Source: an alpha proteobacterium BAL199
GTDB taxonomy: Bacteria; Pseudomonadota; Alphaproteobacteria; Thalassobaculales; Thalassobaculaceae
Length of the DNA: 64,000 nucleotides
NCBI GenBank assembly: GCA_000171835.1
Contig: ABHC01000002.1
Coordinates: 62,001-126,000, forward strand
Reading direction: 5' to 3'
Part shown: positions 1 through 64,000 of the stretch, piece by piece
Layout of the letters: every line of letters begins with the position of its first letter
How positions within the stretch are numbered: position 1 is the stretch's first letter
The notes under the pieces: model-generated
The model's database searches: none
Told to the model about the DNA's origin: nothing
The model's input: the letters and a program-made list of their open reading frames with translations, nothing else
Program-made: the position numbers and the translations under genes

Positions 1-91
1 GCAGACCATCAAGGATTCCGGGGAAACCGCGCGGCGTCAGCGGGTCTATCCGACGCGGAGTGCCAACCGGCTGCGGTCATCGGCAGTATAG
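1..91 (+). CDS. Possible C-terminal end of a gene entering from the left edge
   Basis: An open frame runs from the window edge to a TAG stop at 89-91. It gives about 29 residues, Arg- and Ser-rich with a basic end. Third codon positions are mostly G or C, as in neighbouring genes. It would be convergent with cobN, whose stop lies 18 bases away. No family can be recognised from so short a tail, and it may be chance open frame. Confidence 0.25.
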   Translation, partial: QTIKDSGETARRQRVYPTRSANRLRSSAV

Positions 92-108
92 CATTTCGCT
101 GGAGCAGT

Positions 109-3100
109 TCATTGTCCACGCCCCTCCGTAATTTCCACTAGTCGGCCTTGCACCGTGTTTCGCCGTGGATGCCAGAGTCCGCGGTCGATGGCTTCCTGGA
201 ACCGCTCGGCGATCTCCTTGAGCGCCACCGGGTTCTTGTCCTCCAGGAAGCCGCGCACCGCGTCGTCCTCCAGGTAGGCGTCGAACAACTGCTCGAAATG
301 GTGGTCGTCGACGCAGCGCGCAGTGGCGGCGAAGGCGAACAGGTAGTCGACGGTGGCGGCGATCTCGAAGGCGCCCTTGTAGCCGTGACGCATCACGCCG
401 GCGATCCATTTCGGGTTGGCGGCGCGGCCCCGGACGATGCGGGCGATCTCTTCGGCCAGGGTTCGGACCTTCGGGCTCTCAGGGCGGCTGGAATCGGTGT
501 GGTAGACGACCGGCTGGGCGCCTGAGAGGTGGCGCACGGCGGCGGTGATGCCGCCCTCGAACTGGTAGTAGTCGTCGCTGTCCAGCAGGTCGTGCTCACG
601 GTTGTCCTGGTTGTGTACCACCAGTTCGGCGCCAGCGAGCCGGGCGCGGAACAGGTCCGGCTCCGCGGCGCCCTCGGCACCCTGGCCGTAGGCGTAGGCA
701 CCCCATTCCAAGTAGGCCTCGGCGAGGTCGGCCTCGTCCTCCCAGATCCGCTCGTCGATCAGCGCCTGCAGGCCCGCCCCGTATGCGCCGGGTTTGGAGC
801 CGAACACCCGGAAGGCGGCGCGGCTGCGGGCGGCGGCCGGGGTGACGCCGGTCTCCTCAAGGCCCCTCGCGTCGTCGGCGACCCGCGCCGCTATTGGATT
901 GTACTCGGCCGGCTCTTCAAGCTCGGCGACCGCGCGCACAGCGCTGTCGATCAGGTCGACCTGATAGGGGAAGGCGTCTCGGAAAAAGCCGGAGATTCGC
1001 ACGGTCACATCGACCCGTGGCCGGTCCAGCACCGACAGCGGCAGGATCTCGAACCCGGTGACCCGACCGGAGACCGCCTCCCACTGCGGCCGCACGCCGA
1101 GGAACGCCAGAATCTGAGCAATGTCGTCCCCGCCGGTGCGCATGTTGGCGGTGCCCCAGGCCGATACCGCCAGCCGCTTCGGCCACTCGCCGTTCTCCTG
1201 GAGGTAGCGGTCGAGTACCAGGGCGGCCGATTTCAGCCCCAGGGTCCAGGCCGCCGCCGTCGGTACCGCGCGGGTGTCGACCGAATAGAAGTTGCGCCCG
1301 GTCGGCAGCACGTCCGGGCGACCCCGGCTCGGAGCGCCGGACGGTCCCGGCGGGACGAAGCGGCCGTCGAGGCCGCGCAGCAGGTTGGCGGTCTCGTCCG
1401 GCCCGGATTGCAGAACCGCCGGTCGCAACCGTGACTCGACCTCGGCGAGCACGGCGGTCGTCCGCGGCCAGCCGGCGGGGCAGGGCGTCTCGCCGGACAC
1501 CAGCCGGCAGCTGAGGATCTCCAGCCGTTCCACCGTGTCGCCCTCGGTGCGCCAGGGCATCGTGTCGATAGCCGCCAGCGCGTCGGGGCGTTTCCCGGCC
1601 CAAGCCTTCGCCGACGCCGGATCGAGCGGGTCGAAGCCATCAAGGCCGAGGTCGGCGGCGATGGCCCGTTGCAGCGAGGCGTTGCCGCCTTCGCCCCGGT
1701 CGCGCGGCACGCGGGCCAACGCCACCAGCAGGTCGGTCAGCAGGCGGCCCTCCGGCGCGGTGCCGAAGATGTGCAGGCCGTCGCGGATCTGCAGTTCCTT
1801 CAACTCGCACAGATGGTTGTCGAGTTTGCCGAGCGCGACTTCCTCGGCCTCGTCAGGGTCGATGCCGACATCCTTGTCCAGGCCGGTGCGGCGGGCGGCG
1901 TCGAGAATCCGTTCCGACAGCAACGGCAGGCGCCGGGGGTCGACGCCCATGGCCTGGAAGTATTCGTCGACCAGCGCTTCCAACTCCTGCAGCGGGCCGT
2001 GCAACTCGGCGCGGGTCAGCGGCGGTGTCAGGTGATCGATGACAGTGGCGGCGATCCGGCGCTTGGCCTGGCTGCCCTCGCCGGGATCGTTGACGATGAA
2101 CGGGTACAGGACGGGCAGGGGGCCGAGCGCGACCTCGGGGAAGCAGTTCTCCGACAGCGCCAGCGCCTTGCCGGGCAGCCACTCCAGGTTGCCGTGCTTG
2201 CCGACGAACACCACGGCGTGGGCATCGAACGCGCCGCGCAGCCAGGCGTGGAACGCCAGGTAGCCGTGCGGCGGCGGCAGGTCCGGGTCGTGGTAGCTCG
2301 CCTTCGGGTCGATGTGGTAGCCGCGCGCCGGCTGGATCGCGACCGCGACGTTGCCGAGCCGATGGACCGCCAGACGGAACCGATCGCCCTCGACATACGG
2401 GTCGGCGTCGGGCGCACCCCAACGGTCGACAACAGTCGTGCGGGCGGCCTCCGGAACGGCATCGAGGAAGCGGACGTAGTCCGCCAGCGGCAGGTCGACC
2501 CCGCCAACCTTGCCGGCCCGGCCGTCGAGCGCGTTGGTCGGGCCGACCGACAGGCGGGTCATCAAGGCGTCGCCGTCGGCGGGCATGCCCTCGACGGTGT
2601 ACCCGGCTCCCTCAAGGGCCCGCAGGACAGCGACCGTCGCCGCCGGTGTATCGAGGCCGACGCCGTTGCCGAGCCGGCCGTCCTTGGTCGGGTAGTTGGC
2701 GAGCACCAGAGCGATCCGCCGATCGGCCGGTGGGGTGGCCGCGAGGCGGGCCCAGGCGGCGGCGAGGTCGGCGACATGGGCGATCCGATCGGCCACCGGC
2801 TCGGGGGCGACGATCGGGCATTCGGTCGCTTCGTCCCAGTGCCCGTCGCCTTTGAACGACACTGCCCGGGTCAGCAGGCGGCCGTCGATCTCCGGCAGGG
2901 CGACGTGCATGGCGATGTCGCGAGGTCCGAGGCCGCGGGTTCCGTCTGCCCAGGCATCGCGGGCACCGCTGGAGAACACCACCTGCAGCACGGGTCGGTC
3001 GCAGGCGCTGAACGGCCCATCGACCGCCTTGCCGGGCTGCGAGACCGCGAAGCTGGTGGCGTTCAGCACGACCGATGGCGGGCAGTCGGCCAGAGTGTCG

Positions 3101-3855
3101 GCGACCAGGGCGGCGGAGGTCGGTTCTTTCAGGCTCTGGGCGTAGACCGGCACCGCACCCAGACCGCGCGCGGCCAGCGCCTCGACCATGGCGTCGACCG
3201 GGGCAAGCTGTCCGGCCTGGACCAGGGCGCGATAGAACACCAGTGGCACAGCCGGAGCGTTGGCTGACGGCCAGCGGGCTCGGATCGCAGCGAGATCCGG
3301 GCGGTCGAGGCCGGGCCAGTACAGCCCTGCCCGCGGGATCGGGGCCGGCTCGCGCCATTCCGCCTCGCGGCCAATCAGGGTATCGACGTAGGCGAGCAAC
3401 TGGCCGGCATTCTCCGGCCCGCCCTCCTGCAGGTAGCGCCAGATCCGGTGCACGGCCTCGGCCGGCACGGTGGACCGGCCCATCAAGTCCGCGTCCGGGG
3501 TATCGTCACCAGGCACACAGGCTAGGGCGACGCCGTTCTCGCGGCACGCCGCCGTAATCTGCTCGATGCCGTAGGGCCAATAGGCGACCCCGCCGATCAG
3601 CCGCACCACCACCAGCCGGGCGTGCCCGACAATCTGTTCGGCATACAGGTCGACCGACAGGTGGTGCTGCAGCCGCATGATGTTGGCGAGCCGCAAGCTG
3701 CTTGCTTCCGCTGGCCGCCGAGCACGCGCTGTCGCCAGTCCGGCGAGGTCGGTGTCGGCGGCCGACAGGACCACCACCTCGCCGGGGGTCTGGCCAAGGT
3801 CGACCGCCTCCGATCCGTCGTCGACGGCGCCCGACCGGGTGGCGAGCAGGTGCAT
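109..3855 (-). CDS. cobN: Cobaltochelatase subunit CobN
   Basis: Large subunit of the aerobic, ATP-dependent cobaltochelatase. With CobS and CobT it inserts Co2+ into hydrogenobyrinic acid a,c-diamide in cobalamin synthesis; it acts in the cytoplasm and is homologous to the BchH/ChlH magnesium chelatase subunit. The 1248-residue length fits the family, and family blocks such as VFVGKHGNLEWLPGKA and the C-terminal GVMRHGYKGAFE are readable. An upstream in-frame start exists, but the ATG at 3855 (MHLLATRSG) overlaps the cobW stop by one base (TGATG), so translational coupling favours it. It is co-transcribed with cobW behind a cobalamin riboswitch and should be repressed when B12 is plentiful. 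CobS and CobT are not in the window. Confidence 0.96.
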   Translation of the reverse strand: MHLLATRSGAVDDGSEAVDLGQTPGEVVVLSAADTDLAGLATARARRPAEASSLRLANIMRLQHHLSVDLYAEQIVGHARLVVVRLIGGVAYWPYGIEQITAACRENGVALACVPGDDTPDADLMGRSTVPAEAVHRIWRYLQEGGPENAGQLLAYVDTLIGREAEWREPAPIPRAGLYWPGLDRPDLAAIRARWPSANAPAVPLVFYRALVQAGQLAPVDAMVEALAARGLGAVPVYAQSLKEPTSAALVADTLADCPPSVVLNATSFAVSQPGKAVDGPFSACDRPVLQVVFSSGARDAWADGTRGLGPRDIAMHVALPEIDGRLLTRAVSFKGDGHWDEATECPIVAPEPVADRIAHVADLAAAWARLAATPPADRRIALVLANYPTKDGRLGNGVGLDTPAATVAVLRALEGAGYTVEGMPADGDALMTRLSVGPTNALDGRAGKVGGVDLPLADYVRFLDAVPEAARTTVVDRWGAPDADPYVEGDRFRLAVHRLGNVAVAIQPARGYHIDPKASYHDPDLPPPHGYLAFHAWLRGAFDAHAVVFVGKHGNLEWLPGKALALSENCFPEVALGPLPVLYPFIVNDPGEGSQAKRRIAATVIDHLTPPLTRAELHGPLQELEALVDEYFQAMGVDPRRLPLLSERILDAARRTGLDKDVGIDPDEAEEVALGKLDNHLCELKELQIRDGLHIFGTAPEGRLLTDLLVALARVPRDRGEGGNASLQRAIAADLGLDGFDPLDPASAKAWAGKRPDALAAIDTMPWRTEGDTVERLEILSCRLVSGETPCPAGWPRTTAVLAEVESRLRPAVLQSGPDETANLLRGLDGRFVPPGPSGAPSRGRPDVLPTGRNFYSVDTRAVPTAAAWTLGLKSAALVLDRYLQENGEWPKRLAVSAWGTANMRTGGDDIAQILAFLGVRPQWEAVSGRVTGFEILPLSVLDRPRVDVTVRISGFFRDAFPYQVDLIDSAVRAVAELEEPAEYNPIAARVADDARGLEETGVTPAAARSRAAFRVFGSKPGAYGAGLQALIDERIWEDEADLAEAYLEWGAYAYGQGAEGAAEPDLFRARLAGAELVVHNQDNREHDLLDSDDYYQFEGGITAAVRHLSGAQPVVYHTDSSRPESPKVRTLAEEIARIVRGRAANPKWIAGVMRHGYKGAFEIAATVDYLFAFAATARCVDDHHFEQLFDAYLEDDAVRGFLEDKNPVALKEIAERFQEAIDRGLWHPRRNTVQGRLVEITEGRGQ

Positions 3856-4883
3856 CAGGCGCGCAGTTCGGCCGTCACCGCCTCGGCGTCGAAGCCGGTC
3901 TGGCCGATCACCACCAGCCGCGATGTGCGGATCTCGTTCGGCTCCCACGGCCGGTCGAAGTAACGCTGCACCCGGTCGCCGACACCCTGGACGATCAGGC
4001 GCATCGCCTTGTCCGGCACCGCAACGAAGCCTTTGACCCGCAGGATGTCGTGGCGGGTAGCGACCTGCTTGATGCGAGCCTCCAGGGCGGCCGGATCGGC
4101 GATCTCACCGAGGTCGACGACGATGCTGGCGAAGTCGTCGTGGTCGTGCTCGTGGCCGTCGTCGTGATGCGATGGCCGGGTGTCGAGGTCATCCTCGGCA
4201 GCAAGGTCGAGGCCGAGCAGCACGGCGGGATCGAGCGCCCCGCTGACCGCGGTGACGATCCGTACGGCCGGGCGCAGATGCGGCGCCATTTCGGCCTTCA
4301 CGCGGGCCAGAGTGGCTGCGTCGACCAGGTCGGTCTTGTTCAGCACCACCACGTCGGCGCTGCCGAGCTGTTCCTCGAACAACTCCTCCAGCGGGCTTTC
4401 ATGGTCCAGGTTCGGATCGGCGGCGCGCTGCGCGTCGACCGCTGCCGGATCGGTAGCGAACAGCCCCGCCGCGACGGCCGCGACATCGACCACCGCGATG
4501 ACGCCGTCGACCGTGGCGCGGGTGCGGATCTCCGGCCAGCCGAACGCCTTGATCAACGGCTTCGGCAGGGCGAGACCCGAGGTCTCGATCACGATGTGGT
4601 CCGGCGGGTTCGGCCGGTCGAGCAGAGCGGCGATGGTCGGCAGGAAGTCGTCGGCGACCGTGCAGCAGATGCAGCCGTTGGTCAGCTCAACCACGTCCTC
4701 GTCCTCGCAGCCCTCGATGCCGCAGCCGGTGATCAGTTCGCGGTCGACACCGAGGTCGCCGAACTCGTTGATGATGAACGCCAGCCGACGGCCGTTGGCG
4801 TTCTCGATCATGTGGCGGATCAGGCTGGTCTTGCCGGCGCCTAAAAAGCCGGTAACGACGGTGGCGGGAATCTTCTTCGCCAT
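3855..4883 (-). CDS. cobW: Cobalamin biosynthesis GTPase CobW
   Basis: G3E-family P-loop GTPase of 342 residues, thought to act as the metallochaperone delivering cobalt to CobNST. The N terminus carries the Walker A loop GFLGAGKTS (residues 12-20). The metal-binding CxCC motif is NGCICC (Cys71, Cys73, Cys74). A His/Asp-rich stretch (HHDDGHEHDHDD) sits before the C-terminal domain, as is typical. I chose the ATG at 4883 (MAKKIPATVV) because GGAGG lies five bases upstream; an ATG four codons earlier lacks this. It is the first gene behind the cobalamin riboswitch and overlaps the cobN start by one base, which fits metal supply to the chelatase. Confidence 0.96.
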   Translation of the reverse strand: MAKKIPATVVTGFLGAGKTSLIRHMIENANGRRLAFIINEFGDLGVDRELITGCGIEGCEDEDVVELTNGCICCTVADDFLPTIAALLDRPNPPDHIVIETSGLALPKPLIKAFGWPEIRTRATVDGVIAVVDVAAVAAGLFATDPAAVDAQRAADPNLDHESPLEELFEEQLGSADVVVLNKTDLVDAATLARVKAEMAPHLRPAVRIVTAVSGALDPAVLLGLDLAAEDDLDTRPSHHDDGHEHDHDDFASIVVDLGEIADPAALEARIKQVATRHDILRVKGFVAVPDKAMRLIVQGVGDRVQRYFDRPWEPNEIRTSRLVVIGQTGFDAEAVTAELRA

Positions 4884-4985
4884 GCTGGCCTCCATCGGGC
4901 GACTCGGGGGAGCGGCCCTTGTGCACGCGTGGCGTCGCCGGGGAAACCCCGCGCTCCGACCTCACCCCGGGTCGAAACGGGCGAC

Positions 4986-5178
4986 GGTCGACGGCAGGTC
5001 TCCTGGCTCGCGGGTCTCGGCTCCGGGCTGCCTTCCCGCCCCGAATCGGATTCGGAACAGTGGCTTTGTTACCCGTCGCTCGCCGCTTACAGTTGCGGGG
5101 GCAGCCGTGGCTTCGCGTGCCTCTTCGGGCGCGCGCTCCACGTTCCCTTTGAATCCCCTGATTGGGGAACCGTCGACC
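4986..5178 (-). promoter_or_regulatory. Cobalamin riboswitch (AdoCbl leader) upstream of cobW
   Basis: Read on the minus strand, the element holds the two hallmark blocks of the cobalamin riboswitch. One is GCTGCCCCCGCAACTGTAAG (about 5089-5108). The other is the B12 box AGCCAGGAGACCTGCC (about 4992-5007). The ends form a perfect nine-base closing stem: GGTCGACGG at the 5' end (5170-5178) pairs with CCGTCGACC at the 3' end (4986-4994). It lies about 100 bases upstream of the cobW start. It fills most of the 435-base gap between cobW and the next gene. The usual effect is to shut off expression when adenosylcobalamin binds. Confidence 0.95.
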
Positions 5179-5318
5179 TGTCGCTTATCGGTTTCGGCAG
5201 CAGGCGTGTCAAGCTCGGCCCGGACGGCAACCGCGGGGCTTGCGTGCCGTTGCCTTGTGACGGTCACATATCGCGGGTATTTGGAACAGGTTGCAGGAAA
5301 CCGAAACGGAGGACGGGC

Positions 5319-5756
5319 ATGCGTCGTTTGGCGAGCGGGGTCATCGCTACAGGACTGGCGATGGGGCTTACGGCGGGAATGGCGTCAGTTGCGATTGCGC
5401 AGGACAAACCGGCAATCTCGATCGAGTTGAACAAGCTCGAACCGCTCGAAGGCAGCTGCCGGGCGTATTTCGTGGTCCGGCCGGCGGGGGCTACCGAGTT
5501 CAAGGAATTCAAGATGGAACTGCTGGTGTTCGACACCGGTGGGGTCATCCAGAAATGGCTGGCGATCGACGCCGCCCCTCTGCGCGCCGGCAAGACTTCG
5601 GTCAAACTGTTCGATGTCGCCGGCGTGAGCTGCGACAAGATCGGCTCGGTGCTGCTGAACGACGTGACGGCGTGTGCCGATGCCAGCGGCGATATCGCTG
5701 GGTGCGTTGAGCGGGTAACGCCGTCGTCCAAGGCGAAAGCCACCTTCTACAAGTAA
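5319..5756 (+). CDS. Small secreted protein, unknown function
   Basis: A 145-residue protein with a Sec-type signal peptide (MRRLASGVIATG start, cleavage probably after SVAIAQ near residue 28). The mature part has four cysteines (in GSC, VSC, TAC and GC contexts), which suggests two disulfides in the periplasm, and a pattern suggesting a beta-rich fold. The start is set by a GGAGG sequence about six bases upstream. It is divergent from the riboswitch-cobW unit and followed 15 bases later by ogt. I do not recognise the family. Confidence 0.8.
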   Translation: MRRLASGVIATGLAMGLTAGMASVAIAQDKPAISIELNKLEPLEGSCRAYFVVRPAGATEFKEFKMELLVFDTGGVIQKWLAIDAAPLRAGKTSVKLFDVAGVSCDKIGSVLLNDVTACADASGDIAGCVERVTPSSKAKATFYK

Positions 5757-5771
5757 CGGCTGGGGCGAACC

Positions 5772-6296
5772 GTGGCTGCTCCGCTCGATCTTCTGGTCGA
5801 CCGCCTGACCACGCCGATCGGCGAACTCGTGGTGGTCGCCGATGAGGCCGAGCATTTGCGCGCGGTCGATTGGAGCGACCACGAGGACCGGATGCTCCAA
5901 CTGTTGCGACAACAGTATGCCGGACATGAAATCCGCTTCGAGCCGGCGAAGAACCCGGGCGGACTGACTGAGGCATTCGAGGCTTATTTCGCGGGCGATC
6001 TCCGGATGATCGATCGGCTTCCGGTGGCAACCGGCGGAACGGCGTTCCAGCGTTCGGTGTGGCAGGAACTGCGGCGGATACCGTGCGGCCAGACGATCTC
6101 CTACCGGACGCTGGCAACGCGGATCGGCCGGCCGACCGCGATACGCGCCGCCGGCCACGCCAACGGCTCCAACCCGATCAGCGTGGCGATCCCCTGCCAC
6201 CGGGTGATCGGTGCCGACGGCTCGCTCACCGGCTACGGCGGCGGCATCGAGCGCAAGCGTTGGCTGCTGGCCCACGAAGGTTGCACGATTTCTTGA
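5772..6296 (+). CDS. ogt: Methylated-DNA--protein-cysteine methyltransferase
   Basis: Suicide repair protein that moves the methyl group from O6-methylguanine (and O4-methylthymine) to its own cysteine. The active-site motif PCHRVIG is at residues 141-147, with Cys142 as acceptor, preceded by the helix-turn-helix arginine region (RAAGHANGSNPI). At 174 residues it has the one-domain Ogt/MGMT layout with no Ada N-terminal domain. The start is GTG. It follows the secreted gene by 15 bases and is convergent with the transglutaminase gene. Confidence 0.94.
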   Translation: MAAPLDLLVDRLTTPIGELVVVADEAEHLRAVDWSDHEDRMLQLLRQQYAGHEIRFEPAKNPGGLTEAFEAYFAGDLRMIDRLPVATGGTAFQRSVWQELRRIPCGQTISYRTLATRIGRPTAIRAAGHANGSNPISVAIPCHRVIGADGSLTGYGGGIERKRWLLAHEGCTIS

Positions 6297-6323
6297 GCGG
6301 TTCGAACGTCCCGGGTGCGGCGT

Positions 6324-7214
6324 TCAAGCGACCGGATCGACGATCGGCACCACGTCGACCGAGACCTTCACCTCATGCTCGCCGCCACCGACGATCGCCC
6401 CCTTGACCGGGCTGACATCGCCGTAGTCGCGGCCCCACGCCAAGGTCACATGCTCTGTGGTGGTGATCTTGTCGTTGGTCGGATCCAGATCGACCCAGCC
6501 ATGCCCCGGCACCCGCACCGACACCCAGGCGTGGCTGGCGTCCGAGCCCTGAAGCTTCGTGCCGCCGGGCGGCGGATAGGTCAGCAGATAGCCGCTGACA
6601 TAGCGCGCCGGCAAGCCGATGCCGCGTAGTCCGGCCAGCATCAGATGCGCGAAGTCCTGGCACACGCCGCGGCGGATGCGGAACACCTCGGCGACCGGTG
6701 TGGACACGGTCGTCGCTGCTGGATCGTACTCGAACCCGGTATGGATGCGATGGTTCAGTTCCAGGGCGGCTTCCAGGATCGGCCGGCCGGGCGCAAACGA
6801 TTCTTGCGCCCAGGCCCAGACCGACTCGCCGGCTCGGGTCATCGGTGAATCGTAGGCGAAGGGCTGGGCTGCCAGGATCTCCGGATCCTTGGCGATCGAA
6901 CCGTTCACGCGGGCCTGCTCCCAAGGCGGAGTCTCCGACGGATTGACCGTCGCCGGTTCCTCGACCACCAAGGTGCCGCGCGCCCGTATCACCAGCTTGG
7001 AATGCTCGTCCTGCAGTGTGAGGTGCTCGACCGGATTCCCGAAGAAATCGACCTCGGTCCGTCGCACCGCCGGAGCCGGCGACAGGGCGACCCGCCACAC
7101 CTCGGTGCGCTGGTTATCGGTCGGCCGTGGCGTCAGGTGCAACAGGTGGTGCGAAATCGAGACCGGCGTGGAGTACAGGAAGTCCGTCCGGTGGCGGACA
7201 TCGTAGCGGATCAC
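6324..7214 (-). CDS. Transglutaminase-like cysteine protease family protein
   Basis: A 296-residue protein. It has a beta-rich N-terminal domain of the bacterial transglutaminase-like type (residues 1-80), followed by a transglutaminase core. The catalytic triad is readable as Cys185 (RRGVCQDFAH), His228 (SHAWV) and Asp244 (GHGWVDLDPTND). No signal peptide is seen, so it is probably cytoplasmic. It is the last gene of a three-gene minus-strand cassette and overlaps the ATP-grasp/alpha-E gene by four bases. These families recur together across bacteria and are thought to make and trim an unusual peptide or amide linkage; the substrate is unknown. Confidence 0.92.
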   Translation of the reverse strand: MIRYDVRHRTDFLYSTPVSISHHLLHLTPRPTDNQRTEVWRVALSPAPAVRRTEVDFFGNPVEHLTLQDEHSKLVIRARGTLVVEEPATVNPSETPPWEQARVNGSIAKDPEILAAQPFAYDSPMTRAGESVWAWAQESFAPGRPILEAALELNHRIHTGFEYDPAATTVSTPVAEVFRIRRGVCQDFAHLMLAGLRGIGLPARYVSGYLLTYPPPGGTKLQGSDASHAWVSVRVPGHGWVDLDPTNDKITTTEHVTLAWGRDYGDVSPVKGAIVGGGEHEVKVSVDVVPIVDPVA

Positions 7215-9796
7215 GGCTCGAAGAACCGCCGGAGTGAGGCGGCCTCCGTGTGCCGGCCAAGGTCGGCGTGGCTGAAATAGTGCCGGCCGATGGTTTCCGA
7301 CAGATCGTTGAGGGCGGACGTGACGCGGGCCAGCAGGGTATCAAGGTCGGCGCGACGGCCCTTGGAGTCGGCGTGCGCCAGCGCCCGGACGTTGGCCAAG
7401 CGGATTGCGGCCTGGCAGGACAGGATCTGCCGCTGCTCCGGTGACCGGTCGAGTGCGTCGTTGAAACGCGGCAGGCGCGCCGCGTGCTGTTCCAGCGCGT
7501 CGAGTTGGAAGGCGACCGAACGGGGGTTGCTCTCGTCAACCAGCAGAAGATCGAGCACCTGGACCAGACGCGGCGCGCTCACATAGCGCGCCCGATAGGT
7601 CATGAAGCTGTCGGCGAGTTCCAGCAAGCGGTCGAGAAAACCTTGTCTCTCGGGATCGCCGGTCGAGAGCAATCCGCGCAGCAGTCCGGCCATCGTCGTC
7701 GCCCGCTCGATGCGTCGGCCCATATCGAGGAAACGCCATCCCTGGGTGCGGGTGGTGTTCTCCATGCCGAGGCCGGAGAACGCCGACATCGTCCGGAGCA
7801 TATCGTTCAAGACCGCCGAAGCGTCGCCGATATCGAGCCAGACCCGCGGGCGCTGACGCAGCGCGTCTTGGTGCAACTGGTCCAAGGTGCGCCAGGCGTC
7901 CAGGGACAACCGGTCCCGGGTCAGGGCCGCCGCCCGATTCACGGTGTGGATGAGCTGGGGAATGCCGTTCGGCTCGGCCGGGTCGAACAGATAAGCCTGG
8001 ATGCGTTGCTCGATCCGGGCCGCGGACAGGGTCCGGCCGCGCCGGCGCATTAGCCCGTAGACGTCGCCAGGATGGGCGAGCATGTACAACAGCTTCTGCA
8101 CCGCGAGGTTCGCGTTGGCGTCTTGGACCGAGTCTTCGGCGAGCCGGGTCAGCAAGCTGCGCAGCAGCCGCATGGCGTTCTCGGTGCGCTCGGCGTAACG
8201 GCCGAGCCAGTACATGTTGTCGGCGGCCCTACTCGGCAGATCGTCGCCGGCCCGACGCAGCACTGGCGACGCCTCTTCATGACGAAGCAGGCTGAAGCTG
8301 TCGACCGGCGCCGATGACAGCACCCAGGTGTCCTTGGAGCCGGAACCGCGCTGCATCGACATGGCGCGCGTCGAGTTGTTCTCCGAGATCCGGGTCAGGC
8401 CGCCCGGCATCACCACGTAGTCGTCGCCGAGCGCGGTGGCATACATCCGCAGTGCCATCGGTCGGGCAACCAGACGGCCTTCGTTCCAGGCCGGCGCCGT
8501 GGAGAGGGTAATCGGCTCCTGGCCGACGTATTCGTAGCCGCGCTGGCGGATCCGCGCGATCAATGCCTCGCGCTCAGTCGCTGAAAGCTCCGAGCCCAAC
8601 ACTTGGCCGGCGTCGGCGGACACCAGCGTCGGGGTCCGGAACGTGCGCGCCACCACCATGCTGTCCAGGTTAGCAATCACGTATTCCCGAGCGCTTTCCT
8701 GGCCGCACCACCAGGTGGCGATGTGCGGCAGGATCAACTCCTCACCCAGCAGGTGGGTGCACAGGCCCGGCAGGAAACCCATGAGCGCGGTGCATTCGAC
8801 CAGGCCCGAACCCAGCGCGTTGGCGATCGTCACGTTGCCGGCCCGCGCCGCCTCGACCAGGCCTGCAATACCCAGGGTCGAGTCCGGGCGCAGCTCCAGC
8901 GGATCGCACCACTCGGTGTCGACCCGGCGCAGGATGACATCGACCGGTTGCAAGCCGCCGACCGTCTTCAGATAGACCCGGTTGTCGCGCACCGTCAGGT
9001 CCGGCCCCTCGACCAGCGGATAGCCGAGATAGCGGGCAAGGAAGGCGTGCTCGAAATAGGTTTCGTTCAGCGGGCCAGGGGTGAGCAGAACGATGCGCGG
9101 GTCATCCTTGCCGGACAGGGCCCGCAGGTTCTCCCGTAATGCCTGGAAGAAGTGGGCGAGCCGGTGCACCTGGCCATCGCGGAACAGGTCGCTCAGGCAC
9201 TGCGCCGTGATGACCCGGTTCTCCAGCGCATAGCCCGCGCCCGACGGTGCCTGGGTGCGGTCGTTGAACACCCACCAGCGCCCGTCGGGCGCACGCGCGA
9301 GGTCCGCCGCGTAGATCTGCAGGAAGGTCTCGTAGGGTGGAACGATGCCGTGGCACGGTAGGTGGAAATTCGGATTGGCGTAGACTAACGCCGCCGGCAG
9401 GACGCCATCCTTGATCAGCGTCTGCGGACCGTAGATATCCGCCAGGATCGCGTTCATCAGGGTTGCGCGCTGCTTCAGGCCACGTTCGAGCAGCAGCCAC
9501 TCGTGCTCGGGGATGACCAGCGGGAGGGTGTCGAGTTCCCACGGACGCTGTTCGCCCTTGGGATCGCCATAGACATTGTAGGTGACCCCGTGCTGGCGGA
9601 TCAGCCGCAGGGCGGTTTCCGAATGCTGCGCGACCTCGTCTGGGGGCAGGGCCTGCATTCCGTCGATGAAAGCCTGCCAATAGGCGCGATTCCGCCCATC
9701 GACACCCACGAGTTCGTCATAGATGCCGTTGACCGTCCGGTACTCGGACAGGAGGCCGTCAGGTTCGTCGAAGGGAATGGAGGCGCTCAACGACAT
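7211..9796 (-). CDS. Circularly permuted ATP-grasp protein fused to alpha-E domain
   Basis: About 861 residues. The N-terminal half is a type 2 circularly permuted ATP-grasp ligase, expected to join a carboxylate to an amine using ATP. The C-terminal half is the all-helical alpha-E domain, recognised by NMYWLGRYAERTENAM at its start. The two are often separate neighbouring genes; here they are one chain. The ATG at 9796 is preferred over a TTG six codons upstream, though neither has a strong ribosome binding site. It overlaps the downstream transglutaminase gene by four bases and lies 49 bases after the DUF2126 gene, so the three are probably one operon. Confidence 0.93.
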   Translation of the reverse strand: MSLSASIPFDEPDGLLSEYRTVNGIYDELVGVDGRNRAYWQAFIDGMQALPPDEVAQHSETALRLIRQHGVTYNVYGDPKGEQRPWELDTLPLVIPEHEWLLLERGLKQRATLMNAILADIYGPQTLIKDGVLPAALVYANPNFHLPCHGIVPPYETFLQIYAADLARAPDGRWWVFNDRTQAPSGAGYALENRVITAQCLSDLFRDGQVHRLAHFFQALRENLRALSGKDDPRIVLLTPGPLNETYFEHAFLARYLGYPLVEGPDLTVRDNRVYLKTVGGLQPVDVILRRVDTEWCDPLELRPDSTLGIAGLVEAARAGNVTIANALGSGLVECTALMGFLPGLCTHLLGEELILPHIATWWCGQESAREYVIANLDSMVVARTFRTPTLVSADAGQVLGSELSATEREALIARIRQRGYEYVGQEPITLSTAPAWNEGRLVARPMALRMYATALGDDYVVMPGGLTRISENNSTRAMSMQRGSGSKDTWVLSSAPVDSFSLLRHEEASPVLRRAGDDLPSRAADNMYWLGRYAERTENAMRLLRSLLTRLAEDSVQDANANLAVQKLLYMLAHPGDVYGLMRRRGRTLSAARIEQRIQAYLFDPAEPNGIPQLIHTVNRAAALTRDRLSLDAWRTLDQLHQDALRQRPRVWLDIGDASAVLNDMLRTMSAFSGLGMENTTRTQGWRFLDMGRRIERATTMAGLLRGLLSTGDPERQGFLDRLLELADSFMTYRARYVSAPRLVQVLDLLLVDESNPRSVAFQLDALEQHAARLPRFNDALDRSPEQRQILSCQAAIRLANVRALAHADSKGRRADLDTLLARVTSALNDLSETIGRHYFSHADLGRHTEAASLRRFFEP

Positions 9797-9845
9797 TTTC
9801 GGTTCCGCGCTCAAGAGAGGCGCGACGCTAGCATGCAGAGGCTGT

Positions 9846-12800
9846 TTACGTCAGACGAAGGTCCAGCGTATGTGGAAACTCAGGGTTATCAACCACTTGC
9901 CGGCCCGCCGTAGTCCGACCCGGCGTGTGCCCGATGGTTTCGAACCGTGCGAGTCGCCGGCCTTCTGCCTCGAACGCGTTGATCGGCGACGTCTCATGCG
10001 CCCGCCCGCCCGGATGGGCGACATGGTAGACGCAGCCTGCGACCGCACGGCCGGTCCAGTCGTCGACGACATCAAAGGTCAGCGGCGCGTGCTCCCCTAT
10101 GCTTGGATGCAGCGCGGAGGACGGATGCCAGGCCCGGAACCGCACACCGGCGACGGCCTCGCCGACCCGCCCGGTACCGGTCAACGGCAGGTCGTAGCCG
10201 TTGCAGGTGATGCGGTAGCGGGTAGCGTCGAAACCGGTGACCTTGGCCTGTAGGCGTTCCAGGGACGAGTCCACATAGCGCACGGTACCGCCGACCGCAC
10301 CTTCCTCACCCATGACATGCCACGGCTCCAGAGCGGTCTGGATCTCCAGCGTCAGGTCCCGCCAGCCGACACGGCCCATGGTGGGGAACCGGAACTCAAG
10401 ATGCGGCCGGTACCAGTCGGCTTGCATCGGGTAGCCGGCGCCGCGCAGGTCCTCCAGCACGTCCTCGAAATCCTGCCAGACGAAATGCGGCAGCATGAAC
10501 CGGTCGTGCAGGGCGGTGCCCCAGCGCTTCAGGCGGCCCTTGTATGGGGTCTTCCAGAACCACGCGACCAGGGCGCGTAGCACCAGCGCCTGAGCTAGAC
10601 TCATATGCGGGTGCGGCGGCATCTCGAAGCCGCGGAACTCGACCAGGCCGAGCCGTCCGGTCGGCCCGTCCGGCGAATACAGCTTGTCGATGCAGATCTC
10701 GGTGCGGTGGGTGTTGCCGGTGACGTCGATCAGCAGGTTGCGGAAGATCCGGTCGACCAACCACGGCGGAACCCGTCCGGCGCTCCGGTCGGGGATCTGC
10801 CGGAACGCGATTTCCATCTCGTAGAGTTGGTCGTGGCGGGCCTCGTCGATCCGCGGGGCCTGGCTGGTCGGGCCGATGAACAGGCCCGAGAACAGATAGC
10901 TCAGAGACGGATGGTTCTGCCAGTACGCGACCAGGCTGCCCAGCAGGTCCGGGCGTCTCAGAAACGGGCTGTCTGCCGGCCGGGCCGCACCCATCACCAC
11001 ATGATTGCCGCCGCCCGACCCGACCGCCTTGCCGTCGACCAGGAACTTCTCGGTGCCGAGGCGCGTCAGCCGCGCTTCCTCGTAGACCGCTTCGGTGATG
11101 GCGACCTGTTCGTCCCAACTGTGGGCTGGATGAACGTTCACCTCGATCACGCCGGGATCGGGAGTGACCTTGATGACGTTCATCCGGGCGTCGTTCGGTG
11201 GGGTGTAGCCTTCCACATGTACCGGCGTGCCGAGCTCGATGGCGGCACCCTCAACCGCACCAAGCAGATCGACATAATCGTCGACCGAGCGGGTCGGCGG
11301 CAGGAACACGCACAGCCGTCCGTCACGTGGCTCGACTGCCAATGCGGTGCGAACCGCGCGGTCGGAGTCGCCACCCGGCAGCTCCTGCGGCTGGGTCTCC
11401 TGGCGCACGTCGGCCTCGTCGGGCCGGCCCGCGATGAACGCCTGATGGGATTGCGGTTGCGGCAGAGGGCCGAACTCGTCGAATGGGTCGGCTGGGTTGA
11501 AGTACGGATACCGCGCCGGCGGGACATGCGGGAGTGTGCCCAGGGGCAACCGCAGACCGGCCGGCGAGTCGCCAGGGGCCAGCAGGATGCGGCCGCGCCG
11601 GGACTTCCAGACCTCGGTCAGCCAGCGCCGTCCACCATCCCGGGATTGCTGGGCCTGGATCGGCAGCACCGTGCCAACCGGCTGGCCGAGTCCTCGGTCG
11701 AACACCCGCACCAGACGCGCCCGCTCTTCCGGATCGTCGAGCTTGGAGTCGAGAGGGTCGACGTTGTCCGGCAGCTTGCTCTCCCGGTCGACGAACCGGA
11801 TCGGGTCCTCGTACGCCCAGAGCACAGCGCTCTCGTCGACATCCAGGCGACGGGCGATGGCATGCGTCAACGCCTCGGCTTGGGCGGCGGTCGGCTTGTA
11901 GTCCTTGCCCTCATGGGCGATCAGCTCGTTGGTGCGCCACAGCGGTAGCCCGTCGCCGCGCCAATACAGTGCGAACGACCAGCGTGGCAGGCTCTCGCCC
12001 GGGTACCACTTTCCCTGGCCGTAGTGCAGCAGCCCGTCCGGGGCGAAGCGGTCGCGCAACCGGCGGATCAGCGTGTCGGCCAGCTTGCGCTTGGTCGGGC
12101 CAACGGCGGCGGTGTTCCACTCAGCGCCGTCCAGATCGTCGATCGAGATGAAGGTCGGTTCGCCGCCCATGGTCAGCCGAACGTCACCGGCCTCCAAATC
12201 GGCATCGACCTGCCGGCCGAGTTGGTTGATCGCCTGCCATTGCCCCTCATCGTAGGGTTTTGTGACCCGCGGCGTTTCCAGCACACGTGCAATCGACATG
12301 TTGTGTGCGAATTGGACCTTTGCGGGCTCCATCATGCCCTCGATCGGGGCTGCCGAGCGCGGGTCGGGCGTGCAGGCGACCGGGATATGGCCTTCGCCGC
12401 ACAGCAGGCCCGAGGTCGGATCAAGGCCGACCCAGCCGGCTCCGGGAATGTAGACCTCGGCCCAGGCGTGCAGGTCGGTAAAGTCCGCTTCGGCCCCGGA
12501 CGGCCCCCCATCCAGCGCCTTGATGTCTTGCTTTAATTGGATCAGGTAGCCGGACGCAAACCGGGCAGCGAGGCCGAGATGGCGCAGGATCTGCACCAGC
12601 AGCCAGCCGGTGTCGCGGCACGACCCCTTGGCGCTGCCAAGCGTCTCCTCGGTGGTCTGGATACCCGGCTCCATCCGCACGATGTAGCCGATCATGCCCT
12701 GGAGGCGTTGATTCAGGCCGACCAGGAAATCGACGATCTGCGCGTCGCCTCGCGAGACCTCGGCAAGCCAGGCCGTCAACAACGGGCCAGCGGGGTCGGC

Positions 12801-13157
12801 CTTCAGGTAGGGTGTCAGATCGTGCTTCAGGTCCGGCGCGTATACAAAGGGGTAGCGCTCGGCTTCGGGTTCGACGAAGAAGTCGAACGGATTGATCGTC
12901 GCCATGTCAGCGACCAGATCCACGGTCACGCGGAAGCGGTCAGTCTTCTCCGGCACCACCACTCGGGCCAGGTAGTTGCCCTGCGGGTCCTGCAGCCAGT
13001 TCAGGAAATGCTGTTCCGGCTCGATCTTCAGGCTGTAGCTGAGAATCCTGGTGCGGGAGTGTGGTGCCGGACGCAGCCGGATCACCTGCGGCCCAAGCGC
13101 GATCGGCCGTTCGTAGAGGTAGCTGGTCTCGTGCGTAAGCGCGACGTGGATAGCCAT
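9846..13157 (-). CDS. Transglutaminase fused to DUF2126
   Basis: An 1103-residue cytoplasmic protein. Residues 1 to about 290 are a transglutaminase-like region with catalytic Cys in [11 protein letters not shown], His in LHAWAEV and Asp in [10 protein letters not shown]. The remainder is the long DUF2126 domain (for example GGEPTFIS and [11 protein letters not shown]), which always accompanies this kind of cassette. It is the promoter-proximal gene of the three-gene operon and is divergent from the M24 peptidase gene. The likely job is hydrolysis or transfer on the peptide made by the ATP-grasp partner, by family association only. Confidence 0.92.
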
Positions 13158-13365
13158 GCTGCCTCATGCTGCAGTGCAGGATGCCCCGTCAATCGATAGC
13201 GCGTAGCGGCCAGCGGCACAACAGGACGCAAGCGGTCGATGCGTTTCGGGCGATAGATACTTGACCAACCAGACAATTGATCGGGCTGCCGGAACGATGC
13301 CACGGTTCGTCCATATTCCGACGAAGTCTCCATCCGTTTCCAGCCGCTCTCCAGGAGCCCCGGCC

Positions 13366-14640
13366 ATGGCCGATCCCCACGATTTCGCCCGCGTCCCGCT
13401 ACCCAAACAGTTCTGCAATCTCGACCGTCTGTGGCACGCGTTGGAGGCGCGAGGGATCGATGGAATTGTGGCAACAGTTCCTTATAATGTGTTTTATCTC
13501 AGCGGGTTTAATCCAATAGCTCACAAAGCAGACGAGCCGAGACCCTACGCCGTATTGCTGTCTCGCCACGCGCCGGATCGCCCGGTCCTGGTGGTTGCTG
13601 ACTACTACCTGGCCAGTTTCCTGGGACAGCCGACCTGGATCGAGGACATTCGGCCGTTTCGGGCAGTGATGATGCCGCTGGATCTGCCGGCCAAGCGTGC
13701 CGACATCGACCGCTTCATTCCGGACTCGGGCAATGGGGTGACGTGGGTGGAGCGGGCCCGACTGCGCTACAGCTTCAGCATGGCGGCATCTCTCAAGCAG
13801 GCGGTGACTGATCTCGGCCTGGAGCATGGGCGGATCGCGTTCGACGATGTCGGCTTCGGCCTGAGGCTCGGGCTCGACGATGTCGAGGTGATGGACGGCT
13901 ACAACCCTCTGATGTTCGCCCGGTCGGTTAAGACCCCGACCGAGATCGGCCTGTTGGAGCGCGCGACCCGGCTCAATGAGGCGGCGATCCGGCGGACGGT
14001 CGAGGCGTGGCAGCCGGGGGCGACGTGGCGGGATCTGAACCACGCCTATGCGATGGCGGTCACCGACCTGGGCGGCTTCGTCCACGATCCCGGCGGCATG
14101 GTATGGGGGCACCCGCGCGGCGCCGACGCGACGCTGATGCTGCAGACCGGACTGGAGACCGACGAAGTTACCGCTGGCACCCATGTGATGTTCGACTGCC
14201 ACGGCACCATCGACATGTACTGCTGGGACGGTGGCAAAACCTGGGTGGTCGGCGGCGAGCCTGACGGCAAGGCGCGGAAATTCGCCGATGCCACGGCGGC
14301 GGTTGGTGCCGATCTGCTCGACGCGATGCGACCGGGTGCACGGGTGTCCGAACTGCAGGCGCGGGCCCGCTCGGTCTACCGCAAGGCCGGGGCGCCGGAT
14401 CCGGATGCCGCCGTTGTGTTCTTCCACGGGCTCGGCCTTTCGCACATGGACATCGAGCAGGCGACGGCCGACGGCCGGCCGAACACTGACTGGGTTCTGG
14501 AGGAAGGCATGGTGGTGCCGTTCCACCTGCTCTATCCGGGCGGTGAGCACGAACGGTCGTGGCTGGAGGAAGTGGTGGTCATCGGTAAGGATGGCGGGCG
14601 CCCGCTGTTCTCCTGGGGGTTCGATCCGCTCACCGGGTGA
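13366..14640 (+). CDS. M24 family metallopeptidase (Xaa-Pro dipeptidase-like)
   Basis: A 424-residue protein of the pita-bread fold, with an N-terminal creatinase-like domain and a C-terminal M24 catalytic domain. Candidate metal ligands are the Asp in HVMFDCHG, the Asp in CWDGGKTW, the His in FFHGLG, and Glu residues in LEEGMV and LEEVVVI. The family includes prolidases, aminopeptidase P and creatinase-type amidinohydrolases; the substrate cannot be read from sequence. I start it at ATG 13366, with AGGAG nine bases upstream; the frame is open for 35 more codons upstream but reads as poor protein. A 208-base gap separates it from the divergent transglutaminase operon. Confidence 0.88.
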   Translation: MADPHDFARVPLPKQFCNLDRLWHALEARGIDGIVATVPYNVFYLSGFNPIAHKADEPRPYAVLLSRHAPDRPVLVVADYYLASFLGQPTWIEDIRPFRAVMMPLDLPAKRADIDRFIPDSGNGVTWVERARLRYSFSMAASLKQAVTDLGLEHGRIAFDDVGFGLRLGLDDVEVMDGYNPLMFARSVKTPTEIGLLERATRLNEAAIRRTVEAWQPGATWRDLNHAYAMAVTDLGGFVHDPGGMVWGHPRGADATLMLQTGLETDEVTAGTHVMFDCHGTIDMYCWDGGKTWVVGGEPDGKARKFADATAAVGADLLDAMRPGARVSELQARARSVYRKAGAPDPDAAVVFFHGLGLSHMDIEQATADGRPNTDWVLEEGMVVPFHLLYPGGEHERSWLEEVVVIGKDGGRPLFSWGFDPLTG

Positions 14641-14696
14641 GATGTTTGGGCGTGCTTTGACTACCGCCGGTGCCGCGAATCACCGACACTGCCGGC

Positions 14697-15668
14697 ATGG
14701 CTGCTGAACTGCCGCGCAACGGATTGGTGTTCGCCCTCGGCTTGGATGGACGAGGCGGCGCGACGCCGATCCAAACCGCCGAGCGGCCGGACGGCGGGCC
14801 GCTGTGGCTGCACCTCGACCGCTCCGACCCCGAAGTGCAGCGCTGGATTGCCGCGGACGGCGATGTCCCGCCGGCAGTTGCCCGCGCGCTCCTTGAAGAA
14901 GACACCCGTCCGCGCTGTGTGGTTCGGCCTGACGGAGTGCTGCTGATCCTGCGTGGCATCAACTTCGATCCGGCTGCCGAGCACGAGGAAACGATCGCGG
15001 TCCGCTTGTGGGTGACGGCCGACCGCGTGCTGTCGCTGCGGCGTTACCGGATCATGGCGGTCACCGACTTGCGCGAGGCGCTGGAGCGCGGCGAGGGGCC
15101 GCGCACCGTTTCCGACCTGGTGTTGCGGATCGTCGAGCGGCTGACGGCGCGGATGGCGCCAGAGATCGACGAAATGGAGGAAACCCTCGACGAGATGGAA
15201 GTGGCGTCGCTGGGCGACAGCAGTGAGGTCAACCGGGGCCAGTTGAGCGAAGTGCGTCGCCGGGCGCTGATCCTGCACCGCTACCTGTTTCCGCAGCGCG
15301 ATGCGCTGGTCGAGTTCCGCCGCAACGCCGGCGAACGTCTCGCCGACCTGGATCCGCTGGATTTCCAGGAAACCATCGACCGGGTGACGCGCCTGGTGGA
15401 GGACCTGGACGCGCTACGGTCGCGCGCCGCGATCGTCGAGGACGGCATCGCGATCAAGGTGGCCGAGCGGATGAACCGCAACATGTACTGGCTGTCGATC
15501 GTGGCAACGATCTTCATGCCGATCGGCTTCATCACCGGTCTCCTGGGCGTCAACGTCGGCGGTATTCCCGGCTCGGAGCAGCCCTGGGCATTTGCCGGGC
15601 TGGTGGCGATTCTGGGGATCCTGATCGGCGTCGAGGTCTGGATCATGCGCCGGATGCGCCTGATTTGA
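14697..15668 (+). CDS. zntB: CorA-type divalent cation transporter, ZntB-like
   Basis: A 323-residue member of the CorA/ZntB superfamily: a large cytoplasmic N-terminal domain with long helices, then two membrane helices at the C terminus. The first helix ends in the pore motif GVN (GLLGVNVGGIPG, near residue 290) and the chain finishes MRRMRLI. The GVN-GIPG loop resembles ZntB more than the classic CorA GMN, so zinc is the likelier ion, in a pentameric inner-membrane channel. Start choice is uncertain because no clear ribosome binding site is present; an upstream in-frame start adds nine residues. It follows the M24 gene by 56 bases. Confidence 0.87.
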   Translation: MAAELPRNGLVFALGLDGRGGATPIQTAERPDGGPLWLHLDRSDPEVQRWIAADGDVPPAVARALLEEDTRPRCVVRPDGVLLILRGINFDPAAEHEETIAVRLWVTADRVLSLRRYRIMAVTDLREALERGEGPRTVSDLVLRIVERLTARMAPEIDEMEETLDEMEVASLGDSSEVNRGQLSEVRRRALILHRYLFPQRDALVEFRRNAGERLADLDPLDFQETIDRVTRLVEDLDALRSRAAIVEDGIAIKVAERMNRNMYWLSIVATIFMPIGFITGLLGVNVGGIPGSEQPWAFAGLVAILGILIGVEVWIMRRMRLI

Positions 15669-15749
15669 GGGATGTAGATGGGTCCGTGTTCCGATCGGGC
15701 TGCACACTGGAGCAACGTTTAACACTGTGGTGAGGAAAGAAGATTTGAC

Positions 15750-16451
15750 GTGACGAGCGCGCCGCATGGGAAGGAGCATCATTTCATCCACCGCATCGGT
15801 TGGCTGCGAGCTGCCGTCATGGGGGCTAATGATGGGATTGTTTCAACCGGCAGTCTGATCGTCGGGGTCGCGGCCGCCGCCCCGGACCGTACCAGCATCC
15901 TGATTGCCGGCGTTGCCGGGCTAGTGGCTGGTGCAATGTCCATGGCCGCCGGCGAGTACGTGTCGGTCAGTTCGCAGTCCGACACCGAGCGTGCGGATCT
16001 CGAGACCGAGCGGCAAGCGATTGAGGATGTCCCGGAAGTCGAGCTTGAGGAGTTGGCGCAGATCTACGTTGAGCGTGGTGTCGAGGTCGGACTGGCGCGC
16101 CAGGTCGCAGCCCAACTGATGGAGCACGACAGCCTGGGTGCACATGCCCGCGATGAACTCGGCATAACGGATTTCGGCGCCGCTCGGCCTGTCCTGGCCG
16201 CGCTGACGTCCGCAGCGACGTTCTCTGTTGGAGGAGCACTGCCATTGGCGGCCGTGGTGCTCGCACCGATCACTCACGCGATTCCGGTTGTATCGGTGGC
16301 GTCGCTCCTCAGCCTTGGCCTGCTTGGCGCGCTGTCGGCGCGTGCAGGTGGTGCCGATGTACTGATGGCCACAGCGCGAGTTGTGGTCTGGGGCGCGCTG
16401 GCTATGGTGGCAACCGCAGCGATCGGAGCGGTGTTCGGTATGGTGATCTGA
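15750..16451 (+). CDS. VIT1/CCC1 family iron/manganese transporter
   Basis: A 233-residue membrane protein of the VIT family, which moves Fe2+ or Mn2+ out of the cytoplasm. It opens with the family block RAAVMGANDGIVSTGSLI, followed by MSMAAGEYVSVSSQ in the second helix. A cytoplasmic Glu-rich metal-binding segment (residues about 90-125) precedes three C-terminal helices. The GTG start has GAGGAAAG upstream. It lies next to another divalent-metal transporter, with an 81-base gap. Confidence 0.93.
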   Translation: MTSAPHGKEHHFIHRIGWLRAAVMGANDGIVSTGSLIVGVAAAAPDRTSILIAGVAGLVAGAMSMAAGEYVSVSSQSDTERADLETERQAIEDVPEVELEELAQIYVERGVEVGLARQVAAQLMEHDSLGAHARDELGITDFGAARPVLAALTSAATFSVGGALPLAAVVLAPITHAIPVVSVASLLSLGLLGALSARAGGADVLMATARVVVWGALAMVATAAIGAVFGMVI

Positions 16452-16466
16452 TGGGGTGACTTGCGT

Positions 16467-17885
16467 CTATTCCGGTACTCCGGCCTTCCGCAGTCCGTCC
16501 ACGAACACGTCGCGGTGCGCGAACCGGCCGAGATTCTGGCGGAGTACGCTGAGGCGGAGCGGCGGGCCGATCCGGTTGCGGACGGCGATGAACTCCTTGG
16601 CCTCGTCCAGCAATCCCAGGTGACCGCAGCAGCTGATCAGGGTGTTGTAGTGGCCGGAATACTCCGCGAATGCCGCTACCGATGCTCGCAGGAAAGGCAG
16701 CGCTTCCTCGAAACGCTGGCCACCCAGCAGGGCGAGGCCGTGGATCGAAGTGTAGAACCCGGCGAAGCTGTTCACCGGGCTCATGCGCAGGGCTCGGCCG
16801 GTCTCCGCCACCGCTTCGTCGAACGAACCGGCGCGCAACAGGCCCCAGCCAAGCGCCATTCGACCAAGGCCAAAGCTCGGGTTGAGGCGGAGTGCGGCCT
16901 GCAGTTCGCCAAGCGCCCGGTCATGCTGCCCGGCGGTACTGAAGCACAGCCCTGACACCATACGCGCCCACGGATCGGTCGGGTCGTATGACAAGGCATC
17001 TTGGGCGTGTGCAGCCGCCGTCCGATAACCCTCCTGGGTATCGTCGACCCAGTAGCACAGCGCCGCCCACCAGGCCGCCCAGGCCAGCAGCGCGTGCGCT
17101 CTGGCATATCCCGGCTCAAGTGCGATCGCCCTTAGCAGCAGCACCTGCGCTTCTTCGTTCTGGGTGTGCTCGACCTTATTGAGCAGCATCAGCGCGCGGG
17201 CGACCAGGCCCCAGGCGTCGATACTGTCCGGTTGCGTGCTCGATGCCCGGAAGCCTTCCTCGGCGTACAGATGCGGCTCTACCGCCGCGACGACGTGCTC
17301 GGTGATGTCGTCCTGGACGGCGAAGATGTCCCTTGAGTCCCGGTCGTATTTCTCGGCCCAGATGTGGTTGCCGGTCTCGGCGTCGATCAACTGCCCGGTG
17401 ATCCGGATCCGCTGGCCGGATGTCCGGACGCTGCCTTCCAGGATGTAGCGGACCCCAAGTTCACGGGCGACCTGCCGGACATCCACGGCGCGACCCTTGT
17501 AGACGAAGCTGGAATGCCGGGCGATGACGAACAGCCAACGCAGGCGCGCCAGGGCGGTGATCATGTCCTCGGTGATTCCGTCCGAAAGATAGTCCTGCTC
17601 GGGATCGCCGCTCATGTTGGTGAAGGGCAGGACCGCGATTGACGGCTTGCCAACGGGCTGAGTTCCCAGGGCGGACGGAACCTCGGCCGTGCCGTCGGGT
17701 GTTCGAAGCGACAGCTTGGTGTGGCCCTCCACAATCGCCAGCGTCCGGTCGGAGAACAGGCCAGTCAGCAGCTTGTCGACGGTGGATTTGCCGAGCCTGG
17801 TCTTGAAGGCGAACTGTTCGCGGGAGATCCGCTCGCGGGCCAGATGATCCCTCAGCGCCGCCGCAATCCGCTTCCTGTCGTCCAT
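16467..17885 (-). CDS. XRE-like HTH protein with TolB-like and TPR domains
   Basis: A 472-residue protein. The first 60 residues resemble an XRE-type helix-turn-helix. Next is a TolB-like/FlgO-like domain beginning IAVLPFTNMSGDPEQDYLSD and including ILEGSVR and NHIWAEKYDR. The C-terminal half is tetratricopeptide repeats. Similar TolB-TPR proteins usually carry a winged-helix or adenylate cyclase domain at the front, so the XRE-like head is a variant. No signal peptide is seen. A longer upstream reading exists, but the ATG at 17885 begins the clean domain. It is divergent from the cytochrome c gene, so it may regulate that unit; this is inferred from position only. Confidence 0.82.
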   Translation of the reverse strand: MDDRKRIAAALRDHLARERISREQFAFKTRLGKSTVDKLLTGLFSDRTLAIVEGHTKLSLRTPDGTAEVPSALGTQPVGKPSIAVLPFTNMSGDPEQDYLSDGITEDMITALARLRWLFVIARHSSFVYKGRAVDVRQVARELGVRYILEGSVRTSGQRIRITGQLIDAETGNHIWAEKYDRDSRDIFAVQDDITEHVVAAVEPHLYAEEGFRASSTQPDSIDAWGLVARALMLLNKVEHTQNEEAQVLLLRAIALEPGYARAHALLAWAAWWAALCYWVDDTQEGYRTAAAHAQDALSYDPTDPWARMVSGLCFSTAGQHDRALGELQAALRLNPSFGLGRMALGWGLLRAGSFDEAVAETGRALRMSPVNSFAGFYTSIHGLALLGGQRFEEALPFLRASVAAFAEYSGHYNTLISCCGHLGLLDEAKEFIAVRNRIGPPLRLSVLRQNLGRFAHRDVFVDGLRKAGVPE

Positions 17886-18031
17886 GGTGCTCGGGGTTCC
17901 TGGCAACTCGGGAATCGGTTCTGCCGGAAAGGTTGTCGGAAAATACCGGCAAACTCCGGAAACGGCACCGGAAAAAGCGACGGTGTAGAAGCCTCCGCTC
18001 CCGATCAAGCGGACGACAGAGGCTGATTGCA

Positions 18032-18538
18032 ATGCGTGTATCGATTCTGACTGGCACGGCCATGGTGGCCGGCCTCCTGGCAAGCGCCATGGCGGTTGCT
18101 GCGACTAAGCAGTCGCCGCGGCTGGAGCGGGGGGCGTATCTGGCGACCATCATGGACTGCACCGGTTGCCACACCACTGGCGCGCTGGTCGGACAGCCGG
18201 ACCCGCAACGGTATCTGGCGGGTTCGACCATCGGCTTTCAGATCCCGGAGCTGGGCATCGTCTATCCGCCGAACCTGACGTCCGATCGCGCGACGGGGCT
18301 GGGCGACTGGAGCGAGCGGGACATCGTCAACGCGGTGCGCACCGGTGTCAGACCCGATGGTCGCGTGCTGGTTCCGGTGATGCCGTACCACAGCTACAGC
18401 CGGCTGACCGATGCTGACGTCGGCGCTCTGGCGTCGTACCTGAAGAGTCTGCCGCCGGTGCGCCACCAAGTGCCTGCCAACACCGGCGCATCGGAAAAGC
18501 CGACGACCCCGTATCTCACCGTTGCGATGCCGGAGTGA
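18032..18538 (+). CDS. Secreted class I cytochrome c
   Basis: A 168-residue periplasmic cytochrome. The signal peptide covers about residues 1-24 (ending AVAA). A single haem site CTGCH is at residues 43-47. Met117 in the VPVMPYHSY segment is the likely sixth ligand. It resembles the small c-type domains of alcohol/aldehyde dehydrogenase subunits but stands alone. The next gene starts inside its stop codon region, so the two are probably co-transcribed, although an acetyltransferase partner has no obvious link to electron transfer. Confidence 0.9.
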   Translation: MRVSILTGTAMVAGLLASAMAVAATKQSPRLERGAYLATIMDCTGCHTTGALVGQPDPQRYLAGSTIGFQIPELGIVYPPNLTSDRATGLGDWSERDIVNAVRTGVRPDGRVLVPVMPYHSYSRLTDADVGALASYLKSLPPVRHQVPANTGASEKPTTPYLTVAMPE

Positions 18539-19452
18539 TGCCGATGAACGTTCAGCACAGGCGCGCCTCGTTCGGCGTCGACGCCGAGGATCGCATCGCC
18601 GTTACCGTCCGTCCGGCGCGGCCCGACGACGCCGGGCGGATCGCCGCGATCTGCTACGATGCCTTCAGGGCGATTGCCGAATGGCATCGGTTTCCGCCGG
18701 ACTTTCCGAACGTGGAGGCGGCTCTGGGGTTCGCCGAGCATGCGCTGTCGCGCAGCGACGTCTATGGGGTGGTCGCCGAGATCGACGGCAAGGTCGTAGG
18801 CAGCAATTTCCTGTGGGAGGCGGACTACGCCGCCGGGGTCGGGCCGATCACGGTCGATCCGCAGGTGCAGAACGGCGCTGTCGGCCGTCGGCTGATGACC
18901 GCGGTGCTGGATCGCGCCCAGGTCCGGGGCACCGATGCGGTGCGGCTGGTCCAGGCGGCCTACCACACCCGGTCGCTGTCTCTGTACGCCAAGTTGGGTT
19001 TCGCGGTTCGTGAACCGCTGGCGCTGCTGCAGGGAACGCCGCCGGGCATCTCGGTCGACGGACGTCGGGTCCGGGCTGCGATCGAGGAGGACCTGTCCGA
19101 AGCCAACCACCTGTGCGTGCGGGTTCACGGTCATCACCGTGCCGGCGAACTGGCAACCTCAATTCGCCAGGGGACGGCCATGGTGGTCGAGCGGCGTGGC
19201 GCGATCACCGGCTATACCACCGGGATTGGCTTCTTCGGTCACGCGGTGGCAACCGGCGAGGCCGACATGCGGGCGCTGATTGCGGCAGCACCATCCTATG
19301 CCGGACCGGGCTTCCTGGTGCCGATGCGGGACAGCGACCTGCTGAACTGGTGCCTGGAGAATGGCTTGCGGGTGATTCAGATGATGACGCTGATGACCCG
19401 CGGATCCTACCGGGAGCCGCAGGGCGCCTACCTGCCGTCCATCCTGTACTGA
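18535..19452 (+). CDS. GNAT family N-acetyltransferase, probably two-domain
   Basis: About 305 residues. The first half is a clear GNAT fold opening VTVRPARPDDAGRIAAIC, with an acetyl-CoA loop region around VDPQVQNGAVGRRLM. The second half (from about 170) looks like a degenerate second GNAT domain that ends with the shared-family type C-terminal strands (GYTTGIGFFGHAV). Starts at GTG 18535, ATG 18538 or ATG 18544 are all possible; each overlaps or abuts the cytochrome c stop. The substrate is unknown. Confidence 0.85.
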   Translation: MMPMNVQHRRASFGVDAEDRIAVTVRPARPDDAGRIAAICYDAFRAIAEWHRFPPDFPNVEAALGFAEHALSRSDVYGVVAEIDGKVVGSNFLWEADYAAGVGPITVDPQVQNGAVGRRLMTAVLDRAQVRGTDAVRLVQAAYHTRSLSLYAKLGFAVREPLALLQGTPPGISVDGRRVRAAIEEDLSEANHLCVRVHGHHRAGELATSIRQGTAMVVERRGAITGYTTGIGFFGHAVATGEADMRALIAAAPSYAGPGFLVPMRDSDLLNWCLENGLRVIQMMTLMTRGSYREPQGAYLPSILY

Positions 19453-19466
19453 CCGGCTGCGGGCAG

Positions 19467-20114
19467 TCAGGTTGACCGGACTGTCGCTTTCCAATGCCGA
19501 TATAGGTCCGGGATGTTGCCGTCGCACAGCAGCGGCATGGCATTCCGGATCCGCTCCAGCGGCCAGTCCCACCACGCCATCTCCAGCAGCATCTCGATTA
19601 CGTCGTCGGGAAACCGCCTGCGGATCGGCTTGGCCGGGTTGCCGCCGACGATGGTGTAGGGCTCGACATTCCGGGTCACCAGCGCCCGGCTGCCGATCAT
19701 CGCCCCGTGGCCGATCCGGACGCCGGGCATGACCATCGCTTCCGAGCCGATCCACACGTCGTTGCCGATCACCGTGTCGCCGGCTGGCTGGTGCGCGTCC
19801 AGCGCACCCGCGAACGCCGGTTCTTCCTTCATGTAGAAGAACGGGAAGGTCGATATCCAGTCGTTTCGATGGCCCTGGTTGCCGGCCATCATGAAGCTGG
19901 CGCCGCTGGCGATCGAGCAGAAGCTGCCAACGATCAGCCTGTCGGCACCGCTTTCGCGGGACAGGTAGCGGGCGCAGTCGTCGAACGAGTGACCGTGATA
20001 GTAGCCGGAGTAGTAGCTGTACCGTCCGACGATGATGTTGGGGTTGGTGACCTGCTCGGACAGCAGCTTGCCCATGAACGGGCTGTCGAAATAGTTCGAC
20101 ACGGATGCCTCCAT
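19467..20114 (-). CDS. CatB-related O-acetyltransferase (hexapeptide repeat)
   Basis: A 215-residue left-handed beta-helix acyltransferase of the xenobiotic/CatB type. The hexapeptide region is visible as [18 protein letters not shown] followed by [13 protein letters not shown], and the C-terminal cap begins [12 protein letters not shown]. The catalytic His is probably in GNQGHRNDW. The family acetylates chloramphenicol, streptogramins or cell-surface sugars, so resistance should not be assumed. Start chosen at ATG 20114 (MEASVSNYF); a longer upstream frame is Pro/Arg-rich and unlikely. Confidence 0.9.
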
Positions 20115-20127
20115 GCCCGGCCGCAGC

Positions 20128-20547
20128 CTACCAGACCGGCTGGCCGTTGGTGGTGGATACGTGGGCGGCGACGACCTTCCACCCGACATCGGGGAAGTTC
20201 ACCCAGCTCTGGCTTTGCCGGCCGATCAGGTCGCTGTCGCGAACATGATACTCATAGTTCACCGTGGCAAACCGGCGGCCGAGCGTCAGTATTTCCACCC
20301 GCCGCGGCTCGCCTTTGTGTCGGGTGCCGGGCTTGCGGTTGACCCGGTGCTGGTGGATCGCCTCGAAGCCGTAGCCCATCTCGTTCATGGCGTAGCGAAT
20401 CGTGTACGGCGAGTTCCAGAACGTCGCGTCCAGCACGTCGACGTCCTTCTCGACCAGCGCCTTCTCGTAGCGCTCGAACAGCGCCCGGATCTCCGCAACT
20501 ACCTCCGGCAGGTTCGGTGTCAGGTCGTCGGCATTTGCATCGGTCAT
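20128..20547 (-). CDS. AtzH/HpxZ-like protein (DUF3225, NTF2 fold)
   Basis: A 139-residue single-domain NTF2-like protein of the AtzH/HpxZ family. Family features include [19 protein letters not shown] at the start, [15 protein letters not shown], and the C-terminal [21 protein letters not shown]. In known systems it accompanies amidase-signature hydrolases, as in cyanurate or oxalurate catabolism. Here it overlaps the amidase gene by three bases (CATATGA reading), fitting that pairing. The exact substrate is unknown. Confidence 0.88.
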
Positions 20548-21725
20548 ATCGCTTCCTCAAGGGCTTGGGCGATGGCAACGAGTTGGGCGTCGGCGCCGCG
20601 GGCGGCCAGGATGGACAGGCCGACCGGGAGGCTGCCCACCTCCGCTCCGGGAATGCTGACCTGCGGAAAGCCGGCGAGACCGCCATGGGCGGCCAGGCAC
20701 AGGATCCGCTCGCGGATAGGGTTCTGCTGCGACAGCGGCAGGCCCTTCAGCGGTGCGGGGAACGGCGTGGTCGGCATGGCCAGGATGGTCCCGGGCGGCA
20801 GCAGGTAGGTGAGCCTCGCCCGCGCTTCCTGGCGCATCAGTCGGGCCCAGCCCAGATCGGCCTCCGAAATCATCGAACCCATGACCAGCCCGCGCGCCAC
20901 GTTGAACGCCATGCGCGGGTTGTCGCGGTCGAGCCAGTCCTTGAACGTCGCGTAAGCCTCCGCCGGCTGCAAGGTGCGTTGGGCGCGGCCCCACACCGAC
21001 AGGCCGGGCGGCGCCAGCAGGTCCTCGCGGGTGTCGCCGATCAGGGCGGACAGCCGGTCGAGCAGCTGGCGCAGGGCCGAAGCCGTCTCCGGGTCGGCAA
21101 AGCCAAAGGCGTCGACCGCGACTATCAGCCGGGTCGGCAGTTTGGACGGGATTGCCTCGCCGAGCATGGCGGCGGACACCCGAGCGAAGGTCGCCGCGTC
21201 ACGGGCGAACCAGCCGGTGGTGTCGCTTGAGGGAGCCTGCGGCATCATCCCGTCGAGCGGCAGGCGGCCATGGGTCGGCCGGATGCCGTACAACCCGCAG
21301 AAGCTGGCCGGTACCCGCACCGATCCCCCGGTGTCGGTGCCGATGGCGGTGTCGCACAGCCCGGCGGCGACCGCGGCGGCCGAGCCGGACGACGAGCCGC
21401 CCGGCACCCTGTCCGGCGCCTTGCTGTTCAGCGGCGTGCCGTCGAACGCGCTCTCGCCGAGGATGCCCAGCGACACCTCGTCGGTGACGGTCTTGCCGAC
21501 CAGATCGGCACCGGCATCGAGCAGGGTCTGCACCGCCCAGGCGTGTCGGTCGGGCACCACTGGGTCGGATTGACCCCAGTCGGGGCTGCCGGCACCGGTG
21601 CGGTGCCCGGCCACATCGAATAGATCCTTGGCGGCGAAGCTCAGCCCGGTCAGCGGGCCACCTGATGTGCCTGAAACGCGCACGGCGGTGCCGGGAACGA
21701 AGGCATTGACTGATTCTGGGATCAT
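20544..21725 (-). CDS. Amidase-signature family hydrolase
   Basis: A 393-residue amidase. The Ser-cisSer-Lys triad is in place: Lys33 in FAAKDLFDV, the cis-Ser within GGSSSGS (residues 109-115), and the nucleophile Ser135 in TDTGGSVRVPA. The family ranges from GatA to AtzE, and at under 400 residues this is a compact AtzE/allophanate-type enzyme. It is transcribed just before, and overlaps, the AtzH-like gene, pointing to ring-nitrogen or ureide catabolism. The start ATG at 21725 has no strong ribosome binding site. Confidence 0.92.
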   Translation of the reverse strand: MIPESVNAFVPGTAVRVSGTSGGPLTGLSFAAKDLFDVAGHRTGAGSPDWGQSDPVVPDRHAWAVQTLLDAGADLVGKTVTDEVSLGILGESAFDGTPLNSKAPDRVPGGSSSGSAAAVAAGLCDTAIGTDTGGSVRVPASFCGLYGIRPTHGRLPLDGMMPQAPSSDTTGWFARDAATFARVSAAMLGEAIPSKLPTRLIVAVDAFGFADPETASALRQLLDRLSALIGDTREDLLAPPGLSVWGRAQRTLQPAEAYATFKDWLDRDNPRMAFNVARGLVMGSMISEADLGWARLMRQEARARLTYLLPPGTILAMPTTPFPAPLKGLPLSQQNPIRERILCLAAHGGLAGFPQVSIPGAEVGSLPVGLSILAARGADAQLVAIAQALEEAI

Positions 21726-21739
21726 GGTTCCGGCGGAGA

Positions 21740-21766
21740 GGTCGGTGTCGGGACTCGAACCCTAAG
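21740..21766 (-). other. tRNA T-arm-like fragment
   Basis: On the minus strand the bases read as TAGGGTTCGAGTCCCGA, the typical T-arm of a tRNA, followed by CACCGACC like an acceptor 3' strand. No matching 5' acceptor strand (GGTCGGTG), D-arm or anticodon arm could be folded from the next 100 bases upstream. It is at most a tRNA remnant, such as an old integration site, or a chance match. Confidence 0.3.
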
Positions 21767-21881
21767 ACGGGTCGCGCGGGCTGTCTCCCCCCTGGTTTCG
21801 CAAATGCGCGGGCGTGCCATCCGTCGACCCTGTCGGATGAACCGGAATTAATCGCTAACGGAATGACCCGGCCGTAGTCAC

Positions 21882-22199
21882 ATGATGAGCGCATTCGATT
21901 TCATGGAGTTGAATAGGCGCATGACCGTCAAACGACATTCGTCCCAGGGCCAGCCTGGGGTACCGACGATGCTGGCCGAACTCTCCGTCGCATCGGTCGA
22001 GACCATCTTCCATCGCGCCGCGTTGATGGCCTTCGGCCAATGCTCATTCGCCGAATACCAGTCTATGGTTTCGGAGAAGTTGGGGGCGACCCAGCAGATG
22101 GCTTTCGCCGCCATGATGCCGGGCGCCACCACCGCTGCTTTGTTGGCGCCCTGGCACCGCGCGGCGCAGCAGAATTCGCAGCGCCTCCGATCGAAGTAG
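21882..22199 (+). CDS. Small hypothetical protein
   Basis: A 105-residue predicted cytoplasmic helical protein, rich in Ala, Met and Gln. The central stretch SVETIFHRAALMAFG resembles small alphaproteobacterial proteins annotated only as hypothetical or phasin-like. No ribosome binding site is obvious before the ATGATG start, but codon use and lack of a competing frame favour a real gene. It lies alone between the amidase gene and the convergent pim-like operon. Confidence 0.6.
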   Translation: MMSAFDFMELNRRMTVKRHSSQGQPGVPTMLAELSVASVETIFHRAALMAFGQCSFAEYQSMVSEKLGATQQMAFAAMMPGATTAALLAPWHRAAQQNSQRLRSK

Positions 22200-22219
22200 G
22201 CCGCGCCGGATAACCCGGC

Positions 22220-23425
<1,206 letters not shown>

Positions 23426-23453
23426 GGGGAGGCTCCTGTAGCGGGCGGATCAA

Positions 23454-24587
23454 TCAGGACAGGCCGGCGAACCGGCGCAGGTGGTAGGCGGCGTTGCCGA
23501 ACTGCACGTCGATCATGGTCATGCGCTTGAAATAGTGACCGACGGCCATATCGTCGGTCATGCCCATGCCGCCGTGCAACTGGACGGCGTCCTGGCCGAT
23601 GCGCTTGCCGGCCCGACCGGTCTCGGACTTTAACGCGGCGGCGGCCCGGGCGCGCTCAACACCGGTGGTGTCGTCCATGGCCCCAGCGGCGCGATAGCAC
23701 AGCGCGCGGGCGAACTCCTTGGCTGACAGCATCTCGACCATGCGGTGCTGCAGGACCTGGAACGAGGCCAGTGGCCGGCCGAACTGCTGGCGGGTCTTCA
23801 GGTATTCGCCGGTCAGAGCGATGGTTGCGTCCATGGCGCCGACCGCCTCGGCCGACAACGCAACGAGCGCCCGATCGACGACCTGTTCGATCACCGGCAG
23901 CGCGGCGCCGACCTCGCCCAGCACGGCACTGTCAGGCACGATTGCGTCATCGAGGATCACATCGGCAGCGCGCAGCCCGTCGACGGTCGGATACGGGCGC
24001 AGGGTGACCCCCGCCACCTTCGGGTCAACCAGGAACAGGGCGATGCCGTCGCGGTCGGTGATCTCTCCGGAGGTTCGGGCGGAGACGATCAGCCGGTCGG
24101 CGGTCTGGGCGTGGAGAACTACCGCTTTGTGGCCGGACAGCACCCAGCCGTCGCCTCGTCTGGTGGCGGTGGCGGCGATCCGCGCCAGGTCGAACCGTCC
24201 GGTCGGCTCACCATGAGCGAAGGCCAAGGTCAGTTTGCCCTCGGCGACCTGCGGCAGGATCTCGGCCTGCTGCGTTTCCGATCCGGACCGCGCTATTGCT
24301 TCGGCGCCGAGCACGACAGTCGCCAGGTACGGCTCGACCACCAGATGCCGGCCGAAATGCTCCATCAGCACCGCTAGGTCGACGGTCGATCCACCCAACC
24401 CGCCATGCGCCTCGGGCAGCGGCAGGGCAAGCCAGCCCAGGTCGGCGAACGCCCGCCACATCTCCCGGCTCCAGCCATTCTCAGCCGCCATGACCGTCCG
24501 GCGGGCGTCGAATCCGTATTTGTCGGCCAGGAAACGTGCGGCGCTGTCGGCCAGCAGTTGCTGGTCTTCGGTGAAGGCGAAGCTCAT
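23454..24587 (-). CDS. pimD: Acyl-CoA dehydrogenase small subunit (PimD-like)
   Basis: A 377-residue acyl-CoA dehydrogenase-fold protein. It has the usual N-terminal helical domain and the C-terminal LHGGMGMTDDMAVGHYFKR, but lacks the usual (S/T)NE-type catalytic end seen in the neighbouring large subunit. This is the expected form of the small subunit in two-component dehydrogenases such as PimC/PimD. The start is ATG 24587 (MSFAFTEDQQL); the open frame continues upstream only inside the large-subunit gene. The name rests on operon order as well as sequence. Confidence 0.85.
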   Translation of the reverse strand: MSFAFTEDQQLLADSAARFLADKYGFDARRTVMAAENGWSREMWRAFADLGWLALPLPEAHGGLGGSTVDLAVLMEHFGRHLVVEPYLATVVLGAEAIARSGSETQQAEILPQVAEGKLTLAFAHGEPTGRFDLARIAATATRRGDGWVLSGHKAVVLHAQTADRLIVSARTSGEITDRDGIALFLVDPKVAGVTLRPYPTVDGLRAADVILDDAIVPDSAVLGEVGAALPVIEQVVDRALVALSAEAVGAMDATIALTGEYLKTRQQFGRPLASFQVLQHRMVEMLSAKEFARALCYRAAGAMDDTTGVERARAAAALKSETGRAGKRIGQDAVQLHGGMGMTDDMAVGHYFKRMTMIDVQFGNAAYHLRRFAGLS

Positions 24588-24609
24588 CGGTGGTCTCCCC
24601 GCGTTCGGC

Positions 24610-25809
24610 TCACAGACCGAGCACGGTCTTGGCGATGATGTTCTTCTGGATCTCGTTGGATCCGCCGTAGATCGACGCCTTGCGCCAGTTGAAGTACAGC
24701 GGCGCCAGGGCCGGGGCATAGTCCGGGCCGACGGGCTCCTCGTTCCAGTTGTCCTGGCGGAACGCCTCCGGCTGGAACGGCGCGGCATACGGGCCGACCG
24801 CCTCGACCAGCAGTTCGGTCAGGCCCTGCTGGACCTCGGTGCCCTTGATCTTCAGGAACGACGCCTCCGGCCCCGGCGGCTTGCCCGCGGTCTCGGCGTA
24901 CAGCGCGCGCAGCACCAGGGATTCCAGCGCCAGCAGGTCGATCTCGATCTGGGCCAGACGCAGGGCGAAGTCCGGATCGTCGATCAGCGTGCCGTTGCCG
25001 GATGCCTCGGCCCGAGCGATTGCCTTCAGCTTGCGCAACTGGGCCTTGGAACGGCCGACCGCGGCGATGCTGGTGCGTTCGTGGCCGAGCAGGTACTTCG
25101 CGTAGGTCCAGCCCTTGCCTTCCTCGCCGACCCGGTTGGCGACCGGCACCCGGACGTCGTCCAGGAACACGTTGTTGATCTCGGCACTGCCGTCGATGGT
25201 GGTGATCGGCTGCACCGTGATGCCGGGCGACTTCATGTCGATCAGCAGGAAGGTGATGCCCTCCTGCTGCTTGCCGCTGTCGTCGGTGCGCACCAGGGTG
25301 AACATCATGTCGGCGTGCTGGGCCAGGGTGGTCCACGTCTTCTGGCCGGTCACCACATAGTGGTCGCCGTCACGCACCGCCTTGGTGCGCAGCGAAGCGA
25401 GGTCGGAGCCGGAACCGGGCTCGGAGTAGCCCTGGCACCACCAGTCGTCGCTGCGCAGGATGCGTGGCAGGTAGCGGTCTTTCTGCTCCTGCGAGCCGAA
25501 CGCCATGATCACCGGAGCCACCATGGTGACACCGAATGGGATCACCATCGGTGCGCCGGCCAGCGCGCACTCCTCATCGAAGATGTGCTTCTGCATGGCG
25601 GTCCAGCCGGTGCCGCCAAGCTCAACCGGCCAACCCGGCGCCATCCAGCCCTTCTCGAACAGGATCTGCTGCCAGCGGACGTGGTCGTCCTTCGACAGCC
25701 GGAACCCGCTGCCGGCCTTGGCGGCAATCTCCGGCGGCAGCCTGTCCTTCAGGAAGGCGCGGACCTCCTCACGAAAGGCGGCGTCCTCTGCCGACAGCGC
25801 CAGTTCCAT
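24610..25809 (-). CDS. pimC: Acyl-CoA dehydrogenase large subunit (PimC-like)
   Basis: A 399-residue acyl-CoA dehydrogenase with GYSEPGSGSDLASL, TGQKTWTTLAQHAD and the C-terminal IYGGSNEIQKNIIAK. The sequence resembles the large subunit of pimeloyl-CoA dehydrogenase, which oxidises dicarboxylyl-CoA thioesters. It starts at ATG 25809, overlapping the thiolase stop by one base (TGATG), so the two are translationally coupled. The small subunit follows 22 bases later. With pimF, a thiolase and pimD in the same order, it supports degradation of C7 and other dicarboxylic acids. Confidence 0.87.
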   Translation of the reverse strand: MELALSAEDAAFREEVRAFLKDRLPPEIAAKAGSGFRLSKDDHVRWQQILFEKGWMAPGWPVELGGTGWTAMQKHIFDEECALAGAPMVIPFGVTMVAPVIMAFGSQEQKDRYLPRILRSDDWWCQGYSEPGSGSDLASLRTKAVRDGDHYVVTGQKTWTTLAQHADMMFTLVRTDDSGKQQEGITFLLIDMKSPGITVQPITTIDGSAEINNVFLDDVRVPVANRVGEEGKGWTYAKYLLGHERTSIAAVGRSKAQLRKLKAIARAEASGNGTLIDDPDFALRLAQIEIDLLALESLVLRALYAETAGKPPGPEASFLKIKGTEVQQGLTELLVEAVGPYAAPFQPEAFRQDNWNEEPVGPDYAPALAPLYFNWRKASIYGGSNEIQKNIIAKTVLGL

Positions 25810-26990
25810 CACACGACCTCGAACAGTCCGGCGACGCCCTGGCCGCCACCGACGCACATGGTGGTGACGACGTATTTGGCGCTGCGACGCTTGCCCTCGA
25901 TCAGGGCGTGGCCGACCATGCGCGCGCCGCTCATCCCGTAGGGGTGGCCGATCGAGATCGATCCGCCGCTGACGTTCAGCTTCTCGTCGGGAATGCCGAG
26001 CCGGTCGCGGCAGTACAACACCTGGACCGCGAACGCCTCGTTCAGTTCCCACAGGTCGATGTCGTCAACGGTCAGGCCATTGCGTTCCAGCAGGCGCGGC
26101 ACCGCGAACACCGGGCCGATGCCCATCTCGTCGGGCTCGCAGCCGGCGACGGCCAGCCCGCGGTAGACGCCGAGCGGGGTGATGCCGCGCTGCTCGGCCA
26201 GTTTGCGATCCATCACCACGCAGGCCGAGGCGCCGTCGGACAACTGGCTGGCATTGCCGGCGGTGATGAACTGGTCGGCACCGCGCACCGGTTCCAGCCC
26301 GCTCAACCCGTCGAGGGTGGTCGACGGGCGGTTGCCTTCGTCCTTCGACAGCGTGATCGCTTCTTCGCTAACCGTACCGGTGGCCTTGTCCTGCACCAGC
26401 TTGGTGGCGCTCATCGGCACGATCTCGGCATCGAACCGGCCCGCCTGCTGGGCGGCGGCGGTGCGCTGCTGGCTCTGCAGCGCGTAGGCGTCCTGGGCCT
26501 CGCGCGACACGCCGTAGCGCTTGGCTACGATGTCGGCGGTCTCGATCATCGAGATCCACAGGTCGGGCTTGTGTTCGGCCAACCACGGTTCCATCCGGTG
26601 GGTGCCGTTGAGGTTGGCCTGGGTCAGGCTGATCGACTCCACCCCGCCCGCGACCATCGCCGGCACGCCGTCGCTGACGATGCGCTGGGCCGCCATGCTG
26701 ATGGCCTGCAGGCCGGACGAGCAGAACCGGTTGACCGTGGTTCCGGCCGTCGTCACCGGCAGGCCCGCGCGTACCGCCGCGATGCGGGCGACATTGTGAC
26801 CGGTCGCACCCTCGGGCAGGCCGCAGCCGACGATCACGTCTTCGATCTCTCCCGGTGCCAGGCCGGAACGGGCCACGGCCTGCTCGATGGCGTGACCGGC
26901 GAGCGTGGCGCCGTGGGTGTTGTTGAAGGCGCCGCGAAACGCCTTGCCGATCGGCGTGCGCGCCGTCGAGACGATTACCGCTTCCCGCAT
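25809..26990 (-). CDS. pimB: Acetyl-CoA acyltransferase (thiolase, PimB-like)
   Basis: A 393-residue thiolase that cleaves 3-ketoacyl-CoA with CoA. The nucleophilic Cys is in [15 protein letters not shown], the active-site His in [11 protein letters not shown], and the second catalytic Cys in [10 protein letters not shown]. It sits between pimF and the dehydrogenase pair in the minus-strand operon, with AGGAG upstream of its ATG. Known homologues in this context are called PimB; a general FadA-type role cannot be excluded. Confidence 0.93.
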
Positions 26991-27024
26991 TGTCGCGTTC
27001 CTCTCCTGAGGGGTGTGATTGTGT

Positions 27025-29124
27025 TTAAAGGTCCTTGAAGCCCGTGCCTTCGTCCGCCAACCGCTCCAGCAGCGGCGCCGGGGCCATCCAATCGCCGTGC
27101 TCCGCCTGGAATCGGCGCATCGCCGCGGCGATCACGTCCAACCCGACGGTGTCGGCCCAGAACATCGGTCCGCCACGGTACCGTGGGAAGCCATAGCCCT
27201 GCATCCACACCACGTCGACATCGCTGGCGCGCAGCGCGATGCCCTCGTCCAGGATCTTCGCACCCTCGTTCACCAGCGGGTACAGGCAGCGTTCCAGGAT
27301 CTCCTGGTCCGAGATCACACGCCGCGACATGCCGAGTTCCTGCGATGTCGCGAGGATCAGCGCCTCGATATCCGGATCGGGCAGCGGCGTGCGGCCGTCC
27401 TTATAACGATACCAGCCGGCACCGGTCTTCTGCCCGAACCGTCCGCGCTCGCAGATCCGATCGGCGAGCGTGCCGGAATAGCGCTGATTGCTCGGGCGTT
27501 CGGCGGCCTGGGCCTTGCGGATCCGCCAGCCGACGTCGTTGCCGGCCAGATCGCTCATCGCGAACGGCCCCATCGGGAAGCCGAACTCGAAGATCACCCG
27601 GTCGACGTCCTGGGGCAGGGCACCTTCCTCGACCAGGAAGGCGGCCTCGCGCAGGTACTGGTGCAGCATCCGGTTGCCGACGAAGCCGTCGCACACCCCG
27701 ACCAGCACCCCGACCTTGCCGAGGGTCTTGGACAGCCCCATCGCGGTGGCGATTGTCTGCGGCGAGGACTTGGCGCCGCGCACGACCTCCAGCAGCCGCA
27801 TCACGTTGGCTGGGCTGAAGAAGTGGGTGCCGATGACGCTCTCCGGCCGACCGGTTGCAGCGGCGATCGTATCGACGTCGAGGGTGGAAGTGTTGGTCGC
27901 GAGGACCACGTCGGGCTGGCAGATGCCGTCGAGCGAGCGGAACACCTGCTGCTTGACCGCCATCTCCTCGAACACCGCCTCGACGACGATGTCGGCATCG
28001 GCGATGGCCGCGAAGTCGGTCGCGCCGGTGATCGAGGCCATGCGTTCGTCCATCGCCTGCTGGCTCATCCGGCCCTTGTCGACGGTCGCCTGGTAATTCG
28101 CTCGGATCTTGGTCAGTCCATTGTCGAGGGCACCTTCGTCGGACTCGACGATGGTCACCGGAATACCGGCGTTGGCGAACACCATGGCGATGCCGCCCCC
28201 CATGGTGCCGCATCCGATGACGCCGGCACTCTCGATGGGCTGGGTCGGGGTACTGTCGGGGACATCGGGGATCTTGGAGACCTCGCGCTCGGCGAAGAAG
28301 GCGTGGCGCATGGCCCGGGCCTCGACGGCGGTCACCAGCGCCTTGAACTCCTCATGCTCGAACCGCCGGCCTTCGGCAAAGGGCAGGCGGGTCGCCGCCT
28401 CGATGCAGCGCACGCAGGCGTAAGGCGCGTTCATGCCGCGCGCCCGCTTCTCCATGCTCTTTCGGAAAGCGTCGAACAGGCCGGGGTTGGCCTGCGCTTC
28501 GGTGAGCCCATCGCTCAGGGTGCTGGATCGACGTGGGTTTTCGCCGACGTCGGCAAGCTCTATCGCCTTCGCGACCGCAGCGTCGATCAAGTCGCCGTCA
28601 GCGATCGCATCGATCATACCCAGTTTCAGCGCCTCGCGCTCCGACACCAGCCGGCCGGAGACGATCAGGTCGAGCGCCGCCTCGACACCGGCGACGCGTG
28701 GCAGTCGCTGGGTCCCGCCGGCGCCGGGAAGAATTCCCAACGTGACCTCGGGCAAACCTACCCGGGTCTTCGGTGCGGCAATCCGGTAGTGGCAGCCAAG
28801 CGCCAGTTCCAGCCCGCCACCGGCCGCGACGCCATGAATCGCGGCTACCACCGGCTTGATTGAGGCCTCCAGCCAGTCGATCAGTTCCGGCAGGTTCGGA
28901 ACGTTGGTCGGCGGTGTCTTGCCGAATTCTTTGATGTCGGCACCGGCGCTGAACATGCGCCCGGCACCGGCGATCACTATCGCGGAGACGTCAGAATCGG
29001 CGAGAAGATCGTTGAACGCGGCCTCGAGCCCAGCGCGGACTGCGGCGCCGAGACCGTTAACCGGTGGGTTGTCGAGCCTGACGACCGCAATCGGCCCGCG
29101 ACGCTCGATCGGCGCGGCGCTCAT
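27025..29124 (-). CDS. pimF: Enoyl-CoA hydratase / 3-hydroxyacyl-CoA dehydrogenase (PimF-like)
   Basis: A 699-residue bifunctional beta-oxidation enzyme. The N-terminal crotonase domain has [17 protein letters not shown] and [16 protein letters not shown] with the catalytic Glu. From about residue 295 a Rossmann domain begins with [13 protein letters not shown] (NAD-binding), followed by two 3-hydroxyacyl-CoA dehydrogenase C-terminal domains. The layout equals PimF/FadJ. Start ATG 29124 has GGGAGG immediately upstream. It is the first gene of the operon, and the upstream 200 bases hold repeated GGAAC/GTTCC boxes. A CoA ligase (pimA) is absent. Confidence 0.92.
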
Positions 29125-29214
29125 GGTGCCTCCCTTGGTTTTGTCCAGGCGGCTTCTTGCCGAGCCGTCGGTCTCTTCGATAGCAGGACTCGGGGGAGGG
29201 AGCCAACCGGGTTT

Positions 29215-29320
29215 GTTCCTACAGTCGGAACCTTGTTCCATTTTTTACATGATCCGGTCGCGCCTTTTGTCCGGGCTTTGGCGAATGGAACGTACGGGGT
29301 AAAGTCCGTTCGCGCGGAAC
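29215..29320. promoter_or_regulatory. Cluster of GGAAC/GTTCC boxes between pimF and the CDF gene
   Basis: Five copies of GTTCC or its complement lie in 106 bases of the divergent intergenic region: 29215-29219, 29227-29231, 29235-29239, 29287-29291 and 29316-29320. The first two form an inverted pair with a seven-base spacer. This spacing suggests a regulator binding site, but no regulator gene is adjacent, and chance cannot be excluded. Confidence 0.3.
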
Positions 29321-29335
29321 GAGAGGGCGACGGGG

Positions 29336-30223
29336 ATGGGCGAGGGCCACAGTCACGGCGGCGGCGCCACCAAGAACGAAAGCCGGGTAGCACTCGGCGC
29401 GTGCCTGACTGCAGGCTTCATGATGGCTGAAGTGGTCGGAGGCGCGATCTCCGGGTCGTTGGCGTTGATCGCCGATGCCGCCCACATGCTGACCGATTCG
29501 ATCGCCCTGATCTTTGCCTGGGCGGCCTTCCGCGTTGCACGCCGGCCGGCCACGTGGCGGCACAGCTTCGGGTTGGAGCGGGTCCAGGTGCTGGCGGCGC
29601 TGCTGAACGGACTCAGCCTGTTCGGGATTGCCGGCTGGATCGTCTATGAGGCGATCGAGCGTTATGGCCAGCCGGTACCGATCCTGGCCGGGCCGATGCT
29701 GGTGATTGCGATCCTCGGCCTGCTGGTCAATATGACCGTGTTCTACATTCTGACGACGGCTGACCGGGACAACCTGAACATTCGCGGCGCCATCCTGCAC
29801 GTGATGGGAGACTTGCTTGGCTCGGTTGCCGCGATCATCGCGGCCGTGGTCATCATGTGGACCGGATGGCTGCCGATCGATCCGATTCTGTCGGTCCTTG
29901 TCTCGATCCTGGTGCTGCGCAGCGCCTGGGTCGTAGCAAAGGACGCGGTGCATATCCTGCTGGAGGGAGCGCCAGCCAAACTGGAGACTGAGGTTGTCCG
30001 TGCCGACCTGATCGAAACGATCGACGGCGTCCGGGACGTGCACCACATTCACGCTTGGTCGATCAATCAAGAACGGCCGATGATCACGCTGCACGCCCGA
30101 CTGGGAGACGGTGTCGTCATGGCTGAGACCGTGGCGGCCATCAAGCAGCGGTTGCAGGAACGGTTCGGCGTGGGGCACGCTACCGTGGAGGTCGATTTCG
30201 AGAATGCGCCGGCGGCAGACTGA
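29336..30223 (+). CDS. Cation diffusion facilitator, CzcD/ZitB type
   Basis: A 295-residue six-helix inner-membrane Zn2+(Cd2+/Co2+)/H+ antiporter. The His-rich N terminus (GEGHSHGGG) is typical of zinc CDFs. Metal-site motifs HxxxD appear twice, in DAAHMLTDS (helix 2) and ILHVMGDLLG (helix 5). The C-terminal cytoplasmic metallochaperone-like domain includes VRDVHHIHAWSI. It is divergent from the pim-like operon and its region of shared GGAAC boxes. Confidence 0.94.
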   Translation: MGEGHSHGGGATKNESRVALGACLTAGFMMAEVVGGAISGSLALIADAAHMLTDSIALIFAWAAFRVARRPATWRHSFGLERVQVLAALLNGLSLFGIAGWIVYEAIERYGQPVPILAGPMLVIAILGLLVNMTVFYILTTADRDNLNIRGAILHVMGDLLGSVAAIIAAVVIMWTGWLPIDPILSVLVSILVLRSAWVVAKDAVHILLEGAPAKLETEVVRADLIETIDGVRDVHHIHAWSINQERPMITLHARLGDGVVMAETVAAIKQRLQERFGVGHATVEVDFENAPAAD

Positions 30224-30253
30224 CGGCGGTGTTGTAACGTGAGGAGGTGCACA

Positions 30254-30589
30254 ATGCGCGCATTGGCAATAGCGATCCTGGCCATGGGCCTGCTGTTCGG
30301 CGCGTCACCGGCATCAGCCGGCAGCTCAATCACCGGGCCTCGGATCATCTTGGTTCAACAACGGGTGCCGATGCCGTCCACCGACTGCAATTGCGGGCAG
30401 CGACCGATTTCATCGGCGGACCTCGCCATTCGGATGATCTATGCGGCGTTCGGCGCTGGCGCTGGTTATCTCTACGCGACCATGCCCGTGGTCACGACGG
30501 CCGTGGCGGCCGCATTCGCAGGCGGCGTGGTGACGATGTGGGTGTACAGCTCGTACTACACGAAACCAGAACCAGTCGTAACCAACTGA
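30254..30589 (+). CDS. Small secreted protein with paired hydrophobic helices
   Basis: A 111-residue protein. A signal peptide (about residues 1-22, ending SPASA) is followed by a Cys-containing segment (DCNCGQR) and a membrane hairpin: IYAAFGAGAGYLYATM and VTTAVAAAFAGGVVTMW. Glycine and alanine spaced every few residues make a glycine-zipper pattern. GAGGAGG-type sequence precedes the ATG. It ends just before a shared bidirectional terminator. Similar small proteins occur at 30652, 31104 and 43375. No function is known. Confidence 0.75.
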   Translation: MRALAIAILAMGLLFGASPASAGSSITGPRIILVQQRVPMPSTDCNCGQRPISSADLAIRMIYAAFGAGAGYLYATMPVVTTAVAAAFAGGVVTMWVYSSYYTKPEPVVTN

Positions 30590-30600
30590 GATAGACGAAA

Positions 30601-30627
30601 AAAGGCCCGACGTGGCGTCGGGCCTTT
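30601..30627. terminator. Bidirectional intrinsic terminator
   Basis: A perfect 11-base-pair hairpin, AAAGGCCCGAC with GTCGGGCCTTT across a five-base loop. It is A-rich before the stem and T-rich after it, so it can end transcripts from both sides. It lies between the convergent genes ending at 30589 (plus) and 30652 (minus). Confidence 0.9.
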
Positions 30628-30651
30628 GTCTCGTGTCGCTCAGTAGTACGT

Positions 30652-30984
30652 TTACTGCTTGCTGTACCACTCATCGCCAAGCATGCCGCCGGCAATGGCA
30701 CCAAACACGGTGCCGCCCGCGCTGATCAGCCGGGTTGCCATTGCAGCGGCGCCGCCATTCATGCCGCCGCCGGCGATCACCGGAAGGATAAGACCATCGG
30801 TGACGATGGTTGCGACAACCGCGCCGCCAACGACACCCGCCGTGATCGCCATCGCTCGATAGGCGTCGAAGCTGGATGCGCTTGTGGACGAGGAACCGAG
30901 GCTCTGTGCTTTGGCTGCCGCCGGAACCAACGTCAAAGCCGCCACAATCACCAACGCCCGAGTTACTGCAACTAGTGTCTTCAT
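30652..30984 (-). CDS. Small secreted glycine-zipper protein
   Basis: A 110-residue protein with a signal peptide cleaved near AAAKAQ (about residue 27). Two hydrophobic Gly/Ala-rich helices follow: the first around ITAGVVGGAVVATIV, the second around ISAGGTVFGAIAGGMLG. It ends in DEWYSKQ. The start has GGAGGG about seven bases upstream. The layout and the aromatic ending after the second helix match 43375-43821. Possibly a membrane or pore-forming oligomer subunit, but that is speculative. Confidence 0.78.
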   Translation of the reverse strand: MKTLVAVTRALVIVAALTLVPAAAKAQSLGSSSTSASSFDAYRAMAITAGVVGGAVVATIVTDGLILPVIAGGGMNGGAAAMATRLISAGGTVFGAIAGGMLGDEWYSKQ

Positions 30985-31103
30985 TTTACCACCCTCCTGT
31001 AGGCCAGAAACGCGCTATCCCACGGTTACGCAGGATCGTGAAAGTAGAATGCGTGATCGACCGGTCGATGTCCACGACATCAAGTTCAAGCCAGCCGAGT
31101 TCT

Positions 31104-31496
31104 TCAGTCACCCATCATCCAGTAGCCTAGGCCACCACCGGCCAGACCGGTCGCGAAGAGAGTGGTCGTTTGAAACAACGACTGCGCTGCCAGAGGCACC
31201 ATTGCAGCGGTTCCAAGCCAGGCACCGCCAAGCACACCGGACAGGGCGGGACCGACGGCAGGCGCCAACAACGCGCCACCAGTCCAGACGTTCACACTAA
31301 CCACCGCGACGGTGGTTCCGGCGACCGCCCCCAGCCATGGGCTGTACGGATCGGGGATTTCGGGATCGTCCAGAGTCTTGACGATTGGCGGCGGTATCTC
31401 GCTTTGGGCGACCGCCAATGCGGGCGCCGTCAACAGCAGTATTCCACCCAGAAGATAAACAAAGCCTCGCACGATCCCCATCCCTGACTGTCTCAT
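31104..31496 (-). CDS. Small secreted glycine-rich membrane protein
   Basis: A 130-residue protein. The signal peptide ends near ALAVAQ (about residue 30). A short Pro/Asp-rich segment precedes a long hydrophobic, Gly-rich region (WLGAVAGTTVAVVSV, then ALSGVLGGAWLGTAAMV), and the chain ends ATGLAGGGLGYWMMGD. This repeats the glycine-zipper plus terminal Trp pattern of its neighbours. It is the last gene of a minus-strand run that includes two tiny membrane proteins. Confidence 0.74.
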   Translation of the reverse strand: MRQSGMGIVRGFVYLLGGILLLTAPALAVAQSEIPPPIVKTLDDPEIPDPYSPWLGAVAGTTVAVVSVNVWTGGALLAPAVGPALSGVLGGAWLGTAAMVPLAAQSLFQTTTLFATGLAGGGLGYWMMGD

Positions 31497-31546
31497 TCCC
31501 CTGAAAAGCGTATCACGAGGCGAACTGCATCCAAATGGAAGATCCG

Positions 31547-31780
31547 TCAGTTGAGCGCTGCGGCACTCTGTTCGGTCGGCAACCGGCAGAGCCGGGCCAG
31601 ATAGGCTTCCTCGGAGTCCGTAGCGGCGTTCGCCAGCGAAACCTCAGGAGTTGCTGGAACGATATAGAAGCCGTTTGCGTAGAGTTCCTCGAACTCGTGC
31701 GCGATGTTCTCGGCAATCAGCGCCCCGGCAAACTCACCCGCCAGGAACCCGGTGACCGCTGCGACCAGAAGCATGTTCAT
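31547..31780 (-). CDS. Tiny membrane protein
   Basis: A 77-residue protein with one N-terminal hydrophobic helix (MLLVAAVTGFLAGEFAGALI) and an acidic C-terminal tail that includes SEEAYLARLCRLP. It starts at ATG 31780, which overlaps the stop of the upstream tiny gene by four bases (ATGA), a sign of translational coupling. The tail is probably cytoplasmic or periplasmic; no family was recognised. Confidence 0.65.
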   Translation of the reverse strand: MNMLLVAAVTGFLAGEFAGALIAENIAHEFEELYANGFYIVPATPEVSLANAATDSEEAYLARLCRLPTEQSAAALN

Positions 31781-32040
31781 TGGGTCAGTTGCACAATTGG
31801 TTTCGGTGCCAAGGGGAGCGCACAAAGCTCTTTGTAGCCATCGCCGTCCGGAACGCGCGCGATCAGTTCAGCAGCCAAGCGCTGCGACTCGGTCCCGTTC
31901 TGGTCGGCCTGAACATCCCAGAAGTAGTGGGATGCCCACTCGCCGTTCCACCCGGCGCCGATCTCGGCTCCGATTTCCAACACGCCTTCGACCGCAACCG
32001 TTCCTATGAATGCGGCGGACGCTACCAAAAAGAAGCCCAT
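31777..32040 (-). CDS. Tiny membrane or secreted protein
   Basis: An 87-residue protein with an N-terminal hydrophobic segment (FFLVASAAFIGTVAVEGVL) and a polar C-terminal half containing aromatic and Gly residues (GWNGEWASHYFWDVQAD). The start has GGAGGG about eight bases upstream. It overlaps the following tiny gene by four bases. The pair looks like two subunits of one membrane complex. It is divergent from the 32199 gene. Confidence 0.65.
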   Translation of the reverse strand: MGFFLVASAAFIGTVAVEGVLEIGAEIGAGWNGEWASHYFWDVQADQNGTESQRLAAELIARVPDGDGYKELCALPLAPKPIVQLTQ

Positions 32041-32198
32041 CGTGTCCCTCCAACCGAGTTAAGGTATCGCTGTGCCGGGCACGCGGTCAAGGAATCCGAT
32101 CCTGGCCTATCCGCGATTTTCGTTCGCGGCGCCCTCTGGTTCGTCGTAGGTTCTGCTGCCGATCCTGGTCGTTCAAAAAGCAAGGTAGCCGGCCCGTC

Positions 32199-32597
32199 AT
32201 GACCGAACAGAACGATCCGGTGATCGCCCGAATGAGCGGTTTCGCCGGACGGACCGAATTGTATGAAGATCGGGTTCGCATGGTGCGCGATGGGGTTGCC
32301 GCGGCAATGGCGGAAATCCTGCACACCTTCCGGGCCGAGGCCGAGACCACGATCCGGATGGACCTGATCACCGGGTTCGAGGTGTTTCGCCCAATGATCT
32401 TGCCCCCGCTGCTTGTTCTGCACTATGCCGGCAGCCGACCGCTGACCGGCCACTACTGGCGCGATGCGTTCGCGGAGAATGTACATATGGCCGGCTTTCT
32501 GGATCAGCGCGATCTTGAGCATTTCGTCGAGGAATTGGAGACGGTTCTTCGTCTCTGGACGATCCGGCCGGCCGCGTTCGCCAGAGCTGGGAGATAG
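32199..32597 (+). CDS. Unknown cytoplasmic helical protein at head of Mla-like unit
   Basis: A 132-residue protein with no signal peptide or membrane helix, predicted mostly alpha-helical with acidic and Arg-rich faces. A hydrophobic patch (ILPPLLVLHYAG) lies mid-chain. It ends six bases before the TTG start of the membrane-anchored gene and so probably leads the same operon. I do not recognise the family. Confidence 0.7.
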   Translation: MTEQNDPVIARMSGFAGRTELYEDRVRMVRDGVAAAMAEILHTFRAEAETTIRMDLITGFEVFRPMILPPLLVLHYAGSRPLTGHYWRDAFAENVHMAGFLDQRDLEHFVEELETVLRLWTIRPAAFARAGR

Positions 32598-32602
32598 CCG
32601 AA

Positions 32603-33709
32603 TTGCGCCGCGGAACCCCGGTCACCTATCTGTTTGCCGTATGCATTCTCGCCTTTGCGGGCCTTTTGGGCGTCTGGGGTTTCCGGGGCTCACCGTTCCT
32701 TGAGAGCGCTGATGCCAGGCTGTTTGTGCGTCCGGACTGGACCGCCGGGATCGCTGCGCCGAGCACTTATCCAGCGTACAACCTGTCGGCGGACGGTACA
32801 GCCGTCCCGGTCGGCCGAGCCATCCTGCTCGATGACAATCGGGTCGAGATGCGCTTGTTTCCCGATCTCAAGTCGGTGTCGTTCGACGGTGCCCGGGTGG
32901 TTTTCCTGGAGACCGACGTTAAGGCGCTGTGGTCCCTGGTTCCGCGTGCGTCAAAGGACGACATCGCGCGTGTCGGGGAGCGACTGGTCAGCGTGTTGCG
33001 GGACCGGTTCGTCGCGATGATCGGACAGCCGGCCTTCACGGAAGACTACCGCAAGCCGTTGCAGCGGATCGTCGAGGACGCCTACATCCAGATGTGGCGC
33101 GACCCGAAGATGCAGCTGATCAAGCGTACGGTTCGCGATATGTTCAACCAGAACGATGGGGAGCGCCTGGCGGCGGCATTGCTTCCGATCGCCTTGCCGA
33201 AACTGCGCTCGGCCGTGTTCGAAATGATGCTGCCGAGTTGGCAGCAGATGCACGATCTTGTTGTCGACGGCAAGATGGACACCCGTCCCCTGGAACAGGC
33301 GGCAGCCGAGATCATGATCGATCCGGAAGTGCAGCGCCTGATGGTCCGACACTTGTTCGACATTGCCGAGGACGAGCGGGCGTGGCGGGTCGGCGCCCTG
33401 ATGGCGGACGCCTTCCTGGACGCATTGACGGCAGATCCCAGGCTTCAACCGCTGGTCGACAAGATGCTGCGTGACCCCCGATTCTCCAAGGAGCTGCGCA
33501 CGCTGGAGACCGAACTGTCGGCAATGTCGATGGAAGTGTTCTCTCGCATCGTCGAGCGCTCGAACGGCCGTCCCGACACATTGGCCGTCCGGGTCATCCG
33601 CTACATCCTGCTGAACCGTCGCCGCCTTGTGGCCCTGGTGGTCCCAGACGGCTCGCCGGCCGCTCTTGAGTTGACCCGCTACGAGCCTCTGGTCGAGATC
33701 CGTTCATGA
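32603..33709 (+). CDS. Membrane-anchored periplasmic protein, MlaD-like partner (uncertain)
   Basis: A 368-residue protein with one N-terminal membrane helix (YLFAVCILAFAGLLGVWGF) and a large periplasmic region. Residues about 38-100 look beta-rich and include PVGRAILLDDNRVEMRLF, which resembles the VGrV-type core of MCE domains, but too weakly to name it. The remainder is helical with repeated DP-containing turns (IDPEVQRLM, ADPRLQPLVD, RDPRFSKEL). The start is TTG, with GGGAG nine bases upstream. It overlaps the ABC fusion start by four bases, so the two are coupled. Topology matches what an MlaD-like substrate-binding partner would have. Confidence 0.75.
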   Translation: MRRGTPVTYLFAVCILAFAGLLGVWGFRGSPFLESADARLFVRPDWTAGIAAPSTYPAYNLSADGTAVPVGRAILLDDNRVEMRLFPDLKSVSFDGARVVFLETDVKALWSLVPRASKDDIARVGERLVSVLRDRFVAMIGQPAFTEDYRKPLQRIVEDAYIQMWRDPKMQLIKRTVRDMFNQNDGERLAAALLPIALPKLRSAVFEMMLPSWQQMHDLVVDGKMDTRPLEQAAAEIMIDPEVQRLMVRHLFDIAEDERAWRVGALMADAFLDALTADPRLQPLVDKMLRDPRFSKELRTLETELSAMSMEVFSRIVERSNGRPDTLAVRVIRYILLNRRRLVALVVPDGSPAALELTRYEPLVEIRS

Positions 33710-35292
33710 ACCAAGCAGCAACGGCCCATCCGGCGGCGCCCATCGTCGCCGTCGAGAAGCTGACGATCGCCCAGCCGCATGGGCGTGTTCTGTTGCATGA
33801 GGCCGACTTCCAGCTTGCCGCCGGCGAGGTCGTGATCCTTGCGGGGCCAAGCGGGTCCGGGAAGTCGACCTTGGTCAATCTGCTGTCCGGCGCGATCTCG
33901 TCAGCCGACGAGGGCTGGCGGATATCCGGGCACGTCCGGTACGCCGGAACCAGGGTCGACCTGGCACGCGAACGCATCACCCTCGGGGGCGTGGTGTTCC
34001 AGAACTTCGCGCTGTTCGACGAACTGACCGTCGGCCAGAACCTGAGCATTGCGGGCGACCACAACGAGGCGGTCGGGACGGCCCTGGTGACCGCGATCGA
34101 CGGCCTTCTGAAGGATGTCGACCGGAGCGCGCCAGTTAACGCCTGCAGTGGCGGCCAGCGGCAGCGGGTTGCAATTGCCCGAACCTTGCTCGGCAATCAC
34201 CCGGTTCTGTTCCTGGACGAGCCGAATTCAGGTCTCGACGTCTCGGCATCGAAGCGTCTGGCAGCCTTGATCAAGTCGTTGAGTCGCGACGTCGGCGTTC
34301 CGGTGGTGATCATCGCTCACCACTACCGCCACCTGATCGATGTCGCCGACCGGGTCCTGATGCTCGATCCGCGGCGGCACGCGCTCGTTGAATTGCCCGC
34401 AAATGCCCGCCGGGTCGAACGCGAACTGGAAGCGATCGAGGCGGTCGCAGTACCGTTCGATGAGATGCGCGCCGAACCGCTGGCGCCGGAAAAGGCAACA
34501 GCCACCATTGCCGTGTCAGCCGGGCCGATGCGGGCATCCGCCGCCTGGCGGCTGAGTTGGACGCTGCGGTTCCTGGCCGGCTATCTGTGGGAGCTGTGTT
34601 TTTCGCCATCGGCGTTGCTTTTCGTCGGACTCGGCAGCGTCATCGTCGGTTTCGTGACGACGTGGTTCATCTTCCAGTACCTGCCGTTCCGCGACCTGCT
34701 GATGCCGATCATCCATTCCGATGCCCTGGCGGGCCTCGCGTTCAGTGAGTTGCGGGTGCTGGCGCCCTTGACGACGGGGGTGTTGATCGCGACGCGCAAC
34801 ACCGCCCTGATCGGCGCCGACATCGGCCACAAGGTCTATTCCGATCAGATCAAGTCGATGCGGAACCTGAACATCCCGCACGATGTCTACCTGACGGGAA
34901 CGGTGCTGGTGGCTTCCGCTGTCGCTTCGGTGGTCTTGGTGATCATGTCGGAGTGTCTGACCACATGGGTCGCGATGGCGACCTGGTCGTACATCTTCCC
35001 GGATGAATCAACTTATATGTGGCGCGACCAGTACTTTCAGCGCATGTGGCCACCTGGCGAATTGATCATGGACGGCACCGGTTGGATCGCCGCCAAGGCG
35101 ATACCGTCGATTGTCGGCGCCGCCGGAATCGCGCTTTATTTCGGTTATCGTCCGAAGTCGACGGTGGTCGACATCAACCAGTCGATCGCCCAGGCTTTGA
35201 TCTGGGGATTGTCGTTTGTCCTGATCTGGCAGTCGGCGTTGACGCTGATCGAGTTCAAGTACGTATCGGCCCGGCTGGAAACGACGTTCTAG
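33706..35292 (+). CDS. ABC ATPase fused to MlaE-like lipid permease
   Basis: A 528-residue fusion. Residues 1 to about 240 are an ABC ATPase: Walker A GPSGSGKST (47-55), a Q-loop Gln in VVFQNFALF, signature CSGGQRQRVA, Walker B VLFLDEPNSGLD, and the H-loop His in IIAHH. From about 285 on there are five or so membrane helices like MlaE/YrbE. The diagnostic stretch is LTTGVLIATRNTALIGADIG followed by SDQIKSMRNLNIPHDVYL, matching the MlaE region that normally ends in MGvDPirYL. MlaF and MlaE are usually separate proteins in the Mla phospholipid transporter. The fused form should work as a half-transporter dimer. The next gene starts 29 bases on. Confidence 0.88.
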   Translation: MNQAATAHPAAPIVAVEKLTIAQPHGRVLLHEADFQLAAGEVVILAGPSGSGKSTLVNLLSGAISSADEGWRISGHVRYAGTRVDLARERITLGGVVFQNFALFDELTVGQNLSIAGDHNEAVGTALVTAIDGLLKDVDRSAPVNACSGGQRQRVAIARTLLGNHPVLFLDEPNSGLDVSASKRLAALIKSLSRDVGVPVVIIAHHYRHLIDVADRVLMLDPRRHALVELPANARRVERELEAIEAVAVPFDEMRAEPLAPEKATATIAVSAGPMRASAAWRLSWTLRFLAGYLWELCFSPSALLFVGLGSVIVGFVTTWFIFQYLPFRDLLMPIIHSDALAGLAFSELRVLAPLTTGVLIATRNTALIGADIGHKVYSDQIKSMRNLNIPHDVYLTGTVLVASAVASVVLVIMSECLTTWVAMATWSYIFPDESTYMWRDQYFQRMWPPGELIMDGTGWIAAKAIPSIVGAAGIALYFGYRPKSTVVDINQSIAQALIWGLSFVLIWQSALTLIEFKYVSARLETTF

Positions 35293-35321
35293 CCCGGCAG
35301 AAGCGGGAGAAGAGGGGCGGG

Positions 35322-36188
35322 ATGGCGAGTTTCCGTGATCAGGTTCAGGCGCATGCGGGCACCGGCGGGTTTGTCAGCCGGGAGCAGGAACGTGCTCTGA
35401 TCAGTCTCGGTACCACTGGGTACGGCCTTGATTTCGAGGGTGCCCGGGGTGTCGTGCTCGACGCGGCTGCTGCGGACAGTTTGGTTCTGGAGAGCGAGAT
35501 CGAAGCGAGCGTCTCCGACTACCTGACGGCCCGCGCCGGGCCATCGGGCCGGGTATCGCGCGGCGCCTTCCTGTCTGCGGTTGATCTGTACCGGTCTCGG
35601 GCACGGAATCTGCTCGGTCAGCAGGTGGTCGAGAGTCGCGTCAAGGACCTGATGATTCGGCGTGGTTTTGCCCCCCGCGCGTCCGGTGTGTTGATTCGGA
35701 ATCGCCGTTGGTTCAACCGAATTCCCCAACCGATAGGAGCGGCCGCGGATGCGGCTGCGATTCAGTCGATAGCACCGCAGGTTCAGGCCCCGGTTCGCGC
35801 CACGTTGGAAGCCTGGGCCGCGGCGTTCACCGCGCGCGACGTGTCGGGAATTCTGGCTCTGTACGCGCCAGATGCGTTGCTGTTGGCGACGGCCGCCGGG
35901 GAACCGCTGCGCGGTCCAGAGGCGATGCGTGGGTATTTCGACAAGTTGGTGATTGCGCAGGCCGGTACGGTGCAGTTCGCTTCGACCTTGGCGGTCGACG
36001 GCGCCGACCCGGCGGTGGCCAGCGGACTATACTCGTTCTCCTATACCGATCCCAATCGCGGGCGAGTAACGATCCCGGCGCGCTTCACCTACGTGGTGAC
36101 GCGGGGCGGGGCAGGTCCGGTCGGATTGATCCGCCAGCATCACTCCTCGGCCATCCCGGTCGATGGCGCTGGCGGTTGCCCGGTCTGA
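35322..36188 (+). CDS. Two-domain protein: RRW-motif domain plus SgcJ/EcaC-type NTF2 domain
   Basis: A 288-residue protein. Residues 1-135 form a helical domain with GGFVSREQERALI, EGARGVVLDAA, FLSAVDLYRSR and the end IRNRRWFNRIP. The same domain, with the same spacing, is found alone in the gene at 43961. Residues about 157-280 form an NTF2-like domain of the SgcJ/EcaC (CaMKII-association) type, shown by LEAWAAAFTARDVSGILALY and the final LIRQHHSSAIP. It is the last gene of the Mla-like unit. No signal peptide is seen. The domain pairing is unfamiliar to me. Confidence 0.8.
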   Translation: MASFRDQVQAHAGTGGFVSREQERALISLGTTGYGLDFEGARGVVLDAAAADSLVLESEIEASVSDYLTARAGPSGRVSRGAFLSAVDLYRSRARNLLGQQVVESRVKDLMIRRGFAPRASGVLIRNRRWFNRIPQPIGAAADAAAIQSIAPQVQAPVRATLEAWAAAFTARDVSGILALYAPDALLLATAAGEPLRGPEAMRGYFDKLVIAQAGTVQFASTLAVDGADPAVASGLYSFSYTDPNRGRVTIPARFTYVVTRGGAGPVGLIRQHHSSAIPVDGAGGCPV

Positions 36189-36260
36189 TTCATCTAGTCC
36201 CGTTCAGGAACTTTCCTGCGGTGTGGTGATCACAGGAACGCCAGATCGATCACTCGTCGA

Positions 36261-37160
36261 TCAACCGTACAGCACGCGCCGCAGGTCGTGTTGCGCTTGG
36301 AATCCGAGCCGATCGGCGGCGGCCGACAGGTCGTAGAGCGGTGCGTTCGGGTTGTTCCGGTACAGCGCGAGGTCACGGATTTCAGTTTCCCGGCCGGTCT
36401 TGGCGGTCAGCCGGTCGGTCGTTGGCTCCAGGGCCAGGGTTGTCGGTCCGCAGATGAAGTACGGGCCGAAACCGGGGTTTTCCGCCTCCAGTGCGCAGCG
36501 ATAAGCCAGCGCCACGTCGCGCGGGTCGACGTAATGCCACATTGGTCCGCCGCCGGCTGGTTGCCGCCCGCCCGCCGCGGGCCCCTTGTAGCCGGCCGGG
36601 TCGGCGGCCCGCGCCTTCACCTCGCATTCAAACTCCGGGTACAGGACGTAGACCGGTCGCAGCACCACGACCTCCATCGTGCCGCGGTCGGCGAAGCTGC
36701 GTGCCATCTCCTCGCACAGCTTCTTGCTCAGCGCGTAGGGGTCGGTCGGTCGGCGCGGGTGGTCGGCGTCGACCGGCAGGTAGCTCGGTGGGATCATCTT
36801 TCCCTCGAACACGGTGAAGCCGATTACCGAGTCGCTGGACGTCACGATTACCCGACGGACTCCAGCCTGCTCGGCCGCTTCCAGCACATTCCAGGTGCCG
36901 GTCACGTTGGTCTGGATGATCTCGCTGCCTGATCCGCTCCAGATGTTCGGCCGGGCCGCCACATGGACGATGGCGTCCTGTCCTTCGCAGGCGCGGCGAA
37001 CCGCATCCAGGTTCTCTATGCTGTCCACGATATGCGGGATGCCGCCATGCGCGGCGAGCAGGTCCAGGCCGGATAACCGGCAACGGCCTTTCAACTCGTC
37101 GACCACATAGCTTCCGAGCAGTCCTCCAGCGCCGGTCACCAGTACGTTCTCGAACCGCAT
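36261..37160 (-). CDS. NAD-dependent epimerase/dehydratase
   Basis: A 299-residue extended short-chain dehydrogenase. The Rossmann motif is LVTGAGGLLGSYV at the N terminus. The catalytic Tyr-Lys is in YALSKKLCE, with Ser in VTSSDSV, so the Ser-Tyr-Lys triad is complete. The family acts on nucleotide or free sugars and sugar acids. GGAGG lies before the ATG. It is divergent from the IclR gene, and the intergenic operator-like repeats suggest IclR controls it too, as part of the catabolic island. Confidence 0.92.
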   Translation of the reverse strand: MRFENVLVTGAGGLLGSYVVDELKGRCRLSGLDLLAAHGGIPHIVDSIENLDAVRRACEGQDAIVHVAARPNIWSGSGSEIIQTNVTGTWNVLEAAEQAGVRRVIVTSSDSVIGFTVFEGKMIPPSYLPVDADHPRRPTDPYALSKKLCEEMARSFADRGTMEVVVLRPVYVLYPEFECEVKARAADPAGYKGPAAGGRQPAGGGPMWHYVDPRDVALAYRCALEAENPGFGPYFICGPTTLALEPTTDRLTAKTGRETEIRDLALYRNNPNAPLYDLSAAADRLGFQAQHDLRRVLYG

Positions 37161-37194
37161 CGCATCCTCCGACTGACCTGTATTCTGTCAAATG

Positions 37195-37238
37195 TTTCGC
37201 TATGAGAAATATTTTGTCAATTATAGAAACTGGGTTTC
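37195..37238. promoter_or_regulatory. Candidate IclR operator(s) in AT-rich divergent region
   Basis: The gap between the epimerase and IclR genes is strikingly AT-rich for this genome. It contains TTTCGCTATGAGAAA (37195-37209) and GAAACTGGGTTTC (37226-37238, perfect five-base arms). Two TTnTGTCAA boxes (37182-37190 and near 37213) flank the first. IclR-family regulators bind such short palindromes in divergent promoters. No site is proven. Confidence 0.4.
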
Positions 37239-37306
37239 AAATTTATGGGCAGGCGAAATTTGATCTGCTAGCGTTGAGTGAGATTACCGCAACTGGAGGA
37301 GCCAGA

Positions 37307-38113
37307 GTGACCGAACCGGACCGTGACCCGTACCTGATCGGCTCGCTTCGCAAGGGACTCGAGGTGATCGACTGCTTTGCCGAGCGGGAGAGCTGGAGCC
37401 TGACCGAGCTGTCGGGACATCTCGGTCTCAACAAGGCAACGGCGTTCCGCATCCTGCACACGCTGCAAGGCTCGGGTTATTTGACGAAGGATGAGGAAAG
37501 CGGCCGCTACCGGCTGGGCATGCGGTTCTACTCGCTCGGCAAGACCGCGGTGCGGCACGAGCAGCTCAAATGGCAGGCCCTGCCGCCGCTGATGACGCTG
37601 GCGGAGACCACCGGTGAAACGGTCTATGTCGGCATTCTCTATGAAGGCGATGCGGTCTGCGTGCAGATCGTGGACGGCACCGAACTGGTCCGGATGCATT
37701 CCTTCGTCGGAAAACGCAGTCCCGCCCACGCCAGCGCACTGGGCAAGGTGCTGCTCGCCTACATGCCAGATACCGAGGTCGACGAGTACGTCGCGACCTA
37801 CGGCCTGCACGGATTGACTGACAACACGATTACCGATGCGGCTTGGTTCCGCGAGGAACTGCGCACGATCCGTGAGCAGGGATACGCGCTGGACAACGAG
37901 GAAATGGCCATGGGGCTGCGCTGCATCGGCGTGCCGGTCACCGACCATTCCGGCCGTCCGTTCGCGACGGTCAGCCTGTCGGCGCCAACCGACCGCATGA
38001 CCGGGGATCGGGTCGCGGCGCTGGTGCCGCAGGTCAAGGACGCCGCACTCGACATTTCGCGGATGCTCGGCAGCCCCCGACTGCTTCGTCGATCTGCCGA
38101 TTCCGCAGCCTGA
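37307..38113 (+). CDS. IclR family transcriptional regulator
   Basis: A 268-residue regulator with an N-terminal winged helix-turn-helix (SLTELSGHLGLNKATAFRIL, about residues 30-50) and a C-terminal ligand-binding domain (for example LALGKVLLAY-like region SALGKVLLAYMP). The ligand is usually an aromatic or sugar acid. I place the start at GTG 37307 with GGAGGA upstream; the frame extends further but would cover the AT-rich promoter. It is transcribed with the catabolic genes downstream and divergently from the epimerase, the usual arrangement for local control. Confidence 0.92.
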   Translation: MTEPDRDPYLIGSLRKGLEVIDCFAERESWSLTELSGHLGLNKATAFRILHTLQGSGYLTKDEESGRYRLGMRFYSLGKTAVRHEQLKWQALPPLMTLAETTGETVYVGILYEGDAVCVQIVDGTELVRMHSFVGKRSPAHASALGKVLLAYMPDTEVDEYVATYGLHGLTDNTITDAAWFREELRTIREQGYALDNEEMAMGLRCIGVPVTDHSGRPFATVSLSAPTDRMTGDRVAALVPQVKDAALDISRMLGSPRLLRRSADSAA

Positions 38114-38134
38114 CGACACCCAAGGAGAGCTTTC

Positions 38135-39940
38135 ATGGACGACAATACGCGCGCCTTGCACAACGGCGCCGACATCATCGTCGACCAGTTGGTCAAGGAG
38201 GGCATGCCCTACCTGTTCGGTGTGTGTGGCCACGGCAACGTCGGCTTCCTCGACGGCGCCTACAAGGCCGGCAACCGGATCAAGACGATCTCGGTTCACC
38301 ACGAACAGTCGGCCGGCTACATGGCCGACGCCTACTACAAGGTGAAGCACGAGCCGGTGGCGACCTTCACCTCCTGTGGGCCGGGCTCGGCCAATCTGGT
38401 GGTCGCCCTAGCGGCTGCGATGATGGACTCCTCGGCGTTCCTGGCGATCACCGCCAACGTGCCGACCAGCCAGTTCAACCGGAACCCGTTCCAGGAAACC
38501 GGCCAGTTCTACCAAGGTGATTTTCCGTCGGTGATCCGGCCCTACGTCAAGCGCAGCTACCAGCCGACCCGCACGGACATGGTGCCGTTGGCGGTTCGCC
38601 AGGCCTGCCAGTTGTTGCGCAGCGGTCGGCCGGGGCCGGTTAACCTGGACGTGCCCCTGAACGTGTTCGTCGAGGAAGCCGAGGTCGAGTTGCAGGAGGC
38701 TTCGCCCCGGATGAAGCAACGCTCGCCGGGCGCCCCCGGCGACCTTGCGACGGCGGTGGAGATGCTGCTGGGCGCCGAGCGTCCGGTACTCATCGCAGGG
38801 CAGGGTGTGCTGTTGAGCGAGGCAACCGAAGCGTTGGTCGCCTTCGCCGAGACCGCGCGGATCCCGGTGGTGACCAGTCCGAACGGCAAGGGTTCGATCG
38901 ACGATCGCCATGAGCTGGCGTTCGGCTCGATCGGTCGCAACGGCACCTATGCCGGCAATGAGGCCAGCAAGAACGCCGACGTGATCCTGGCCCTCGGTTT
39001 CAGCTTTGACGATCGGGCGACCAGTGCGTGGCTCCAGGGCTACACCCTGTCGATCCCGCCGTCCCGGCTGATCCAGATCGACATCGACACCTACGAGATC
39101 GGCAAGAACTATCCGGCAGAGCTGGGAATCGTCGGCGATGCGCGGGCCAGCCTGGAGATCATGACCGAACAAGCCAAGGCGCGGCTGACCAGCACGCCCG
39201 AGCGCACGGCTGCCTGGTTGAAGACGCTGAAGGGCAATCGCGAGACCTGGAAGAAATACCAGGCCACGTTCGCCGCGTCGGACCAGATGCCGATGCGTCC
39301 CGAACGGCTGATGGATGCCATCACCAAGGCGTTGCCGGACGACGCGATCGTCGCCTCCGATGTCGGCGTCCACCACAACTGGGTGATCCAGCTTCTGGAA
39401 ACCCGGCGGCCGCGCCAGCTAATCCACAGCTGGGGCTTTGCCGCCATGGGCTTCGCCACGTCGGGTGTCCTCGGCGCCAAGCTGGCGGCCCCGGACCGAC
39501 CGTGCGTGGCGATTGTCGGAGACGGCTCGTTCCTGATGACACCGCACGCGCTGCTCACCGCGGTCGAGTACGACATCCCGGTGGTCTGGGTGGTGTGGAA
39601 CAACAACGGCTACTGCTCGATCCGCGACCTTCAGGTCGGCCTGTTCGGCGGCCGGGAACTGGCGACCGGGTTCATCCACGAGGCATCGCAGGAACTGTTC
39701 AGCGCTGACTTCGCGATGATGGCGAAGTCGATGGGCGTGGAGTCGGCCCGGGTCGACCGCGCCGATGCGGTGGAGGACGCGCTTCGTCACGCCATCAAGG
39801 CGAACAAGCCGTATCTGCTGGAAGTCCCGGTCGACCGGGAGATCCGGCCGGTCGGCACCGGCAGCTGGGAGTTGCCGCCGTTGCCGAATCCCGAGCCAAA
39901 TTTCCGCAAGGCTCTCGAGGCGGCCGGAATGAAGCCGTAA
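38135..39940 (+). CDS. Thiamine diphosphate-dependent enzyme, acetolactate synthase-like
   Basis: A 601-residue ThDP enzyme with the three-domain acetolactate synthase / glyoxylate carboligase layout. The catalytic Glu57 is in VHHEQSAGYMAD. The cofactor motif runs from GDGSFLMTPHALL to WNNNGYCSIRD. Enzymes of this type include acetolactate synthase, glyoxylate carboligase, oxalyl-CoA decarboxylase and the inositol pathway hydrolase IolD. No regulatory subunit (IlvH) follows, so a catabolic role is more likely than branched-chain amino acid synthesis. AAGGAG precedes the ATG. It is the first enzyme after the IclR gene. Confidence 0.93.
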   Translation: MDDNTRALHNGADIIVDQLVKEGMPYLFGVCGHGNVGFLDGAYKAGNRIKTISVHHEQSAGYMADAYYKVKHEPVATFTSCGPGSANLVVALAAAMMDSSAFLAITANVPTSQFNRNPFQETGQFYQGDFPSVIRPYVKRSYQPTRTDMVPLAVRQACQLLRSGRPGPVNLDVPLNVFVEEAEVELQEASPRMKQRSPGAPGDLATAVEMLLGAERPVLIAGQGVLLSEATEALVAFAETARIPVVTSPNGKGSIDDRHELAFGSIGRNGTYAGNEASKNADVILALGFSFDDRATSAWLQGYTLSIPPSRLIQIDIDTYEIGKNYPAELGIVGDARASLEIMTEQAKARLTSTPERTAAWLKTLKGNRETWKKYQATFAASDQMPMRPERLMDAITKALPDDAIVASDVGVHHNWVIQLLETRRPRQLIHSWGFAAMGFATSGVLGAKLAAPDRPCVAIVGDGSFLMTPHALLTAVEYDIPVVWVVWNNNGYCSIRDLQVGLFGGRELATGFIHEASQELFSADFAMMAKSMGVESARVDRADAVEDALRHAIKANKPYLLEVPVDREIRPVGTGSWELPPLPNPEPNFRKALEAAGMKP

Positions 39941-39968
39941 CCAACGCGGCGAGCAGAGGAGACGCGCC

Positions 39969-40796
39969 ATGAGCGGGTGGCCGGTCGGAATCCATACCTA
40001 CTCCTACATCTGGCAAATGTCGGCTCACGACACGTTGGTTCATCTGGCAGACCGCGGATACCGACGGTTCGAGCTGCTGATCAACCGGCCTCATGTCTGG
40101 CCAGAGGAACTGACGGAAGCAGAGCGACGGGCGACCGCCCGCCTGCTTGCCGAGCGGAACCTGACGATCGAGGTTCTGAACCCGCCGAGCCTCGATTTGA
40201 ATCTGGTCAGCCCGTCGCCGGAAATGCGATCGATGACCCGTGCGCACTACCGTCGGGTGATCGAGTTGGCGGCGGATTGGAGCGTGCCCCAGGTTCTGGT
40301 GGTGCCGGGCAAGACCCATCCGCTGCTCCCGGCCCCGGCCGATCGGGTTTGGGGATGGTTCGCCGAGGCCGTTGCCGAGTTGGATCGGTATGCCGAGGAC
40401 AAGGGGCTCGGGATCGTTCTGGAGAACATCCCGATGGCGTTCCTGCCAACGGCCGACGCCCTGATGAGCGCGATCGATCGGCTGGGCAACGACCGGCTCG
40501 GGATCTGCTACGACGCCGCCAACGCGGTGTTCGCGCGGGAATCTCCCGGTGATGGGCTGCGCCTCGTCGCATCGCGGCTGAAGGTGCTGCACCTGTCCGA
40601 TACCGGGCTGCAAAAGTGGGATCACGCCACCATCGGTTCCGGGGTGGTGCCGTTCGCCGAGGTCGCCGATGCCATGCGCAAGATCGGCGTGGATGTACCG
40701 ACCATGCTGGAGATCATCTCGCCGGACGGCGACGCCGATATCGCCAAGAGCCATCGGGCGTTGGCTGGCCTTGGTTGGGAACCGGCACCCGCGTGA
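39969..40796 (+). CDS. TIM-barrel sugar isomerase/epimerase family protein
   Basis: A 275-residue xylose-isomerase-like TIM barrel. Metal-ligand candidates are the Glu in GIVLENIPMAF, the Asp in CYDAANAVF, the His in LHLSDTG and the Glu in TMLEIISPDGD. The family includes IolE dehydratase, hydroxypyruvate isomerase and 3-keto sugar isomerases. GGAG lies upstream of the ATG, and 28 bases separate it from the ThDP gene. With the SDR next door it resembles a cyclitol or sugar-acid route, but the substrate is not readable. Confidence 0.88.
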   Translation: MSGWPVGIHTYSYIWQMSAHDTLVHLADRGYRRFELLINRPHVWPEELTEAERRATARLLAERNLTIEVLNPPSLDLNLVSPSPEMRSMTRAHYRRVIELAADWSVPQVLVVPGKTHPLLPAPADRVWGWFAEAVAELDRYAEDKGLGIVLENIPMAFLPTADALMSAIDRLGNDRLGICYDAANAVFARESPGDGLRLVASRLKVLHLSDTGLQKWDHATIGSGVVPFAEVADAMRKIGVDVPTMLEIISPDGDADIAKSHRALAGLGWEPAPA

Positions 40797-40824
40797 ACGT
40801 CAGGCTCATTGGGGAGACGCAGGA

Positions 40825-41583
40825 ATGACCGAACAATTCGAGGTTAACGGACTCAGGGCGGTGGTAACCGGCGGCGCCGGCGACATCGGCCGGTGTCTGG
40901 TGGCGGGTTTGGCGGGCGGCGGAGCGAGAGTACTGGCCGTCGATCGCGATGCCGACGCGCTTCATGACGCGATGGACGAGTGGGCCAGCGAGCGGGTGAG
41001 CATCGCGGTCTGCGACATAACCAACGAGGCCGCCGTCGACAGACTGTTCGCCGATGATGTGGCGGACGGTTTGGGCGGCATCGACCTGCTGGTAAACAAT
41101 GCCGGAGTCATGGTTCGGGCGGCCCCCGACGAGACTGAGTTCGAGCATTGGCGGTCGCTGATGAGCGTGAACGTCGACGCCGCGTTCCTGTGCGCGCGGG
41201 CTGCCGGACGGCTGATGAAGCCACGTGGGCAGGGCGTGATCGTCAACATCTCCTCCATCGCCTCGATCAAGGCACTGGACGGTCGCGTTGCGTATTGCAC
41301 GTCCAAGGCGGCCATCGCCCACATGACCCGCTCGCTCGCACTGGAGTGGGGACCGTTCGGCATCCGCAGCAATGCCATAGCGCCGGGTTTCATTCGGACG
41401 CGCATGAACGCCGACCTGCGCCGCGATCCGGTCCGAACGGCGGCGATGACCGACCAGGTGCCGCTCAAGCGTTTTGCCGAGCCGGAGGAACTGGTTGGTC
41501 CACTGCTGTTCCTGGCGTCGCAGGCGGCACGCTACGTGAACGGCCACATCCTGTTCGTTGATGGCGGACTGCAGGTCACCTGA
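40825..41583 (+). CDS. SDR family oxidoreductase
   Basis: A 252-residue classical short-chain dehydrogenase. It has VVTGGAGDIGR for NAD(P) binding, LLVNNAGVMV, catalytic Ser in NISSIASIKA, and the YxxxK pair in YCTSKAAIAH. The C-terminal block includes APGFIRTRMN and VNGHILFVDGG. It closes the IclR-controlled island, with a 28-base gap after the isomerase gene and a GGAGA-type ribosome binding site. The reaction would be oxidation or reduction of a sugar or polyol; the direction is unknown. Confidence 0.93.
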   Translation: MTEQFEVNGLRAVVTGGAGDIGRCLVAGLAGGGARVLAVDRDADALHDAMDEWASERVSIAVCDITNEAAVDRLFADDVADGLGGIDLLVNNAGVMVRAAPDETEFEHWRSLMSVNVDAAFLCARAAGRLMKPRGQGVIVNISSIASIKALDGRVAYCTSKAAIAHMTRSLALEWGPFGIRSNAIAPGFIRTRMNADLRRDPVRTAAMTDQVPLKRFAEPEELVGPLLFLASQAARYVNGHILFVDGGLQVT

Positions 41584-41635
41584 CGGGCCGACCGGGATGG
41601 ATTGCAGCCGTATCGAATTGTCTGGCGCCGTTTGC

Positions 41636-42061
41636 TTAGGTCTCTTCAACCTGCTTCACGCCGCCGAGGCGGTAGTGCAGGAATGAGAAGCTGACGCCAA
41701 AGGTCAGGATCCCGACGACGGTCAACTGTCCTGCGGTTATCAGGTCATCGGTCGTCCGCAACTCGACCCACTCGGCCTCGACGAGATACCAGGAGGCAGC
41801 GGCGAACATGATGGTAATCAATCCCACGCCGCCCTTCTGGAGCGACCGCCGGGTGATGTCACCGATCGTGTAGAACCCGAACCCGAGCGCGCCAGCTATG
41901 GCGATCTGCAGCACATGCTCGCTCGGCGGCTGAAGCGCGTCGGACGTTACCCAGTGGTAGTAGGAATACCCACTGGCGTTGTAGGCGCTGAACACGATGA
42001 AGATGCAGAACAGCACACGCGCCAGCACGCCGCCTAGATCAAGGGTGTGAGTGTTTCCCAT
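41636..42061 (-). CDS. Four-helix inner-membrane protein (DUF6524-like)
   Basis: A 141-residue protein with about four hydrophobic helices: VLFCIFIVFSAYNASGYSYY at the start, then LQIAIAGALGFGFYTIGD, GLITIMFAAASWYLV and a final LTVVGILTFGVSFSFLHY. The pattern resembles DUF6524, which I recall only loosely, so the label is tentative. The ATG at 42061 has GGAGG-type sequence upstream; an in-frame GTG two codons earlier is less suited. It is convergent with the SDR gene. Confidence 0.72.
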   Translation of the reverse strand: MGNTHTLDLGGVLARVLFCIFIVFSAYNASGYSYYHWVTSDALQPPSEHVLQIAIAGALGFGFYTIGDITRRSLQKGGVGLITIMFAAASWYLVEAEWVELRTTDDLITAGQLTVVGILTFGVSFSFLHYRLGGVKQVEET

Positions 42062-42130
42062 GGCCACCCTCCGGCCTGTCCCGGACTCCCAATCGAGCCG
42101 GGATATCGGCCCGGCTACAGTCCAGCAAAC

Positions 42131-43168
42131 TTATCGCGTGGCGCTAGGGGCTGCAACGGCAGATGGTCCAGGACATCCAACAGCCGCCGTCATTGCCGCA
42201 CAAACGGTGACCGCAGCTTGCTCACGGGCAACCGAGGATGCCCGTGTGTGGGCGTCTTGAACAATCCGGCGCAACCCGGCCTCGAACGCGGGTCGGCTGA
42301 CGGCGCTGTCAATCCGGTTGACCGTGAAGTCGAGTCCCCAGATTCCCGCCGAGACCGCCGCTAGTGTCGCGATGGCGGTGCCAATTCCGGACACATTCGC
42401 GACCGGCGATGCAACAAGGCCGCCGACGACCGGTGCCAGAAGCAGGCGGGTGACCACGCTGATCGTGCGGGTGGCCAACGGCCGGAGCGATCGGACCAAT
42501 ACCTGATCCGTGGTGCCGCCGCCGTCCTCGTCGACGTTGAGCATGGCGCGCTGCAGCAGATTGGGCGGAGGAGGGGCGCTAAGCAGCGTCGCCGACAGAA
42601 GCGGGTTGCCATAGCGTTCCAGGGCCGGTTGCGGGTCTACGGCACGTTGCGCAGCCAACCGTTCGATGCGAGCACGTCGCGCTGCAGCCAGTTGAGAATC
42701 GAGCGCGACCAATCTGACCATCGTCCGCTGCCAGGCGTCGTCCAGCGATCGGGCGGTCTGCGTCGGCAGCACAACCGTGTCCTCGAAACGTTCAACCACA
42801 ACGAGAGCAAGTCGGTCGTGGACGGATTTTGGATCCGGCGTCCCGCGATCATAAATCTCGCGCGCGGCCTCGGTTGTACCGACATAGGCAAGGTCCCACG
42901 CGGTGAACAGGCTCGTCAGCCAACCGAACACCCAGTCAGAATAGGCGGTGACACGGCGATCCATGGCGTCAAAGGGCGGGGAGACCGCGCCATCGACCAG
43001 TCTCGGCGCGGCACGATGCAAGGTCGTTGCGTCATTGGCGACCCACGCCGCAGCTTGCGCTTCTAGGATGTTGGCGGCCGCCGGCATGGGTGCCAGAAGC
43101 ACCCAGGCAAGCAACAGCAGGAATGCCGGACACGATATCCCGGTCGGCTTGCGGAGCACCGCGATCAT
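42131..43168 (-). CDS. Secreted protein with C-terminal membrane hairpin, unknown
   Basis: A 345-residue protein. An N-terminal signal peptide (from MIAVLRKPTG, hydrophobic to MPAAA) precedes a periplasmic helical region rich in Arg and Ala (AAARRARIERLAAQRA). Two Gly/Ala/Val-rich helices lie near the C terminus (LLLAPVVGGLVASPVANVSGIG and TAIATLAAVSAGIWGL). The small-residue helix pair recalls the glycine-zipper proteins of the same region. The start is uncertain; an earlier ATG is possible. It is divergent from the 43375 gene. I recognise no family. Confidence 0.68.
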   Translation of the reverse strand: MIAVLRKPTGISCPAFLLLLAWVLLAPMPAAANILEAQAAAWVANDATTLHRAAPRLVDGAVSPPFDAMDRRVTAYSDWVFGWLTSLFTAWDLAYVGTTEAAREIYDRGTPDPKSVHDRLALVVVERFEDTVVLPTQTARSLDDAWQRTMVRLVALDSQLAAARRARIERLAAQRAVDPQPALERYGNPLLSATLLSAPPPPNLLQRAMLNVDEDGGGTTDQVLVRSLRPLATRTISVVTRLLLAPVVGGLVASPVANVSGIGTAIATLAAVSAGIWGLDFTVNRIDSAVSRPAFEAGLRRIVQDAHTRASSVAREQAAVTVCAAMTAAVGCPGPSAVAAPSATR

Positions 43169-43374
43169 CCAAGGTTCCCTTGCCAGTGTGCTCGAGCACA
43201 TCAGGCACCTGTACGGCCAGCCACCCTGGTAGGGCAAGATTATACCGCAACGCGAAGAAAGACGGTGGCGCGCCGATAACGTGAATGTCATCATAGCGCT
43301 GTAATTCCAGAATTGATGTAAGACGTCGGCGTCGGAGTTGACGTTGGAAACGGAATGACGTGAAGGAGAAGCAG

Positions 43375-43821
43375 ATGCGCGCCTGGCAGATCGCCGTTTT
43401 CATGTTCGGAGCTTTGATGCTGTCGGTTTCCGGCGTTCAGGCCCAGACGGCGGGAGCGACCACACCGCCTGCCGCCGCCGCCGCTCCGGCCCAGAAATCG
43501 GCGAGCGCCGCCCAGCAGGTGCTGACGCCAGAGCAGATCGAGGAGCTGCAGTCGATGGTGGGCCGCATGCAGTCGGCCATGCAGGACATGGTCAACTCGG
43601 CGCGCAGCACGGCGGGCCGGTTGGCGAGCGGCAGTCAGACCGTCGTCCTCAGCACCAACGAGATTGCGGCGATCGCAATTGGGGCTGCCGGCGGGGCCAT
43701 TCTGATCGATCTGCTTGGCGGTGGCGGCTTGGCGACAATCGCCGGTGCCGTCGTCGGCGGTGTTGCGGCGCATTGGTTCGTTACGGCCCCGCCAATGGGG
43801 CAGACGACGGGAACAAGCTGA
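43375..43821 (+). CDS. Secreted glycine-zipper membrane protein
   Basis: A 148-residue protein. A signal peptide ends near GVQAQ (residue 24). An Ala/Pro-rich and helical segment with possible coiled coil follows (EQIEELQSMVGRMQSAMQD). Then come two Gly-rich helices (IAAIAIGAAGGAILIDLL and ATIAGAVVGGVAAHWF) ending in aromatic residues. A GAAGGAG ribosome binding site precedes the ATG. It is the first plus-strand gene of the Mic60 locus, and it shares the signal-hairpin-aromatic layout with the 30254 and 30652 genes. Confidence 0.78.
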   Translation: MRAWQIAVFMFGALMLSVSGVQAQTAGATTPPAAAAAPAQKSASAAQQVLTPEQIEELQSMVGRMQSAMQDMVNSARSTAGRLASGSQTVVLSTNEIAAIAIGAAGGAILIDLLGGGGLATIAGAVVGGVAAHWFVTAPPMGQTTGTS

Positions 43822-43888
43822 TCTCCGTCGTCATCAGTCGGTGCTGTAGTCGGTGAAAGCCGGTTGCTTCATCGTTAATAGCTTGAAA

Positions 43889-43929
43889 CATCAGGCTCGA
43901 TGCGGTTTGTACGTGCATCAAGCCTGATG
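43889..43929 (+). other. Long near-perfect inverted repeat upstream of the 43961 gene
   Basis: CATCAGGCTCGATGC (43889-43903) pairs with GCATCAAGCCTGATG (43915-43929) in 14 of 15 positions around an 11-base loop. No T-run follows it, so a simple intrinsic terminator is unlikely. It lies between the 43375 and 43961 genes, about 30 bases before the second start. It could be an RNA structure controlling that gene or an operator. Confidence 0.6.
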
Positions 43930-43960
43930 GTGAGGCTGTGTAAGGACGGGCGACACTGAG

Positions 43961-44413
43961 ATGGACCACACGATGCCGCAGGGGACGGATGGCCGGCGCC
44001 GGTTTGCGGACACGGTCCGTATTGAGGCGATGAACGGCGGTTTCATCCGGGCAGATGAGGAGCGGCGTCTGCTGCAGGACGGCATGGCGCGCTACAATCT
44101 GTCATTGGAGGAAGCACGCGGAGTGCTGCTCTCGACGGTCAACGACCAGGGATTCTCACTGCAACGAGCGACCGAGGCAGAGATCAGAGACCTGATCCTG
44201 GTTCAGTCGGCACGGAACCGGGGCCGCCGATTGTCCAAAGCGGAATTCCAGCAAGCGGTCGAAATGTATCGGGCAAAGACCAAGGGACGGGTGACGGTCG
44301 ACGAAGCCCGGTTGCGCGTCAAGGCGATCATGGATGAGAACAACGTCCAGCCTAAAAGGGCTGGGTGGGTGATCCGGTCGCGCCGTTGGTACAATTCGAT
44401 CAAGGCCACCTGA
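43961..44413 (+). CDS. RRW-motif domain protein (paralogue of the 35322 gene N-terminus)
   Basis: A 150-residue helical protein. From residue 14 to the end it aligns with residues 4-135 of the 35322 gene product. Shared blocks are GGFIRADEERRLL, EEARGVLLS, FQQAVEMYRAK and IRSRRWYNSI, with equal spacing. It has no signal peptide, membrane helix or NTF2 tail. The charged, Arg-rich C terminus could bind nucleic acid, lipid or protein; nothing supports one over another. It is followed 49 bases later by the first Mic60-like gene, so it is probably in the same unit. The strong hairpin lies just upstream. Confidence 0.78.
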   Translation: MDHTMPQGTDGRRRFADTVRIEAMNGGFIRADEERRLLQDGMARYNLSLEEARGVLLSTVNDQGFSLQRATEAEIRDLILVQSARNRGRRLSKAEFQQAVEMYRAKTKGRVTVDEARLRVKAIMDENNVQPKRAGWVIRSRRWYNSIKAT

Positions 44414-44462
44414 TCTAGAATGGAGCGATCCGGCTTGTTGCCGGTGGAGGGGGATTGCGGGT

Positions 44463-45866
44463 ATGGCAAACCGACCGTTACCGAACGTGGATCCCGATGC
44501 GCTGTCGAAGCTCGCCAGCCAGTATCCGGGCAGCAACGACGGGCGCGCGGAGCCTAAGCTAGGTGGTAGCAGCGGCGGCGGTGGTGGGTCGACCGGCGGT
44601 GGCCCCGGCGACGGTGGTGGCGATCGTCCGTCAGCCAAAGCCGGCGCTGTGACCAAAGCGGAGACCTCTCCGAAGCCCGCAGCGAAAACCGGCGTGTTCT
44701 GGCCAGCGCTCTTTGCGGTTGTTGCGATCGTAGCGGCGTTCGCATCGTTGGCGGCGCCCAGCTTGCGGAGCGAGGCGCGGGCGCTTCTCCAACGTTACAT
44801 CCCGCAGTTGGAAGCCAAGACTGTTGACCTTATTACCGGTCATGACACACGGCGCCTGGAGGTTACCTACGACGGCCTAGACCAGCGGATCGCCAGTTTG
44901 ACCGAAGCGCTCGGGCGGATTGCGGCGGCGCCGGGGCTGGATCCTACGGCAGCGCGTGAGTTGTTGCTGAAGACCGAGCAGAACGAGCGCCTCGGTGCGG
45001 TGGAAGCGGCTGCTGCTGCTCAGAAAATCACGCTGGATGGGATCGCCGACCGCCTCAATGGGGTCGACAAGCAGATTGCGGGTCTTGACGAGGTCCGGCA
45101 GTCGATCGATGCGCTCGCGGGACGGGCGGCGTCGGCGGAGCAGGCGCTGGCTGCGTTGCAGGAATCCCTTGCTTCGGTTCAGGCCACCCTCGCGACGTTA
45201 GGCGCATCGGACGCTCAGACGGCTGCTTTGATCGAGGGAATGTCTGGCCGGTTTGACGCGCTGTCAGCCGAGATTGCCACGGCGCACGAACGGCTGGCTC
45301 CGGTCGCCGCACTGACGAACCGGGTTGCCGAGCAGCGCAAATCTATGGAACTCCCGCTGATCGGCATGACCCAGCTCCGCATCGCTCTCAATCGGGATAC
45401 GCCGTTCAAGATGGAGCTTGCACTGGCCAAGCAGCTTGTCGGTGACGATGCGGAATCGTTGGCGGCTCTTGCAGCGTTGGAATCTCAGGCAGGTACCGGA
45501 GTGGCAAGCCTGCGCAGCCTGCGCCGCGACTTCGCGTTCGCAGCGACCCAGATGGGCGGCACGTTGACTGTGATGCGCAGTTGGACTCAGCGCTTGAGCT
45601 CTTGGGTCGAGGTTCTGGTCGGTACCCGTTCGGTGCCCGAGGCAGATTCGATAGGACAGATGTCTGCTGCGATCGCGTCGATCGACGCGGTTCTTGAAGC
45701 TGGCCAGTTGGATCTGGCGATCAACGAGACGATCGCACTGAACAGTCGGCAGAGCGACGTGCTGCTCGATGGATGGATTGTGGAGGCCCGGCGTCGTCTC
45801 GCGACCGAGCGTGCGTTCGATCAGTTGTCTGCGCGGATCTACGCTCGGATCGGGACCTCCGGATAG
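44463..45866 (+). CDS. Mic60/mitofilin-like membrane protein (COG4223 type), copy 1
   Basis: A 467-residue protein. The order is a Gly/Ser-rich cytoplasmic head (residues 30-55), a single membrane helix (about 78-97, VFWPALFAVVAIVAAFASLA), a long helical/coiled-coil stretch (130-285), and a mitofilin-type C-terminal module. The last includes LRIALNRDTPFKMELALAK, LSSWVEVLVGTRSV and IVEARRRLATERAFDQLS. Alphaproteobacterial Mic60 proteins shape intracytoplasmic membrane; the usual copy is in a haem gene cluster, which is absent here. A second copy lies two genes on. The TAG stop is followed by an open, coding-like stretch in the same frame. Confidence 0.84.
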   Translation: MANRPLPNVDPDALSKLASQYPGSNDGRAEPKLGGSSGGGGGSTGGGPGDGGGDRPSAKAGAVTKAETSPKPAAKTGVFWPALFAVVAIVAAFASLAAPSLRSEARALLQRYIPQLEAKTVDLITGHDTRRLEVTYDGLDQRIASLTEALGRIAAAPGLDPTAARELLLKTEQNERLGAVEAAAAAQKITLDGIADRLNGVDKQIAGLDEVRQSIDALAGRAASAEQALAALQESLASVQATLATLGASDAQTAALIEGMSGRFDALSAEIATAHERLAPVAALTNRVAEQRKSMELPLIGMTQLRIALNRDTPFKMELALAKQLVGDDAESLAALAALESQAGTGVASLRSLRRDFAFAATQMGGTLTVMRSWTQRLSSWVEVLVGTRSVPEADSIGQMSAAIASIDAVLEAGQLDLAINETIALNSRQSDVLLDGWIVEARRRLATERAFDQLSARIYARIGTSG

Positions 45867-45941
45867 GACTCCCTCCAGCTTGGTGGTCCGGTCGTTACGG
45901 CCGCCGAGGCGGTTGCGGAACTCACGATCGAGGACGTCGTG

Positions 45942-46562
45942 GTGGACGGTGAGTTCGAGAGACTGCTCGACTGGGTCGGCGTACTGGCATTGAAGGCGAT
46001 CTCCGGGGGCTTTCTTATCGCGATGCCCGTCGTGGCACTCGCCCTGCTCGGGTGGCTCCACCGCCTCCCGAACCTTCGCGGGTATTGGCACGTGCCAATC
46101 GTGACAAGACCGGCGGTTGTTGCCGGCGCGCTGCTCGGGTGGGCGGTGCTCTATGCCAATCCGCACAGCCCAAGCTTTCGTATATCGGCGATTTTCGAGG
46201 TTGGGGGCGTTTGGGATCTGCCGTGGACGTTTTTCCTGCAGTATCGGGCGGATCCCGCGCTGTACGGCTACGATGCTCTATTGCCCGTTATTCAGAGCCC
46301 GGACATCGCTCCGATCCTGGCACTGGTGATGTTGGGCATCACCATCCTCTTGGGAATCTCGATCATTGCGGCATTGGTGTATCTTAAGGGAATCGATCTG
46401 GCGGCCGGCCTCGTCGGGATTGTGTTTCTCTGCCTGTTCTCCCAGGTGGTGACCGTCTATGCGATTACATTGGTCGCCTATACCTTTAACACTCTGAATT
46501 TTTGGGCGGCTGCGGTAGCGCTTGTTATACTGCAGTATTATCGCAAGGCGGCCGCTCATTGA
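45942..46562 (+). CDS. Polytopic membrane protein between the two Mic60-like genes
   Basis: A 206-residue protein with five to six hydrophobic helices (for example GGFLIAMPVVALALLGWL, LALVMLGITILLGISIIAAL and VGIVFLCLFSQVVTVYAITL) and few charges between them. A GAGGA sequence sits seven bases before GTG 45942 and four before GTG 45939. The reading frame is the same as the preceding Mic60-like gene; only the TAG at 45864 separates them. I do not recognise the family. Its position between two mitofilin-like genes suggests a membrane partner. Confidence 0.75.
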   Translation: MDGEFERLLDWVGVLALKAISGGFLIAMPVVALALLGWLHRLPNLRGYWHVPIVTRPAVVAGALLGWAVLYANPHSPSFRISAIFEVGGVWDLPWTFFLQYRADPALYGYDALLPVIQSPDIAPILALVMLGITILLGISIIAALVYLKGIDLAAGLVGIVFLCLFSQVVTVYAITLVAYTFNTLNFWAAAVALVILQYYRKAAAH

Positions 46563-46668
46563 GTGCGTTTGATTGGAATATGCTCCACGTGCGTCTTGAC
46601 TCGATCCGCCGGTGCCCCATGATCGAGCGACGCCCTTCTTGAACCAGCCACGATTGATCGGAGGCAAA

Positions 46669-47646
46669 ATGGCCGACGAAACCAAGCGACCCGCGCGTTC
46701 ACCGTCGACCCGAGCCGCGCCGAAAGCGCGGGCTCCGTCGAGCAAGGCAGCCGAGGCTCCCGTGGCATCTGAAGCGAAAATTGAAGTGACCGAGACCGCA
46801 CCGAAGGCCGAGGCGGCTCCGGCTCCTGTTGTCCATTCGTCTCCGGCTCCTGATCGGATGGCTGGCGCCGGAAACGGTGGGGTGGCCATGGCGGGTCTGT
46901 TCGCCGGTGTGATCGGCATCGTTCTGGCGCTCACTTATCCGCAATGGACGCCGATCGTGTACGGATCCACCGGGTCCAGTAACCGGGTCACGGCGGATCA
47001 GGTGCGCTCCGAATTGAAGGGCGAAGTTGCCGCTTTGAAGGCAACCGTCTCGGCGATGACTGAGCAGCAGGTCGCATTGGAGCAGGCAATCCGTACCGCC
47101 AAGCTTCCCGGCATCCTGATGGTCGCGGAGGATCTGCGTGCGGCGTTGGCCGGTTCCGAGCCTTATGCCGGACCGCTCAACCTGTTCCGGGCGCTGACAG
47201 GGGGGGATGAGGCCGCCGGACGGATCATCGCGTCCATCGAAGCGCGGGCCGAGGTTGGTGTGCCGAGTGTTGATGACCTGCAGGATCGTTTTGACGATGC
47301 CGCCCACGCAATCCTGACCGCGGAACAGCGGCCGCAGGCGCAGAGCGATCTGGCGTCACAGGTATCGGAGACCATGGCGAGTTTGACGGCCGCGACGATG
47401 CGGCTGCGCTGGCGGCTTGACGGTGCTCCCACCGGAGATGGTGTCTCGGCCGTGGTGGCACGCGCCGAGCAATCGGTTGGCAAGGGAGAGTTCCAGACGG
47501 CGATTGATACGCTCAGCGTTCTGCCGGCCGATCGTGCCGCGCTGGCGGCTTCCTGGATTGAACTCGTCCGAGCCCGGCTTACCGCGGAGGCTGTTCGCGA
47601 GGAACTGGACTCCTACATCATCGTCACGGCGTCGCGCATCCAGTAG
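46669..47646 (+). CDS. Mic60/mitofilin-like membrane protein, copy 2
   Basis: A 325-residue protein with a Pro/Ala/Lys-rich cytoplasmic head (1-65), one membrane helix (about 72-90, GVAMAGLFAGVIGIVLALTY), a shorter coiled segment, and the mitofilin signature at the C terminus (AVVARAEQSVGKGEFQTAID followed by WIELVRARLTAEAVREEL). Compared with copy 1 it has the same layout but lacks most of the long coiled coil. GGAGG lies four bases before the ATG at 46669; an earlier in-frame ATG is less likely. It ends 12 bases from the convergent ParA-like gene. Confidence 0.84.
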   Translation: MADETKRPARSPSTRAAPKARAPSSKAAEAPVASEAKIEVTETAPKAEAAPAPVVHSSPAPDRMAGAGNGGVAMAGLFAGVIGIVLALTYPQWTPIVYGSTGSSNRVTADQVRSELKGEVAALKATVSAMTEQQVALEQAIRTAKLPGILMVAEDLRAALAGSEPYAGPLNLFRALTGGDEAAGRIIASIEARAEVGVPSVDDLQDRFDDAAHAILTAEQRPQAQSDLASQVSETMASLTAATMRLRWRLDGAPTGDGVSAVVARAEQSVGKGEFQTAIDTLSVLPADRAALAASWIELVRARLTAEAVREELDSYIIVTASRIQ

Positions 47647-47658
47647 CGGGTTCGTTGA

Positions 47659-48303
47659 TCAGGTTTTCAAAAGCGCTGGCTCAAGCTCACGCGCGAGCCG
47701 GCGTATTTCCATTGAGGCGGTGGCTTTGGGGGCCAACTCCTGCGGCGATGATCCGTGATACGACGCCTCCTGGAACACCGCACGATCACCGATCCGAGCG
47801 TCGACCGGGTTGAGGCCGAGTGCCTCTAGCTGTCGTTCCGTATGCCGCACGACGGTTGCCCGTTTTACCCGATTCAGAACGGTGCGGAAGGCAATCTCCC
47901 GGCGGGTCAAAGCGCTGGCACTTTGAATGACTTTTTTCATTTTGCTGGCTTCGAACAAGCTGGCTTCGTCCGCCATTACCGGTATGAGGACGAGATCGGC
48001 GATCCCGACGGCGTAGATCATTGATTGGTTTCCGAAACCCGCAGTATCGACGATGACGATGTCGGCGCGCTCGCTCAGATCCTGGACGGCTCCGATGATT
48101 GCGTGCTCATCAGAGGTCGCTTGCGCCTCGACATTGTCGTAACTGGAGCCTTTGCGAAACCAGCGCGTGGCGGCCTGGTTCGGATCGGTGTCGAGCATCG
48201 CGACGCGCTTGCCGTCGCTGCGCCAGTACGCCGCAAGCGACGCGGCAATGGTTGTTTTGCCGGTTCCGCCTTTGCTGGTGGCGACGACGAGGACGCTGGC
48301 CAT
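47659..48303 (-). CDS. ParA/MinD-type ATPase, orphan
   Basis: A 214-residue ParA-superfamily ATPase. The deviant Walker A loop is KGGTGKTT (residues 11-18), with the signature Lys, followed by MLDTDPNQAATRW (Walker A-prime) and DIVIVDTAGFGNQSM (Walker B). There is no ParB or parS nearby, so plasmid-type partitioning is unlikely. Such solo ATPases position large complexes or organelles on the nucleoid or membrane. Start ATG 48303 opens the domain cleanly. It is the only minus-strand gene between the plus-strand genes of this locus, facing Mic60 copy 2. Confidence 0.9.
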   Translation of the reverse strand: MASVLVVATSKGGTGKTTIAASLAAYWRSDGKRVAMLDTDPNQAATRWFRKGSSYDNVEAQATSDEHAIIGAVQDLSERADIVIVDTAGFGNQSMIYAVGIADLVLIPVMADEASLFEASKMKKVIQSASALTRREIAFRTVLNRVKRATVVRHTERQLEALGLNPVDARIGDRAVFQEASYHGSSPQELAPKATASMEIRRLARELEPALLKT

Positions 48304-48452
48304 TTTGTGTGTCGCTCCGTTGATCCACCCTCTACTCATAATGGCCGATCGGCCTTTCAACGCAAAGCCCGCGTTGCGTGGCGGCCGGGAATGAGGTTTC
48401 CTACGCCGTCGGGCCGGATTGGCTCCGGGGATCGGAAGCGGAAGAGTTCACA

Positions 48453-49010
48453 ATGAAAGGAGTCCTGGTCGCGGTGATTCTGGTTGCAGCGACGGTTTCG
48501 GGCGGCGCGGTGCCGGTACGGGCGGGCGCTCTGGGTGACGCCGTTGTGTCGGTCGGTGGCTGGCTGAGCGAGCTGGAATCCGCGCTTTCTGCTTGGGTCG
48601 ACAAGGCCGTTGGCCGGATCACCGGATCGCAGGACGATACCCGGTCGGCGGATGCATTCCGTCGCCTGGCGATTGAAGCACCGGAGCAACTTGATGTTCT
48701 GGCCGCCAGGGTGGGCTACGCGCTGGCGAGCTATGCGGTTGCGCCGGCCGATCGGCAGGACCTGACCCTGAACTTTCGCCATGACCGCGACCTTGCGCCG
48801 GACGAGCGCGTGGCGCTGCTACGCGAGTTGAATGACCGGGCGTCGATCGATGCCAGGCCCGAGCTCGCGCTTGTTCGCATTCTCCTCGACGCAGCCGACT
48901 GGCGTGACGCTGGCCCAAGTGAACGGTTTCGTTTGACGGGCGTCGAGGTACAGGTTGACGACTCCGTGTCGTCCCGGCTGATCTTCTCCGAATCGGTGGT
49001 GGTGCGATAA
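48453..49010 (+). CDS. Secreted protein, unknown
   Basis: A 185-residue protein with a signal peptide (MKGVLVAVILVAATVSGGAV, ending near VRAG). The mature part is helical first (SELESALSAWVDKAVGRI) and then mixed, with a C-terminal beta-like segment (RLTGVEVQVDDSV). No family is recognised. It ends in TAATG, so its stop overlaps the next gene's start by one base, indicating coupling to the dioxygenase. Confidence 0.74.
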   Translation: MKGVLVAVILVAATVSGGAVPVRAGALGDAVVSVGGWLSELESALSAWVDKAVGRITGSQDDTRSADAFRRLAIEAPEQLDVLAARVGYALASYAVAPADRQDLTLNFRHDRDLAPDERVALLRELNDRASIDARPELALVRILLDAADWRDAGPSERFRLTGVEVQVDDSVSSRLIFSESVVVR

Positions 49011-49924
49011 TGCTGACGGCTGAACCGCTTTCCAGAGTACTCGGCGCCGAGATCAAGGGACTCGATCTGTCGTCTCCGATCGCGGATGCGGATCGTGAGG
49101 AACTTCTCACGTTGTTCTGGCAGCACAAGGTAATCGTCATACGTGGCCAGGATGTGGCGCCCGATGGGTTCATTCGGTTTGCCGAAGCGTTCGGAACGAT
49201 CGAGCCGTTTTTCATCAGCGCCTACAATCTGCCGACGCACCCGCAGATCTATGTGCTGTCGAACGTGCGGCAAGACGGCAAGCCGATCGGTCGAGACGGT
49301 GCCGGCACGCACTGGCACAGCGACAGCACGTTCACCGAGAAGCCCAGCAGCGCAACCTTGCTGCACGGGGTGACCGTGCCAGACCGCGGTGGTGACACCC
49401 TGTTCGTCAACACTGCGGACGCCTACGACCGGTTGGACGACGAAACGAAGGCTCGCATTCAGGGTCGGCGTGCCATCCACCGCTACCAGCGCAAGGAGTT
49501 CGTGTACTCCGGTGACCGTACGATCGACGATGCCGAACGCACGGAAATCGAACGCGTGAAGGCGTTGCGCATGGCGGAAGCCGCCGCGGACGCGGCGTCA
49601 CCGACCGCGCAACGCAGCAATCAGGAGCCCGATCGCCTGCACCCGATCGTGCGAACCCATCCGGTTACCGGTTCGAAGGGCCTCTACCTGAACGACGAGA
49701 TGACAGTTGGTATTGAGGGAATCCCGGACGAGGAGGCGGTGCCGTTGCTGCGTCGTCTCTGCGAAGTTGCCACCGCGCCGGATACGGTGCTGCGCTATAA
49801 GTGGCGGCAAGGCGATGTGGTGGTCTGGGACAATGCCGCGGTAATCCATAGCGCCACGTTTACTCCGCCGGATCTCCCGCGGGTCATGCACCGGTTGACG
49901 ATTGCGGGCACCGTCCCATTTTGA
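49010..49924 (+). CDS. TauD/TfdA family 2-oxoglutarate-dependent dioxygenase
   Basis: A 304-residue iron(II)/2-oxoglutarate oxygenase. The facial triad begins HWHSDSTF (His103, Asp105); the distal His is in AVIHSATFTPP, and the 2-oxoglutarate-binding Arg is in MHRLTI. The family includes taurine and 2,4-D dioxygenases and carnitine-pathway enzymes. Substrate is not clear. Its coupling to a secreted protein and position inside the Mic60 locus are unusual for a catabolic oxygenase. Confidence 0.92.
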   Translation: MLTAEPLSRVLGAEIKGLDLSSPIADADREELLTLFWQHKVIVIRGQDVAPDGFIRFAEAFGTIEPFFISAYNLPTHPQIYVLSNVRQDGKPIGRDGAGTHWHSDSTFTEKPSSATLLHGVTVPDRGGDTLFVNTADAYDRLDDETKARIQGRRAIHRYQRKEFVYSGDRTIDDAERTEIERVKALRMAEAAADAASPTAQRSNQEPDRLHPIVRTHPVTGSKGLYLNDEMTVGIEGIPDEEAVPLLRRLCEVATAPDTVLRYKWRQGDVVVWDNAAVIHSATFTPPDLPRVMHRLTIAGTVPF

Positions 49925-49935
49925 GGAGGTTGGCG

Positions 49936-51153
49936 ATGCTGGCTCCAGTATCGTGTTCGAGACTTCCGCAACTGTTTATGGCTTTGGGCTTGGTGGTTAT
50001 GTGCGTTGCCGGGGGAACCGTCCCAACGGCGGCGCAAGCCCGACCGGTGCTCGACTGGCTGCAATACGATTCAACTGCGCTGAACGAGTATGCCGTCAAC
50101 CAAGACACCGGCGACAGCGCACGCCATAGCATTGACCCGGCATGGGCACCGGAAGCCCAACAACGCTCGGCCAAGCTGGTGATGCTGTTGATCCCGAAGC
50201 GTTCGGAGATCGCGTACTCAACGTCCGTAAACACCATCCTGCAGGTGTTTCGCCAGCACGGCGTGCCGACGCGCTTCTCGGTCTGGTTCTACGACGAGGA
50301 CGACGCCGTCGCGCGTGAGGCGTTGGACTGGGCGTACGCCCAACCGGTTGACCTGATCATGTCGGTCGGATCGGTCGCTACCGCCTACCTGCACAAGCAT
50401 CATCGTGGGCATCGGATACCGGCGGTGACCAGCGCTTCCAAAGACCCGGTTGCGTCCGGACAGGTCGCGAACGCCCAGACCGGAAGCGGTACCAACATCG
50501 CCTACACGTCAATCAATGTGGCGACCGATACACTGGTCGCTTACTTGCGTCGGTTGGTTCCGGGCCTGACGACGATCGGTGTCATGTACTCGAGGGACAA
50601 TACCAGCGCGTTGCGCACCCAGGTCCAACCGCTCCACGATGCAGCGAATGTTCTGGGCCTGACGGTCATCGATATTTCGGTAGAGGATGAGGCTGCGGCG
50701 GCGGCGGAGTTGGACTCTGCAATGCCGTCCGGGTTGGACGCCATGCGTCGCAGCGACGCCGATCTGCAACGCAGCGTCTTGCTGGTCACCGGTTCGACGC
50801 CGGTATACGAGCGAATCGACCAGGTGAATCGTCACGCAGGCCGGGTGCCGGTTGTCTCGATGCTGCCGGATGTCGTGCGACCCGGATTGGATTCAGCGTT
50901 GCTGTCGATCGGTGTCAACCTGTCCAGCGCGGTGGCCTTGGCTGCGGTCTACGCCAAAGATGTGCTGCTGGGCGAAGCGAACCCGGCAACCCTACCGGTC
51001 GGCATGGTCGCACCGCCGGACCTTGCGATCAATTTCCAGGTCGCCGAGCGGATTGGAATCGCCATTCCGTTCTCGTTCTTCGAGTCCGCTACCTTCGTCT
51101 ACGATCCCACCGGACGGGCCGTTATCGAATTTGGGCAACGGGTTGGCGGGTAG
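49936..51153 (+). CDS. Periplasmic ABC-type substrate-binding protein (ABC_sub_bind family)
   Basis: A 405-residue protein with a signal peptide (from MLAPVSCSRL to about TAAQA). It has a two-lobed binding fold, with IGVMYSRDNTSAL at the domain junction and SIGVNLSSAVALAA near the end. The family is the one often linked to tryptophan-like or unknown ligands. No ABC permease or ATPase lies beside it. I set the start at ATG 49936, since GAGGAGG precedes it; an earlier TTG reading would swallow that sequence. Genes of this type without a transporter often act as sensors for a partner. Confidence 0.84.
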   Translation: MLAPVSCSRLPQLFMALGLVVMCVAGGTVPTAAQARPVLDWLQYDSTALNEYAVNQDTGDSARHSIDPAWAPEAQQRSAKLVMLLIPKRSEIAYSTSVNTILQVFRQHGVPTRFSVWFYDEDDAVAREALDWAYAQPVDLIMSVGSVATAYLHKHHRGHRIPAVTSASKDPVASGQVANAQTGSGTNIAYTSINVATDTLVAYLRRLVPGLTTIGVMYSRDNTSALRTQVQPLHDAANVLGLTVIDISVEDEAAAAAELDSAMPSGLDAMRRSDADLQRSVLLVTGSTPVYERIDQVNRHAGRVPVVSMLPDVVRPGLDSALLSIGVNLSSAVALAAVYAKDVLLGEANPATLPVGMVAPPDLAINFQVAERIGIAIPFSFFESATFVYDPTGRAVIEFGQRVGG

Positions 51154-51277
51154 ATCGCAGGATTTGCGTTTCATCCGCTTAAATTCAGCGACCCGATGGG
51201 GTAGTCTCACGCGTTGATGGGTCATGGTCACCGGACCGCTGCAGGCGGGCGACCGGGTGGGACGGGGGAGAGCGAAT

Positions 51278-52378
51278 ATGTTTGACGGGTTTCTGTCGCT
51301 GCCGGTGTTGGCTGTGGGGGCGTTCTTCGCGGTCTCATACTTTGTGAATCCTGCGACGATTATCATCGAGGACATCTCCGTTCCCCACCATCTTTCGGAC
51401 TTGGGAGTGACCCACGAGGTCGCCGCCGGGATGCTCACCGAGAAGATGGCGGAGATCGCCGACGCGGCCGGGAGCAGCCGCGGCACGTTGACCACAGAGT
51501 TGACGGCTCAAGGCCGCTCGGTCGAGGCATTGAGCGACTGGTTCGGTCTGGCCAGCCCGATACGTTCGACGCAGGTCGCCTTGGGGTTTCTGCCGTACAC
51601 CTTCGAGGGAGAGATTATCGAGAAGGGTGACGACCTGTTGCTGGCAATCAAAGGCAAGTCGCCGAAGTATTGGCATTTCTCGATCGAGGAGCACGGCCCC
51701 GCGGATGACGTCGAGGGTCTGATCAAGAAGGTCGCGTTGCGCCTGATGCAGGAGATCGATCCGTATCTGGTCGCGGTCTACCATTTCCGCGAGGAGTCGG
51801 CGAAGCGTGACTTTACGCTCACCAAGCAGGCGATCGACTTCGCACTCGTCCATGCGGACCGCCGGCAACTGCCATGGACCTACGCCTTGCTCGGTGATGC
51901 GCTTCGCCGTGAAGGGAGTTACGAACAGGCGATCATCAAGTTCCGCCAGGCAATGATCCTGGATCCGAAGTTTCCGCGGCCGATGATGCGCTGGGGTAAC
52001 GCGCTGGCCGATCAGGGTCGGTATGACGAGGCGATCGGGCGCTACAAGAAGACCCTGGAGATCGAACCGATGTATCCCGAGGCTTTGGTTGCCTGGGGCG
52101 AAGCGTTGACGGCGCTCGGCCAGCATGACGAAGCTCGCCGCAAGTACGAGCAGGCGGTGGCGATGGATCCGCATTTCCCGCGAATTCTGTTCGCCTACGG
52201 CAAGTACCTGGCCGCGAACGGCGACAAGGCAGGAGGTGCCGAGTACCTCCGCCAAGCTCTGCATCTCGAGGGTGGCCACAACCAAGCCTACGTGGAGACA
52301 CTTCGCAAGGTGCAACGCGAGGTCGATCCGGCTCTAGAGGAAGCAGTTCCGTTGGCCAAGGGCATGCGTTCCCGGTGA
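51278..52378 (+). CDS. Membrane-anchored TPR protein
   Basis: A 366-residue protein with an N-terminal hydrophobic helix (LPVLAVGAFFAVSYF) and probably a large periplasmic part. Several tetratricopeptide repeats lie in the C-terminal half, clearest in YEQAIIKFRQAMILDP, YDEAIGRYKKTLEIEP and HDEARRKYEQAVAMDP. GGGGGAG precedes the ATG at 51278. Between the helix and repeats is an unknown domain of about 150 residues. It follows the binding-protein gene by 124 bases and precedes the sensor-MFS gene. Confidence 0.85.
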   Translation: MFDGFLSLPVLAVGAFFAVSYFVNPATIIIEDISVPHHLSDLGVTHEVAAGMLTEKMAEIADAAGSSRGTLTTELTAQGRSVEALSDWFGLASPIRSTQVALGFLPYTFEGEIIEKGDDLLLAIKGKSPKYWHFSIEEHGPADDVEGLIKKVALRLMQEIDPYLVAVYHFREESAKRDFTLTKQAIDFALVHADRRQLPWTYALLGDALRREGSYEQAIIKFRQAMILDPKFPRPMMRWGNALADQGRYDEAIGRYKKTLEIEPMYPEALVAWGEALTALGQHDEARRKYEQAVAMDPHFPRILFAYGKYLAANGDKAGGAEYLRQALHLEGGHNQAYVETLRKVQREVDPALEEAVPLAKGMRSR

Positions 52379-52393
52379 TGACGGGCGGATGTA

Positions 52394-52413
52394 CCTGGAG
52401 CGAACGCTCCAGG
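52394..52413 (+). other. Short perfect palindrome before the sensor-MFS gene
   Basis: CCTGGAGCG and CGCTCCAGG are nine-base perfect arms with two bases between. They sit 16 bases after the TPR stop and 62 before the sensor-MFS start. No T-run follows. It could be an operator, a processing hairpin or a weak terminator. Confidence 0.45.
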
Positions 52414-52475
52414 GATGATCCGGAGTTGCGTCCACCGGAGTGGGTGCCGGTACATTCGGGCGAAGCGGAAGTGAC

Positions 52476-54887
52476 ATGAAGGCGATTGCACGCGTGTTGC
52501 CGAGTGCTGCCCTGGCGGCCCTCAGCTTGTTGCTGTTCGCCTATGTCGGCTACGGCGAAGCCACCCGGGTCTACGTGCAGATCCGCCTCGAACGCCTGGA
52601 GCAGCTGGGCGCGACGCTACAAACCGTTGTCGACCAGTTTGCCAAGTCGGGGCTGTCGCTCGACCAGTTCGGCGGATTCGATCGGCGCGGCACCCAGCTT
52701 CGTGAGGTCGACCCGGCGATTCTGGCGACGGCCATTGTCGACGTGAACGGCAAGCCGATAGCCTGCGAAGCGGAGGCCACGGCCAAAGACCGGCTTTGCC
52801 ATCAAGAGGCGCTCAGCGAGCAGATCCATGATGGCACCGCAAGCTCACCGTTCGGGCGGTTTGCGACCGATGTTCGGTTAGAACTGCCGGTACGCGACAA
52901 GTTTGGCACGGTCGGTGCTGTGGTCGTCCACGTGGATCGAGACCGCATCGAGGCGGTTGTCGACGCTGCGTTTAGACCGGTCGTGATGCTATCGGCAGGT
53001 CTGTTCGTCCTGTTTACGCTGATACAATTGGTTCTGGCTTGGCGAAGCGAGGACACGCGCCAGCGCTGGTTGACCCGTCTCTTCATGGGAGTGGTCGCGA
53101 TCAATCTGGTGGTGCTGGTCGCCGTCATGTTCGATCTGTACCGCAAGGGCACCGAGGGTCAGGCCGAAGCGTTGGCCCGGTCGATGGCGATGCGGTTGTC
53201 CGCCGCCACCGAACTTGGGATTCCGCTGTCGGCGTTCTCGGGCATCGCCGAGGCGCTGGAGGAGTATCGCCGCATCAATCCGAACATCGCGGCAATCTCC
53301 CTGGTGCGGGAGGGTCAGGTTCTCTACAGCGTGGACAATGCACCTGGGGCCGGCGCGCTGTCGGCGATCGACCTGCGGCGACTGACCTTCGAACTGCCGA
53401 TCCACAACGGTTCCGGCCAGGATCTCGTGCTGTCGGTCGAACTGCCGCTGTCGGTGGTCCTTGCTGCCCTTGGGGCTGGCGCACGAAATTTCATCGCCCT
53501 GTTCTTTGGATGCGCGGTTTTTGCGCTGGTGTTCCTGCGGGCGGTCCGAGAGGGGCCAGGCGCTGGTTCCATCAGCCCGGTGGGAAGCGACATGACGGAC
53601 AGTCGTCTGGCCTTGCTCCGGCCGGCGTATTTCCTCGGCATTTTTGCCGATGCCCTGTCGCTGTCGTTGCTGCCAGAGATCGCGCACGAAACAGTGGTTG
53701 CCGAGGGATTGCCGGCAGGATGGGTGTCGCTACCGTTCACGTTGTTCTTCGTCGGACTGACGGCGGCGCTTCTGCCTGCGTCCTACGTAACCGGGCGAAT
53801 GGAGCTTCGCAGACTGTTCATGATCGGGGCCGTAGCGGTCGGCGGCGGACTGTTCCTGGTATCGCTGGTGCCGGAGTTCTGGGCCTTGTGTGTCGGACGA
53901 GCACTCGGCGGTGCCGGGCAGGGCACGCTCCTGGTAGCCGTTCAGGCCTACGCGTTCGAAGTGGTGGGTCCAACCCAGCGTACGCGAGCCGCCGCGGTCC
54001 AAGTTCTCGGTTACAACGGCGGGCTGATCGTCGGGACCGGTCTTGGTGGGTTGCTGGCGGTGTTCAATCCGGACCGCGACGTGCTGTTCGCCGGAGGAAT
54101 CGTTGCGGTGGCCGCCGCGGTTTATATCCGGTTTGTCCTGCCCCCACTGCTCCGCCGCGACGAGGATTCGATCGGGCTGTTGAGCGGCGTTGGGCGATTG
54201 GCGCGAGCCCCCGACTTCATGGCTGTTCTCGGTTTCGTTGGGATCACGTCGAAATTTGCGCTGGCCGGAATTGCCATGTTTGCCGTGCCGTTGGTTCTGC
54301 ACGGCAGCGGGTACGACGACGACGAGGTCGGGCAGGGTATGATGGTGTTCGCCGTGGTCACCTATCTGGTGACCGGTGGAGCCCCGAGGCTGGTGGCGCG
54401 CCTACGATCGATCGACGGTGTGTTGACGATCGGAATGCTGATGCTTGGGCTGGGAACGGTTCTGCTGGGGCTTCTGGTGGTACCCGGGATCAATGCGACT
54501 GCGCCGACCTCCATCCCGGCCTGGGCGTCGGATGCCGCCGCTGCTGTTCAGTCGGCCGTCGCATCGAGCTCCATTCCGGCGGCCGCTGGGATAGCGATTG
54601 CGTTGTCGATTGCGGCGCTGGGTGTGGGGCAGGGGCTTATCGCGGCACCGGTGATTGCGCGTGTGGCTGACAGTCATGCAGCGCACAGCGTAGGGCGCGA
54701 TCGGACCCTGGCGATCTATCGGCTGGCCGAGCGGTTTGGCCATATCCTGGGACCGACCCTGGTCGGACCGTTGTTGCTGGCGGCCCACGGCAATGCGTCG
54801 GCGTTGATCGTTTTCGGAGCGGTGTTCGCTGGTTTAGGCATTTTGTACGCGGGCAGCACGATGGTCATGCGCGCTCCGCCGCACTGA
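52476..54887 (+). CDS. MFS transporter with duplicated periplasmic sensor module
   Basis: An 803-residue protein. Residues 7-27, 168-190, 200-222 and about 331-358 are membrane helices enclosing two periplasmic domains of 110-140 residues. The two domains appear to be a tandem duplication: SGLSLDQFGGFDRRG and LGIPLSAFSGIAEAL begin equivalent blocks, followed by ILATAIVDVNGKPIA and NIAAISLVREGQVLY. From about 378 a 12-helix major facilitator domain follows (for example VGRALGGAGQGTLLVAVQAY). Periplasmic sensors of this PDC/CHASE-like kind normally sit on kinases or chemoreceptors, not transporters. A preceding palindrome and the TPR gene suggest one unit with the binding protein. Confidence 0.85.
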   Translation: MKAIARVLPSAALAALSLLLFAYVGYGEATRVYVQIRLERLEQLGATLQTVVDQFAKSGLSLDQFGGFDRRGTQLREVDPAILATAIVDVNGKPIACEAEATAKDRLCHQEALSEQIHDGTASSPFGRFATDVRLELPVRDKFGTVGAVVVHVDRDRIEAVVDAAFRPVVMLSAGLFVLFTLIQLVLAWRSEDTRQRWLTRLFMGVVAINLVVLVAVMFDLYRKGTEGQAEALARSMAMRLSAATELGIPLSAFSGIAEALEEYRRINPNIAAISLVREGQVLYSVDNAPGAGALSAIDLRRLTFELPIHNGSGQDLVLSVELPLSVVLAALGAGARNFIALFFGCAVFALVFLRAVREGPGAGSISPVGSDMTDSRLALLRPAYFLGIFADALSLSLLPEIAHETVVAEGLPAGWVSLPFTLFFVGLTAALLPASYVTGRMELRRLFMIGAVAVGGGLFLVSLVPEFWALCVGRALGGAGQGTLLVAVQAYAFEVVGPTQRTRAAAVQVLGYNGGLIVGTGLGGLLAVFNPDRDVLFAGGIVAVAAAVYIRFVLPPLLRRDEDSIGLLSGVGRLARAPDFMAVLGFVGITSKFALAGIAMFAVPLVLHGSGYDDDEVGQGMMVFAVVTYLVTGGAPRLVARLRSIDGVLTIGMLMLGLGTVLLGLLVVPGINATAPTSIPAWASDAAAAVQSAVASSSIPAAAGIAIALSIAALGVGQGLIAAPVIARVADSHAAHSVGRDRTLAIYRLAERFGHILGPTLVGPLLLAAHGNASALIVFGAVFAGLGILYAGSTMVMRAPPH

Positions 54888-54893
54888 CACCCG

Positions 54894-56051
54894 TCAGTGC
54901 GGGCGCGCCGTTGCCAGAGCCGCGACATCGGTCAGGATGCGGTCAACATCGTCGAGCGACAGCGTGTGTTCGTCGGCGGCGCTCTTGACGCGTGACGTGG
55001 CTTCCTTCAGGTCGGCAAGCGCGAGCCGCAGGCCCAACGCGTCGGCGCGGACCCGCACCGCGTTCCATCCGGTGAGGCGGTGACTAATGGCGATCTCGCG
55101 GGTCAGGCCGAAGTCGGACGGGTCCATCGCCTCGTACGAGCGTGGGTCGTTGTGGACGGCCTTGGTATGCATCCCGGCCTTGTGGCTGAAAGCAGATTCG
55201 CCGACCAATACCTGATTGAACGGAACGGCGACGCCAGCCAGTTCTGCCACTCGTCGACATAGGGCGGGGAGTTCGCTCAGTTGAAACTGGGCCATTGTGC
55301 GGCCACGATCGGCCGCATACATCACGGCGATCAGCCCCTCCAGCGGGGTGATTCCGTTGCGCTCACCCAACCCGAGTACTGTCGTATTGATATGCGTTGC
55401 ACCGTTCATCGCAGCCGCATGAGCGTTCGCGATGGCGCAGCCTATGTCGTTGTGCCCGTGAAACTCGATCGGCGTGGTTGTCAGGCGGCGGAGCAGATTC
55501 ACAACCTCGGCCACCCGGTCAGGCGTGGCTGCACCGGTCGTGTCAGCCAGCCCAAAGCGGTCGAACAACCGTAGTTCGGACAGCGGCAGGTAGACGTTCA
55601 TCAGATCGTTCAGCGGGCACCGGAAGGCGTCCTCGCTGGAGAACCGCAATTCGATGTTCGGCGCACGGTTCCGTACGAACTCACCGACTTCGGCCGCGAT
55701 CCTGACAACCTCAGCGATTGCCTTGCCGTGGCTGGCCGCTCGGAGGATCGGTGACGTCGCCATGACCATGTGCAAAGCACCGACCCCGGTGTCAATCGCG
55801 ATCGCTGCATCATCCTTGTGGCAACGGATGTGGGCCGCCACCATCGCCGGTAACCCCGCATTCGCGATTGTCGCCGCGTCGGTCCGGGAACGCCGGCTGG
55901 CCGCAGGTGAGGTGACTTCCAGGTAGTTGACGCCAAAAGAGGTCAGTGCCCGGGCTATTTCCAGTTTCGCATCGCGGGAAAAGTCGGCGTGAACGAACTG
56001 CTCGCCCTCCCGCAGAGTGGAGTCAACGATGACAACGTCCGAGAGCGGCAC
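54894..56051 (-). CDS. Homocitrate synthase-like enzyme (LeuA/HCS superfamily)
   Basis: A 385-residue DRE-TIM metallolyase. The N-terminal IVDSTLREGEQFVHADF is the form seen in LYS20-type homocitrate synthases. Metal ligands are in HGHNDIGCAIANAH. The late LGERNGITPLEGL is also family-typical. Reaction would be condensation of acetyl-CoA with 2-oxoglutarate or a related keto acid. It lacks the LeuA regulatory domain. No lysine, nif or leucine gene is near; the neighbour is the metal efflux operon, 12 bases away from its last gene, so its role is open. Confidence 0.85.
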   Translation of the reverse strand: MPLSDVVIVDSTLREGEQFVHADFSRDAKLEIARALTSFGVNYLEVTSPAASRRSRTDAATIANAGLPAMVAAHIRCHKDDAAIAIDTGVGALHMVMATSPILRAASHGKAIAEVVRIAAEVGEFVRNRAPNIELRFSSEDAFRCPLNDLMNVYLPLSELRLFDRFGLADTTGAATPDRVAEVVNLLRRLTTTPIEFHGHNDIGCAIANAHAAAMNGATHINTTVLGLGERNGITPLEGLIAVMYAADRGRTMAQFQLSELPALCRRVAELAGVAVPFNQVLVGESAFSHKAGMHTKAVHNDPRSYEAMDPSDFGLTREIAISHRLTGWNAVRVRADALGLRLALADLKEATSRVKSAADEHTLSLDDVDRILTDVAALATARPH

Positions 56052-56063
56052 TGTGACACCCCT

Positions 56064-56855
56064 CTATTGCGCAACCACAAGGAACACACTGGGACTGATC
56101 GCGGTCTCGCCGACGAACGGGTAGGCGAGATGCAGCACGACAATCAAATGCATGACCAGGAAGCTTATCAGAATTGCCGACATCAGGCCCTGAATAGCGA
56201 CATTGGCCGACCCCAGGAACCAGGGGAACACGATCGCCAGGGCCGTGCCCATGCCGAGCAGCACCCAGACCAGGGAGACCAGACTGCGCGATACAGTGGT
56301 CAGCCTAAAGCTGCGACTCTCATTGACCTGCCGAACCCATTCCACGGTGTTTTGCTGAAGGGCCTGCTGGGCGTTGGTGATCGGCTCGATCTTCAGGAAA
56401 ACATCAGACAGTTGTCGGAATCGGTGCGTCACTTCGAAGCTCGGAATCCCGACGCTCATCGTCCGCCATTCCTTCTCGACGACGGCCCGTGCGTACTCCC
56501 GCACGGCGGATGTCATGCGAACCCGGTCGTCGGACTGGCTGGGTAGGTCGTAGACCTCTGCGGCGCGATCCAGCATTACCAACGCGGCCACTTCCTTCTG
56601 CACTGTGGTCTGGGCGTCGGTGTAGCGGTCGAAAGCTCCGATCAGGGCGAGCGCCAGGGTGACGGCGTAGACCTCGCCCAGAAAGCCGAACTTGATGCCG
56701 CCGATTGCGTTGTTCGGCTCCAACTGGAAGGGCGTATAGATCGTGTTGACGATCCAGGTGCCCAGCACCGAGATCAGCACCGCGATGCCGATCAGCAGCG
56801 GGACTGCGATGTCGAGCGGGATCCGGGCAAGAAGGACGGCGAGTTCGTAGGTCAT
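56064..56855 (-). CDS. DUF4239-like (bestrophin-like) membrane protein
   Basis: A 263-residue membrane protein with four hydrophobic helices, two at each end: VPLLIGIAVLISVLGTWIV and a second near 55-72, then LVWVLLGMGTALAIVFPWFL and LMSAILISFLVMHLIVVLHL. A helical soluble segment with conserved-looking charged residues lies between. The layout fits DUF4239. It follows the His-rich protein gene by 36 bases, so it may be a late gene of the RND operon. Confidence 0.78.
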   Translation of the reverse strand: MTYELAVLLARIPLDIAVPLLIGIAVLISVLGTWIVNTIYTPFQLEPNNAIGGIKFGFLGEVYAVTLALALIGAFDRYTDAQTTVQKEVAALVMLDRAAEVYDLPSQSDDRVRMTSAVREYARAVVEKEWRTMSVGIPSFEVTHRFRQLSDVFLKIEPITNAQQALQQNTVEWVRQVNESRSFRLTTVSRSLVSLVWVLLGMGTALAIVFPWFLGSANVAIQGLMSAILISFLVMHLIVVLHLAYPFVGETAISPSVFLVVAQ

Positions 56856-56891
56856 GGGCTAGCTATATCGCAATCCGTTCTTGCGTGAGGG

Positions 56892-57323
56892 TCATTTCGG
56901 GTGAACGTCGGCCTTGCCGGTGTGGGTCTTGCCGGAGACCACGAGACGCAGCACCATGTCGAGGTCAGCCCCCGGCGCCGTTGCGAAGCCCAAAGTACCT
57001 TCCAGACGATCGTCGACGACCGATAGAGACACCTTCTTGCTCGCTCCGGAGACGACGAAGATCGCGTCGCCCTTGCTAACCTTCTTGCTGATGTCCCTGC
57101 CGTGCTCTTCGTAAACGTAGGCAACGATCTTGCCGTCGGCGATAACGACCTCGACGTCGTACGAGCCGACTTCGGCGATGGTGCCGCCGTGTTTCGCGAC
57201 AGCCTCATGATCATGTTTGTGTTCGTGCTTCTGATCTGATGCAGCAAACGCAACGGTCGCCATGCTGAGTGGCATGGATATGACGGCCAGAAAGGCGGCG
57301 GTGCGAACGAACGTCGTGATCAT
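56892..57323 (-). CDS. Secreted His-rich protein of the efflux operon
   Basis: A 143-residue periplasmic protein. The signal peptide ends near TVAFAA (about residue 27). A metal-binding stretch HEHKHDHEAVAKHGG follows, then a beta-rich domain (VGSYDVEVVIADGKIVAYVY). It resembles small periplasmic metal-binding proteins accompanying Cus/Czc systems. It lies between the RND permease and the DUF4239 gene in the same direction. Confidence 0.82.
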   Translation of the reverse strand: MITTFVRTAAFLAVISMPLSMATVAFAASDQKHEHKHDHEAVAKHGGTIAEVGSYDVEVVIADGKIVAYVYEEHGRDISKKVSKGDAIFVVSGASKKVSLSVVDDRLEGTLGFATAPGADLDMVLRLVVSGKTHTGKADVHPK

Positions 57324-57352
57324 GGGGCATTTCTCCGTGTGGGTATTTGGGC

Positions 57353-60300
57353 TTAGTAGGCTTCCTTCAGGCCGACGCGGCCGGCGTTGTCTTCGGTCAG
57401 ATTGATCAGGGCGCTCTTGCCGAACATCTTGAACAGCACTGGGGTCAGCAACGTGTCGAGGGTCAGCGTGCTGATGAGGCCACCGAAGATCACCACGGCG
57501 ATCGGGTGGAGGATCTCCTTGCCGGGATCGTCACCGCCGAATAGCAGCGGGATCAAGGCCAAGCCGGCCGCCAGCGTGGTCATCAACACAGGAGCGAGGC
57601 GTTCCTCGCTGCCGCGCAGCAGCAGCTTGTCACCGAAAGTTTCGCCCTCATGCAGTACAAGGTTGATGTAGTGGCTGATCTTCAGGATGCCGTTGCGGGC
57701 AGTGATACCGGCCAGAGTAACGAAGCCGAACAGGCTGGCGATCGACAGTGGAAGGCCGACAATCCACAGGGCGCCGACGCCGCCGATCATCGCCATCGGG
57801 ACAATTGCCATGATCATCAGCGTCAAAGACACGTGTCGGTAACGGCTGTACAGCACCACGAAAATCATCGCCAGCGAGATGGCGGCCAGCACCATGATCG
57901 ATCGTGAAGCCTCTTCCTGAGCTCGGAAGGTGCCGTCCAGGTCGGTGAAGTAACCGGGAGGCATCTGGGTCTCCGCGACAATCTTGCGAATTTCCTCCAC
58001 GACACGGCTCATGTCGCTGCTGTCCGCGTTGGCCCGGACCACGATGCGCCGGCGCGTGTTCTCCCGCTGCACGTTGTTCGGCCCGTCGGTCTCCCGGACC
58101 TCGGCAAAAGTCGACAACGGAATGCGGCCGCGCGGTGTCTCGACCAGCAGTCCGGCAAGCCCTTCGGTCGTCCGATCCGCATCGTGCATCCGGATGACGA
58201 GATCGAAACGCCGCTCGCCATCGAGGATCTCCGACACGGTTTCGCCCATGGTCAGGCTTTGCAGCGCCTCGGTGATCGAGCTCGGGGCCACGCCGTAACT
58301 GGCTGCCCGATCGTAGTCGACCGCAATCTCGATCTGCGGGATTCGCGCCTGGGTCGCGACGGCTACGTCGCCGATCCCGGGAACGGTCTTGAGCTTCTGC
58401 TCGAACGAGCCGGCGAGCGACCGCAGCGTATCCAGGTCGTCGCCGAAGATCTTCAGCGCGATCTTCGCCCGGACCCCGGAGATCATGTGGTCGATGCGGT
58501 GGGACAGCGGTTCGTCCAGCAGGACACGCACCGGCAGGGAGGAGAGACGTTGACGGATGTCCTGTCGGATCTCTTCGTCGGTCCGATCGGCGCGCCGCTG
58601 CCTGACGTTGACCTCAGAGACGTTGATGCCCTCGGCGTGCTCATCCAACTCGGCGCGCCCGGTCCGCCGGCCCACGGTGACGACCTCCGGCACTTGCATG
58701 ATGAGCCGTTCGACCATTCGTCCGATGCGGTTTGATGCCTCCAGCGAAATGCCGGGGCTCAATTCGGCCAGGACGACGATCGAACCCTCGTTCATCGTCG
58801 GCATGAACACCCGCGGAATCCAGATCAGGGTCACCCCGACGAGGACGACAGCCGAGAGCGCGCCGATTGCCACCGCTCGCGTGCGGGCAATGGCCCATCC
58901 CACCACGTGGCGGTTGATGCGTTTCAGAAATCGCAGGACCAGGCCATCTTCGTCCTCCAATATCTTGGAGTTTGAGAGCAGGAAGTAGCAGAGCACCGGC
59001 GTGACCGAGATCGCGGTTACCAGGCTCGCGAGGATCGCCATGACATAGGCGGTGGCGAACGGCGCGAACATCCGGCCCTCGATCCCGGACAGCGCGTACA
59101 GCGGCAGCAACACCACGACGATGATGATCGTGGCAATGAGAATGCCGGATCGAACCTCCATCGACGCCTCGGCGACGACCCGTATCGCTGGGCGTGGATT
59201 TGGCAGCAGTGCATTCTGGCGCAGCCGTCGAAACACATTCTCGACGCCGACAACCGCATCGTCCACCAGTTCGCCAATCGCAATGGCAAGGCCGCCGAGC
59301 GTCATGGTGTTGATGGTCTGGCCCATGAAGCTGAGCACCAGAATCGCGGCACAGGCCGAGATCGGGATGGCGGTGAGCGAGATGATCGTGGTCCGGGCGT
59401 TCATCAGGAAGATGAACAGCACGATCGTGACCACCACCGATGCCTCGATCAGAACCTGCTCGACGTTCTCGACGGACGCCGTGATGAAGTCGCCTTGGTC
59501 ATAAATGATGTCGCGGAACTTCACGTCGCGCGGGAAGTTTTGGCTGATTCCGGCCATCGCCTGCTTCACGGACGCCACCAGCGACGTGCTGTCCGCACCC
59601 GGCTGCTTCATGACCGATACGATGACCGCCGGTTCCGCCATATACCCGGCGTCACCGCGTTTGACACGCGGCTCGAACTCGACGTCGGCAATCTGGCTCA
59701 AAGCGATGGAGACGCCGTGCCGTTCGGCGACGATCAGGTTGCGCAGATCGTCCAGCGCCCGAGTTCGGCTGACGTTGCGGATCACGTATTCCCGGTCGTG
59801 CTGATTGACGAAGCCGCCGCCGGTGTTGGCGCCGAACTGGTGCAGTGCGTGGGACAGATTTTCCAGGCTGACGTCCAGAGACATCATCTGGCTTGGGTTC
59901 GGTTTGACCCGGTATTGCCGTACTTCACCACCAATCGGGATGACCTGCGCAACTCCGGGAATGGTGAGCAGACGCGGTCGGATCACCCAATCCACCAGTT
60001 CCCGGAGATCCATGGCGGAGGTGGAGTCGGAGGTGAACGCCATCAGCATGATTTCGCCCATGACTGACGACATCGGTGTCATGAACGGCACCAACCCGGG
60101 GGGCAGGGAGTTCGTGATCTGCCCCAGCCGTTCGACTACGAACTGCCGGTCGATATAGACGTCCGTGTCCCAGTCGAATTCCAGATAGACCACCGACAGG
60201 CCGGCGCCGGACGTGCTGCGGACCCGCTGCATGCCTGGTAGCCCGCTCATCGCGGCCTCGATCGGATAGGTGACTAGGGACTCGACCTCTTCCGGTGACA

Positions 60301-60466
60301 GACCTTCCGCCTCGGTGATGAGTGTCACCATCGGCCGTGTCAGATCCGGAAGCACGTCGATCGGCATCGCCCTGAGCGATATCAGCCCATAGATCACCAG
60401 CCCAAGCGCGACGATCAGTACGAACAGGCGATGGCGCAGGCTCTGCTCAACGGTGTAGGCAAACAT
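57353..60466 (-). CDS. Heavy-metal efflux RND permease, CusA/CzcA family
   Basis: A 1037-residue inner-membrane RND pump, which uses the proton gradient to expel metal through a tripartite complex. Twelve helices and two large periplasmic loops are in place. The helix-4 proton-relay signature is GGLAIAIGELVDDAVVGVEN, close to the CusA/CzcA form. The exact metal (Cu, Ag, Zn, Co or Cd) cannot be settled from sequence alone. It is preceded by a His-rich membrane-linked gene and an HlyD-type adaptor. No outer-membrane channel gene is in the operon. Confidence 0.94.
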   Translation of the reverse strand: MFAYTVEQSLRHRLFVLIVALGLVIYGLISLRAMPIDVLPDLTRPMVTLITEAEGLSPEEVESLVTYPIEAAMSGLPGMQRVRSTSGAGLSVVYLEFDWDTDVYIDRQFVVERLGQITNSLPPGLVPFMTPMSSVMGEIMLMAFTSDSTSAMDLRELVDWVIRPRLLTIPGVAQVIPIGGEVRQYRVKPNPSQMMSLDVSLENLSHALHQFGANTGGGFVNQHDREYVIRNVSRTRALDDLRNLIVAERHGVSIALSQIADVEFEPRVKRGDAGYMAEPAVIVSVMKQPGADSTSLVASVKQAMAGISQNFPRDVKFRDIIYDQGDFITASVENVEQVLIEASVVVTIVLFIFLMNARTTIISLTAIPISACAAILVLSFMGQTINTMTLGGLAIAIGELVDDAVVGVENVFRRLRQNALLPNPRPAIRVVAEASMEVRSGILIATIIIVVVLLPLYALSGIEGRMFAPFATAYVMAILASLVTAISVTPVLCYFLLSNSKILEDEDGLVLRFLKRINRHVVGWAIARTRAVAIGALSAVVLVGVTLIWIPRVFMPTMNEGSIVVLAELSPGISLEASNRIGRMVERLIMQVPEVVTVGRRTGRAELDEHAEGINVSEVNVRQRRADRTDEEIRQDIRQRLSSLPVRVLLDEPLSHRIDHMISGVRAKIALKIFGDDLDTLRSLAGSFEQKLKTVPGIGDVAVATQARIPQIEIAVDYDRAASYGVAPSSITEALQSLTMGETVSEILDGERRFDLVIRMHDADRTTEGLAGLLVETPRGRIPLSTFAEVRETDGPNNVQRENTRRRIVVRANADSSDMSRVVEEIRKIVAETQMPPGYFTDLDGTFRAQEEASRSIMVLAAISLAMIFVVLYSRYRHVSLTLMIMAIVPMAMIGGVGALWIVGLPLSIASLFGFVTLAGITARNGILKISHYINLVLHEGETFGDKLLLRGSEERLAPVLMTTLAAGLALIPLLFGGDDPGKEILHPIAVVIFGGLISTLTLDTLLTPVLFKMFGKSALINLTEDNAGRVGLKEAY

Positions 60467-60517
60467 AGGGCGGCTCTCCGCTGGGCTCGTTTCACTCGCC
60501 GACCGGCGAGCGCCGGA

Positions 60518-61186
60518 TCAGACCAGACCAGTGGCCGCGATCATGGTGACGATGCCAACACCGGTGACCCCCAAGCCGATCCACCGGCGGCGACCGGTTC
60601 CGCGCAGGCCGGTCACCGCTCCGAACAGCGCGATTAGTCCGGCGGCGGCCGGCAGAACGAACGGCCGTGCGCCGTTCCAGAGCGCGACCTGCGCGCCGGT
60701 CGACTTGCCGGCGGTCGGGCCGTGATCGTGGCCTTCGTGGCCTCCCTCAACCGCGCCCGACATGTGGGCAAGCAGAACTTCCTCCCGATCGCCGGACACT
60801 ACTGTGGCGATCAGTTCGACGGTTTCTGCGTCCTCAACCGACAGACCCTCGGGCGGCCAGGGGGACACAACGTACAATCCCGGGGCGGTTTCCTCGGCGG
60901 TTACCAGCGCGTCTCCGGCGAAGATCTCAATACGCGCGTCCTTGGCTGGGGCGTTGGTCTCGGTGTTGTCGAGAAAGATCACCAACTGGCCGGCCTTCGG
61001 CAGCGCGACGAGCTGGAAATTTGCGCCGACTGCAAATGCTCGGGCCGGAATGTCCGCCATACCCGCAGGCTTCTCGGCCTCGCCGTGATTGTGCCCCTCG
61101 TGTTGGGCGAAGGCGTTGGGTGCCGACGACAAGGCAAAGCCTAGGACAAGCACCAATACCGAGATGAAGGATCTGCCACTCATCAC
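60518..61186 (-). CDS. His-rich periplasmic protein with C-terminal membrane hairpin
   Basis: A 222-residue protein with a signal peptide (ending near NAFAQ) and two His-rich segments, HEGHNHGEAE just after the cleavage site and EGGHEGHDHG before the membrane part. A beta-rich domain lies between them, and two helices end the chain. It overlaps the adaptor gene by four bases (ATGA), a coupled arrangement. Likely a metal-binding accessory factor for the RND pump. Confidence 0.85.
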   Translation of the reverse strand: MMSGRSFISVLVLVLGFALSSAPNAFAQHEGHNHGEAEKPAGMADIPARAFAVGANFQLVALPKAGQLVIFLDNTETNAPAKDARIEIFAGDALVTAEETAPGLYVVSPWPPEGLSVEDAETVELIATVVSGDREEVLLAHMSGAVEGGHEGHDHGPTAGKSTGAQVALWNGARPFVLPAAAGLIALFGAVTGLRGTGRRRWIGLGVTGVGIVTMIAATGLV

Positions 61187-62952
61187 CGGATCTCCGACAA
61201 CAAAGTAGCGCCGCTGACGACGACCCGTGCACCTTCCGGCAACCCGGCTTCAATGGATACGACTGAGCCGTCAACCGGCTTCCATCGGACACGGTAGGTC
61301 TCGAACCGTTCAGCGGAGGTCGCGGCCCACAAGCCGGTCTCGCCGTTGCCGCTGCGCACCAACGCGCTGCGCGGGACCAGGACGCCCTCGGTGACAACGG
61401 GCTCATGCACCAGAACCGTCACACGTTCGCCAATCCGCAGCCCGGAGACCGGTTGCTGAACACGGAACTGAAGCGGTGCGGATTGCTGCGTCAATGTCCA
61501 ACCCGCCCCTTCGTAGCTAAGCGCCAGGGACGCGCCGCTGGATCGCTGCGCCGTGGCCCCCTTGATCGTTGTCGGCGGTTCGCTGCTGAACCAGTCGGCC
61601 TCCACCCACAGCCGCTGCTCGTCGACGATTTCCCAAAGCAAATGCTGAGCTTCCACGACTTGACCAACTCGAGCGTCGGCCCGAGCGACTACACCATTGG
61701 CCGAAGCGAGGATTGGTTCGCGACCCTCGAGCCCCTCAACAAGGGCGTCCCGGTGACGGCGCAGCTTGTCGAGTTCGAGGCGAATCGACAGAATTCGCCC
61801 CTGCCGGAACGGAAGCAGCGGCAGTTCGCGAGACCGCGCCAGTTCCAGTTCCTTTTCGGCGACTTCGCCGCGTAGCGTTGCGATCTCGGCCTCCATCGAT
61901 GCGCGATCGCGGTTGGACCAGATCGGCCGAAGATAGACGAGAACCTCGCCTTCCGTGACCCGCTGGCCGAGGCGCGGCAGGCCCCAGTCCACAGCCTCGA
62001 TCCGCCCGTCCTGACTCGCCTGGACGAGGCCGGACGCCGTCGGATCAGCGATCACATGGCCGATCAATGTACGGCTGGACGTAACGCCGCCCTTGCACGG
62101 ATACCCGGTTCGGATTTGCAACAGCCGCTGAGCAACCTTTGGCAGGAACACCGCACCGTCGGGCAACCGAACGGCCGGCTCCGACATCAGTCCCAACTCC
62201 GTAAGCTTGGAAAGCGTGGCGGACTCCGTCTCGCGAGGTTCCTTCAACGTCAGGGCCGGCCAGACGCAGACAGCATCAGTCTCTGCTGGACTGCTTTCGC
62301 TGCGTCGCTGTACCGGGGCCGAGCTCACGGAAGCCTTCTCGAGCCGAACGCCAGTCTCGAGCGTTTTGGCCGCTGTGGCGGCTGCGACAACTGGAGGAAC
62401 TCTCAACTGGGTGCCGGGCTTGCTGAAGCCGACACTGGTTGGCGTCGATCCCTTGGACGGCCCTTCAAGCGATGGTGTGAGGTTCGCCTGTCCGGTTCCA
62501 GTCCAGGCGCCAAGCCGGGCGTCTTCCGCGGCAGTGGGTGCTTGCGACAGCGCCGGGGCCCGCGCAGACCCAGCCGTTGGTTCGGTTTGAACCGACACGA
62601 TACCGAGTGAGGTGACAATATGAGTCCCGACGATGCCGCTGGTCTGCAGCAACTCGCTGCCGAGGTAGTAGGCACCAAGCGCCAACTGCCAACTGGTAGC
62701 CGAAACTGTATCGGCAACAGCAAGCGCCGTTGTGCCAGTCGACTCGACCATTGATGGAGATTTTGCGTCGGACTCCTGAGCGACGACCGACCCATTTGGT
62801 GCCGGTGCCGCGACAGCCAAGTCAGCCAGGGGCACTGGCAAGGGTGCACTACCGACGTTCGACCGATCCAACGCGGATCCAGCCGACACGTAAACACCCA
62901 TAGCTAAAGCGGCCGCTGTGACGGCTGCTGCCCCGATCGCTCCGCGTCGCAT
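61183..62952 (-). CDS. RND efflux periplasmic adaptor (HlyD/CusB type) with long N-terminal extension
   Basis: A 589-residue adaptor. Residues about 315-589 hold the normal lipoyl/hairpin/barrel part: IEAVDWGLPRLGQRVTEGE, a coiled hairpin (MEAEIATLRGEVAEKELELA), VVARADARVGQVVE and VLVPRSALVRS. The first 310 residues are unusual: a signal-type start, then a low-complexity Ala/Ser/Pro/Thr-rich stretch and a Cys-containing segment (DAVCVWPALTL to GYPCKGG). A ribosome binding site (GGAGGGG) precedes the ATG. It is the first gene of the operon and divergent from the P-loop gene. Confidence 0.88.
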   Translation of the reverse strand: MRRGAIGAAAVTAAALAMGVYVSAGSALDRSNVGSAPLPVPLADLAVAAPAPNGSVVAQESDAKSPSMVESTGTTALAVADTVSATSWQLALGAYYLGSELLQTSGIVGTHIVTSLGIVSVQTEPTAGSARAPALSQAPTAAEDARLGAWTGTGQANLTPSLEGPSKGSTPTSVGFSKPGTQLRVPPVVAAATAAKTLETGVRLEKASVSSAPVQRRSESSPAETDAVCVWPALTLKEPRETESATLSKLTELGLMSEPAVRLPDGAVFLPKVAQRLLQIRTGYPCKGGVTSSRTLIGHVIADPTASGLVQASQDGRIEAVDWGLPRLGQRVTEGEVLVYLRPIWSNRDRASMEAEIATLRGEVAEKELELARSRELPLLPFRQGRILSIRLELDKLRRHRDALVEGLEGREPILASANGVVARADARVGQVVEAQHLLWEIVDEQRLWVEADWFSSEPPTTIKGATAQRSSGASLALSYEGAGWTLTQQSAPLQFRVQQPVSGLRIGERVTVLVHEPVVTEGVLVPRSALVRSGNGETGLWAATSAERFETYRVRWKPVDGSVVSIEAGLPEGARVVVSGATLLSEIR

Positions 62953-63165
62953 GGACGCCCCTCCTGCTCCTTATGCCCGTTCTGGGTACCGGACACTAAC
63001 TTAACTCGACCGGTGATGCCCCATCAATAACTTAGACGTGGTCGCGAGTGTTCCGGTGGGGCTGGCGATGCCACCACTGGCTGGTCGCCGACAAGCCCCG
63101 ACCAGTTGACCTGATCTTCCAAGATCTGGCAAGCATGATTCAGGCCAAAGTACGGAACAGCGAAC

Positions 63166-63984
63166 ATGCGACGCATAACCGCCGACGAACTCGTAATGGT
63201 ACAAGATCCTTCGGCGGTACCGAAGGATAAGCGTCTTTCGAACGCGTCGCTGCTGATTTTGGTCGGCCTGACCGGCGCGGGCAAGTCTACTACCGTCGAG
63301 CGATTGACCAACGATCTGCCGGTTGCGGCACTCCTGCCCGATCGGCGGTCGGTGACCGACGAGTTGATCCTTCCGATGATGACAGGGAACAGGTCGCCGG
63401 TGTCGGACCGTGTCGAGCGGTTCAGGTTGACGGCGGCGTTCAAGGAACGGCATCCCGGCGGCATGGGCGACGTTCTGCGGTGGCTGACTCTGCCTGCCGT
63501 CCTGCCGTCGGGGGCCATTCTGTTCGACGGGCTGCGGGGCGAAGCGGAGGTTACGTCGGCGTTAGCGTTGCCGGCGGCGCGGTTCCTTGTGCTGGAGTGC
63601 GCGCCGGAGGAACGGCTGTGGCGTCTGTGCGGTCGGAACGACCCCTTCGACGGCACCCATGGTCGTGAAACTGCCGCGACAGGCGAGGGCGCAGAGTCGA
63701 TCCGTGCAGGGCTGGTCGAGCAGAAGTTTGACTCCCTGGTGTCCGGCGATGTGCTCGATCGACTCACGCGGTCGCTGGCTGATCTGAACATCGATCCGGC
63801 TGTCGTGTCGCGCGGCGCGGCGATTATCGTCGAGGAGTCCCGACACTATGACCCTGACGCGGCGACAGCGGCGCTGCGCCGTCTGGCGCCGAACCGAACT
63901 CTGGTGGTTGACACAGCGGCGACCCGGCCAGCTGACGTTGCCGCTGCAGTCGCGGCCAAATGGCCCGACCTGATGGATGTTTAG
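63166..63984 (+). CDS. P-loop NTPase/kinase-like protein, unknown
   Basis: A 272-residue protein with a Walker A loop GLTGAGKST in the N-terminal strand-helix unit (about residues 34-42) and FDGLRGEAE as a likely Walker B region. The C-terminal half ends with RTLVVDTAATRPADVAAAVA, typical of kinase-type or RapZ-like lids. No membrane helix or signal peptide is seen. The start at 63166 is weakly supported; an ATG ten codons later is possible. It is divergent from the RND operon with a 213-base gap. The function is not clear. Confidence 0.78.
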   Translation: MRRITADELVMVQDPSAVPKDKRLSNASLLILVGLTGAGKSTTVERLTNDLPVAALLPDRRSVTDELILPMMTGNRSPVSDRVERFRLTAAFKERHPGGMGDVLRWLTLPAVLPSGAILFDGLRGEAEVTSALALPAARFLVLECAPEERLWRLCGRNDPFDGTHGRETAATGEGAESIRAGLVEQKFDSLVSGDVLDRLTRSLADLNIDPAVVSRGAAIIVEESRHYDPDAATAALRRLAPNRTLVVDTAATRPADVAAAVAAKWPDLMDV

Positions 63985-64000
63985 GCGACGCGTGCGCAGG

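Follow-up and report, generated by a model that had tools for sequence, protein, structure and literature searches.

The window analysed here, a 64,000-nucleotide stretch of DNA from the alpha proteobacterium BAL199, encodes two diverged Mic60-type proteins (A and B) in a conserved island that also holds genes of lipid-transport and efflux type. Judged from sequence, the best reading of this island is an envelope-spanning lipid-transport system in which both proteins act as tethers, to which we would give somewhat less than an even chance. Mic60 is the core subunit of MICOS and shapes mitochondrial inner membranes; it has a bacterial ancestor, whose bacterial partners are little known, and a link between Mic60 and lipid traffic has been proposed for mitochondria. 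A conserved locus pairing diverged Mic60 proteins with an Mla-type transporter offers a testable set of partners for bacterial Mic60, would connect the scaffolds of contact sites with lipid transport outside mitochondria, and makes the bacterial mitofilin family broader than the haem-cluster gene. No description of such a system was found in the open-access literature.

Protein A (44463-45866, + strand) consists of a low-complexity N terminus, one transmembrane (TM) helix, a long helical region, and a cryptic mitofilin domain, with weak SMC-type matches between the TM helix and that domain. Protein B (46669-47646, + strand, with an alternative ORF start at 46612) holds one TM helix, a short linker, and a mitofilin domain. 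In both, the single TM helix is predicted by a hydropathy scan and lies towards the N terminus. As the preliminary description of this DNA had noted, the two genes lie on either side of one for a polytopic membrane protein, M (45939-46562, + strand; 14-homologue alignment). The same description had called both flanking proteins mitofilin-like, which held for B by Pfam (Mitofilin PF09731, 40.5 bits, or 40.7 with the 46669 start; cut-off 27.4), but not for A, which gave no Mitofilin match in Pfam at E<=1 and was recognised by other comparisons. A profile built from 19 canonical Mic60 C-terminal domains alone matched only two ORFs of the window at E<=10, B (6e-26) and A (4.1e-20). With hhalign, the A orthologues (9 rows) aligned to canonical Mic60 (16 rows) at 99.6% (E 1.5e-23), B to canonical Mic60 at 99.5% (E 4.4e-22), and A to B at 97.5%, while two unrelated island proteins used as controls reached 0.1% and 3.3%. 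The B orthologues exceed the Pfam mitofilin cut-off in only four of nine genomes. By these comparisons, A and B are both Mic60-type proteins, with a mitofilin domain present in each.

Like canonical alphaproteobacterial Mic60 (hemD-mic60-hemY), A and B combine a mitofilin domain with a single, N-terminally located TM helix; they differ from it in being two diverged paralogues, encoded in another neighbourhood, in a genome that retains the canonical copy. Each forms its own branch apart from canonical Mic60 (support 99/95 for A and 100/100 for B). They are considered a second type of Mic60 because the haem-cluster mic60 sits elsewhere in the genome. This copy, which it had been proposed to look for, was found between hemD and hemY (G000:C34; HEM4, Mitofilin, and HemY_N Pfam matches), and the haem genes present there are, as had been pointed out, absent around A and B, where the neighbours are other genes. 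In Euglenozoa, two cryptic mitofilin proteins have been reported to substitute for Mic60 and to remodel membranes upon expression in bacteria (PMC12631773). However, Mic34 and Mic40 of Euglenozoa are soluble, eukaryotic proteins that substitute for Mic60, whereas A and B each hold a TM helix and canonical Mic60 is kept.

The neighbours of the pair were compared at 36 contig-loci found through a marker protein of the island, R, a set that includes close relatives and is not made of independent loci. M is present at 32 of them, in six families. R itself (43961-44413, + strand), referred to as the 'RRW' protein, is a 150-aa helical protein supported by alignments and by an AlphaFold2 model with a pLDDT of 90.2; it showed no Pfam or NCBIfam match and no clear PDB match. 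Between R and the upstream genes lies Gz (43375-43821, + strand), which in a 9-orthologue alignment exhibits a signal-like N terminus and a glycine-rich hydrophobic hairpin. On the - strand, a DUF6524 membrane protein (41636-42067; Pfam PF20134, 95.3 bits, cut-off 27) is found at 29/36 contig-loci, and a protein with two hydrophobic stretches and no Pfam match (42131-43201, start uncertain) at 13/36, in four families. Downstream of B are a ParA/MinD-type ATPase (47659-48303, - strand; NCBIfam ParA_partition, 135.7 bits, below the cut-off of 180) and, on the + strand, protein S (48453-49010), which has a signal-like N terminus by hydropathy and conserved synteny. They are followed, all on the + strand, by a TauD-family dioxygenase (49010-49924; Pfam TauD, 215.6 bits), an ABC substrate-binding-like protein (49921-51153; Pfam PF04392, 54.7 bits; 8/36 contig-loci), a TPR protein with one N-terminal hydrophobic stretch (51224-52378; Pfam TPR and hydropathy; 25/36 contig-loci, three families), and a large N-terminal domain fused to an MFS transporter (52440-54887; Pfam MFS_1, 75.1 bits, residues 396-708). 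These four genes form a second, movable block, the place of which shifts between genera within the Thalassobaculaceae. When 10 proteins were compared by PADLOC with known families of anti-phage defence, three gave weak matches (20 bits or less) and seven none. The glycine-rich secreted protein, R, the ParA-type ATPase, S, the TPR protein, and the MFS fusion are all present as first listed; the limits then set for the locus (43375-54887) proved too narrow, as conserved neighbours begin at about 30.6-32.2 kb of the window and continue up to 63-64 kb. The system is consequently larger than originally stated: it extends to a fused MlaF-MlaE protein with a possibly MCE-like partner, and to an RND permease of CusA/CzcA type with its adaptor.

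The preliminary description had proposed that the locus builds or positions either a membrane compartment or a contact site. In the first case, the paired Mic60-type proteins would bend or pinch the inner membrane into an intracytoplasmic compartment, with MlaFE supplying lipid and the ParA ATPase providing placement. Such a role would agree with the membrane deformation reported in vitro for alphaproteobacterial Mic60, the deletion of which impairs growth under conditions that require intracytoplasmic membrane (PMC12136173), with the remodelling activity of the euglenozoan pair, with the presence of a glycine-rich hairpin protein beside A and B, and with that of ParA in the family. Nevertheless, Gz and ParA are both inconstant: Gz appears at 8/36 contig-loci, all in the Thalassobaculaceae, and ParA at 8/36 in two families. 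Gz, the candidate examined, had no Mic10 family match in Pfam at E<=1, so that, by this search, the locus differs from MICOS (Mic60 plus Mic10) in its partner, and a paper search found no ultrastructure of these species. A compartment is considered unlikely, and the contact site is the better half of the earlier proposal; bacterial Mic60 has been reported to serve double-membrane contact sites (PMC12631773).

The upstream arm of the island contains the genes of Mla type. MlaFE (33706-35292, + strand) is an ABC ATPase fused to an MlaE permease (Pfam ABC_tran, 86.6 bits, and MlaE, 54.8 bits, each above cut-off), present at 16/36 contig-loci, and its Pfam domains also exceed their cut-offs in G071 and in Azospirillum B510. 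It is preceded by a possible divergent MCE protein (32603-33709, + strand; 16/36 contig-loci) with a TM helix, a beta domain, and a long helical part. The AlphaFold2 model of this protein (pLDDT 73.7, pTM 0.49) gave no Foldseek match at E<=0.001, and no MlaD Pfam match was obtained at its place. Its beta domain aligned with MCE domains of LetB/YebT, Mce1, and MlaD in 14 of the 50 VIA-align rows listed, at Z 4.9-5.9, a range in which, according to the warning of the tool, values (under 8) are common, and which unrelated helical rows reach as well with this model; a divergent MCE fold is therefore a weakly indicated possibility. Three smaller genes complete this arm: Gz2 (30652-30984, - strand), with a signal-like N terminus and a second, glycine-rich hydrophobic stretch by hydropathy, and no Pfam match (6/36 contig-loci, two families); g32 (32199-32597, + strand), upstream of the MCE-like gene, without TM helix or Pfam match, whose profile has matches at 11/36 contig-loci in five families; and R2 (35322-36188, + strand), where an R domain, recognised by the R profile, is fused to a SnoaL-like domain (Pfam SnoaL_2, 40 bits). 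Pfam recognises the outer-membrane lipoprotein MlaA in the loci of G350, G086, and B510; MlaA occurs at 14/36 contig-loci, but the MlaA profile detected none at the Thalassobaculaceae loci. The island shares with Mla (MlaFEDB-MlaA) and other MCE systems an MlaE-type permease with an ABC ATPase, an adjoining partner that is possibly MCE-like, and MlaA in relatives. In contrast to them, ATPase and permease are here one fused protein, the partner has a long helical part, and mitofilin-like, R, M, and DUF6524 genes are added.

The downstream arm encodes, on the - strand, a bestrophin-like membrane protein (56064-56855; Pfam PF14023, 143 bits; 9/36 contig-loci), a small protein with a signal-like N terminus and a His-rich stretch (56892-57323; sequence and synteny), a CusA/CzcA-family RND permease (57353-60466), the protein H605 (60518-61186), which has the same two features as the small protein, and an HlyD-type periplasmic adaptor of the RND pump (61183-62952; Pfam HlyD_3 37.1 bits, HlyD_D23 34.8 bits). 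A P-loop nucleotide-binding-type protein (63166-63984, + strand), with AAA matches only below cut-off, marks the island edge by synteny in G001, G026, G030, and G034. Permease, adaptor, and H605 occur at an identical set of 16/36 contig-loci. These genes raise the possibility of a metal-handling envelope system, in which the pump and the His-rich periplasmic proteins would export metal ions; the envelope around them would be adjusted or shielded by the remaining genes, those of Mic60 and Mla type included. The permease indeed matches TIGR00914, a heavy-metal family of NCBIfam, at 752.3 bits (cut-off 701.45), a CDF-family transporter nearest to the zinc transporter ZitB is encoded at 29336, and in G350 genes for ZnuA and ABC-3 (Pfam) lie between adaptor and permease. 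However, the pump genes are rarer than M, DUF6524, or mitofilin, and were seen neither at the three f145 loci nor in five of the eight other Thalassobaculaceae genomes read (G001, G002, G004, G005, and G026, three of them by short stretches); the CDF gene was seen again in G001 only, and the permease of G350 falls below the heavy-metal cut-off (652.9 vs 701.45). Compared with CusA/CzcA systems, with which it shares the permease and the adaptor, the pump is here embedded among Mla-type and Mic60-type genes, and no outer-membrane factor was identified. A metal-handling system is considered improbable. Lipid transport, for its part, leaves the heavy-metal-family permease and the His-rich proteins unexplained.

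The presence in one island of the MlaF-MlaE fusion, its MCE-like partner, and the RND permease with adaptor, together with MlaA in relatives, places lipid or other envelope transport first. In the preferred lipid-transport reading, which derives the function of every part from domains and gene neighbourhood, the Mla/MCE system would have gained a MICOS-like tether. The MlaF-MlaE fusion, given its ATPase and permease domains, would, as an ATP-hydrolysing protein of the inner membrane, shift lipid between this membrane and the periplasm jointly with the putative MCE-like partner. A and B would be anchored in the inner membrane by their TM helices, with the helical region and the mitofilin domain predicted to extend into the periplasm, and could fix the transporter at a site of contact between the inner and outer membranes, together with M, DUF6524, and the RND/adaptor pump. 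MlaA would form the outer-membrane end in relatives, and in the Thalassobaculum lineage the ParA ATPase may position the assembly in the cell. The site of action would perhaps be an inner-outer membrane contact, and the occurrence of a Mic60 pair among lipid-transport-type and efflux genes suggests an apparatus linking the inner and outer membranes of these bacteria. A stricter version, a MICOS-like contact-site machine in which two dedicated Mic60 paralogues physically bridge both membranes around an MCE lipid conduit, seems to us rather unlikely; if true, the link proposed between mitochondrial Mic60 and lipid traffic would gain a purpose-made bacterial counterpart.

The association of the pair with its neighbours goes beyond chance: A and B are kept together in 9/36 Thalassobaculaceae genomes, and the gene order around them is retained as far as contigs extend in the eight other genomes. 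Both findings on which the preliminary description had staked its proposal, a mitofilin profile match and a neighbourhood conserved in relatives, were obtained. The gene set recurs in further alphaproteobacterial families, including Azospirillum. At 25/36 contig-loci, R has mitofilin-like genes no more than 25 kb away, and at 22/36 there are two or more of them; three of the 11 contig-loci that lack them are short contigs (4-12 kb). At 12 DUF6524 loci without R, where shorter stretches were read (11.6-19.9 kb), no mitofilin-like genes were seen.

This distribution also bears on the view that the island is no single machine, but a mobile envelope-stress island, a collection of unrelated genes for transport, sensing, and scaffolding that move as a group owing to their combined usefulness. 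R is patchy (23/82 Azospirillaceae genomes and 10/385 in a class-wide draw), strain B510 carries the genes on plasmid pAB510b, and gene order is reshuffled between families, in addition to the movement of the TauD/ABC/TPR/MFS block within one. Against this view, several taxonomic families share one set of uncommon protein families (R, M, DUF6524, paired mitofilin, MCE-like, and MlaFE) in differing arrangements, and 15 of the 16 loci with the MCE-like/MlaFE pair have two or more mitofilin-like genes; mere co-travel is judged very unlikely. Among the 20 contig-loci without that pair, 10 hold at least one mitofilin-like gene; f145 (three loci), G006, G751, and G806, which show this combination in the stretch read, count against the tether reading, as do eight Azospirillaceae loci (24.5-60 kb read) where mitofilin, MCE-like, and MlaFE genes are all absent together. 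In favour of the tether reading, in eight Azospirillum loci (G742, G748, G749, G750, G759, G760, G761, and G763), a mitofilin-like gene lies directly 3' of MlaFE on the same strand, followed by MlaA in five of them, and in seven the other mitofilin-like gene adjoins the RND-pump adaptor. The B510 record annotates one of its two as 'mitofilin family membrane protein'.

The gene for the polytopic membrane protein M (45939-46562) lies between those for A (44463-45866), a protein of 467 aa, and B (46669-47646), a protein of 325 aa whose reading frame is open from 46612. A and B represent a second kind of Mic60, distinct from the copy of the haem cluster. The preliminary description of A and B as a mitofilin-like pair stood directly for B, which scores above the cut-off of the Pfam Mitofilin model, while A has no match in Pfam (E ≤ 1) and was recognized with a profile of the canonical C-terminal domain. 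When the ORFs of the window were searched with this profile, built from 19 canonical Mic60 C-terminal domains (E ≤ 10), two of them were matched, A at 4.1e-20 and B at 6e-26. When profiles were compared with one made from 16 canonical Mic60 proteins, A scored 99.6% (E 1.5e-23) and B 99.5% (E 4.4e-22), each represented by nine orthologues; A against B gave 97.5% (E 5.1e-12), whereas two unrelated island proteins used as controls reached 0.1% and 3.3%. A distant A relative from genome G350, itself above the Pfam mitofilin cut-off, was removed from the nine-row A profile; with this tenth row the E value against canonical Mic60 is 5.7e-25, and the outcome stands without it. The alignment also revealed a pattern common to A, B, and the distant copies in the C-terminal domain.

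Pfam is an unsafe test for proteins of these types, because B orthologues pass the cut-off in only four of nine genomes (G000, which is the window's own, G002, G006, and G030), and among seven further A orthologues a single mitofilin match was obtained at E ≤ 0.01, that of Thalassobaculum fulvum, at 19.1 bits and below the cut-off. NCBIfam yielded no match for B, M, or the island marker protein R. In scans of genome contigs, A alone as query returned no relative, and the R alignment returned seven loci; B as query against plasmids gave one weak match, in Shinella. The identification of Gz, a glycine-rich secreted protein, as a Mic10 homologue is without sequence support in Pfam and was discarded.

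A canonical mic60 had been anticipated elsewhere in the genome, and was indeed found on another contig (G000:C34), between the HEM4 and HemY_N genes, so that the mitofilin matches of this genome lie at two places, the island and this cluster. The Pfam mitofilin model found a match in 15 of the 19 genomes searched. Matches away from the island were present in G000, G001, G002, G005, G006, G026, G030, G034, G350, G086, and G383 (the last below the cut-off), G216 showed the island match only, and G004, G071, G102, and G307 had none. The small genomes G013 and G021 each hold a single match, and a search with A at E ≤ 0.001 yielded nothing from them. In a tree of mitofilin domains (187 columns), A forms one branch (support 99/95) and B another (100/100). 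Together with the eight distant copies of the island and a single one located off the R loci (the second copy of G086), A forms a group with a support of 89/87, below the mark of the tool; the tree does not fix the placement of B, and long branches meet. As separate observations, G086 encodes an extra mitofilin-like protein (L170, G086:C1:302223) far from both R and its haem-cluster copy, and the short conserved start of some canonical Mic60 proteins (L157, L047, L042) resembles, in our reading, a DNA-binding helix-turn-helix.

The neighbourhood of A and B had been proposed to be conserved, and this holds within Thalassobaculaceae, where both proteins were matched (E < 1e-30) in 9 of 36 genomes including the window's own, with those of G005 on two contigs. 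Up to the contig limits, the common order is DUF6524, g42131 (encoding a protein with two hydrophobic stretches), Gz, R, A, M, B, ParA, and S (a protein with a signal-like N terminus). The block encoding TauD, ABC-substrate, TPR, and MFS proteins (49010-54887) follows S in the window's genus, but in G026, G030, and G034 it sits at the island's opposite end.

Beyond the family, the island was traced with R, a protein of 150 aa that belongs to no known family and whose AlphaFold2 model is confident, yet no PDB entry stands out against it. R was found in 10 of 385 genomes drawn across Alphaproteobacteria (one of them, G013, weak), in 23 of 82 Azospirillaceae, and in 4/4 and 1/4 genomes of two other alphaproteobacterial families (f145 and f135, respectively). 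Of 349 genomes sampled across Pseudomonadota, the window's own was the only one to contain it, with none outside Alphaproteobacteria. Azospirillum sp. B510 carries it on plasmid pAB510b (723779 bases).

Besides the window's own genome, stretches from 35 genomes were read as 36 contig-loci (G005 twice, one of its contigs being devoid of R), covering 19 of the 23 R-bearing Azospirillaceae and three of the four f145 genomes, and leaving out the weak G013 match. The counts are limited to genes no more than 25 kb from R, at score thresholds of our choice. Genes for R were present at 35 of these loci, M at 32, DUF6524 at 29, TPR at 25, MCE-like, MlaFE (an ATPase/permease fusion), RND, and adaptor at 16 each, MlaA at 14, g42131 at 13, the small gene g32 at 11, bestrophin-like at 9, and ParA and Gz at 8 each. 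Mitofilin-like genes occur at 25/36, two or more at 22/36, in five families. The 11 loci lacking them include G071, G307, and G102, where the contig or stretch spans 4-12 kb; G086, G731, G744, G770, G772, G777, G783, and G784 show no mitofilin-like, MCE-like, or MlaFE genes in the 24.5-60 kb read. DUF6524 alone was rejected as an island marker: of 14 genomes of the class draw above the DUF6524 cut-off and without R, 12 were read (207 kb, in stretches of 11.6-19.9 kb, shorter than most R loci), and mitofilin, R, and M were absent from all of them, with weak TPR matches in two. Single comparisons of B510 with the window gave E values of 6e-4 for the N-terminal-domain/MFS protein and 0.052 for the ABC-substrate protein; these are at best distantly similar, and were therefore excluded from the features common with B510. 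Chemoreceptor-like matches were observed at nine of the 36 loci, every one from Azospirillaceae, and one Azospirillum island (L188, 28485-31875) holds a CheW and a chemoreceptor gene.

The island also encodes Mla-type transport components. The gene at 33706-35292 specifies an ABC ATPase fused to an MlaE permease, each above the Pfam cut-off, and this fusion is found also in G071 and B510. It is preceded by a gene (32603-33709) whose product is modelled with middling confidence (AlphaFold2, pLDDT 73.7, pTM 0.49) as a transmembrane helix, a small beta domain, and long helices. Foldseek returned no match for this model at E ≤ 0.001, and the Pfam MlaD model matches two other places in the genome and not this gene. 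In VIA-align, MCE proteins (LetB/YebT, Mce1, and MlaD) account for 14 of the 50 entries listed (Z 4.9-5.9), equalled by unrelated helical entries; the superposition spans 70-78 residues at 2.8-3.4 Å for LetB/YebT and one MlaD chain, and 109-113 residues at about 6 Å for Mce1 and the other MlaD entries. The label mce for genes of this type was chosen before the structural test. Helped by its position beside the MlaE permease, the modelled protein may be a divergent MCE protein. MlaA is annotated or matched in B510, G086, and G350.

At eight Azospirillum loci, a mitofilin-like gene comes immediately 3' of MlaFE in the same orientation, and MlaA follows it in five; at seven of these eight the other mitofilin-like gene adjoins the RND adaptor. 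Where MCE-like and MlaFE genes are present (16 contig-loci), two or more mitofilin-like genes accompany them at 15 (the exception, G071, is at a contig end), and at least one is found at 10 of the 20 other contig-loci; no probability is attached to this association because many loci are close relatives. The island could alternatively be a metal-handling envelope system, since the RND permease (57353-60466) belongs to the CusA/CzcA family and neighbouring proteins carry His-rich stretches, which lipid transport leaves unexplained, and in G350 ZnuA and ABC-3 genes lie between the adaptor and RND genes.

The best-supported reading is that of an envelope-spanning transport system with Mic60-type tethers. 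Domains, predicted transmembrane helices, synteny, and recurrence are its observed part, from which we infer topology, membrane contact, lipid cargo, and positioning by ParA. A reading as an anti-phage defence system drew no support besides weak matches. Plant Mic60 has a role in lipid traffic. According to passages of PMC12136173, loss of mic60 from alphaproteobacteria slows growth under conditions that call for intracytoplasmic membrane, and Mic60 can deform membranes in vitro. Contact sites served by bacterial Mic60, and two cryptic mitofilin proteins in Euglenozoa, are reported in passages of PMC12631773, and the Mla system is summarised in part of PMC10214851. Among the open papers listed for bacterial Mic60/mitofilin, COG4223, DUF6524, and Mla/MCE, none was found to describe the island, although a description may be in print elsewhere.

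Some minor features accompany the island in Thalassobaculaceae. R2 (35322-36188), a fusion of an R domain with a SnoaL-like domain, is a second R copy of the island in several genomes of the family. Two small minus-strand ORFs (31547-31825 and 31777-32040) have profile matches at the same place in G002, G030, and G034, while G026 has one and G001 neither. In the metagenome-assembled G002 (L059), frame changes that are probably assembly errors break M, B, ParA, TauD, and MlaFE. A CDF transporter gene at the island edge (29336-30223), closest to ZitB, a transporter of zinc (316.5 bits against a cut-off of 408), was seen again in G001 only.
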